The notes beneath the pieces are model-generated. The model searched no databases. It was not told the DNA's origin and worked only from the letters and a program-made list of their open reading frames with translations. DNA of 36,124 bases from Myxococcales bacterium (GTDB taxonomy: Bacteria; Myxococcota; Myxococcia; Myxococcales; JAKAPL01), in the NCBI GenBank assembly GCA_021783235.1, contig JAJXUD010000046.1, forward strand, positions 1 through 36,124. Reading direction: 5' to 3'. Position 1 is the first letter of the stretch, and each line of letters opens with the position of its first letter. This document shows, one piece after another, positions 1-36,124 of the stretch. The translations under genes and the position numbers were made by a program.

Positions 1-319
1 GGCCGTCGAGCGGCCGGTCGAGGCCGCCCCCGCGCACGATCGCCTCGAGCCGGGCGGGCCAGGCGGCGGCGGCGCGGGCGAGCGTCTCGGAGGAGGCCCC
101 GATCGTGGCGGCGAGCGCCAGCGTCTCCTCTTCCCGCGGCCGCGCTCGCCAGCCGCGCGCCTCGCGCGAGCGGAGGAGCGCCTCGATGGCCCGCAGCGCC
201 CGATCGGGGTCCGGGGTCGCGCGGGCGAGCGCCGGCGGATCGCCTCCCTCCGCGGCTCGGCCCCGCGGCCTCGGCCCGCGGTCGCCGCCGAGCCGCGTGC
301 GAGCCGGCCTCGCCTTCAT
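1..319 (-). CDS. Hypothetical protein, partial (runs off left edge)
   Basis: An open minus-strand frame starts with ATG at 319 and continues without a stop to base 1, so only the first 106 codons are present. Its ATG overlaps the TGA stop of the upstream SEC-C gene as ATGA (316-319), the classic sign of translational coupling. The third codon positions are almost all G or C, as in its neighbours. The visible protein begins MKARPARTRLGG, has a basic, Gly/Pro/Arg-rich N-terminus, and then a more ordered helical part rich in Ala, Leu, Arg and Glu. No domain is recognised. It probably belongs to the same operon as the SEC-C protein. The plus-strand frame over this region encodes only a low-complexity Arg/Ser/Ala peptide and is taken as a shadow. 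Confidence 0.6.
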   Translation of the reverse strand, partial: MKARPARTRLGGDRGPRPRGRAAEGGDPPALARATPDPDRALRAIEALLRSREARGWRARPREEETLALAATIGASSETLARAAAAWPARLEAIVRGGGLDRPLDG

Positions 320-1080
320 CTCGGGCCGGGCGCGGCCCGCAGGCAGCAGGCGCCGCCGAGCTTCCCGCTCCCGCAGTGGCAGGGCAGGTGGGGCGCGTCG
401 ATGGGCGGCTCGCGCCGCAGCCGCTCCTCGCGCAGCCGCCGGCCGAGGGCGCCCATCCGGAAGTAGAAGTCCTCCATCTCCAGGCTGAGCTGCTCGAGCT
501 CGGCCCGGACCGCCCGCAGCGCCTCCGGCGAGGAGGGCGGGGCGCGGCGCAGGGACCGGTCGATCGCCTTCAACCCGAGCTTCGCCTTCGCGAAGTCGAC
601 GGCGGCCTCCTTCGCCTGCGGGTCGAGATCGTCCCCGGGCTTCGCCGAGAGGCCCATGCCCTCCTGGAACCGCTGGTACTCGCGCTCGCGCGTCCAGACG
701 ATCTGGCGGAGCTCCGCGACGGTGGGCGGGTCCGAGAGCTCGACCGCGTGCAGGGGGATGCCGTGGCGCCCCTGCGAGAGCTCGAGCAGCCCCCAGAGCC
801 CGGCCGTCATCCTCGAGAAGCCCATGACGTGGTCGATGTCGTCCCACCAGCCCTCGTCGCCCTGCATGTGGTCGAGGACGAGCTTCGGACCGTACTCGGG
901 ATCCGAGGAGCAGAGGGCGCCAGCGAACATCGCCTGGATCTCCCAGCCCTGGAGCTGCTTCGGCTGGAGCGAGACCCGCTGCCGGAGCCGCTCCGACGGC
1001 TCGGCCCCGATCCCGCCCGGACGAGCCGGCCCCGCCCGGCCGCGTGCGAGCCGGGCGCGCTCTCGTGATCTTCCGCTCAT
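316..1080 (-). CDS. SEC-C motif protein
   Basis: A 254-residue soluble protein of unknown function. The C-terminus carries PCHCGSGKLGGACC (about residues 234-247), a good match to the zinc-binding SEC-C motif (CxC...CC) found at the end of SecA and in many small bacterial proteins. The middle (about 40-130) is acidic and Trp-rich (DEGWWDDIDHVMGF), and 150-225 is a predicted helical or coiled region. There is no signal peptide or membrane segment. The ATG at 1080 is preceded by AGGGAG at good Shine-Dalgarno distance, which fixes the start. The stop overlaps the ATG of the next gene. The role is unknown; SEC-C domains generally mediate zinc-dependent protein or nucleic-acid contacts. The plus-strand frames opposite it are shadows. 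Confidence 0.75.
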   Translation of the reverse strand: MSGRSRERARLARGRAGPARPGGIGAEPSERLRQRVSLQPKQLQGWEIQAMFAGALCSSDPEYGPKLVLDHMQGDEGWWDDIDHVMGFSRMTAGLWGLLELSQGRHGIPLHAVELSDPPTVAELRQIVWTREREYQRFQEGMGLSAKPGDDLDPQAKEAAVDFAKAKLGLKAIDRSLRRAPPSSPEALRAVRAELEQLSLEMEDFYFRMGALGRRLREERLRREPPIDAPHLPCHCGSGKLGGACCLRAAPGPR

Positions 1081-1134
1081 GCTCTCCCTTGTAACAGCCG
1101 AAAAGGTGGACCTGAAGCGCTCCGTCGAAGGGGC

Positions 1135-2652
1135 TCACTTGCCGGGCAAAAACGAGCTGAACCAGTCCTCGTTGCCCGGCGGCACCGGCGGCGGCTCGGG
1201 CAGCGGAGGAGCGGGGGCGGCGCTGCTCGTCGGCGGCTCCGCGGGGGGCGCGACCGGCGCGGGTCCCACCGGCGTCGGCAGCGGCAGCGGCGCCGCCAGC
1301 GCCGTCGCGGCCTCCGGATCGAGCCGCAGGACGTTGGTCGCCGGCTCGGCCGCGGCCTCGGGGTGCGTCGCCGGCTCGAAGTCGCCCGGCAGCGCGTCCA
1401 GCCCCTCGAGCGTCATCGTGGGGCCGTCCCCTTCGAGCAGCCCCGTCCGGTCCTGCACCGCGAAGACCTCGGGGGCGACCACGACCGAGGGGTCGAGCAG
1501 CCCGTAGTAGGCCTGGAGGAGCGCACGCCGCGCGAGCCCGGCGTCGAGCGTCTGCCGGGCGCGCCGCCTGCCCCGGTCGCCGAGCGCCGCGCGGAGGGCG
1601 GGATCGGCGAGCCGCCCGAGCGCGGCGGCGATCTCCGCCGCGTCGCCCGGGCGGTGGAAGAGGGCGCCGTCCGCCCCGGCGAGCTCGCGGTGGAGCGGCG
1701 TGTCGGCGCAGAGCACCGGACGGCCGCTCGCGAGGCAGTCGGCGAGCTTCTGGGCGCCGAGGCCGATGGGGCCCGTCGGCAACGGCGCCGCGAAGGGGGC
1801 GAGGCAGGCGTGGCTCCGCTCGAAGAGCTCGCCGAGCTTCTCGCGCGAGACGGGGCCGCTCGCCTCGACGAACTCGCCGAGCCGGAGCGCCGGCAACGCC
1901 GTGCGCAGGAGCCGCCGGCCGGCGCTGGAGAGGGGCCCCGCGATCTCGAGCCGCGCCCGCAGCCCGCCGTCCTGCGCGAGCCGCAGCGCGCGCAGGACGG
2001 GCTCGAGCCCTTCCCACGGCTCGCCCGCGCCGAGGTAGCAGAGCCGCAGGCCGTCTCCGTCCGGGGGCGGCGGCGTCTCGCGCAGCTCCGCGGTCTCGAC
2101 CGGCGGCGGCACGACCCGCAGCCGCTCGCTCTGCACCCCCGAGGCGGCGAGGTAGCCGCGCATCGCCTCGCTGCTCGTGAGGACGAGATCCGAGGCGAGC
2201 AGGCAGTGCCGCTCGAGGCGCCGCAGCCGCGTCGCGAAGCGGAGATCCTCGAGCGCGTCGGAGGCGGTGAGCTGCCATTCGAGGCTCAGGAGGCTGTGGG
2301 CGTCGTAGACGACCTTGTGGCCCGACTGGCCCCGCCGCTGCAGCACGGGGTAGCCCGCGAAGGGGTCGGTCACGTGGACGATCTCGTAGTCGTCGCTCTC
2401 GACCTGCCGCCGCACCGCCCGCTCGAAGGTCTGGGCGCGCGAGGCGAGATCTCGCCGCAGCATCGGCACGCGCATGAGCCGCGCGCCGTAGTAGCGCTCG
2501 ATGTGGGCGAGCCCCTCGGGCTTCACCGAGAGGGCGTCGACCGAGAAGAGCGGCGTGAGGCCGCGCAAGAGCTCGGTCAGTCGGCCGCTCGCCCCGGTGA
2601 AGGTGGGGACGACGCCGAACGTCGCGACGAGGATCTTGCGCAGCTCTCCCAC
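1135..2652 (-). CDS. Glycosyltransferase, GT-B fold (GT4-like)
   Basis: A cytoplasmic glycosyltransferase that would move a sugar from a nucleotide donor to an unidentified acceptor. The N-terminal Rossmann part begins KILVATFGVVPTFTGASGR and includes IVHVTDPFAGYPVL and VVYDAHSLLSLEW. The C-terminal donor domain includes LRLCYLGAGEPWEGLEPVL and KLADCLASGRPVL, which corresponds to the KLxEYLAxGxPV signature with Glu replaced by Asp. After about residue 390 (counted from GTG) comes a ~110-residue Pro/Ala-rich, probably disordered tail ending DWFSSFLPGK. I chose GTG at 2652 because it starts directly at the first beta strand; an in-frame ATG at 2727 would add 25 Arg-rich residues. TACAAT (2663-2668) lies just upstream of the GTG and could be a -10 box for a nearly leaderless message. 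The acceptor is unknown. Confidence 0.8.
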   Translation of the reverse strand: MGELRKILVATFGVVPTFTGASGRLTELLRGLTPLFSVDALSVKPEGLAHIERYYGARLMRVPMLRRDLASRAQTFERAVRRQVESDDYEIVHVTDPFAGYPVLQRRGQSGHKVVYDAHSLLSLEWQLTASDALEDLRFATRLRRLERHCLLASDLVLTSSEAMRGYLAASGVQSERLRVVPPPVETAELRETPPPPDGDGLRLCYLGAGEPWEGLEPVLRALRLAQDGGLRARLEIAGPLSSAGRRLLRTALPALRLGEFVEASGPVSREKLGELFERSHACLAPFAAPLPTGPIGLGAQKLADCLASGRPVLCADTPLHRELAGADGALFHRPGDAAEIAAALGRLADPALRAALGDRGRRRARQTLDAGLARRALLQAYYGLLDPSVVVAPEVFAVQDRTGLLEGDGPTMTLEGLDALPGDFEPATHPEAAAEPATNVLRLDPEAATALAAPLPLPTPVGPAPVAPPAEPPTSSAAPAPPLPEPPPVPPGNEDWFSSFLPGK

Positions 2653-2788
2653 GGACCGGTCGATTGTACGGGCGCGGGCGCGCGACGGAAAGGGCCGTCG
2701 CCCGCGAGGGGCCGCTCCGCCATCCACGAGGGTGCGCCTACCGGGCCCAGCGGCAAGGAGGGGGCGAGCGAGGGCCCGGGCCTTCCCC

Positions 2789-4057
2789 TCACCGTTCTAG
2801 CTGGTAGGCGATCAACTGGCTGTGGCGGAGGCCGTTGGCGGCCACGAAGGCCCGGTCGTCAGATGTAACGAGGATGGGCGACCGTTCATGCTCGACTTCG
2901 AAGGGCAACGGCGTGGAAGGGCCAAGAGGCAGCCCGTCGGGGCCCAAGGCGACGAGGGCATTTGCCGAGAGCGACACCGTCAGGCCGCTTGGCCCGGTGG
3001 ATGGCGTCGCGTCTCTGGTGGTGTGCGCCCAGGCCGGCCGTCCGTCTTGGTCGGCCGAGGCCAGAAAGCTTTCCCGCGGCGGTTGGCTCACCTGGGAGGC
3101 GCTCGGGGAAGATGGGCCAAGCTGCCACGCTCCCCAGGCGGCGCCGCCATGGACGGTGGCATACCAGCTGATCGATCCATCGGCGGTCGTTTCGAGATAG
3201 CCGGTGGGGACATCACCGAGATCGGTGCAGCCGCCGGAAAGCGACGTCGCCCATTTCAGCGAGAAGGTCTCGCTGAACTCCACGAGGGTCATCGCCGGCT
3301 TCGTCGGGGTGCAGACCTCCGCCCCGGCGAACGACTGGAATCCGTTCGGCGTGTCCAGCCATACGAGAAGATCGCCAGTTGAACTCCAGGCGACGGCAGC
3401 GACCCGTGAGTCGCTTCGCCAGACATTGGATTGAGGGGCATTGCCAGGGTGACTTGCGTCGATCCACTGCTCGATCCGATTGGCGGGGAGGCCGACGATG
3501 AGCACTCGATCGAACGCGCGGACTGCCAGCCGATCTCCCGCAGGCGCGATCGAGAACTGACACGTGGGCCAGTAGCACTGCACGCCCGCGACATCCAGGT
3601 CGGTCCAGCCACTGCCCGCACATCTCTTGGAATGGATTGTGGGAGAGCCGGGTCCTCCGGAGACGACCACTTCGTCGCCCTTGACCGAGAACTGAGGCAT
3701 GCTCTCGAATGGCGCGGGGAAGGCCGCGAGCGGCTCCCCGGTCGATGGATCGTAGGCCTGGATCGTGGAGTTCGCGGGGTCGTCGGCCTGGAAGTAGGCG
3801 AGTAGCCGACCCTCCGCATCCAGGCCCAAGGAGGTCGCGGCGCGAGACGGCTCGAACGTCCGCCGCCAGAGCTCGACCATGCGAGAGCCAGGTAGGGGAG
3901 GTACCGGAGCAGGAGGGGGCGGTGGGGGGCAACGCTCCGGCAGTTCGGAAGGAAGGCTCTGAGGCTCCGGCTCCGGCAACTCGTAGACCATCGAGCGGCC
4001 GCAGCCGCAGCCGGCGACGGCGAGCGCGAGGACCGACGGGCGGAGAAGCCTTCGCAT
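2789..4057 (-). CDS. Predicted lipoprotein, possible beta-propeller
   Basis: A 422-residue exported lipoprotein. The start is placed at ATG 4057 because it has AGGG at Shine-Dalgarno distance and begins a textbook lipoprotein signal, MRRLLRPSVLALAVAGC, with lipobox VAGC and acceptor Cys17. The longer in-frame start at 4171 would bury the signal. After the lipobox comes a Pro/Glu-rich linker (about 24-58, including a polyproline run), then a body of repeated beta-type stretches such as GLDAEGRLLAYFQ, AVAWSSTGDLLVWLD and VTSDDRAFVAANG. These recall WD/PQQ-like propeller blades, but no family is recognised. A/T-ending codons are more frequent here than in the flanking genes, hinting at a different history. 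It is probably anchored in the outer or inner membrane facing the periplasm. Function unknown. Confidence 0.75.
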   Translation of the reverse strand: MRRLLRPSVLALAVAGCGCGRSMVYELPEPEPQSLPSELPERCPPPPPPAPVPPLPGSRMVELWRRTFEPSRAATSLGLDAEGRLLAYFQADDPANSTIQAYDPSTGEPLAAFPAPFESMPQFSVKGDEVVVSGGPGSPTIHSKRCAGSGWTDLDVAGVQCYWPTCQFSIAPAGDRLAVRAFDRVLIVGLPANRIEQWIDASHPGNAPQSNVWRSDSRVAAVAWSSTGDLLVWLDTPNGFQSFAGAEVCTPTKPAMTLVEFSETFSLKWATSLSGGCTDLGDVPTGYLETTADGSISWYATVHGGAAWGAWQLGPSSPSASQVSQPPRESFLASADQDGRPAWAHTTRDATPSTGPSGLTVSLSANALVALGPDGLPLGPSTPLPFEVEHERSPILVTSDDRAFVAANGLRHSQLIAYQLER

Positions 4058-4245
4058 GTTCGCCCTGAAGACACCAAGCTGGGGATTGGAGCCTCGAGTC
4101 GCAAGCGGGCGCCGCGCCCCTGAAGCGAGCGCTCCTTCGACCTGGACGGCCACCGCCGTCAGCGCCCTCACGACCGCTCGCCCACGGGCCGGTCGGGGGG
4201 CTATCCTCGCTGGGGGAGGCCGCGCCGGCCTTCCTTGGAGGAGCC

Positions 4246-5562
4246 GTGTCGCCCGCCTCGCAACCGGAGCTCGCCGTGGCCGTCCTGTGCGGGATCGCGC
4301 GGGCGCTCGGCGGCGCCACCGAGTCGTCGGTGAGCCGGGTGCCGATCACGCGGGCGCGCGAGCTCGCCGAGGGGTCGCGCGCGGGCAAGGCGCTGCTCGC
4401 CCTCAAGGTCGAGCTCGAGCCGGCCTACTGGCTCCACCGGCTCGTCGGGCAGGCGCTCTACGCGGCGAGCGTCCTCGCGGGCGCGCTCGCCTTCGAGGGG
4501 CACGAGCTCCCCTTCCTCGCCGCGGCGCTGGCCTTCGCCGCGGGGGTCGCCGCGCTCGAGCTCGTCCTGCGCGGCTTCGCGGGGCAGAAGCCGGAGGGCT
4601 GGGCGCTCGCCCTCGCCCCGTCCGCCTGGCTCGGGCTCCAGCTCGCGCGCCCCGTCCAGGCGGCCGCCGCCGCGCTGCTCGAGCGGACGCTGCGGCCGCT
4701 CGGCGGCGGGCGGCCCCAGCTCGCGCCGGCGCTGCCCTCGCTCGAGGACGTCGAGTCCTTCCTCGTCGCCGAGTCGCGCGCCGGCCGGCTCGGCCGCACC
4801 GACCCCGAGCTCCTCCGCTCGGTCCTCGAGTTCTCCGAGAAGACCGCCCGCGAGGTGATGGTGCCGCGGACCCAGGTGGTGGGCGTCGAGCTGTCGACCC
4901 CGCCCGAGGAGATCGTCCGGCTCATCTCGGAGCGGGGCCACTCCCGGCTGCCCGTCTACCGGGAGACCATCGACGACATCGTCGGGGTCCTGCACACGCG
5001 GGATCTCGTGCCGCTGCTCGCGAACCCGAAGCTCATCGTGGTTCAGGACGTCATGCGGCCGACCTACTTCGTGCCCTGGGCGAAGCGGATCGGGGCGCTG
5101 TTGCGGGAGCTCCAGGGCCGGCGCATCCACCTCGCCGTGGTGGTGGACGAGTACGGCGGCGTCATGGGCGTCGTGACGCTCGAGGACATCCTCGAGGAGA
5201 TCGTCGGCGAGATCGAGGACGAGGGGCGCCCCGAGGGCAGCCGGGACGTCGAGCTGCTCGCCGACGGCTCGGCGCTGGTGCGCGCCGGCATCTCGGTGGA
5301 CGACTTCGCCGAGGCCTTCGGCGTGAGCCTCGCCTCCGGCGAGTACGAGACGCTCGCCGGCTGGCTCAACGCCCAGGCGGGCACGATCCCAGAGCAGGGC
5401 GACCGCTTCTTCGCCGACGGGGTCCAGATCTCGGTGGTCGATCGGACGCCGCGCCGGGTGCGGCGCGTCAAGGTCGTCCGGACGAAGGGCCGCCTGCCGA
5501 TCGGCGGCCGCGGCGCCGGCGCGGCCGGATCGACCGCGCCCGTCCCCCCAAGGCGATCTTGA
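4246..5562 (+). CDS. CorC/HlyC-like CNNM-CBS membrane protein
   Basis: A 438-residue member of the CNNM/CorC (HlyC) family, inner-membrane proteins linked to Mg2+ and other divalent cation homeostasis. The N-terminal DUF21-like part (about 1-150) has hydrophobic segments near 8-22, 66-84, 88-110 and 118-136. A CBS pair follows: EVMVPRTQVVGVEL (203-216) with HSRLPVYRETIDDIVGVLH, and DVMRPTYFVPWAKRI with HLAVVVDEYGGVMGVVTLED (295-314). The C-terminal CorC_HlyC domain covers about 330-420 and includes GEYETLAGWLNAQAG. The GTG at 4246 is preceded by GGAGGAG, which fixes the start. The DUF21 region is rather divergent, so the transported ion is uncertain. The downstream RMD1-like gene lies 73 bp away on the same strand. 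Confidence 0.85.
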   Translation: MSPASQPELAVAVLCGIARALGGATESSVSRVPITRARELAEGSRAGKALLALKVELEPAYWLHRLVGQALYAASVLAGALAFEGHELPFLAAALAFAAGVAALELVLRGFAGQKPEGWALALAPSAWLGLQLARPVQAAAAALLERTLRPLGGGRPQLAPALPSLEDVESFLVAESRAGRLGRTDPELLRSVLEFSEKTAREVMVPRTQVVGVELSTPPEEIVRLISERGHSRLPVYRETIDDIVGVLHTRDLVPLLANPKLIVVQDVMRPTYFVPWAKRIGALLRELQGRRIHLAVVVDEYGGVMGVVTLEDILEEIVGEIEDEGRPEGSRDVELLADGSALVRAGISVDDFAEAFGVSLASGEYETLAGWLNAQAGTIPEQGDRFFADGVQISVVDRTPRRVRRVKVVRTKGRLPIGGRGAGAAGSTAPVPPRRS

Positions 5563-5623
5563 AGACGAGCAGCAGCGCGAAGAGGCCGAAGACGATGGCG
5601 AGCTTCCAGTCGAGCGCGGTCAC
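5468..5623 (-). CDS. Candidate small membrane protein, antisense to corC-like 3' end
   Basis: A 51-codon minus-strand frame starting GTG 5623. Its first half reads VTALDWKLAIVFGLFALLL followed by VFKIALGG, a clean transmembrane helix. The codons in this half end almost entirely in G or C, although it lies in what would otherwise be the intergenic gap 5563-5635. The second half is Arg-rich (RPRRRRGRR) and antisense to the last ~95 bases of the corC-like gene. Against it: there is no Shine-Dalgarno, and the start codon lies only 12 bases from the start of the divergent RMD1-like gene, leaving no room for a promoter. It may be a real tail-anchored or single-pass small protein or a chance product of GC-rich sequence. 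Confidence 0.25.
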   Translation of the reverse strand: MTALDWKLAIVFGLFALLLVFKIALGGRARSIRPRRRRGRRSAGGPSSGRP

Positions 5624-5635
5624 GGGCGGCGAGAG

Positions 5636-6751
5636 ATGCCAGGCGCGCTGACCGTCCACAAGGGGGCCTTCCTCGCCTACCGGCTCTTCGAGGTCGCCGA
5701 CGAGGTCGACCTCGCGCGGGCCGAGCAGCTCCTCCTCGGCGAGGCGGCCCGCACGAGGCCCCGGCGCGAGCGCTCCGAGGCGCTCGAGATCCCGAACCCG
5801 CCCCTCGCCGTCTCCCTCGGTCGCCGGACGCTCTCGCTCGCCGGCCGCGAGCGGCAGCTCGAGCTGTCGGCGCGCCTCTTCGACTTCGGCGTCGTGAGCC
5901 TCCTCTTCACGGCGGCCCTCGAGGCCCCGGTCGAGCTGGGCTCGCTCGTCGCGCTCTCGGACGAGCTGGCGGACAGCCCCGCGCTCGTCGAGCTCGGCCG
6001 CCGCGAGGTCGACCTCCTCATGGGGCGGCTCGACCCGGCGGCGCGCCGCCCGCACCGCTGGGAGGGGCACGAGACCTACACCGTCCTCTTCCTCGAGGAG
6101 CTGCGGGGCGAGAAGGGGCCCGCGCTCGCGACCGACCTCCTGCGCGACTCCCAGCTCGTCGTGCGGCTCCTCGTCGGCGAGCAGTCCACCCTGCCGCTCT
6201 CGGCCGCCGAGCGGCACGACGTCCTGCGCCGCCGCTTCAGCTACCAGAAGCGCGACCTCGCCGTCATCGACTGGAACTCCGCCCTGGTGCTCGAGCCCTC
6301 CGGCTCGCGCGACGTCCCCGACCTCCTCGAGTTCGCGACCGCGCAGCTCCTCGAGCTGCGCTACTACGACGCGCTGCTCGATCGGGAGCTCGCCCGCATC
6401 TACGGCGAGATCTCGACCCGCCGCTTCGGCCTCTTCTCCCTCTTCGGCGGCCGCTACTCGCAGCTCTCGCGCGAGATGACGAGGCTCGTCGTCGAGGTGG
6501 CCGAGTTCGCCGAGCGGATCGAGAACGCCGTCAAGGTGGTCGGCGACTTCTACCTCGCCCGCGTCTACCACGGCGCCGTGCTCCGCTTCCGCCTCCCGGT
6601 CTGGCAGGCCGCGCTCGACCGCAAGCAGGAGCTCCTCGTGCAGACCGCCGGCGTCCTGAAGCAGGACCTCGACACGCGGCGGACGCTCTCGCTCGACCTC
6701 CTCATCGCGCTGCTCATCCTGGGCGAGCTGCTCCTCGTGCTGAAGGTGTGA
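5636..6751 (+). CDS. RMD1/DUF155-family protein
   Basis: A 371-residue protein resembling the RMD1 (DUF155, YagE/RMND1) family, whose bacterial members have no settled function and whose mitochondrial relatives support translation. The N-terminal two thirds is a soluble alpha/beta domain (for example SARLFDFGVVSLLFTA at ~77-92 and DLAVIDWNSALVLEP at ~206-220). It is followed by a long helical region with RIENAVKVVGDFYLARVY (~294-311) and ends in one transmembrane helix, LSLDLLIALLILGELLLVLKV, the tail-anchor arrangement typical of the family. The start at ATG 5636 has only a weak GGCGAG upstream. The last 38 bases overlap rdrB on the opposite strand, a convergent overlap that looks like the result of insertion of the defence island. 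The family call rests on the C-terminal pattern. Confidence 0.6.
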   Translation: MPGALTVHKGAFLAYRLFEVADEVDLARAEQLLLGEAARTRPRRERSEALEIPNPPLAVSLGRRTLSLAGRERQLELSARLFDFGVVSLLFTAALEAPVELGSLVALSDELADSPALVELGRREVDLLMGRLDPAARRPHRWEGHETYTVLFLEELRGEKGPALATDLLRDSQLVVRLLVGEQSTLPLSAAERHDVLRRRFSYQKRDLAVIDWNSALVLEPSGSRDVPDLLEFATAQLLELRYYDALLDRELARIYGEISTRRFGLFSLFGGRYSQLSREMTRLVVEVAEFAERIENAVKVVGDFYLARVYHGAVLRFRLPVWQAALDRKQELLVQTAGVLKQDLDTRRTLSLDLLIALLILGELLLVLKV

Positions 6752-9404
6752 CGGGGGCAGGGGATGATGTCGCGCTGGTCTCGAGGGTGAAGCGCGACAT
6801 CCAGCCTTCACGGCATCGCCGCTGGAGCCAGCCGAGCGCCTCGGCCGCCGGAAGGCCATCGCGAAGGAGCGCGAAGTAGGCGTAGGCGTACTCGTCGGCG
6901 AGGCGGGTGGCGAAGCTCACGGGGTCGTCGCTGCTGAGCGAGACCCAGAGATCGGCCTCGGGCGCCTCCACCGCGGCCTGCTGGCCGCAGAGCCTGAAGA
7001 GTGGAAGCATCTCGAGGGCCGCGTGATCGCCGATGAGGAGGTTGCTCGAGGGGTTGCCCTCGACCGAAATCTCCTGGCGCGCGAGAAGGCTCCGCAGCCA
7101 GCGCTGGGTCGCCGCCAGCATCCGCAGCTCTCCCTCTCGCACCGCCGACGTTCCAGTGCCCTCGACCGGTCGCTGTCCTCGCTCGAACACCGAGGGATCC
7201 GTGAGATAGCGCCAGAGGAGCGTCTGGGGCTCGTCCAGCGACGCCGGCCTGCGAAGGAATGGGAAACCGAAGCGCTCGAGCTGCGAGCCCTCGAGACGAA
7301 GCCGCCGCAGGTCGAGCAGCGCCTCGAGGCCCGGGGCCCTCGAGGCAAAGATGTCCGCTCCGAGCTGCAACGCCTCGGCCCGAGCGAAGGCGTGCCGCGT
7401 CGGCTCGAGTGGCATCTCGCCCTTCTGCTGGAGGTCGATCTCCCATAGCAGATCGTCGAGCCGCTCCTCGCTCGGCTGGGGTTGCCCGCCACAGGCGGTC
7501 CAACGCTCCGGCGGCACCCCGAGCGCGAGGGCGTGGCCGAGCCGGTCACCCGGCTCGAGGAGCCTGGCCCCGAGGAGCTCGTGGATTCGGCGCAGCCCCT
7601 CGGCGAGCGTCCGAAACTCTTCGCCGGCGTGGCAGGTGAAGCGCATGGGCTCCGCCCGCCAGCGGGGCTCGGCGCTGGCGAGTCGGGCCGACGCTTGCCG
7701 CGAGGCCGCTCGGACGCGCCGGATGAGCGGCGCGAAGGCCCAGGTGGGAACCGCCAGCTCGTCGCTCGCGACGTCGATGCCCCGCAGCAGGCGCAACGAG
7801 CGCGGCTCCACCTCGAGCGCCCGCTCGATCGCCATCGCCTGGCTCAGCTTCTCTTTGTACCAGCCGCCGAAGCGGCAGCCGAAGGGCCCTCCGGGATCGG
7901 CGCTCGACCGCCTCGAGCGGCCCCTGCCCCGCTCACGCTCCTTCGTGAAGTGGTAGATGAGCCCCACCTCCGGTCGCGCGAGGCCGCTTGCCGAAGTGAA
8001 GCGCGCGACCTGGCGATCCAGCCCTTGGACAGCGTCTCGGATCGTCCCCCAGCCGGAACTCGGGGCCAGCCGTAGCTCGATGGAGCCGAGCGAGAGCCCT
8101 CCGGACTCGTGTCGCAGCGCGGCCTCGAAGCACGCCCGGTCGAGCGGCGCGCGAAAGGGCTTCAACGCGGCAAAGCTCTTGCGGAACCAGCCGAGCCCCG
8201 CCGTTCCAGGCTCCAGCGTCAGGTGGCGAAAGAGCCGGCAGCGGACCCGCTGGAGTTGCCAGAAGAGGCGGGCGAATTCGCGGTCTTCGCGGCCCTCTCT
8301 GGCGCTTCGAAGGTAGGCGAGCGACCGGGCGAGGAATCGCGTCTCGGGCAGCGCCCGCCCCTCGGCCGCCGGGAGCCAGCGGGAGATGGGATCCGCCGCG
8401 AGGAGTTCGCTCAGCGCCTCGGCGTGGGGGCCGGGCCCGCAGAGGAGCTGGTGGGCGTACCGCAGCTCCGCCGCCCGAGGCAGCTCCCCGCCGTGAACGA
8501 CCCCGCGAATCGCTCCCAGCCAGCTTCGCTTCAGCGCGGCCCCCCAGGCGCCGGCGGCATCCTGCGAGCAGCTCTCGAGATAGGTCTCGGCGAACTGGGC
8601 GAGGTCGCTCGTCGTGCCACCGCGCTCGCGCTTCCAGAGAAACGCCGCGAGCAGCAGCCGGCAGAGGCCGGCCGCGAGGATCAGCCGGGCGAAGCGCTCG
8701 CCCGGGCCGAACGGATCGTGGCGGTCGAGGTCGATCGAGCGCGGCTCGGGATCCCAGCCTCGCAGGCCCCCCATGAGGCAGCTCCAGAGCTGTGCGAAGG
8801 AGACGGCCGCGCCCGCGTGCAGGTGGTTCTCGGGGATCCGCTCCTCGTGAAGGAGCCGCTCGACGTGTGGCGAGCCGATGGCGACCCAGTCACCCGGCGG
8901 CTCGCTCTCCTCGGAGGAGCAGAGCGCGGCGATCAGGAGATCGGCTGGAAGCGCCAGGGAGAGCCAGCGCCACTGGGCGGCTTGATCGGCGAGGTCGCAG
9001 CCCGGCTCCTGGCGGAGCGTGACGCGCCGCCCCTGGCTGGCCAGGTGGAGCTTCGCCACGTTCGTGAGGTGATCGACAAGGCGAATCCGGCGGGGCCACC
9101 GCCCAGTCGGTGGGTCGCGCGGGGCCCAGGCCCGCTCGCGTACCAGCCGCAGCGCCTCCAGCGAGCGGCCCGCTGCCCGGGGGCGGAGCCAGCCCTCCAG
9201 CTCCTGGGCGATCCGCTCGGTCCCCTCGTCGAGGATCCCGGGCTGTTGCCAGCCCAGCTCGAGCGACGCCTGCGTGAAGGCCAGCCCGGACGTCAGGGGC
9301 CACGCCTCTGCCCAGGCGGTCAAGCGGGCGTTCGGTGCCTCGTGGGGCATGGCGGCGGGGGGCGCGGCCGAGGAGGTCACGACTACTTCATCGCTTCGAT
9401 CCAC
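6714..9404 (-). CDS. rdrB: RdrB, adenosine deaminase of the RADAR anti-phage system
   Basis: An 896-residue, highly divergent adenosine deaminase. All metal and catalytic motifs of the fold are visible in order: HLHAG (194-198, zinc HxH), HAGEEF (592-597, third zinc His and catalytic Glu), GDRLGHA (619-625, catalytic His), EGNPSSN (782-788) and SSDDP (824-828, zinc and substrate Asp). The ~400 residues between the first two motifs are far longer than in housekeeping deaminases (total ~330-350). That length, together with the ATPase partner immediately upstream, identifies RdrB of RADAR. In that system RdrA and RdrB form a large complex that deaminates adenosine in RNA or nucleotides during phage infection. 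The ATG at 9404 overlaps the rdrA stop by 22 bp. The tail after SRFTLE (874) uses A/T-ending codons and reads antisense into the RMD1-like gene, so it is probably not native. Confidence 0.88.
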   Translation of the reverse strand: MDRSDEVVVTSSAAPPAAMPHEAPNARLTAWAEAWPLTSGLAFTQASLELGWQQPGILDEGTERIAQELEGWLRPRAAGRSLEALRLVRERAWAPRDPPTGRWPRRIRLVDHLTNVAKLHLASQGRRVTLRQEPGCDLADQAAQWRWLSLALPADLLIAALCSSEESEPPGDWVAIGSPHVERLLHEERIPENHLHAGAAVSFAQLWSCLMGGLRGWDPEPRSIDLDRHDPFGPGERFARLILAAGLCRLLLAAFLWKRERGGTTSDLAQFAETYLESCSQDAAGAWGAALKRSWLGAIRGVVHGGELPRAAELRYAHQLLCGPGPHAEALSELLAADPISRWLPAAEGRALPETRFLARSLAYLRSAREGREDREFARLFWQLQRVRCRLFRHLTLEPGTAGLGWFRKSFAALKPFRAPLDRACFEAALRHESGGLSLGSIELRLAPSSGWGTIRDAVQGLDRQVARFTSASGLARPEVGLIYHFTKERERGRGRSRRSSADPGGPFGCRFGGWYKEKLSQAMAIERALEVEPRSLRLLRGIDVASDELAVPTWAFAPLIRRVRAASRQASARLASAEPRWRAEPMRFTCHAGEEFRTLAEGLRRIHELLGARLLEPGDRLGHALALGVPPERWTACGGQPQPSEERLDDLLWEIDLQQKGEMPLEPTRHAFARAEALQLGADIFASRAPGLEALLDLRRLRLEGSQLERFGFPFLRRPASLDEPQTLLWRYLTDPSVFERGQRPVEGTGTSAVREGELRMLAATQRWLRSLLARQEISVEGNPSSNLLIGDHAALEMLPLFRLCGQQAAVEAPEADLWVSLSSDDPVSFATRLADEYAYAYFALLRDGLPAAEALGWLQRRCREGWMSRFTLETSATSSPAPVTPSARGAARPG

Positions 9405-11761
9405 GGGTGCGATGGGAATTGGCTGTCGATGCCAATAAGGAGCGCCTGGGCATCGGCCACTTGAATTGGTGTCCCAACTGCGATCTGCTGCGCCTCACGA
9501 AAGGACTCCGCCGCTCGCTCGAGCCGCGCCTGAATGAGCCCTGCTCGAAACTTCTCCCAGTTCTCCTGGGCACCCGTGGCACCCGTCTTCAAGGCGTCGA
9601 GGAGTGCTTTCGCTGTGTCGTTCGGAAGGCCGGACTCCGGAGCCGCAAGGAGCCCCGCTCGGTAGCGGGCCCACTGCACGAGGGCCTCCTCGCGGCGCGA
9701 AGTGGGGTCCCGGTGTGCGATATCGACGATCATCGCCCCGAGCCGCTTCCAATTGGCGTCGGCCGGATTCAACGACTCGGCGGGATTGGCGCAGATCCAT
9801 AGGAACATCGCCCCTAGGCGATCACGCTGTGGGTCGTCGAGCTTCGTTTCAGGTGAAGGCAAGCAGTCGGCCCAGCGGCGTGAGAACCAGATGAGGTCAA
9901 GGATGCTCAATAGATCTGGCGTCGGCCAGGAGAAAGGGATGCTGATTGGCGAGAGTTGCGGGGGACTGCTCCTCCTGGCGAACGGGGCCAGGAGCCCGTT
10001 GAGGAGGGGGCGCAGGGGACCGAGTAGTCCGCCGCCCGGAGAGTGAAGCGCGAGGTCATGGGCCAGGACGAACGCTTGGCCCAGGCGCCCCGAGATCGGC
10101 GACGGCCTCGCCGATGGCTTCTCCGCCGAAAGAAAAACATCTAGGCGGGCTACCGTCGCGAGATCGAATCGCCAGCCATTGTGCCAGTTCGAGGTGGGGG
10201 CGTGGAGCTCGAATCGAATCAAGCCGAATGCGTGCCGGTCGACCTGGAGACCTCCTCCGATGGATGGGATGCGGCGAACGGCCCGCGCGAGCCTCTGCCG
10301 ATCCTCGGGGGACAGCGGCTCCTGCTCGAACGCCCGCCGCCAGAGTTCTTCGACGACTTCTGACGCCTGCCGCGACTCCTGGAGCCATTGCCAGAAGTCG
10401 AGCAGCGTCCTCGGTCGATCGGGCAGCGCCTCGAGGGCCGCCGGGTTCTCTTCGAAGTAGTCGCCCAAGGTCCTCGGCCACGCCCTGATTTTCTTGTCCG
10501 CCTTATCCCTCGTGGTCGCCGGAAGCGGAAGCGGATCGATCCGCTCGCCGATCGAGGACGAATGGCCGGGCGGGAAGTCGCGGCGAAGCTCGGGCGCAAT
10601 CGGACCGAGCGCCAGCCGGTGCGCGCGGGGGATGGCTTTGTCGAGCGCGTCGTGCGCGAGGGTCCAGGCGCTAGCCCGGTCGCCGAGCTCGGCCCGGTCC
10701 GTGGCATTCACTCGAAACCCAGCGAGCGGTGTTCGCAGCTCCCCCAGATACGACGCGCGCAGCGTCAGATCGAAGAGCTTGGCGTCGCCGGTCAAGACGA
10801 ACGCCAGGCGCGGGTGCCAGAGGGTCCGGAGGACCCAGAGCAGCTCGACCGAGCGCTCGGGGTTCATGTCGGCGTCGTCGATGCCGATCACGAAGAGCGG
10901 CGTCTCGGCCGGGGTCGGTCTGGCCCAACAGAGGTAGTCGGAGACGAGTTGGGAGACGAAGCGGTGGAAGCTCTCGACGATTCCCCGTCCGCCGCGGTCG
11001 ACGGCGGCCTCATTCAACTCGACCAGGTAGGTCTCGAGATCGAGCCGGTCGCGACGCTCCTTCAGCGAATCGTCCCAGCCGAGGGCCGCGGCGCGGGCGA
11101 ATTGGTTCCAGCGGATACGCGAGCCGAGTGTCTCGCTGGCCATCGGCTCCCAGGGGGCGCAGCCGCGCCGAGGCGTCTCGGTCTGGGCGGGTGGGCAGGT
11201 GGCGCCCTCTTGGCCGCCCGCCGGCAGCCTCCCCTCGAACAGGCGAACGAGCCGCTCCAGCTCCTGGCCGACCTGCAAGAGCAGATGGGTCGAGCGATCG
11301 ATCGCTTGGAGATCGATGATGCCGATTGGCAGAATCCGATCCCAGGGACGCCCTTTGAAGCGTGAGAAGCCGTCGCTCTTGGGGGACTCCCCGCTCGCCG
11401 GCTGCAGGGTTAGTCTCACGATCGGCTTTACGTGATGGAAGGGGTGGCGTGGGGACTCCCCGCTCGCGAGCCGTTGCAGGTGATCGAGGAGGGTCAAGAA
11501 AACTGTCGTCTTTCCGCTTCCGCGCCCCCCTTCCAACAGGACGACCGAGTTGTACCGGACCGCGTCCAGCCGAAACAGCGCTCTCAGGTCGCTCCTGGCT
11601 GCGGCTGTCGGCTCGGCCGGGTCCTTCGCCGCCAACGCACCGAGGAGTCCCAGCACCCCTTCGAAGGCCGCCTGCTGATCCGAGGAGAGCTCGTCCCAGG
11701 AGTGGACGGGTTGGGCCTCGGGTCGCGCGAGCATCGGCTTCGGCTCTTCTGATGTGGGCAT
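9383..11761 (-). CDS. rdrA: RdrA, P-loop ATPase of the RADAR anti-phage system
   Basis: A 792-residue cytoplasmic ATPase. The Walker A is GGRGSGKTT (78-86) after a hydrophobic strand SVVLLE. The Walker B is LFVIGIDDAD (289-298), followed by FVLTGDAKLF (321-330), which has the position of a sensor-1 strand. The C-terminal ~450 residues are helical, carry many Trp residues and match no common domain. Length, architecture and the overlap with a giant adenosine deaminase gene are those of RdrA, the ring-forming ATPase that in characterised RADAR systems binds RdrB and is needed for defence. I use ATG 11761; an alternative ATG at 11734 would drop nine residues, and neither has a strong Shine-Dalgarno. 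A perfect TTGACA at 11794-11799 faces this gene. No RdrC or RdrD membrane accessory gene is seen nearby. Confidence 0.85.
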   Translation of the reverse strand: MPTSEEPKPMLARPEAQPVHSWDELSSDQQAAFEGVLGLLGALAAKDPAEPTAAARSDLRALFRLDAVRYNSVVLLEGGRGSGKTTVFLTLLDHLQRLASGESPRHPFHHVKPIVRLTLQPASGESPKSDGFSRFKGRPWDRILPIGIIDLQAIDRSTHLLLQVGQELERLVRLFEGRLPAGGQEGATCPPAQTETPRRGCAPWEPMASETLGSRIRWNQFARAAALGWDDSLKERRDRLDLETYLVELNEAAVDRGGRGIVESFHRFVSQLVSDYLCWARPTPAETPLFVIGIDDADMNPERSVELLWVLRTLWHPRLAFVLTGDAKLFDLTLRASYLGELRTPLAGFRVNATDRAELGDRASAWTLAHDALDKAIPRAHRLALGPIAPELRRDFPPGHSSSIGERIDPLPLPATTRDKADKKIRAWPRTLGDYFEENPAALEALPDRPRTLLDFWQWLQESRQASEVVEELWRRAFEQEPLSPEDRQRLARAVRRIPSIGGGLQVDRHAFGLIRFELHAPTSNWHNGWRFDLATVARLDVFLSAEKPSARPSPISGRLGQAFVLAHDLALHSPGGGLLGPLRPLLNGLLAPFARRSSPPQLSPISIPFSWPTPDLLSILDLIWFSRRWADCLPSPETKLDDPQRDRLGAMFLWICANPAESLNPADANWKRLGAMIVDIAHRDPTSRREEALVQWARYRAGLLAAPESGLPNDTAKALLDALKTGATGAQENWEKFRAGLIQARLERAAESFREAQQIAVGTPIQVADAQALLIGIDSQFPSHPWIEAMK

Positions 11762-11769
11762 GGAGCGCG

Positions 11770-11799
11770 AGCTTCGGGCGGCGCGTCGGGCCCTGTCAA
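11770..11799 (-). promoter_or_regulatory. Possible rdrA promoter
   Basis: Reading on the minus strand, a perfect -35 hexamer TTGACA occupies 11799-11794. The -10 position 17-18 bases on is poor (CGAAGC or GAAGCT). A transcript from here would begin within a few bases of ATG 11761, implying a leaderless message or use of the ATG at 11734. Confidence 0.3.
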
Positions 11800-11856
11800 G
11801 GCTGATTGATGGCTCTCGGGCTCAGGGCTTCGGACACGCGGGAGAAGCACGGGACC

Positions 11857-11979
11857 ATGAGCAAGAAGCAGAAGAGGCTCATGGGCTCGGCGCCGACGCC
11901 GACGCTGATCCTGGGGCCCGACCGGAAGAAGGTCAGCCCGGCGGGAACCAGGGGTCAGTCCGGCCCGGCAGGGCAGTAG
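11857..11979 (+). CDS. Possible small protein gene in the defence island
   Basis: A 40-codon frame, ATG 11857 to TAG 11979, encodes a basic peptide beginning MSKKQKRLMGSAPTPTLIL and continuing GPDRKKVSPAGTRGQ. The codons carry strong G/C third positions. GGGAGA lies about 11 bases upstream, a loose Shine-Dalgarno. A strong hairpin with a short T run begins eight bases after the stop, which supports a real short transcription unit. It lies between the divergent rdrA and AAA ATPase genes. It has no membrane segment, so it does not resemble the membrane accessory proteins reported with some RADAR loci. No family is recognised. An overlapping longer frame (11754-12077) gives a low-complexity Arg/Gly/Glu peptide and is less likely. 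Confidence 0.4.
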   Translation: MSKKQKRLMGSAPTPTLILGPDRKKVSPAGTRGQSGPAGQ

Positions 11980-11986
11980 CAGCAGC

Positions 11987-12029
11987 GAGGCCCCGGGGAG
12001 AGAGCAGCAGCGATTCTCGGGGCCTCTTT
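11987..12029 (+). terminator. Hairpin terminator after the small ORF
   Basis: GAGGCCCC (11987-11994) pairs with GGGGCCTC (12019-12026), and GAGA inside the left arm can pair with TCTC inside the right arm across a small GGG bulge. The right arm is followed by TTTG. The T run is short, so it may be a weak intrinsic terminator or an insulating hairpin ahead of the AAA ATPase gene. Confidence 0.5.
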
Positions 12030-12110
12030 GATCCTCAGAACGACGACTTGGCGCGGCTGGACGCCCGGGGTAAGTAGGACGCGGGGGCGCGCCGGCCCCG
12101 AGGAGCGCTG

Positions 12111-13172
12111 ATGCTGAGAGAGATCGACGTCACCGGCTTTCGCGCCTTCGAGCGGCTGAACGTTCGTGGCCTCGGCCGGATCAACCTCATCGTCGGGCAG
12201 AACAACTCGGGGAAGACGTGCCTGCTCGAGGCGATCGAGCTCTTGGGGGCGCGAAGCGTCGCCCCGCTGCAGACCCAGGCACAGCGCAGGGGGGAGCCCT
12301 TCATCGTCCCGGTGCATGGCCAGATGGTCCTCGGCCTCGTGCTTCGGTACGTCCTCCATGGCTATTCGGCCGGCGAAGGGGCGGGCTTCCGAATCTCGGG
12401 GCGCGACGGAGGCGAACGGACGATCGAGGCGAGCATCGCTCGAACACCCGCCGGCATCGTCGCGCCGGTGCTCTACCTGCAGCCGCCGGTCGTCGCGCAG
12501 CCTTCGATGTTCCTCCGCACCAAGGCATCGGACGGACTCGAGGTGTCTTTCCCGATCTTCGGCGAGGATTTCTTGCCAGCGACGCCGCCCCCATGGAGCG
12601 TTGGACCCTCGAGCTCGATGAGCTACGTCGGGACGGGGCCAGTCGGGGCCGCCGAGGCCGTGAGAGCCTGGAGCGCGGTGGTCCTCAAGCCCGAGCAAGC
12701 CCTGGTCCTCGAGGCGATGCGCATCGTGGAGCCGCGCATCGAGGACGCGGCCATCGCGCTGCTTCCCTCGCAGAATCAGACGCTGAGCGTCAAGCTGGAA
12801 GGGGTCGATGGCGGTGTGCCCCTCGGAAGCTTGGGCGAGGGCACCGGGCGGATCCTCTCCTTGGCCGGAAGCCTCGTCGAGGCGCGGAGCGGAATCTTGC
12901 TGGTCGACGAGATCGATCGTGGCCTGCACGTCTCCACGATGGAAAAGATGTGGAAGCTCGCGATCGAGACCGCCCGGAAGCTCGACGTGCAGCTGTTCGC
13001 GACGACCCACAGCGACGATTGCCTCCGGGGGCTCGCGAAGTACCTTCGCTCGGCGCAGGAGGCCGGCGAGGGCGTCGTCCTCCTGCGCCTGGATCGTGGG
13101 CGGACGGAGCCGACTCTCTACCGCCCCGAGGAGATCGTGCTCGGCGCCGAGTCGACCATCGAGGTTCGCTGA
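12111..13172 (+). CDS. AAA ATPase, OLD/AbiL/PARIS-like (AAA_15/21)
   Basis: A 353-residue ABC-type (SMC/RecF-like) ATPase. Walker A is GQNNSGKT (29-36), the ABC signature LGEGTGR is at about 241-247, Walker B is ILLVDEID (262-269), and the switch His is in ATTHSDD (His300). The opening MLREIDVTGFRAFERLNV is typical of OLD-family and AAA_15/AAA_21 ATPases, the class that supplies the sensor subunit in PARIS (AriA), Gabija and OLD systems. It lacks a TOPRIM domain of its own; that activity is probably supplied by the next gene, which starts on the base after this stop. ATG 12111 is preceded by GAGGAG. Together they form a two-gene ATPase-TOPRIM module, inferred to be anti-phage from its neighbour RADAR. 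Confidence 0.85.
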   Translation: MLREIDVTGFRAFERLNVRGLGRINLIVGQNNSGKTCLLEAIELLGARSVAPLQTQAQRRGEPFIVPVHGQMVLGLVLRYVLHGYSAGEGAGFRISGRDGGERTIEASIARTPAGIVAPVLYLQPPVVAQPSMFLRTKASDGLEVSFPIFGEDFLPATPPPWSVGPSSSMSYVGTGPVGAAEAVRAWSAVVLKPEQALVLEAMRIVEPRIEDAAIALLPSQNQTLSVKLEGVDGGVPLGSLGEGTGRILSLAGSLVEARSGILLVDEIDRGLHVSTMEKMWKLAIETARKLDVQLFATTHSDDCLRGLAKYLRSAQEAGEGVVLLRLDRGRTEPTLYRPEEIVLGAESTIEVR

Positions 13173-13826
13173 GTGCCGCAACCACTTGGACGCAAGAACC
13201 TGCTCCTGGTCGAGGGCGACGACGACAAATGGGTCGTCATCAACTTGATGCCGAGGCTCGGTCGCTCGTTCACGTCGGAGCAATGCTGGGTCGAAGCCTC
13301 CGGAAGCGACGCCAGGGCGCTCGCGGTCTTCGCGGTGGCCATCAAGCAGAGCGCTCCGGCGAGGGTCGGCATCGTCCTGGATGCCGACGACGAGGATGGG
13401 AAACGGGCGCCGGATCGCTGGAAGGCGATCTGCGACGAGTTGAACGGCAGCGTGACCGGGCTTCCAGTGGACCCGCCGGCGGAAGGCTGGATCGGATCGA
13501 CCGGCGCAGGCGTGACCGTCGGCGCCTGGATCATGCCGGACAATCAGAACGTCGGCGCCTTGGAGCAGTTCTTGACCCCGATGGTCCCGCGGGCGGATCC
13601 AACGTGGAGCCACGCCGGCCGCGCGGCTACCGAGGCGAGGGGCATGGGAGCGCCCTTCAACCAGAGGCACCATTCGAAGGCCTGGCTTCACACCTGGCTC
13701 GCCTGGCGGACGCAGCCCGGCCGTCCGTACGGCAGGGCGATCACGAGTGGCGACCTCCAACCCAATGGCTCCGCGGCCGCGACTGCGTTCGCGGCTTGGT
13801 TCGAGCGACTCTTCCCCCGCCCCTGA
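13173..13826 (+). CDS. DUF3226 protein, TOPRIM-like putative nuclease
   Basis: A 217-residue soluble protein of the DUF3226 family. Recognised features are LLVEGDDDKWVV (11-22), IVLDADDEDG (67-76), VGAWIMPDNQN (116-126) and SKAWLHTWLAW near 170, the characteristic DUF3226 pattern. The EG(D)DD and DxDDxD elements match the Glu and Asp metal sites of a TOPRIM fold. In PARIS the analogous partner (AriB, DUF4435) is a TOPRIM nuclease unleashed by the ATPase; this gene is placed likewise but belongs to a different DUF. It begins at GTG 13173 immediately after the ATPase stop with zero spacing, so the two are co-transcribed and probably form a complex. Nuclease activity is inference. Confidence 0.82.
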   Translation: MPQPLGRKNLLLVEGDDDKWVVINLMPRLGRSFTSEQCWVEASGSDARALAVFAVAIKQSAPARVGIVLDADDEDGKRAPDRWKAICDELNGSVTGLPVDPPAEGWIGSTGAGVTVGAWIMPDNQNVGALEQFLTPMVPRADPTWSHAGRAATEARGMGAPFNQRHHSKAWLHTWLAWRTQPGRPYGRAITSGDLQPNGSAAATAFAAWFERLFPRP

Positions 13827-13852
13827 TCCCGAGCCTCGCTCGCCGGCTTCGC

Positions 13853-13881
13853 TTGAAAAGGGATCGGCCCGGGTGTTCAAT
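13853..13881 (+). promoter_or_regulatory. Sigma70-like promoter for acyl-CoA dehydrogenase
   Basis: TTGAAA (13853-13858) and TTCAAT (13876-13881) are separated by exactly 17 bases in an otherwise GC-rich gap between the DUF3226 gene and the acyl-CoA dehydrogenase. The start codon is 32 bases beyond the -10 box. Confidence 0.5.
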
Positions 13882-13913
13882 GCCGCCCGCCCAAACCGAC
13901 GCGAGGATCCACC

Positions 13914-15065
<1,152 letters not shown>

Positions 15066-15067
15066 CG

Positions 15068-17089
15068 ATGAAGCTCCGAACGAAACGGCGGCTCTGGGCG
15101 GTCGTCGGGGTTCTCCTCGCGGGGGGAATCCTGGCGGCCGCCTTCTCGTTCGCCTTCTTGCGGGAGCTGCCGCGCTTCGACAGCCTGCTCGACTACGAGC
15201 CGAAGGAGGCGACCCGCCTCGTGACCCCGGAGGGCGAGGAGGTCGCGTCCTTCTCCCACGAGCGGCGCACCGTCGTGCCGATGGACAAGATCCCGAAGCT
15301 CCTGCGGGAGGCGGTGATCTCGGCGGAGGACAAGGAGTTCTACTCGCGTCCGGGCGGCGTCAGCCCGTCCGGCATCCTCCGGGCGCTCGTCAAGCGCTAC
15401 CTCCTGCGCGGCCGGATCGAGGGGGGCAGCACCATCACGCAGCAGGTGGTGAAGACCTTCCTCGTCGGATCCGAGCGGACGTTTCGGCGCAAGATCCGCG
15501 AGGCGATCCTGGCCGAGCGGATCTCGAACCACCTCTCGAAGGACGAGATCCTCTGGCTCTACCTGAACCAGATCTACTTCGGCCACGAGCGCTACGGCGT
15601 CGAGGAGGCCGCCCGCTACTACTTCGGCAAGCACGTCTGGGAGCTCGACGTGGGCGAGGCGGCGCTGCTCGCGGGCATGCCGCAGCTCCCGCAGGCCTAC
15701 TCTCCGATCCACCACCCCGAGGCGGCGAAGCGGCGGCAGCTCTACGTGCTCCACCGGATGCGCGAGGACGGCTGGATCGACGCGGCCGAGGAGAAGCGCT
15801 GGGGCGACGCGCCGATCGTGGCCCACCCGCCGCCCGCGCCGCCCGGCCCCTACTACGCCGAGGAGGTCCGCCGCTACCTCGAGGCCCGCTACGGGGCGCC
15901 CCTGCTGTACGAGGGCGGGCTCACCGTGACGGTCGGCATGGATCCGGAGCTCCAGCGGGCCGCCCAGTCGGCGGTGGCCCAGGGGCTCGCCGAGCTCGAC
16001 AAGCGGGAGCGCTATCGCGCCACGCCGCTGCCCGAGGCGGCCTTCGCCGCGATCGATCCGAAGGACCGGCGCGTGCTCGCCCTGGTCGGCGGAAGCGACT
16101 TCAGGAAGACGCCCTTCGACCGGGCGGTGCAGGCGAAGCGGCAGCCGGGCTCGGCCTTCAAGCCGTTCGTCTACGCGGCGGCCGTCGAGAGCGGCAAGTA
16201 CAGCTCGGCCTCGGTGGTCCTCGACACGCCAGAGCTGGTGCGGGACCCCGTGACGGGGACGACGTGGAGGCCGCAGAACGACGAGAAGGAGAGCTTCGAG
16301 GGGCCGATGACGCTGCGCCGCGCGCTCGCCGAGTCGAAGAACACGGTCGCGGTGAAGCTCATCGAGGGCCTCGGCGCCGCGCCGGTGATGGACCTCGCCC
16401 ACCGCGCCGGCATCGTCTCGGAGCTGCCGAACTCGCTGACCTTGGGCCTCGGCACCGGCGAGGTGTCGCTCCTCGAGCTCGTCGACGCCTACGCGACCTT
16501 CGACGACGGCGGCAGCTACGCCCCGCCGCGGATGGTGCTACGGGCCGTCGATCGGAAGGGGAAGCTCCTCGAGGACGACGGGCTCGCGGCCCGGCCGGCG
16601 GTGAAGCCGGAGGTCGCCTTCGTCGTGACCGACCTGCTGCGAGGCGTCATCGAGGAGCCGACCGGCACCGGACGGCGCGCCAAGGATCTGCCCGGGCCGC
16701 TCGCGGGCAAGACGGGGACCGCCACCGACGAGCGCGACGCCTGGTTCGTCGGCTACTCGTCGTCGCTCGTGGCCGGCGCCTGGGTCGGCTTCGACGACCA
16801 CCGGCCGCTCGGCAGCTACGAGCAGGGCGCCCACGCGGCGCTGCCGATCTGGATCGCCTTCATGAAGGCGGCGCTGGCGCGCCATCCCCCCTCCGCCTTC
16901 GCGCCGCCGCCGGGGATCGTCTTTGCGACCATCGACCCCACGACCGGCAAGCTCGCGGCCCCCGGCGACCCGGACGGCCTCTCGGAGCCGTTCCTGCCTG
17001 GGACGCAACCGACCGCCACGGCGCTGCCGCCGGGCGAGAACCACGACAAGGATCTGTTTCTGCGGGGCGACACCCGCGGCGCGCTGTAG
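15068..17089 (+). CDS. Penicillin-binding protein 1A, bifunctional
   Basis: A 673-residue class A PBP that polymerises and cross-links peptidoglycan. A single N-terminal transmembrane anchor (about 9-31) places the rest in the periplasm. The GT51 glycosyltransferase domain has SAEDKEF (85-91, catalytic Glu in ED), GGSTITQQ (119-126) and KIREAILAERISNHLSKDEI. The transpeptidase domain has SAFK (362-365, nucleophile Ser362), SKN (423-425) and KTGT (548-551). The usual EDxxFxxHxG motif is changed: Arg stands where His is normally found (EDKEFYSRPGG). There is no extended domain between the two catalytic parts, which explains the short length. ATG 15068 lies two bases past the acyl-CoA dehydrogenase stop. 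It converges with the next gene across 27 bp. Confidence 0.92.
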   Translation: MKLRTKRRLWAVVGVLLAGGILAAAFSFAFLRELPRFDSLLDYEPKEATRLVTPEGEEVASFSHERRTVVPMDKIPKLLREAVISAEDKEFYSRPGGVSPSGILRALVKRYLLRGRIEGGSTITQQVVKTFLVGSERTFRRKIREAILAERISNHLSKDEILWLYLNQIYFGHERYGVEEAARYYFGKHVWELDVGEAALLAGMPQLPQAYSPIHHPEAAKRRQLYVLHRMREDGWIDAAEEKRWGDAPIVAHPPPAPPGPYYAEEVRRYLEARYGAPLLYEGGLTVTVGMDPELQRAAQSAVAQGLAELDKRERYRATPLPEAAFAAIDPKDRRVLALVGGSDFRKTPFDRAVQAKRQPGSAFKPFVYAAAVESGKYSSASVVLDTPELVRDPVTGTTWRPQNDEKESFEGPMTLRRALAESKNTVAVKLIEGLGAAPVMDLAHRAGIVSELPNSLTLGLGTGEVSLLELVDAYATFDDGGSYAPPRMVLRAVDRKGKLLEDDGLAARPAVKPEVAFVVTDLLRGVIEEPTGTGRRAKDLPGPLAGKTGTATDERDAWFVGYSSSLVAGAWVGFDDHRPLGSYEQGAHAALPIWIAFMKAALARHPPSAFAPPPGIVFATIDPTTGKLAAPGDPDGLSEPFLPGTQPTATALPPGENHDKDLFLRGDTRGAL

Positions 17090-17116
17090 CCGAAAGCGGC
17101 GCGGCCGGCTGGCTTC

Positions 17117-19045
17117 TCAGTCCTTGACGGGGGTCGCCTTCAGGGCGGCCTTCCCTTCCTTCACGTAGACCTGGAAGCGGACGCTCTTGCAGGCGTACTT
17201 CTGGACGAGCTGCTCCTTGTTCTTGCGGAGCTTGACCGCGAACTTGTCGAAGGTGAGGCCGTCGGCCGGCTCGCCGCACTTCTCACGCGTCTGGACGAAG
17301 TCCTTGTAGACCTGCTGGAAGTGGGCGTCTTCCTGCGAGGCGGGGGCCCCGCCGACGCGCGACGGCTCGCGGGGCGCGGGCAGCTCGACGGCATCGGACG
17401 AGGGGGCTTGCGACGGCCGCGAGCTCGGGGCCGCCGCGCGAGTCGCGCGGACCAGCGCCTCGGGCACCTGGGCGATGACCGTCGCGTCGGGGTTGTAGCC
17501 GTCGCCGTCGTCCTCCATCGGCCCGGGGACGTAGGCCGCCGGCTTGGGCGGCGGCGGTGGCGCGGCGGTTCGCTGCGGCTGCGAGGGAGAGGCGCGGACG
17601 GCGGCGGGCGCCGGCTTCTGCGCCGTGGAGGCCGCCGCGAAGAGTCCGGCGAAGTCGTCGTCCGCTCCGGCGGCCGGCTTTGGCGAGGGCAGCGGCGCGG
17701 CCTCGGCCGTGACCCTGGAGCGCGGCGGCTCGGCCACCTGCGGCGCGGGCTGCTCGCTCTGCCTCTGGTCGCGAACCGTCTGCGAGGGGTCGAACGCCTG
17801 GGCGGCGTTCTGCAGGAGCGCGTCGGGCGAGGCGCTCATGTCGAGCGCCACGCTCGGGCCGGCCTTCGCGAAGGCGCCGGGCGAGCTGGCCGTCTGGACG
17901 GCCGCCGGGCTCGCGGCCCGCTGCTCGGCGTTGGCGGCGATGGCGTTCAGCGCGACCGCGATTCGCCTCACGCCCGAGGCGAGCCCCTCGGTGGGAGCGC
18001 GCACGGAGAGGTCTCCCTGCGCGAGCTTGTCGGCGATGGCCGCGAGGCGCGGCAGCCCCTTCGCCGGGTTCCCGCCGAAGGCCATGAGCAGCAGGCAGAG
18101 GAAGACGAGGCCGGCGATTCCGCCGAGGAGCATGCGCTGATCGGCCGCGAGCTCCGCGAGGGCGCGCTCCAGCCGGACCGAGAGCACCGCGAGCGCTCCG
18201 TCGCCGAGCGGTAGGGCGAGGCCACGGGAGGCGGTCAGCTCCGCTCCGCCGAGCGGCAGCGGCGGCAGCTTCAACTTGGCCGTCACGCTCTCGGGAAGGC
18301 CCGCGACGAGCAGGAAGGGCTCGCCGTCGAGCGGCCCGAAGCCGAAGCCGTCCGCGCCGGCCCGGGCCGCGCGGGCGAGGCCGGGGCGGCTCATCGGGGT
18401 CAGGTTCGAACCCGTGACCTTGCGGGCCGCGACGAAGGTCACGCCGAGGCCGCCGAGCTCCTGGCCGAGCGTGCGCGCGAGGTCGTCCGTGAGCGACCAG
18501 CCGAGGACCAGCGCGCCGAGCGCGTTGCCGTCGTCGCCGACGAGCGGCGCCACGGCCACGGCCGAGGGCGACCCGTCGAGCGCCCCGAAGAGCGTCCGCG
18601 CCCCGCGTCCGCTCCCGGGCGCGGCCGAGAGCCCGACTTTGGAGGCGAGCTCGGGGTCGAGCTTGGCGTCGAAGCGGTTGGTCTTGCCGACCCGGTAGCG
18701 GCCGGCGCCGCCGCCCGCGATCACGATCACGGTGTCGGGCTTCGCGGCGTCACCCGTCAGCTTGGCCACGGCGCTGACGGCCGCCTCGAGCGAGGAGGCC
18801 GTGGGCCGGCCCTGGTCGTCGAGCGCCCGGACGATCTCTCCGCCCTGGGCGACCTGCTTCGCGGCGGCGAGCTCGGCGGCTTGCAGCGCCTGCAGCCGAG
18901 CGCCGAGCGCGTTCGCGGCGCCGGCCAGCTCCTTCTCCGCCCGCGCCTCGATCCCGGGGATCTCGCGGTGGGCGACCCGAATGAGGAACGCCGCGCCGAG
19001 CGAAGCCACCGCCGCCGCCACCATGAGCAACTTGATTCGGGCCAC
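17117..19045 (-). CDS. MXAN_5187-like membrane protein
   Basis: A 642-residue protein of a myxobacterial type. It has an N-terminal transmembrane helix (about 5-22), a periplasmic sensor-like region (about 25-295, Cache-like), a second helix MLLGGIAGLVFLCLLLMAFGG (~300-325), a HAMP-like stretch KGLPRLAAIADKLAQGDLSVR, and then ~200 disordered Pro/Ala/Ser residues. It ends in a compact domain (about 570-640: FQQVYKDFVQTREKCGEP, FDKFAVKLRKNKEQL, VRFQVYVKEGKAALKA) that matches the MXAN_5187 C-terminal domain. No kinase, methyl-accepting or cyclase output domain is present. GTG 19045 has AGAGG upstream and a good promoter at 19105-19134. It is probably a signalling or envelope protein; the role is unknown. 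The domain name is from memory of the family pattern. Confidence 0.7.
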   Translation of the reverse strand: MARIKLLMVAAAVASLGAAFLIRVAHREIPGIEARAEKELAGAANALGARLQALQAAELAAAKQVAQGGEIVRALDDQGRPTASSLEAAVSAVAKLTGDAAKPDTVIVIAGGGAGRYRVGKTNRFDAKLDPELASKVGLSAAPGSGRGARTLFGALDGSPSAVAVAPLVGDDGNALGALVLGWSLTDDLARTLGQELGGLGVTFVAARKVTGSNLTPMSRPGLARAARAGADGFGFGPLDGEPFLLVAGLPESVTAKLKLPPLPLGGAELTASRGLALPLGDGALAVLSVRLERALAELAADQRMLLGGIAGLVFLCLLLMAFGGNPAKGLPRLAAIADKLAQGDLSVRAPTEGLASGVRRIAVALNAIAANAEQRAASPAAVQTASSPGAFAKAGPSVALDMSASPDALLQNAAQAFDPSQTVRDQRQSEQPAPQVAEPPRSRVTAEAAPLPSPKPAAGADDDFAGLFAAASTAQKPAPAAVRASPSQPQRTAAPPPPPKPAAYVPGPMEDDGDGYNPDATVIAQVPEALVRATRAAAPSSRPSQAPSSDAVELPAPREPSRVGGAPASQEDAHFQQVYKDFVQTREKCGEPADGLTFDKFAVKLRKNKEQLVQKYACKSVRFQVYVKEGKAALKATPVKD

Positions 19046-19104
19046 GACTGAACCTCTGGTCGAAAGAAGGCGCTTCGCCCGCGAACCCCGAGCGGGATTC
19101 GTGG

Positions 19105-19134
19105 GTTATACCCCGCGCGAAACCACAGGGTCAA
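19105..19134 (-). promoter_or_regulatory. Sigma70-like promoter for the MXAN_5187-like gene
   Basis: On the minus strand TTGACC (19134-19129) and TATAAC (19110-19105) are 18 bases apart. The start GTG is about 60 bases downstream. This is the best -35/-10 pair in the window. Confidence 0.6.
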
Positions 19135-19170
19135 ACCTCGTCAGCCCCCGGAAGCTGGGCCGCCGAGCCG

Positions 19171-19800
19171 TCAAAAGTGCAGGTTCAGGAGGTTCGGGTA
19201 GCCGGCCCCGGCGACCCGGGGGCCGCGAGGCTCCTCGGGCGGCGGCGCGCTCTCCGAGAAGACCCGGCGGCCGCCGGCGGCGTGGAAGGCGCTGAGCCCC
19301 TGGAAGATGTGCTCGACGAGCCAGCCGACCCAGGCGAGGTCCGCGATGATCCAGAAGGGCCAGGGCAGGACGTCCAAGACCACGAGGACGACGAGGAAGA
19401 TGATGTCGATGATGAGCCACTGCATGCCGCCGGCGTTGTCGCCGGCGATGAGGAAGTGGCCGAGGCCGAAGCCGGGGATGAGGCCCAGGATGAAGGCGAG
19501 CACCTCGTTGCCGTCCGCCGCCTGGCCGTGGGCGCCTCCGCCCGCGAGCGCGTCCTGGGCGGCGTCGTCCTGCGCCTCGACGTCCCGCACGAACGCCTCG
19601 GCGTTCAGGGTCAGCTCGGAGGCGACGTCTCCCGCGAAGGCGGTCTTCATCGAGAGCGGGATCCCATCGCTCAGCTCTCCCGGCGCGACGTCGAGTCGCG
19701 CGCTCGGCGCCTTCGGCGCCTCCTCGCGCAGCTCGAAGGCGTGGGCGGGCAGGGCGGCACAGAGCGAGAAGGCGGCGGCGAGAGACAGCGTTCGGACCAT
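19171..19800 (-). CDS. Small exported membrane protein, TM2-like
   Basis: A 209-residue protein of unknown function. I place the start at ATG 19800 because AGGAGG lies eight bases upstream and a signal peptide begins there (VRTLSLAAAFSLCAALPAHA). The in-frame start at 19851 would hide both. The mature part is acidic (about 22-95), followed by two hydrophobic segments: LAFILGLIPGFGLGHFLIAG (~100-119) and WLIIDIIFLVVLVVLDVL (~126-143), with a third near PFWIIADLAWVGWLVE. The PGFGLGHF turn followed by a hydrophobic hairpin resembles TM2-type domains. A Pro-rich C-terminus ends PNLLNLHF. It has its own promoter and is separated from the upstream diguanylate cyclase by a terminator. Confidence 0.7.
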   Translation of the reverse strand: MVRTLSLAAAFSLCAALPAHAFELREEAPKAPSARLDVAPGELSDGIPLSMKTAFAGDVASELTLNAEAFVRDVEAQDDAAQDALAGGGAHGQAADGNEVLAFILGLIPGFGLGHFLIAGDNAGGMQWLIIDIIFLVVLVVLDVLPWPFWIIADLAWVGWLVEHIFQGLSAFHAAGGRRVFSESAPPPEEPRGPRVAGAGYPNLLNLHF

Positions 19801-19822
19801 GGCAAGACCCTCCTGAGGGGCG

Positions 19823-19851
19823 ATCTTGCGGCCGTCCGCTCGCTGGTTCAA
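19823..19851 (-). promoter_or_regulatory. Likely promoter for the TM2-like gene
   Basis: On the minus strand TTGAAC (19851-19846) and CAAGAT (19828-19823) are 17 bases apart, between the upstream terminator and the AGGAGG ribosome site. The -10 is weak but keeps A at position 2 and AT at 5-6. Confidence 0.4.
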
Positions 19852-19853
19852 GC

Positions 19854-19884
19854 AAAAAAGTGGAGCGCCCCTGGGGAGGCGCTC
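19854..19884 (-). terminator. Rho-independent terminator after the diguanylate cyclase gene
   Basis: On the minus strand GAGCGCC (19884-19878) and GGCGCTC (19869-19863) form a perfect 7-bp stem with an 8-base loop. After three bases a run of six T residues (19859-19854) follows. It lies 31 bases past the cyclase stop and is a textbook intrinsic terminator. Confidence 0.85.
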
Positions 19885-19914
19885 GCCGGCGACGCTCGTG
19901 GGCGGCGAGCGCCG

Positions 19915-20829
19915 CTAACCCGCGCGGCGAGCCTCCACGCGGTTGCGGCCGTTTCGCTTCGCCGCGTACAGGAAGGAATCGGCGGCGGCGACGAGCTCGT
20001 CGGGCCCGGGGTAGTTTCCGCCCGCGAGGCAGGCGCAGCCGATGCTGATGGTGACGGGGATCCGCTGGCCGGCGAAGGTGAAGTCGGTCCCCTCGACGAG
20101 CCTGCGAAGCCGCTCGGCGAGGAGCATCCCCTTGTCCGCGGTGCACTCGCGCAGGATGATCGCGAACTCCTCGCCGCCATAACGGGCGAAGACGTCCTCG
20201 CCGCGGATGGTCTCGGAGACCACGGCCGCGAGCCGAGTGAGCACGTAGTCTCCCGCCTGGTGTCCGTGACCGTCGTTGACCTTCTTGAAGAGGTCCACGT
20301 CGAACATGAGCAGGGTCAGCGGGATCGAGTGGCGCAGGGAGTAGGCCACCTCGTGCCGCAGCCGATCGAGGAAGAACTTCTTGTTGTAGATCTTGGTGAG
20401 GCCGTCCTTCGTGGCGCTCTCGTAGAGCTGCCGCTGGAAGCTCTCCTCGAGGTCGTCCTGGTAGGAGAACTTGAGGATGGTGGCGTTGCCGATCTGGACC
20501 TTGTCGCCGTCCTTGAGCACCCGGCTCTCGATCTGCTGTCCGTCGCAGTAGGTCCCGTTCGTCGACTGCAAGTCGACGATCCGGATCGAGCCGTCCTGCC
20601 CCCGGACGATCTTCGCGTGCTTGCGCGAAACGCCCTCGTCGTCGAGGAGGATCTCCGCCTGCTCGGAGCGGCCGATGATCATCTCGGCGTCCGTGAGCTT
20701 GAACATCTTTCCGACGGCCTTGCCGCTGATGACGATGAGGTAGGCGTTCTGGCTGCGGCCAGCGGACGCCAGCGGAGCGGCGGGGAGGCCGCGGATGACC
20801 GTTCGGTCGTCCTCGAAGTCGTCCGGCAT
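19915..20829 (-). CDS. FHA-GGDEF diguanylate cyclase
   Basis: A 304-residue cytoplasmic enzyme that makes cyclic di-GMP from GTP. An N-terminal FHA domain (about 29-122) has IIGRSEQAEILLDDEGVSRK and DLQSTNGTY, with the GR, SRKH and NG phosphothreonine-binding residues all present. The GGDEF domain (about 135-300) has the active-site loop GGEEF (218-222), DVDLFKKVND for Mg2+ binding, and RGED (209-212) exactly five residues before GGEEF, the product-inhibition I-site. It should therefore be active, feedback-controlled, and steered by a phosphothreonine partner, most likely a Ser/Thr kinase substrate as is common in Myxococcota. It lies 73 bp after nuoN on the same strand and ends in a strong terminator. 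Confidence 0.92.
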   Translation of the reverse strand: MPDDFEDDRTVIRGLPAAPLASAGRSQNAYLIVISGKAVGKMFKLTDAEMIIGRSEQAEILLDDEGVSRKHAKIVRGQDGSIRIVDLQSTNGTYCDGQQIESRVLKDGDKVQIGNATILKFSYQDDLEESFQRQLYESATKDGLTKIYNKKFFLDRLRHEVAYSLRHSIPLTLLMFDVDLFKKVNDGHGHQAGDYVLTRLAAVVSETIRGEDVFARYGGEEFAIILRECTADKGMLLAERLRRLVEGTDFTFAGQRIPVTISIGCACLAGGNYPGPDELVAAADSFLYAAKRNGRNRVEARRAG

Positions 20830-20902
20830 GTCGATCGAAGCTTACCGCCGGTTCCAGGGGCCAGTCCAGAGACGGCGAGTCGAAGCGGGTGGCCGGCGAG
20901 GG

Positions 20903-22375
20903 CTACCCCCCGAAGAGCTTCGCGCCCGCCGTGGCCGCGTCCGAGAGGAGCCCGGGGCCGATGCCGACGGCCAGCACCGCGACGGCCGTCGCGAGGAGCG
21001 CCGCGTCCGTGGCCCAGGAGTGGACCGGGATCTCCTGCGCCTCGGCCGGCGGCTGCATGTAGAGGTAGACGACGACCCGCAGGTAGTAATAGAGCCCGAC
21101 CACCGAGGTCAGCACCGCGACGACCGCGAGCGGAACGAGCCCCGCGTCGACCGCCGCCCGCAGGACGAGCAGCTTCCCGACGAAGCCCGCCGAAGGCGGG
21201 ATCCCGGCGAGCGAGAGCAGGAGCATCGCGGTCGCCGCCGCGGCCCACGGCCGCCGGCGTGCGAGCCCGGCGAACTGGTCGAGGTCCCAGGGCTGGGCGG
21301 AGGCGCCCGAGCGCCGCTCGAGCATGGCCACCGCGCCGAAGGCGCCCGCCGCGGTCAGCGTGTACGCCGCGAGGTAAAAGAGGAGCCCCTGGGTGGCCTC
21401 GGCGCGGACCGCGCCGTTCGCCGCCGCGGCGACGGCGACGAGCAGGTAGCCCGCGTGCGCGACGCTCGAGTAGGCGAGCATTCGCTTCACGCTCCGCTGC
21501 GTCAGCGCGAACAGGTTGCCGATCGCCATGGTGAGGACGGCGAGCGCCTGGACGACGGGCCCCCAGGCGACGGTCCCGGCGAGGCCCGTGCCCCCGAAGG
21601 CCGTGACGAGGATCCGCAGCATGGCCACGAAGGCCGCGGTCTTCACCCCGACCGACATGAACGTGGTCACCGGGGTCGGCGAGCCCTCGTAGACGTCCGG
21701 CGTCCACATGTGGAACGGCACGGCCGCGACCTTGAAGCCGAGCCCCGCGAGGAGGAAGGCGAGCCCCGCGACGAGCAGCGGCCCGCCGCCCGCCGCCGCG
21801 ATGCCTCGCAGGGACGTCTGGCCCGTCGCCCCGTAGCAGAGCGCCGCCCCGTAGAGGAAGAGGGCGCTCGAGAAGGCGCCGAGGAGGAAGTACTTGAAGG
21901 CCGCCTCGGCCGGCCGCTGGCCGGTTCGGAGGTAGGTGGCGAGCGCGTAGGTCGGCACCGACATGAGCTCGATGGCGACGAAGACGAGGAGCAGGTCGGT
22001 GGCCCGAAGGAGCAGGCACATCCCCGCGGCCGACAGGAGGAGGAGCGCGTAGAACTCGCCCCGCTCCGCCGCCCGGACCCGCAAGAAGCCGGCGCCGACG
22101 AGCACGGTGAGGAAGAGCCCGACGCAGACGGTGGCGCCGCCGAAGATCGCGAGGCCGTCCTGCGCCGCGAAGCCGCCGAAGAGAGCGCGCGCGGGCTCCG
22201 AGGCGTTCGCGGCGAAGGAGGCGAAGGCGAGCGCCGAGACGACTCCGGCGACGACCGGCTGGTAGCCGCGCCGCTCGCCGCGCAGGAAGACCTCGCTCAG
22301 CGCGAGGACGAGGGCCCCTCCCGTGAGGAGGAGCTCGGGGAGGATCGCGAGGACGTCGGGGCCCGAGGCGTTCAT
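20903..22375 (-). CDS. nuoN: NADH-quinone oxidoreductase subunit N
   Basis: A 490-residue antiporter-like, proton-pumping subunit of respiratory complex I in the inner membrane. It is hydrophobic throughout, with about 14 helices. Family marks include FVAIELMSVPTYALATYL (the conserved helix-5 Glu), EAAFKYFLLGAFSSALFLYG (helix-7 Lys), KVAAVPFHMWTPDVYEGSP and AGIPPSAGFVGKLLVL. Length is normal. ATG 22375 has AGGAG seven bases upstream. It is the last gene of the cluster, nine bases after nuoM. The diguanylate cyclase follows on the same strand. Confidence 0.95.
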   Translation of the reverse strand: MNASGPDVLAILPELLLTGGALVLALSEVFLRGERRGYQPVVAGVVSALAFASFAANASEPARALFGGFAAQDGLAIFGGATVCVGLFLTVLVGAGFLRVRAAERGEFYALLLLSAAGMCLLLRATDLLLVFVAIELMSVPTYALATYLRTGQRPAEAAFKYFLLGAFSSALFLYGAALCYGATGQTSLRGIAAAGGGPLLVAGLAFLLAGLGFKVAAVPFHMWTPDVYEGSPTPVTTFMSVGVKTAAFVAMLRILVTAFGGTGLAGTVAWGPVVQALAVLTMAIGNLFALTQRSVKRMLAYSSVAHAGYLLVAVAAAANGAVRAEATQGLLFYLAAYTLTAAGAFGAVAMLERRSGASAQPWDLDQFAGLARRRPWAAAATAMLLLSLAGIPPSAGFVGKLLVLRAAVDAGLVPLAVVAVLTSVVGLYYYLRVVVYLYMQPPAEAQEIPVHSWATDAALLATAVAVLAVGIGPGLLSDAATAGAKLFGG

Positions 22376-22384
22376 TCCGAACTC

Positions 22385-24043
22385 CTAGTGGTGGCGGCGC
22401 ATCAGCTGCCGCAGGATGTTCGGCGGAATCTGGGGGAAGGGGTGGCCCGGCGCCGCCCCCGGCGCCGGGGCGGCGCGGGGCGGCGCGGGCGCGAAGACCG
22501 GCTCGGAGATCGGGGCGAGCCCCACCTCGGCGGCGCGCGCGTCCCCCATCCGCTGCACGAGCCGCTCCGCCGACGGCTGGATCCAGTCGAGCCAGGGCTG
22601 CGGCCAGACGCCCATCACGACGATGAGCGCGGCGAGCGGCGCGAGCACCGCCCACTCGCGGCCCGACAGGTCGGCGAGCCGCTCGTTCTCGCGGTGGCGC
22701 ACCTTGCCGAAGAAGACGCGCTGGTACATCCAGAGCATGTAGACCGCGCCGAGGATGACCCCCGCGGCGGCGACCGAGGCGATGACGGGGGCGTTCGCGA
22801 GCCGCGAGGTCCACGAGCCGGCGAGGATCAGGAACTCGCCGACGAAGCCGTTCGTGCCCGGCAGCCCGATGCTCGCGAGCGTGACGAGCAGCCAGGCGGC
22901 GGCGAGCCCCGGCACCACCCTCGCGAGGCCGCCGTAGTCCGCGAGCGCGCGGGTGTGGCGCCGCTCGTAGAGGATGCCGACGAGGACGAAGAGGGCGCCC
23001 GTCGAGACGCCGTGGTTCAGCATCTGGTAGACGCCGCCCGACAGCCCCTCCACCGTGAACGCCGACAGCCCGAGCATCACGAAGCCGAGGTGGCTCACCG
23101 ACGAGTAGGCGACGAGCCGCTTCATGTCCCGCTGCGCGAGGCACATCAGCGCGCCGTAGAGGATGCCCACCACGGCGAGGACGGCGAGGGTGGTCCGCAG
23201 CTCGAACGCCCCCCGCGGGAAGAGCGGGAAGGCGTAGCGGAGGAAGCCGAAGCCGCCCATCTTGAGGAGGACGCCGGCCAGGATCACCGATCCCGCCGCG
23301 GGCGCCTCGGTGTGGGCGTCCGGCAGCCAGGTGTGCAGCGGCACCATCGGGACCTTGATGGCGAAGGAGATCGCGAAGGCAGAGAACAGCCAGACCTGCG
23401 TCGCCCGGGGGAGCTTCGGCGCCGCCTTCAGGATCTCGAGGTAGTCGAAGGTGTGGCCGCCGGGCCCCGCGACGGCGAAGTAGACGTAGAGGATCGCGAT
23501 CAGCATGAGCAGCGATCCCGCCATCGTGTAGACGAAGAACTTCACCGCCGCGTAGAGCCGCCGCTCGCTCCCCCAGATGCCGATGAGCAGGTACATCGGC
23601 ACCAGCATCAGCTCCCAGAAGACGTAGAAGAGGACGAGGTCGAGGGCGAGGAAGGCGCCGAGCATCGCCGTCTGCAGGACGAGCAGCGCGATGACGAACT
23701 CCTTGACCCGCTCCTTCACCGCCGAGAAGGCCGAGAGGACGACGAGCGGCCCGAGCACGGCGGTGAGCAGGACGAGCACGAGGGCGAAGCCGTCGATCCC
23801 GACGTGGTAGGAGAGGCCGAGCCCCTTCACCCAGGGGACGGTCGTCTGGAGCTGGAACTCGGGCGCGCCGGCCCGGCCGTCGAACGCCGCGGCCGCCCAG
23901 CAGGCGACGCCGAGGGTCGCGAGCATGAAGCCGAGGCCGAGGGCCCGCTGCTGGCCTTGCTCCTCGCGCGGCAAGAGGCCGACGAGGACGGCGCCGAGGA
24001 GCGGCAGAAAGACGAGGAGGGTGAGGATCGGGAAGTCGGTCAC
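22385..24043 (-). CDS. nuoM: NADH-quinone oxidoreductase subunit M
   Basis: A 552-residue antiporter-like subunit of complex I. The helix-5 Glu is in VFWELMLVPMYLLIGIWG, the helix-7 Lys is in AAVKFFVYTMAGSLLML, and the conserved segments KVPMVPLHTWLPDAHTEAP and MKRLVAYSSVSHLGFVMLG are present. It is about 40 residues longer than usual because of a Pro/Ala-rich C-terminal tail (after ~510) ending in RQLMRRHH, whose role is unclear. It sits six bases after nuoL and nine before nuoN, in one operon. Confidence 0.95.
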   Translation of the reverse strand: MTDFPILTLLVFLPLLGAVLVGLLPREEQGQQRALGLGFMLATLGVACWAAAAFDGRAGAPEFQLQTTVPWVKGLGLSYHVGIDGFALVLVLLTAVLGPLVVLSAFSAVKERVKEFVIALLVLQTAMLGAFLALDLVLFYVFWELMLVPMYLLIGIWGSERRLYAAVKFFVYTMAGSLLMLIAILYVYFAVAGPGGHTFDYLEILKAAPKLPRATQVWLFSAFAISFAIKVPMVPLHTWLPDAHTEAPAAGSVILAGVLLKMGGFGFLRYAFPLFPRGAFELRTTLAVLAVVGILYGALMCLAQRDMKRLVAYSSVSHLGFVMLGLSAFTVEGLSGGVYQMLNHGVSTGALFVLVGILYERRHTRALADYGGLARVVPGLAAAWLLVTLASIGLPGTNGFVGEFLILAGSWTSRLANAPVIASVAAAGVILGAVYMLWMYQRVFFGKVRHRENERLADLSGREWAVLAPLAALIVVMGVWPQPWLDWIQPSAERLVQRMGDARAAEVGLAPISEPVFAPAPPRAAPAPGAAPGHPFPQIPPNILRQLMRRHH

Positions 24044-24049
24044 GCGGGG

Positions 24050-26011
24050 TCACCGGAGGAGGAGCCAGAGCATCGCCACCGCCCCGAGGGCCATCGCGGT
24101 GGCGTAGCGCTGCGCGTCGCCGTCCTGGAGCGGCCGCAGCACGACCTGCGAGAAGACCCGGACGAACCAGCCGGTGCCCCGGACGAGCACGCCGTCGATG
24201 AGCCCGGCGTCGATGAGCCGCCAGACGACCCGCGCGCCGCCGAAGAGCGGCCGGACGACGAGGAGGTCGTAGATCTCGTCCACGTAGAACTTGTTCGCGA
24301 CGAGCGAGTAGGCCCAGGGAGCGCTCGCGGCGAGCTTCGCCGGGGCCGCCTGGCCGGGGCCGACGTAGAGGAGCCAGGCGCCCGCGAGGCCCGCCCAGGC
24401 GACGAGCAGCGCGACGCCGTAGAGGGCCCAGGGCACGCCCGTCTCCCGCGCCGGGACCAACGCGGGGAGCGCGTGCATCGCCTGCGCGAAGACCGGCTCG
24501 AGGAAGCGCTCGATCGGCGCGCCCCCCTCGAGGGGCAGGCCGAGGACGAGCGCGGCGATGGAGGCGAGCGCGAGGATCCAGGTGACGAGGGTCATCGAGA
24601 TCGGCGCCTCGTGGCCGTGCTCGGCCGCCTCGCTGCGCGGCGCCCCCCCGAAGGTGAGCGCGAAGGCGCGCCACATGTAGAAGGCGGTGCCGAGCGCGGC
24701 GGCGGTGCCCACCGCGTAGAGCAGGACGGGCGACCAGGGGAAGAGCCGGTTCGAGCTGGAGAGCGCGAGCCCGAGGATCGCGTCCTTCGAGAAGAAGCCC
24801 GAGAGCGGCAGCACGCCCGTGATGGCCACGGTCGCGACGCCGAAGGCCGCGGCGGTCTGGGGCAGCCGCTTTCGCAGGCCGCCCATCTTCCGCATGTCCT
24901 GCTCGCCGTGCAGCCCGTGGATGACGCTGCCCGCGCCGAGGAAGAGGAGCGCCTTGAAGCAGGCGTGGGTGACGAGGTGGAAGATGGCGGCCCAGAAGGC
25001 GCCGACGCCGGTCGCCATCACCATGTAGCCGAGCTGGGAGATGGTGCTGTACGCGAGCACCTTCTTCAGGTCGTTCTGCGCGAAGGCGATGATGGCCGCG
25101 AAGGCCGCGGTGCCGCCGCCGATCAGGGCGAGGACGAGCATCGCCACCGGCGAGAGCGCGAAGAGGAACGAGAGCCGGCTGACGAGGTAGACGCCCGCGG
25201 TCACCATGGTGGCCGCGTGGATGAGCGCCGACACCGGCGTCGGGCCCGCCATCGCGTCGGGCAGCCAGACGTAGAGCGGGATCTGGGCGCTCTTGCCGGT
25301 GACGCCGAGCGCGAAGAGCAGGCAGACGAGCGTCAGCGCTCCGCCGAGCGTCCAGCCGGCGAAGGCGCCCTGGTGGAGCAGCGCCGAGGGGTCGAGCCCC
25401 GCGGCCGCGGCGCGGAGCTGGCCGAACTGCGCCGTGCCGAAGAGGGCGAAGAGCGCGAAGACGGCGAGGGTGAAGCCGAAGTCGCCCACCCGGTTCGCGA
25501 TGAACGCCTTCTTGCCCGCCTGGGCGTTCTTCTCGTCCTCGTACCAGAAGCCGATGAGGAGGTAGGAGCAGAGGCCGACGCCCTCCCAGCCGACGAAGAG
25601 CAGGACCAGGTTGTCCGCGAGCACGAGCACGAGCATCGCGGCGACGAAGAGGTTCAAGTAGGCGAAGAAGCGGCCGGGCGACGGGTCGTCCGCCATGTAG
25701 CCCGTGCTGTAGACGTGGATGAGGAAGCCGACCCCGGTGACGACGAGCAGCATCACGGCGGTGAGCCGGTCGACCACGAGCCCCGCGCCGACGTGGAAGG
25801 CGCCGACCGTGAACCAGTTGCCGGCCACGGCGGGCTCGGCGCCGTTCCAGACCGCGACGAAGGCCGCGACCGACAGGGCGAAGGCGCCGAGCACCATCCC
25901 CGAGGCGATCGTGCCGACGTTCTGCCGGCCGAGCCGGGGCCCGAGCGCGCCGCAGACGATCGCGCCGAGCAGGGGGAAGAGCGGGATGAGGAGCAGGCTC
26001 TCGGGGGACAT
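24050..26011 (-). CDS. nuoL: NADH-quinone oxidoreductase subunit L
   Basis: A 653-residue distal antiporter-like subunit of complex I, including the long lateral helix at the C-terminal end. Marks include LLFVGWEGVGLCSYLLIGFW (helix-5 Glu), GKSAQIPLYVWLPDAMAGPT, SALIHAATMVTAGVYLVSR and DLKKVLAYSTISQLGYM. Length and order of segments are normal for the family. The gap to nuoK is three bases and to nuoM six bases, so translation is likely coupled. Confidence 0.96.
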   Translation of the reverse strand: MSPESLLLIPLFPLLGAIVCGALGPRLGRQNVGTIASGMVLGAFALSVAAFVAVWNGAEPAVAGNWFTVGAFHVGAGLVVDRLTAVMLLVVTGVGFLIHVYSTGYMADDPSPGRFFAYLNLFVAAMLVLVLADNLVLLFVGWEGVGLCSYLLIGFWYEDEKNAQAGKKAFIANRVGDFGFTLAVFALFALFGTAQFGQLRAAAAGLDPSALLHQGAFAGWTLGGALTLVCLLFALGVTGKSAQIPLYVWLPDAMAGPTPVSALIHAATMVTAGVYLVSRLSFLFALSPVAMLVLALIGGGTAAFAAIIAFAQNDLKKVLAYSTISQLGYMVMATGVGAFWAAIFHLVTHACFKALLFLGAGSVIHGLHGEQDMRKMGGLRKRLPQTAAAFGVATVAITGVLPLSGFFSKDAILGLALSSSNRLFPWSPVLLYAVGTAAALGTAFYMWRAFALTFGGAPRSEAAEHGHEAPISMTLVTWILALASIAALVLGLPLEGGAPIERFLEPVFAQAMHALPALVPARETGVPWALYGVALLVAWAGLAGAWLLYVGPGQAAPAKLAASAPWAYSLVANKFYVDEIYDLLVVRPLFGGARVVWRLIDAGLIDGVLVRGTGWFVRVFSQVVLRPLQDGDAQRYATAMALGAVAMLWLLLR

Positions 26012-26014
26012 GGG

Positions 26015-26329
26015 TCAGTTCCGCAGCGCGCGCAGCTCGTCGACGTTGATGCTGCCGCGGCTGCGGAAGGCGGCGATGACGACGGCGAGCCCCACCGAGG
26101 CCTCGGCGGCGGCGACCGCGACGACGAAGAAGGCGATGGCGTGGCCGTCCAGGCTGGGCCGGCCCCGCACGGGGAAGCGCGCGAAGGCGAGGAAGGTGAG
26201 GTTCGCCGCGTTCAGCATGAGCTCGATCGACATGAAGACGACGAGCGCGTTGCGCCGCACGAGCACGCCGAGGAGGCCGAGGCCGAAGAGCAGCGCGGCG
26301 ACGACGAGGAAGTGGGGAGCGCCGATCAT
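26015..26329 (-). CDS. nuoK: NADH-quinone oxidoreductase subunit K
   Basis: A 104-residue, three-helix subunit of the complex I membrane arm, related to MrpC. It contains VFMSIELMLNAANLTFLAF, with the conserved Glu of the proton path, and a further buried acidic residue in VAAAEASVGLAVV. Length is typical (about 100). Its ATG overlaps the nuoJ stop by four bases (26326-26329), so the two are translationally coupled. Confidence 0.96.
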   Translation of the reverse strand: MIGAPHFLVVAALLFGLGLLGVLVRRNALVVFMSIELMLNAANLTFLAFARFPVRGRPSLDGHAIAFFVVAVAAAEASVGLAVVIAAFRSRGSINVDELRALRN

Positions 26330-26826
26330 ATCTTGCCCTTCGCCACGACCACCGCGCCCACGATGGCCGCGAGCAGCAGCACCGAGGTGGCCTCGAACGC
26401 GAGCGTGAACTTGCCGTAGAGCAGCCGCCCGACCGCCGCCACGGTGCCGAAGTCGGTGGCCGCCGGGGTGGCGCGGACCGGCAGCGCGACGAGCGTCGAG
26501 ACGACGAGCGCGGTGACCCCGGCCGCGCAGAGCGCGCCGACGACCTTGCCGACGCCGAAGCGGGGGCTGCCGAGCTCCGCGGGCGTCAGGTTCAGGAGCA
26601 TCAGGACGAAGAGGAAGAGCACCATGACGGCGCCCGCGTAGACGATGACCTGCAGCGCCGCGATGAGCTGAGCGTCGAGCAGCAGGTAGAGCCCCGCGAG
26701 CGCGAAGAACGAGCCGACGAGCGACATGGCGCCGTGGACCGGGTTCTTCGCGGCGACCACGCCGACGCCGCCCGCGACCGCGAGGACGGCGAAGATCCAG
26801 AAGAGGACGGCGACGGTGCCTTGCAT
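26326..26826 (-). CDS. nuoJ: NADH-quinone oxidoreductase subunit J
   Basis: A 166-residue, five-helix membrane subunit of complex I. It has the family pattern KNPVHGAMSLVGSFFALAGL, followed by AALQVIVYAGAVMVLFLFVL, the helix that carries the pi-bulge. It starts at ATG 26826, only seven bases after the nuoF stop, where nuoG, nuoH and nuoI would normally intervene. Confidence 0.95.
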   Translation of the reverse strand: MQGTVAVLFWIFAVLAVAGGVGVVAAKNPVHGAMSLVGSFFALAGLYLLLDAQLIAALQVIVYAGAVMVLFLFVLMLLNLTPAELGSPRFGVGKVVGALCAAGVTALVVSTLVALPVRATPAATDFGTVAAVGRLLYGKFTLAFEATSVLLLAAIVGAVVVAKGKI

Positions 26827-26833
26827 GCGATTC

Positions 26834-28279
26834 TCAGCTCCAGCGCCGGCGCAGCTCGACGCCGCCCGCGTAGGCCTCGGACGAGGCGCCCCAGGGCGCG
26901 TCGAAGGGGCAACGGTGCTCCTTCGCGTGGGCCTCGAACTCCGGGCGGAAGCGCTTGAGGAACGAGTGGACGGGCAGCGCCGCGGCGTCGCCCAGGGCGC
27001 AGATGGTGTTGCCGAGCCCCATCGGCGGGAAGGGGCAGATGGCGCTCGCCACCGAGAGCAGGTCGTCGATGTCGCGGCTCGTGCCCCGGCCGCTCTCGAG
27101 CTTGTGGAGCAGCCCTTCCTGCCAGGGGGTGCCCTCGCGGCAGGGGGTGCACTGGCCGCACGACTCCTCGGCGTAGAACTTGGCGATCCGCCAGAGGGCG
27201 CGGACGAGGCAGGTCGACTCGTCCATCACGATGATGCCGCCCGAGCCCGCCATGGTGCCGGCGTTCTTGAGCGCCTCGAACTCGCAGGCGACGTCGAGCT
27301 CGGACGCCGAGAGCACCGGGGCCGACGAGCCGCCCGGGATGACGGCCTTCACCTTGCGGCCGCCCTCGGGGCCGCCGCAGAGCTGCTCGACGATCTGCCG
27401 GATCGTCGTCTTCATCGAGATCTCGTAGACGCCGGGCCGCTTCACGTGGCCCGAGACGCAGACGAGCCGCGTGCCGCCGCTCTTCTCGGTGCCGAGCTTC
27501 GCGAACCAGTCGGCGCCCTTCGAGATGATCTGGGGCACGTTCGCGAGCGTCTCGACGTTGTTCACCACCGTCGGGCTGCCGAAGAGGCCGACCACCGCGG
27601 GGAAGGGCGGCTTCAGCCGGGGCCAGCCGCGCTTGCCCTCGAGGCTCTCGAGCAGCGCCGTCTCCTCGCCGCAGATGTAGGCGCCGGCGCCGCGGTGGAC
27701 GTGGATCTCGAGCGCGAAGTCCGAGCCCATCACCTTCGGGCCGAGGTGGCCCGCGGCGGTGGCCTCGCGGATCGCCGCCTCGAGCCGGTCGGCCTGCCGC
27801 TGGAGCTCCCCGCGCACGTAGACGTAGGCGCGGTGCGCGCCGATGGCGTAGGCCGCGATGGCCGCCCCCTCGACGAGCGAGTGGGGGTCGTTGTCGAGGA
27901 TGTAGCGGTCCTTGAAGGTGCCCGGCTCGCTCTCGTCGGCGTTGACGCAGAGGTAGCGCGGCTTGGGATTGTCCTTCGGGATGAAGCTCCACTTCATTCC
28001 GGTGGGGAAGCCGGCGCCGCCGCGGCCGCGCAGGTTCGACCTCTTCACCTCGTCGACGAGCTGGCCGGGCTGCATCGAGAGCGCCTTCTTCAGCGCCTCG
28101 TAGCCGCCGTCCTTCTCGTAGGAGGCGAGCGTCCACGACTCGGGCTTGCCCCAGCGGCGGCTCACGACCCGCTCGACGGTCGGAACGCCGTCGCCGTCGT
28201 CCACGGCCGGACCGCCGAGGGGCAGGACCGACTCGGGCCGGTGCAACGGAAGCGTCGCGTCGCTCGGGGCGGGCGCCAT
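26834..28279 (-). CDS. nuoF: NADH-quinone oxidoreductase subunit F (NADH/FMN subunit)
   Basis: A 481-residue peripheral subunit that oxidises NADH and passes electrons through FMN and the N3 iron-sulfur cluster. The NADH/FMN site is RGRGGAGFPTG (84-94) with NADESEPGTFKDRY and GAGAYICGEETALLESLEG. The 4Fe-4S cluster is held by CGQCTPC (Cys374, 377, 380) and Cys427 in NTICALGD. The stretch between the third and fourth Cys contains CPFPPMGLG and seems several residues longer than usual. About 40 extra N-terminal residues (Pro/Asp-rich) precede the core. Three bases separate it from nuoE upstream and seven from nuoJ downstream. Confidence 0.95.
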   Translation of the reverse strand: MAPAPSDATLPLHRPESVLPLGGPAVDDGDGVPTVERVVSRRWGKPESWTLASYEKDGGYEALKKALSMQPGQLVDEVKRSNLRGRGGAGFPTGMKWSFIPKDNPKPRYLCVNADESEPGTFKDRYILDNDPHSLVEGAAIAAYAIGAHRAYVYVRGELQRQADRLEAAIREATAAGHLGPKVMGSDFALEIHVHRGAGAYICGEETALLESLEGKRGWPRLKPPFPAVVGLFGSPTVVNNVETLANVPQIISKGADWFAKLGTEKSGGTRLVCVSGHVKRPGVYEISMKTTIRQIVEQLCGGPEGGRKVKAVIPGGSSAPVLSASELDVACEFEALKNAGTMAGSGGIIVMDESTCLVRALWRIAKFYAEESCGQCTPCREGTPWQEGLLHKLESGRGTSRDIDDLLSVASAICPFPPMGLGNTICALGDAAALPVHSFLKRFRPEFEAHAKEHRCPFDAPWGASSEAYAGGVELRRRWS

Positions 28280-28282
28280 CGG

Positions 28283-28726
28283 CTACTCCAGCCTCTCGAG
28301 CATGGCGTCCAGCCGCTCGGGGGTGAGCCGCTCCTCGAACTCGTGGTTGAGCTGGAGCACCGGTCCCGTGCCGCAGGAGGCGAGGCACTCGACCTCGCGC
28401 AGGGTGAACTTGCCGTCGGCCGTCGTCTGCCCCACCGAGACGCCGAGCCTCTTCTCGAGGTGGGCGAGGATCTTCTCGGCGCCGCAGAGGGCGCAGCCGA
28501 TGTTCGTGCAGACCTCGATGACGTAGCGGCCCGTCGGCTCGAGCCGGAACATGCTGTAGAAGGTGGCGACCTCGGCCACGGCCGTCGGCGGCACCTCGAG
28601 CCTCTTCGCGACGATCTCGAGCGCCTCGGGCGTCAGCTGGCCGAGCATCCCCTGCATGAGCCAGAGCGCCGGCAGCATCGCCGCCCGCTTGCGGTCGTCG
28701 GGGAAGCGGGCGAGGACCGCCACCAT
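28283..28726 (-). CDS. nuoE: NADH-quinone oxidoreductase subunit E (2Fe-2S)
   Basis: A 147-residue thioredoxin-like subunit carrying the N1a 2Fe-2S cluster. The ligands are Cys73 and Cys78 (CTNIGC) and Cys114 and Cys118 (CLASC). The helical N-terminal part (AMLPALWLMQ, VAEVATFYSMFRLEP) is typical. The true start is uncertain: upstream of ATG 28726 the frame stays open for 32 codons, to a TGA at 28823-28825, and encodes LTDEEKARFDRE, which looks like a genuine NuoE N-terminus. The only start-like codons there are CTG, and ATG 28726 has no Shine-Dalgarno. The protein as called is a little shorter than the usual ~160 residues. It is first in the nuoE-F-J-K-L-M-N run. Confidence 0.92.
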   Translation of the reverse strand: MVAVLARFPDDRKRAAMLPALWLMQGMLGQLTPEALEIVAKRLEVPPTAVAEVATFYSMFRLEPTGRYVIEVCTNIGCALCGAEKILAHLEKRLGVSVGQTTADGKFTLREVECLASCGTGPVLQLNHEFEERLTPERLDAMLERLE

Positions 28727-29185
28727 CTCGCGATCGAAGCGGGCCTTCTCCTCATCGGTCAGAGGCCGGGTCTGAGGCCGCGCGGTGATGGATTTTGGTT
28801 CCAGGACGCCCTCTTTCGCCAGTCAAAACGGGCGCTTGTGCGCCAAGCGGGGCGCCACCGTAGGCCCGCGAACGAAAGCTGTCAAGGCGAAAATCGAGCG
28901 CTCGGGCGCCGCTACTTTCGATGGCCCAGCCGCGCCGCGAGCTTCGCGAGGATCTCCTCGAGGTTTCGCCTCGGCTCTGAAGTCGAGCGCGTCCGCGACG
29001 TCGAAGGCCGCGATCGCGACGCGCGCCCCCGCTCGCCAATCGCCTGGCTGGAGCCGGGCGGCCGAGAGGTGCAGCTGGCAGGAGCAGCCCGCGACGAGCA
29101 GCGCGATACGAAGGACGATGAGGTCCAACTGGCCCCGCCTGGCCGGATGGGACGGTTTCAGGCGCCGAGGTGCAGCAGACGACCT
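28727..29185 (-). other. Gap between idh and nuoE with uncertain coding content
   Basis: 459 bases without a confident gene. The part next to nuoE (28727-28822) is an open extension of the nuoE frame. The part next to idh holds a weak lipoprotein-like frame. Several plus-strand frames cross the gap but are Ser/Arg-rich and look like shadows. GGCGC-TTGT-GCGCC type short hairpins occur near 28833-28846 (plus strand). No tRNA or clear intrinsic terminator was seen, so idh and nuo could share a transcript. Confidence 0.4.
28823..29128 (-). CDS. Candidate small lipoprotein with TTG start
   Basis: A 101-codon frame immediately downstream of idh and in the same frame as both idh and nuoE. From TTG 29128 it reads MDLIVLRIALLVAGCSC, a hydrophobic stretch ending in a lipobox VAGC, then a basic/hydrophobic middle (ARVAIAAFDVADALDF). 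The first ~50 codons have G/C third positions. The second half has many A/T-ending codons (AAA, CCT, CGA, GGA, GAT) and looks non-coding. It has no positively charged n-region and only a weak GGGG upstream. It may be a decayed lipoprotein gene or chance. Confidence 0.22.
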   Translation of the reverse strand: MDLIVLRIALLVAGCSCQLHLSAARLQPGDWRAGARVAIAAFDVADALDFRAEAKPRGDPREARGAAGPSKVAAPERSIFALTAFVRGPTVAPRLAHKRPF

Positions 29186-30187
29186 CTACGCCAGCGCGGC
29201 GACGAGCGCGTCGACGTACTCCGCGGTGGTCGCCTTGCCGCCGAGGTCCGGGGTGCGCGGGCCGCCTCCGCCGAGGACGCGGTCGATGGCGCGGTCGATG
29301 CGGGCGGCGGCGTCGTCCTCACCGAGGTGGCGGAGCATCAGCGTCGCCGAGCGGAGGACGGCGGTCGGGTTCGCGATCCCCTTGCCGGCGATGTCGGGGG
29401 CCGAGCCGTGGACCGCCTCGAAGACGGCGCAGCGCTCGCCGAGGTTCGCGCCGGGGACGAGGCCGAGGCCGCCGACGAGCCCCGCGCAGAGGTCGCTCAC
29501 GATGTCGCCGTAGAGGTTCTCGAGGAGCAGGACGTCGTAGCGGCTCGGGTCGCGCACGAGCTGCATGCAGCAGGCGTCGACGATGGCCTCGTCGTACTGG
29601 ATCTTCGGGTGGGCGCGGGCGACCCGGCGGCAGCAGTCGAGGAAGAGGCCGTCCGAGAGCTTCATGATGTTCGCCTTGTGGACGGCGGTCACCTTCCGGC
29701 GGCCGTGCTTCTCGGCGTAGGCGAAGGCGTACTCGGCGATGCGGCTCGAGGCGCGCTCGGTGATGATCTTGAGCGTCTCGACGACCCCCGGCACGACGAC
29801 GTGCTCGATGCCGCTGTAGAGGTCCTCGGTGTTCTCGCGGACGACCACGAGGTCGACGTTCTCGAAGCGGGTGGGGACGCCGACCTGCGAGCGGACGGGG
29901 CGCAGGTTCGCGTAGAGGTCGAGCGCCTTGCGCAGCGCGACGTTGGCAGAGGCGTGGCCCGAGCCGATCGGGGTGCCGCTGGGGCCCTTCAGGGCGACGC
30001 CGTTCTTGACGACCGAGTCGATGGTCGCCTGGGGGAGGGCGGTGCCGTACTTGTGGATGACCTCGCCGCCGGCCTCGCCGAGCTCCCAGTCGATCGCGAC
30101 GCCGGCCGCGGCGATGACGCGCTGGGCGGCGGAGGTGACCTCGGGGCCGATGCCGTCGCCGGGGATGATCGTGACGTGGTGGGACAT
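29186..30187 (-). CDS. Isocitrate dehydrogenase, NAD-type
   Basis: A 333-residue beta-decarboxylating dehydrogenase that converts isocitrate to 2-oxoglutarate in the citric acid cycle. It opens VTIIPGDGIGPEVTSA. Isocitrate-type specificity is indicated by SANVALRKALDLYANLRPV (Ser80, Asn82) and VVRENTEDLYSGIEH (Tyr124). The isopropylmalate signature is absent. Metal-site Asp residues lie in IVDACCMQLV and ENLYGDIVSDL, and the nucleotide loop is VHGSAPDIAGKGIANP. It is the short, homo-oligomeric or IDH3-like form (~330-350 residues). I choose ATG 30187, where the first beta strand begins; the longer frame to 30259 adds 24 unrelated residues. It lies upstream of nuoE on the same strand. NAD preference is inferred from the family. 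Confidence 0.88.
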   Translation of the reverse strand: MSHHVTIIPGDGIGPEVTSAAQRVIAAAGVAIDWELGEAGGEVIHKYGTALPQATIDSVVKNGVALKGPSGTPIGSGHASANVALRKALDLYANLRPVRSQVGVPTRFENVDLVVVRENTEDLYSGIEHVVVPGVVETLKIITERASSRIAEYAFAYAEKHGRRKVTAVHKANIMKLSDGLFLDCCRRVARAHPKIQYDEAIVDACCMQLVRDPSRYDVLLLENLYGDIVSDLCAGLVGGLGLVPGANLGERCAVFEAVHGSAPDIAGKGIANPTAVLRSATLMLRHLGEDDAAARIDRAIDRVLGGGGPRTPDLGGKATTAEYVDALVAALA

Positions 30188-30269
30188 GGGGCATCTAATG
30201 GCGGGTCGCGCCCCCGCGCGCAAGGACTCGATGGGCGCCCCCCATTCGGGGCGGGGCAAACGTCTCCGC

Positions 30270-30351
30270 CCGATCTGACGGCGGCGAGGCCCCCGACGAG
30301 GATCAGCTCGACGCCCGCTTCAACGAGCGTCTCGAGCAGGCTCGTCAGCGA
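30270..30351 (-). pseudogene. Truncated nucleotidyltransferase remnant
   Basis: In one minus-strand frame 30351-30270 reads SLTSLLETLVEAGVELILVGGLAAV, the unmistakable N-terminal helix and first strand of AbiEii/MNT-like nucleotidyltransferases, whose intact relative is at 32707-33186. Homology stops straight after the VGGLAAV element; the DxD catalytic site and everything beyond is missing. The sequence runs into the region upstream of isocitrate dehydrogenase. A polyproline-coding run precedes it, where the antitoxin-like gene overlaps. Confidence 0.6.
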
Positions 30352-30520
30352 CGGCGGTGGCGGCGGGGGTGGCGGGGGTGGCTTTGCGGGCGGAGAAGGC
30401 ACGGCGGAGCTCCAGCGCGGCTGCCACGAACCGGTCGTTTCGACGGAGCCGCTCCTCGGGGCGGAGGGCCAGCGCCTCGTCGACGAGGCTCCCGTCGACG
30501 AGCGGGCGTTTCGGGGGCAT
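30320..30520 (-). CDS. Antitoxin-like partner of the truncated nucleotidyltransferase
   Basis: A 66-residue frame starting at ATG 30520. Its core (residues ~11-40: SLVDEALALRPEERLRRNDRFV then AALELRRAF) matches small proteins that commonly precede nucleotidyltransferase genes and are thought to act as their antitoxin or partner. The C-terminal ~20 residues are a repetitive Ala/Thr/Pro stretch (ATPATPAATAV) encoded by GGC/GGT-rich repeats, probably degraded. It overlaps the nucleotidyltransferase remnant, the normal arrangement for such pairs. TATACT lies six bases before the ATG, as a -10 box would for a leaderless message. With its partner truncated, it is likely an orphan. Confidence 0.5.
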   Translation of the reverse strand: MPPKRPLVDGSLVDEALALRPEERLRRNDRFVAAALELRRAFSARKATPATPAATAVADEPARDAR

Positions 30521-30571
30521 GCGGCGAGTATAGCCGAACGCCTCGGGAGCGGCTCGGCTCGTACCCCTGAT

Positions 30572-30681
30572 CCGTCGATAAGGCGCATCTGCGTCGTTGT
30601 CGGGCTGGCTGCGCTGCTCATTACCCCACCACGGTCACTCCGCTCCTCGCCAGCCCTCCGCATCTGCACCCTTCTCGACGG
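30572..30681 (+). repeat. 110-bp imperfect palindrome (MITE/REP-like)
   Basis: The outer arms 30572-30593 and 30659-30681 are inverted copies: CCGTCGA(T/G)AAGG and GCA...GCG agree with one mismatch and a small interior bulge. The inner arms GGGCTGGC (30602-30609) and GCCAGCCC (30649-30656) are perfect. The 39-base centre contains ATTACCCC, unusually AT-rich for the window. There is no coding potential of note. The structure is that of a small non-autonomous mobile or REP-type element; copy number cannot be seen here. Confidence 0.5.
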
Positions 30682-30780
30682 CCAGGGCGTTGGGCGCAAG
30701 GGATTCGCTCGTTACGGACGGATCTGGCTCGTACCAAGTCCGCTTGACCTCGACGGCCCGCGCCGGCACTCTGCGGCGCC

Positions 30781-31101
30781 GTGATCGCCTACAAACGCCA
30801 CTTCTTCGTCTGCCAGACGCACCGCCCCGACGGGGGAGAGGAGCCCTCCTGCGGCGCGCGCGGCTCGGCCGAGGTCTACAGCCGGCTCCTCGACGCGCTC
30901 GACCGGCGGCCCGAGCTCGCGAAGGACGTCGCCGTGACCGCCTGCGGCTGTCTCGGGATGTGCCTCGACGGGCCGATGATCCTGGTCTACCCCGAGGGCT
31001 TCTGGTACGCGGGCGTGACCCCCGACGACGTGCCCGAGCTCGTCGAGCAGCACCTCGTCCAGGGGAACCCGGTCGAGCGGCTCCGCTGGAAGGGCGCCTG
31101 A
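30781..31101 (+). CDS. Thioredoxin-like [2Fe-2S] ferredoxin
   Basis: A 106-residue small electron carrier. It opens with a strand and first Cys (HFFVCQTHRP, Cys11), has Cys24 in EEPSCGARG, and holds a cluster motif ACGCLGMC (about Cys55, 57 and 61) followed by LDGPMILVYPEGFWYAGV. This spacing and the C-terminal TPDDVPELVEQHL match the thioredoxin-like 2Fe-2S ferredoxins related to NuoE and to Aquifex/Clostridium Fdx. It starts at GTG 30781; no strong Shine-Dalgarno is visible. Its TGA overlaps the probable CTG start of the MFS transporter, so the two are likely co-transcribed. The redox partner is unknown. Confidence 0.85.
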   Translation: MIAYKRHFFVCQTHRPDGGEEPSCGARGSAEVYSRLLDALDRRPELAKDVAVTACGCLGMCLDGPMILVYPEGFWYAGVTPDDVPELVEQHLVQGNPVERLRWKGA

Positions 31102-32387
31102 GCCCGAGCGATCCCGCCGACCCCCCTCCAGCGCCCTCCCTCGGCTTCGGCGGCGGAGGGAGCGGGTCGCCCCGCGTCGCCCTCGCCGTCCTCACCGGCC
31201 TGAACCTCCTCAACTACTTCGACCGCTACCTGCTCGCCGCGGTGGTGCCGAGGGTGCAGGAGGATCTCCGGCTCACGAACTTCCAGGCGGGGCTCGCGGG
31301 CGGCGCCTTCATGGTGGGCTACGTCCTGCTCTCGCCCGTCTTCGGCTGGCTCGGCGATCGGCGGCCGCGGCGCGGCCTCATCGCGCTCTCGATCGGCCTC
31401 TGGAGCCTCGCCACCGCGGGGGCGAGCCTGGCCCGCGGCTTCGCCTCGCTCTTCGCGCTGCGCGCGGGCGTGGGCGTCGGCGAGGCCGGCTACGCGACGC
31501 TCTCGCCCACGATCATCGACGATCTCGCTGGGGCCGGGCCCGGCGATCCGAGCAGTCGGTCCTCGAGGACGAACCGCTGGCTCGCCGTCTTCTACGTGGC
31601 GATCCCCGTCGGCTCGGCGCTCGGCTACGCCGTCGGCGGGCTCCTCGAGGCGGCCATCGGCTGGCGGCTCGCCTTCCTCGTGGCGGGCGGTCCCGGGCTC
31701 CTCTTCGCGCTCTTCGCGCTGCGGCTCCGCGAGCCGGCGCGGCAGACGCCGGCCGCGGCTGGCGGCCCCGGCTACGGCCGGCTCCTCGGGGCGCCGCTCT
31801 ACGTGAGCACCGTCCTCGGCCTCACCTGCTACACCTTCGCGATCGGCGGCTTCGCCTTCTGGGCGCCGAAGTACACGATGGAGCGCTACGGCCTCTCGCT
31901 CGCCCACGGCGACCTCGCCTTCGGGGTCGTCACCGCCGCGACCGGGCTCGTCGGCACCGCGCTCGGTGCGCTCGGCCACCGCTGGCCGGGGAGGAGCGAA
32001 CTCGAGCGGCTCCTGCGCTTCTCCGCCTGGACCAGCCTCGCCGGCGCCCCGCTCGCGCTCCTCGCCATCGCCGTGCCGCGCCACTTCGGCGTCGAGCCGT
32101 TCCTCGGCGGCCTCGCGGCCTCGGAGCTCTTGCTCTTCGCCTCCACCGCGCCCATCAACACCGCGATCCTCCGCTCGGTCCCCGAGGAGCTGCGCGCGAG
32201 GGCGATGGCGGCGAGCATCCTCGCGATGCACTTCGGGGGGGACCTGATCTCGCCGCCCATCCTCGGCTACGTGGCCGACCGCGCCGGCATGCAGGTGGCG
32301 CTCTCGACGCTCCCCGCCGCGATCCTCCTCGGCGGGCTCGCCTGGCTCGCGGGCGCGCGGAGGGCGGCGAGGGAGTCCGCGGGGTAG
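31098..32387 (+). CDS. MFS transporter, Spinster-like
   Basis: A 429-residue, roughly 12-helix major facilitator transporter. The first helix is LTGLNLLNYFDRYLLAAVVP, the Spinster-type opening with NYFDR. The loop-2 motif is GWLGDRRPRRGLIALS. VGVGEAGYATLSPTIIDDL covers helix 4, and SVPEELRARAMAASILAMH is a late cytoplasmic loop. No ATG, GTG or TTG occurs in frame between the last upstream possibility and helix 1, so the start is most likely CTG 31098. It overlaps the ferredoxin stop as CTGA and is preceded by GGAAGGG. An upstream extension in frame to 30597 is Arg-rich and antisense-like. The substrate is unknown; relatives carry lipids or organic acids. Confidence 0.82.
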   Translation: MSPSDPADPPPAPSLGFGGGGSGSPRVALAVLTGLNLLNYFDRYLLAAVVPRVQEDLRLTNFQAGLAGGAFMVGYVLLSPVFGWLGDRRPRRGLIALSIGLWSLATAGASLARGFASLFALRAGVGVGEAGYATLSPTIIDDLAGAGPGDPSSRSSRTNRWLAVFYVAIPVGSALGYAVGGLLEAAIGWRLAFLVAGGPGLLFALFALRLREPARQTPAAAGGPGYGRLLGAPLYVSTVLGLTCYTFAIGGFAFWAPKYTMERYGLSLAHGDLAFGVVTAATGLVGTALGALGHRWPGRSELERLLRFSAWTSLAGAPLALLAIAVPRHFGVEPFLGGLAASELLLFASTAPINTAILRSVPEELRARAMAASILAMHFGGDLISPPILGYVADRAGMQVALSTLPAAILLGGLAWLAGARRAARESAG

Positions 32388-32468
32388 GGGGCCAAACGAG
32401 AGCCCCTCGCTTCGGCTCGGCGGAGCTCCCCCCTGGAACCGCTCGCCCATTGATCCTATGCTCGTCGC

Positions 32469-32720
32469 GTGGGCGACGAGACCCTCGCGGAGCGCGCGGC
32501 GCGGCGCGCGGCATGGCCGGCCTCGCTCATCCGAGGCTTCGATCCGGGCGTCGCCCGAGGCCCCGCCGATCCGACGGCCGCCTGGGATGCGGTGCTCGAG
32601 CTGACGGCCGAGGCCTACTCGCTCGCCGGCTACAGCCTCGTGGCCGTGCCGCGGTCCCAGTGGCCGGCCCGCCTCTTCCGGCCCGGCGAGCCGAGGCCGG
32701 ACACGAATGGCCTCGGCTGA
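32469..32720 (+). CDS. Antitoxin-like partner of the nucleotidyltransferase
   Basis: An 83-residue protein starting at GTG 32469. It reads AERAARRAAWPASLIRGFDP at the N-terminus and AWDAVLELTAEAYSLAGYSL followed by RSQWPARLFRPGEPRP at the C-terminus. This is the pattern of small proteins that precede MNT/AbiEii-type nucleotidyltransferases in many genomes. It overlaps the nucleotidyltransferase start by 14 bp, so the two are translationally coupled. TATGCT (32456-32461) sits seven bases before the GTG with no Shine-Dalgarno, consistent with a leaderless start. Function as antitoxin is inference from the pairing. Confidence 0.6.
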   Translation: MGDETLAERAARRAAWPASLIRGFDPGVARGPADPTAAWDAVLELTAEAYSLAGYSLVAVPRSQWPARLFRPGEPRPDTNGLG

Positions 32721-33186
32721 GTGGAATCCGGACTACGTCGACCTCGTCGACTGCTTTCGGGCGGAGGGGGTCGACTTCCTGGTCGTCGGCGCGTTCGCCC
32801 TCGCCGAGCACGGCTTGCCGCGCTCGACGGGCGACTTCGACGTGCTGGTCCGACCCTCGCTGGAGAACGCCCGCCGCGTCTGCGCCGCGCTCGCCCGTTT
32901 TGGCGCCCCGCTCGCGACCGCCCCGGTGACGCCGGAGGAGCTCGCGCGCCCGGGGATGGTCTACCAGATGGGCGTGGTCCCGCGGCGCATCGACGTCATG
33001 ACGGCGATCTCGGGCCTTTCGTTCGACGAGGCCTGGTCGTCGCGCGTCGAGGTTCTGGTCCACGGCCGCCCGCTGGCGTTCTTGGGCTACGGCGCGCTCC
33101 TGGCCAACAAGCGAGCCTCCGGGCGGGCGAAGGACCTCCGGGACGCCGACGATCTCGAGGCGCTGCGAACCAGTCCGCGCCGGTAG
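32707..33186 (+). CDS. Nucleotidyltransferase, AbiEii/MNT-like
   Basis: A 159-residue minimal nucleotidyltransferase. LVVGAFALAEHGLPRSTGDF (25-44) followed by DVLVRP gives the fold's glycine-containing strand-turn and the DxD metal site (Asp43, Asp45). IDVMTAISGLSFDEAW supplies the third strand, and KRASGRAKDLRDADDLEAL forms the C-terminal helix typical of the family. Relatives act as toxins or toxin-inactivating nucleotidyltransferases (AbiE, MenT, MNT-HEPN pairs). ATG 32707 lies inside the end of the small partner gene. It converges with the PuuD-like gene across 67 bp. It is the intact counterpart of the truncated copy at 30270-30351. Confidence 0.78.
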   Translation: MASAEWNPDYVDLVDCFRAEGVDFLVVGAFALAEHGLPRSTGDFDVLVRPSLENARRVCAALARFGAPLATAPVTPEELARPGMVYQMGVVPRRIDVMTAISGLSFDEAWSSRVEVLVHGRPLAFLGYGALLANKRASGRAKDLRDADDLEALRTSPRR

Positions 33187-33253
33187 CGCTCCGCCGTGAC
33201 CAACGGTGGCGGGCGGTTCTCTTTCCAGGCCCGTGGGCCTTCGACCTCCCGGG

Positions 33254-34069
33254 CTATTTCGTCGCCGCGGCGGGCGCCGTCGCGGGCGCCGTCGCCGCGG
33301 GGGCGCCGAAGCTCGCGGTCACCGGGCTCGCCGACTTGAGGTAGAGCAGCTTCGTCACGCCCCAGCCGACGAGGACGAAGCCCGAGGCGACGGCCCAGGA
33401 GTAGTTCAGGTTGAAGATGTCCGAGTAGTGGTTGCTCACCATGAAGAAGACGAGCGGCACGGACATGTAGGTGTTGTGCTTCGAGCGCAGGCCGGCCATC
33501 GCGGCGACGGAGGCGTCGGGCGCCGGGGCGAGCCCCTTCACGCCAGCGATGATCTTCTTCTGGGCGGGCCAGATCCGCATCCAGACGTTCATCGCCATGA
33601 TGGTGCCGAAGAGGGCGCCGAGCTGGATGAAGACCGCGCGGCCCACGTAGACCTGCGAGAGGCCGAAGGCGGTCGCGACGAAGAGGAGGAACGAGGCCGT
33701 CGCGGCGGCCTTCTCGCTCTTCACGGTCTTCCAGAGGACGTCGTAGACGAAGAAGACGACCACGATGGCGGCGACCGAGATGCCCGTGGCCATGCCGCGT
33801 CCGACGAAGTCGAGCTGGAAGGGGGCGTTCCCCTCCATGTAGTAGACGACCCCGAGGAGGAGGAAGCCCGTGATCCAGGTGTAGGCGGCGCCCCAGCGGA
33901 ACCAGTAGAGGGCGCGCGGCATCAGCTCGGGCAGCACCTTCCTCTTCGAATCGGCGTCGTAGCTCTTCGCGAGCTGCGCGTTGACGAAGTTGAAGAAGAA
34001 GAGGTGGCCGATCCAGGCGATGCCGGCGACGACGTGGGTCCAGCGGAACAGCGCTTCGAGCCAGTACAT
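33254..34069 (-). CDS. PuuD-like urate hydroxylase membrane domain protein
   Basis: A 271-residue, approximately eight-helix inner-membrane protein. The N-terminus MYWLEALFRWTHVVAGIAWI followed by GHLFFFNFVNAQ is the opening of the PuuD/DUF989 urate hydroxylase domain, including WTHVVAGIAWIGH. Other helices include GISVAAIVVVFFVYDVLW and WAVASGFVLVGWGVTKLLYL. The SKHNTYMSVPLVFFMVSNH segment is typical. The C-terminal cytochrome c domain of full PuuD is missing; instead there is an Ala/Pro-rich tail. ATG 34069 has a perfect AGGAGG upstream, which decides the start over 34138. No other purine genes are near, so urate as substrate is doubtful. It is divergent from superoxide dismutase. Confidence 0.75.
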   Translation of the reverse strand: MYWLEALFRWTHVVAGIAWIGHLFFFNFVNAQLAKSYDADSKRKVLPELMPRALYWFRWGAAYTWITGFLLLGVVYYMEGNAPFQLDFVGRGMATGISVAAIVVVFFVYDVLWKTVKSEKAAATASFLLFVATAFGLSQVYVGRAVFIQLGALFGTIMAMNVWMRIWPAQKKIIAGVKGLAPAPDASVAAMAGLRSKHNTYMSVPLVFFMVSNHYSDIFNLNYSWAVASGFVLVGWGVTKLLYLKSASPVTASFGAPAATAPATAPAAATK

Positions 34070-34109
34070 TTTGGAGACCTCCTCCCGCCACGGGCGGCGA
34101 GCCTCGGGA

Positions 34110-34138
34110 CTCATACGCAATGCGTTGACACGGATCAA
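34110..34138 (-). promoter_or_regulatory. Likely promoter of the PuuD-like gene
   Basis: On the minus strand TTGATC (34138-34133) and TATGAG (34115-34110) are 17 bases apart, about 40 bases before ATG 34069. A perfect TTGACA (34125-34130) lies on the other strand facing the superoxide dismutase gene, but no good -10 follows it. Confidence 0.42.
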
Positions 34139-34249
34139 GTCGGCCTGGTTGCCGAGGGCTCCCCGCGTGCCTACTTCTTCGGCCTCACGTCATTCCCCCG
34201 GCGCTTCGTCGGGGGCACATCCCCGAACCGGGGGAGGAGAACGAGAGCC

Positions 34250-34846
34250 ATGGCCTCACACGTCGCGAAGAGCTACGAGAACCTGCTCGGCAAGCTGCAC
34301 GGCATTTCGGACACCCAGCTCAAGGCGCACTTCACGCTCTACCAGGGCTACGTGAAGAAGCTGAACGAGATCTGGGAGAAGCTGCCGAAGGCCGACAAGG
34401 CGACCGCCAACTACTCCTACGGCGACTACAGCGAGCTGCGCCGCCGCGAGCCGGTCCCCTACAACGGCACCTTCCTGCACGAGCTCTACTTCGAGAACCT
34501 CGGGGCGAACGGCGACCAGTGCTCGCCCGAGCTCAAGAAGGCGCTCGAGGCCTCGTACGGGAGCTGGGACGGCTGGATCGCCGACCTGAAGGCGGCCGCC
34601 AACTCGTCGCACGGCTGGGCGATGACCGTCTTCGACCCGAACACGAAGACGGTCCGCAACGACCTGGTCTCGAGCGAGCACCACGTCGGCCTCCTCGTCG
34701 GCGCGATGCCGCTCGTCGTGCTCGACTGCTGGGAGCACGCCTACTTCTTCGACTACCAGACGAAGAAGGCCGACTACCTGGAGGCGTTCTTCAAGAACCT
34801 CTCCTGGAAGTCGGTCAACGAGCGCTACGCGAAGGCCATGAAGTAG
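34250..34846 (+). CDS. Fe/Mn superoxide dismutase, divergent
   Basis: A 198-residue cytoplasmic enzyme of the Fe/Mn superoxide dismutase family, converting superoxide to peroxide and oxygen. Metal ligands are visible as His77 (FLHELYFENL), Asp159 and His163 (LDCWEHAYFFDY), with His27 (AHFTLYQGYVKKLNE) the probable fourth. The N-terminal motif is unlike the standard HxxxHHxxYV: the double His is replaced by LY and the His lies one residue nearer the YV. It therefore belongs to a separate branch. SSHGWAMTVFDP replaces the usual GSGWAWL. There is no signal peptide. ATG 34250 follows GGGGGAGGAG. It is divergent from the PuuD-like gene. Metal preference cannot be told. Confidence 0.85.
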   Translation: MASHVAKSYENLLGKLHGISDTQLKAHFTLYQGYVKKLNEIWEKLPKADKATANYSYGDYSELRRREPVPYNGTFLHELYFENLGANGDQCSPELKKALEASYGSWDGWIADLKAAANSSHGWAMTVFDPNTKTVRNDLVSSEHHVGLLVGAMPLVVLDCWEHAYFFDYQTKKADYLEAFFKNLSWKSVNERYAKAMK

Positions 34847-34853
34847 CGGCCGT

Positions 34854-34883
34854 TTGACGAGATCCAGCCGCCGCCGCTAGTCT
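34854..34883 (+). promoter_or_regulatory. Likely promoter of the DUF6600 gene
   Basis: TTGACG (34854-34859) and TAGTCT (34878-34883) are 18 bases apart, just after the superoxide dismutase stop. Transcription would begin near 34890, within the leader hairpin's left arm, or a little upstream. Confidence 0.4.
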
Positions 34884-34931
34884 CCCGTCGGCCTCGGGGG
34901 CGCCTCTTGCGCTCCCGTGGGCCCGACGGGA
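34883..34931 (+). promoter_or_regulatory. Leader hairpin covering the ribosome-binding site
   Basis: TCCCGTCGG (34883-34891) pairs perfectly with CCGACGGGA (34923-34931). Inside it GGGGGCGC (34896-34903) pairs with GCGCTCCC (34909-34916, one G-T pair) around a 5-base loop. The right outer arm contains most of GGGAGG (34928-34933), the Shine-Dalgarno of the gene at 34943, so folding would hide it. Confidence 0.45.
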
Positions 34932-34942
34932 GGCCAACGGCC

Positions 34943-36124
34943 ATGCGCGCGGCGCTGCGATCGACGGTAGGCGTTCTCTCGGCGCTGGGGATCCTCGCGC
35001 TCGGCTCGGGCGCGCTCGCCCAGGTGGGCGACCCCTGCGGCCGCGACACCGACTGCAAGGGCGACCGGATCTGCGTGAACGGCGGCTGCGCCTTCCCCGA
35101 CCAGGCGCAGGCCCAGCCGGAGCCCGGCTTTCAGCCCGGCCCCCAGCCTGGCCCGATGGAGGGGGCCCCGCCCGAGGAGCCGCCCGCCATGCAGCCCGAT
35201 CCGGGCGTCGGCGCGGCGCCCGACCAGGGCGACCTCCAGCAGTTCCAGGAGGCGCTCGCGCCGTACGGCAACTGGTACCAGACGCCCGAGTACGGCTTCG
35301 TCTGGATGCCGAACGGCGTCGGCCCCGACTGGCGGCCGTACACCATGGGGCGCTGGGACTACACCGCCTACGGCTGGACCTGGGTGGGCGACGAGCCCTG
35401 GGCCTGGGGGCCGTACCACTACGGCCGCTGGACGGTCTACCCGGGCAGCGGCTGGGTCTGGGTCCCGGGCTACACCTGGGGCCCGGCCTGGGTCTCCTGG
35501 CGCTTCGGCGACTCCTACGTCGGCTGGACGCCGCTCGAGCCCGGCTGGGCCTACGGCGCCGGCTGGGATCCCGCCTACCCGGTCCACTACAGCCGCTGGT
35601 GCTTCGTGCCGTACGCCGGCTTCTACGGCGGCGGCCCCGTCTACCGCTGGGCCGTCGCCCCGGCGGTCGTCGCGACGAGCATCTGGGTGAGCACCCGCCC
35701 GGCCGGCGTGGTGACCGAGGGCGGCGTCACCTTCGTCGGCCCCTCGGTCGGCAGGGTCGAGCGGGCGGGCGGCCACCCCGTGCGGCCCGTGGTCATCGAG
35801 GCCGTCTCGCGGCCGGGGGCCCGCGCCGCCGGAGGCATCGCCTTCTACGCCCCCCGCTTCCACGCGGCCCCGCACCCCTTCGAGCCGGGCCGCGTCGTCG
35901 CGCCGACCGTGCGCCTCGGCGTCGGCGGCATCGTTTCGGCCTCGCACGTGGAGACGCAGCGCTTCGTCGCCTCTCACCCGGCCTACCGGCCGCAGCCGGT
36001 GATCCGGCCCGCCGGCGCCTTCGAGCGGCCCGCCGGTGCGCTGGCCCGACCCGCGCCCGAGGGCGCCCGGCCCGAGCCGTTCCAAGGGCCCGGCTTCCAC
36101 CCGGCGGCCGCGCCCGCGCGCGCC
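34943..36124 (+). CDS. DUF6600 surface/exported protein, partial
   Basis: The frame opens at ATG 34943 (GGGAGG upstream) and is open to the right edge (394 codons). A signal peptide (MRAALRSTVGVLSALGILAL, cut after GALAQ) leads to a small Cys module, PCGRDTDCKGDRICVNGGC (Cys32, 38, 44, 49), common on myxobacterial secreted proteins, then a Pro/Gln linker. From about residue 110 follow Trp/Tyr/Gly repeats: YGNWYQTPEYGFVWMPNG, YTMGRWDYTAYGWTWVGDE, PWAWGPYHYGRWTVYPGSGW and VWVPGYTWGPAWVSWRFGD. These are the YxWGxW/DUF6600 pattern. The C-terminal part is Pro/Ala/Arg-rich. It is probably periplasmic or surface-exposed. Function is unknown. Confidence 0.82.
   Translation, partial: MRAALRSTVGVLSALGILALGSGALAQVGDPCGRDTDCKGDRICVNGGCAFPDQAQAQPEPGFQPGPQPGPMEGAPPEEPPAMQPDPGVGAAPDQGDLQQFQEALAPYGNWYQTPEYGFVWMPNGVGPDWRPYTMGRWDYTAYGWTWVGDEPWAWGPYHYGRWTVYPGSGWVWVPGYTWGPAWVSWRFGDSYVGWTPLEPGWAYGAGWDPAYPVHYSRWCFVPYAGFYGGGPVYRWAVAPAVVATSIWVSTRPAGVVTEGGVTFVGPSVGRVERAGGHPVRPVVIEAVSRPGARAAGGIAFYAPRFHAAPHPFEPGRVVAPTVRLGVGGIVSASHVETQRFVASHPAYRPQPVIRPAGAFERPAGALARPAPEGARPEPFQGPGFHPAAAPARA

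Follow-up and report, generated by a model that had tools for sequence, protein, structure and literature searches.

The window analysed here, an entire contig of 36,124 bases from a 4.58-Mb, 133-contig myxobacterial genome that is 97% complete, carries on its minus strand a gene for the ATPase RdrA followed in tandem by a gene for the deaminase RdrB. Taken as a whole, the explanation that we favor, at a probability of about 90%, is that the locus belongs to a Myxococcota-specific branch of the RADAR anti-phage systems and by analogy would work as the structurally solved RADARs do. A sequence-only reading of this DNA had proposed such a pair in a Myxococcota-like host. Its ATPase frame and its 896-residue deaminase frame were both found where it had placed them, and sequence profiles, catalytic residues, tandem order, and fold comparison agree that the two are RdrA and RdrB. 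The host is indeed a myxobacterium, of the order that includes Myxococcus. The find is genuine, although it was to be expected, and its myxobacterial branch is largely overlooked by the gene-naming models now in use.

The rdrA-rdrB gene pair

The features of the pair are as follows.
9383..11761, minus strand: rdrA, 792 aa, ATG start; the AAA+ ATPase of RADAR
6714..9404, minus strand: rdrB, the giant adenosine deaminase of RADAR; 896 aa from a GTG start, or 878 aa from the conserved ATG at 9350
9348..9350, minus strand: alternative rdrB ATG start; residue M19 of the long frame, an invariant column in alignment A3

Where does rdrB begin? Only a start at GTG 9404 produces the 22-bp overlap with rdrA that the sequence-only reading had described. 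A start at ATG 9350, located 54 bp downstream, abolishes it and leaves a 32-nt gap (9351-9382). M19 is invariant among the ten closest RdrBs, whose proteins start at or near that residue. No clear Shine-Dalgarno sequence that would decide between the two starts was found.

The tandem arrangement is widespread. Of 127 RdrB loci from many phyla, 110 have an rdrA-like gene upstream, no more than 800 bp from rdrB, and the spacing in these 110 loci mostly ranged from an overlap of a few bases to a 26-base gap. Several of the RdrB loci lacking an rdrA-like gene are interrupted by contig ends. A single-protein scan of the genome contigs recovered no relative; variability made the broad alignment (A1) unsuitable for pattern search, and the closer alignment (A3) was used with success. 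An apparent RdrA-RdrB fusion, a 1,867-aa frame in locus L045, was rejected because a separate rdrA frame (5100-7817) ends just ahead of the rdrB match at ~7844.

The pair had also been called a minimal two-gene form because no RdrC or RdrD gene accompanies it. This description does not apply, since RADAR normally consists of two genes (PMC9994260). Accessory genes are optional, an example being the SLATT gene in locus L087. Neither SLATT nor another known accessory gene was found near the pair in the window, and this is not unusual for a system described as consisting of two genes. In the Rhizobium leguminosarum plasmid pRLN3 (L088), an adenylosuccinate synthetase gene (9962-11563) lies ~0.9 kb downstream of rdrB on the same strand, and it is possible that it serves RADAR as a purine-nucleotide accessory.

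RdrB is a RADAR deaminase with an enlarged fold

RdrB contains all the adenosine-deaminase motifs that had been quoted for the 896-residue protein: HLHAG (H194/H196), HAGEEF (H592/E595), DRLGHA (H624), EGNPSSN (782-788), and SSDDP (D826/D827). The key positions of these motifs show little or no variation across 25-27 homologues, and the motifs are therefore not a product of chance. In an alignment to E. coli-type RdrB, residues H194, H196, H592, E595, and H624 correspond to H152, H154, H498, E501, and H530, the zinc and catalytic residues named for the E. coli protein (PMC9994260).

RdrB was the top-ranked family in PADLOC (E=2.4e-20), NCBIfam (NF041744, E=2.2e-28, 99 bits against a curated cut-off of 800 bits), PDB sequence searches (8FNW, E=2.4e-16; 8FNV, ~2e-16), and fold searches. 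A profile built from the protein of the window and nine myxobacterial relatives reached 8FNW at E=5.6e-37, whereas the best ordinary adenosine deaminase (ADA) appeared at E=2e-4.

Further evidence came from an AlphaFold model of RdrB (pLDDT 86). Foldseek matched the model to 8fnv at E=1.5e-25 and to the best ADA at 1.9e-5, a comparison that depends partly on sequence homology because the AlphaFold input alignments for both RdrB and RdrA contained E. coli-type sequences. The model aligned with RdrB chains at Z 35.6 and 33.8 across 687-690 residues; the higher value, over 687 residues, was for RdrB 8hr7. The matches to ADA, ADGF, and Cad1 covered about 306-379 residues (~310-320 for plain adenosine deaminases). 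In other words, RdrB insertions 1-3 are matched as well as the ADA core. The deaminase was thus placed with RdrB, and not with the AMP deaminase or ADGF housekeeping families, by profile, PDB, and fold searches alike. The glutamates of the E. coli 3-fold interface, E595-E597, fall opposite R689-A690-P691, where the alignment is poor. They are not conserved in this alignment, so the assembly contacts of the protein may differ from those of E. coli RdrB.

RdrA retains the AAA+ motifs and the predicted helical insertions

The following features were assigned in RdrA.
78-85: Walker A, GGRGSGKT
D295/D296: Walker B, IDDAD
D326: sensor-1 position
R451: sensor-2 position
~440-792: C-terminal module

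As a single sequence, RdrA matched the NCBIfam RdrA model NF041743 at E=8.5e-06 with 24.5 bits, below the curated cut-off of 600 bits. A PDB sequence search with this protein alone gave no match, and PADLOC detected the RdrB of the window but not its RdrA. More direct evidence came from a profile of myxobacterial sister RdrAs that contained no annotated RdrA and nevertheless reached the annotated RdrA of Aliivibrio salmonicida (L083) at E=1.9e-10. A similar sister profile recognized, at E<1e-3, 73 rdrB-linked upstream genes outside its training set as against 3 other genes. The sisters-only profile reached E. coli RdrA in the PDB at E=0.17 only; the link to the PDB became visible only with a broader profile that included E. 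coli-type members, or by fold. In Foldseek, all 20 matches of the RdrA model (pLDDT 70) at E<=0.001 were RdrA chains. The best match was RdrA 8hr8 (Z 22.1), and the next family was BrxC (Z 12.7). The NF041743, sister-profile, and fold searches all put the ATPase inside the RdrA family, as had been proposed.

The Walker A/B and sensor positions are kept, as G81, K84, D295/D296, D326, and R451 align with the G, K, DD, D, and R of E. coli-type RdrA. The model predicts one helical block (160-279) flanked by strands 143-150 and 289-295, and another (327-376) ahead of strand 382-385. RdrA has been described as having a crown insertion and a second, three-helix insertion after sensor 1 (PMC9994260), and the two predicted helix blocks match the positions of these insertions. 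The C-terminal part is largely helical in the model, at low confidence; the best structural alignment ends at ~580, and others reach 730-743 at high rmsd.

Position of the locus in the RADAR family

In a tree of 95 RdrBs, the protein of the window falls in a clade of 26 that consists of Myxococcota only (SH-aLRT 100). This clade neighbors one made up mainly of Bacillota and lies apart from the E. coli type, a deep branching that is tentative because a quick tree method was used. Identity to non-myxobacterial members is 19-22% for RdrB and 14-18% for RdrA. Such values are not exceptional, as the conserved part of RdrB is only 24-28% identical among verified RADARs, and the E. coli and S. suis RdrAs are less than 20% identical (PMC9994260).

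Does the NCBIfam shortfall of both proteins argue against membership? The RdrB of locus L162 is almost the same protein as the solved E. coli RdrB, which it matches with 1,634 bits, yet it scores 111 bits on NF041744. Since this protein misses the cut-off of 800 bits equally, the shortfall is no argument against RADAR membership. An RdrB match at E<=0.001 was present in 37 of 195 Myxococcota genomes, 6 of which have short and weak matches that are probably ordinary deaminases, and none of the 195 has a match above the cut-off. RADAR is thus fairly regular in myxobacteria, as a clade that lies below the current NCBIfam cut-offs. A literature search of limited coverage found nothing on RADAR in Myxococcota, which is no proof of absence. 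Two myxobacterial genomes have three RdrB-like loci apiece, on different branches of the clade (L058, L059, and L060 in G115; L063, L064, and L065 in G135).

A duplicated C-terminal module in sister RdrAs

Several sister RdrAs are 1,118-1,213 aa long because a C-terminal module of ~350 aa is present twice. The RdrAs of the window and of L092, and forms of 830-872 aa, carry one such module. The duplicated module ends in ..APESGLP..IDxxFPxHPW.., and in an hhalign profile comparison the two copies matched each other with a probability of 99.7% (E=1.5e-25, 316 columns). Long myxobacterial RdrAs with the tandem module include the following, among others.
3566-6979 in L089
3193-6654 in L068
3458-6970 in L090

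The C-terminal domain of RdrA has been proposed as a phage sensor (PMC9994260), a role that we infer for the module in myxobacterial RdrAs as well. Because of this proposal, the natural series of one-copy and two-copy RdrAs is possibly informative and offers a direct handle on what RdrA senses. A more far-reaching and tentative idea, which we consider doubtful, is that the Myxococcota branch constitutes a RADAR subtype of its own. Its RdrA C-terminal module would be a modular phage sensor, duplicated or single depending on the species, and its triggers and contacts would differ while the ATP-deaminating chemistry is kept.

Genomic surroundings

The genes around the pair are listed below.
5636-6751, plus strand: a 371-aa protein, hydrophobic at its C-terminus; the gene converges on rdrB, with a 38-bp overlap at the rdrB 3' end
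12111..13172, plus strand: PDC-M38A, an AAA_21/AAA_15 ATPase that is PARIS AriA-like (PADLOC PDC-M38A E=5e-61, AriA E=3e-25; Pfam AAA_21)
13173..13826, plus strand: PDC-M38B, a DUF3226 protein that begins right after PDC-M38A (PADLOC PDC-M38B E=1.6e-44; Pfam DUF3226 E=2e-50)
20906-28279, minus strand: complex I (nuo) genes, among them three for Proton_antipo_M subunits and one for a NuoF-like protein

The complex I genes indicate a chromosomal setting. PDC-M38A and PDC-M38B are divergent to rdrA and related to PARIS AriA and AbiL-type ATPases, and we judge them to be a separate PARIS-like candidate defense system. The 371-aa protein had no Pfam, NCBIfam, or PADLOC match and has a counterpart of 65-66% identity in a genome of the same family (G002). 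It presumably resembles RMD1/DUF155 proteins, which serves as a lead only. In an empty-site comparison with two same-family genomes, an acyl-CoA dehydrogenase gene and the next gene are syntenic with the window; neither rdrAB nor PDC-M38 was found upstream in G002, within the limits that contig ends set to the comparison. None of the window's neighbors recurs as a shared third gene within 5 kb of the myxobacterial rdrAB loci.

Proposed mechanism and alternative explanations

How would the system act? From the solved systems, we infer that RdrA would assemble into an AAA+ ring with a crown that sits on a shell of RdrB, in a heptamer-dodecamer assembly. A cue of phage infection would be sensed, probably via the C-terminal part of RdrA. 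On infection, the zinc-dependent adenosine-deaminase site of RdrB would convert ATP and dATP into ITP and dITP, and this conversion would stop phage replication.

The locus could be RADAR by descent and still have altered chemistry or an altered trigger, with a different adenine nucleotide, or else nucleic acid, as the RdrB substrate, or with RdrA responding to a different phage cue. The deep divergence from verified systems, the apparently non-conserved interface glutamates of RdrB, and the duplication of the proposed sensor module in many sisters point in this direction. However, every catalytic and ATPase residue is kept. Furthermore, verified RADARs are equally divergent, yet those of E. 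coli and C. rodentium both yield ITP and dITP (PMC9994260). Altered chemistry or an altered trigger is an unlikely account of the locus.

It is far less likely that RADAR and the divergent PDC-M38A/B pair form a single four-gene defense module. Both pairs are of a defense type, and their start codons point apart across ~350 bp (11762-12110). Nevertheless, the pairs are on opposite strands, co-location in a defense island accounts for their adjacency, and no such neighbor accompanies rdrAB within 5 kb in the myxobacterial relatives. Hardly credible at all is a housekeeping adenosine or AMP deaminase, or an ADGF, that happens to lie beside an unrelated ATPase. A weak Pfam A_deaminase match to RdrB (E=1.2e-4, below the cut-off) would fit such a protein. 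The size of an RdrB, the three insertions, and the far longer structural match to RdrB chains than to ADA or ADGF do not, nor does the co-occurrence of rdrB with rdrA across phyla. The Foldseek and Z-score comparisons of both proteins contradict it as well.

Comparison with known systems

Cad1/CAAD likewise has an adenosine-deaminase domain, in a defense enzyme that converts ATP into ITP (PMC11645235). Cad1/CAAD has a fused CARF domain and is controlled by cyclic oligoadenylate, and it matched only ~315-335 residues of the RdrB model, in its deaminase part. Pfam, NCBIfam, and PADLOC reported no CARF domain in the RdrB of the window.

The best structural match for both proteins is the RADAR of E. 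coli P0304799.3 (PDB 8FNT/8FNV/8FNW) and of PDB 8HR7-8HRC, which share with the window the tandem rdrA-rdrB order (PMC9994260, PDB titles), the zinc and catalytic residues and three ADA-core insertions of RdrB, and the AAA+ motifs and two helical insertions of RdrA, the latter as predicted by the model. Identity to E. coli-type members is nevertheless ~21% for RdrB and ~16% for RdrA. RdrA is 792 aa long in the window and 947 aa in the E. coli type, the distance from HxH to the third histidine of RdrB is 396 residues as against 344, and the E. coli interface glutamates have no counterpart in the poor alignment there.

The annotated rdrA/rdrB of Aliivibrio salmonicida plasmid pVSAL840 (L083) agree with the window in gene pair, order, and key residues. 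However, they belong to the branch that is modeled by NCBIfam and PADLOC (970 and 781 bits), whereas the window lies outside of it. The RADAR loci of Myxococcus, Pyxidicoccus, and Archangium (L089-L097) are in the clade of the window (SH-aLRT 96-100), and their RdrBs are 36-45% identical to its RdrB. Many of their RdrAs are of the long form with the duplicated C-terminal module, whereas the RdrA of the window has one copy.
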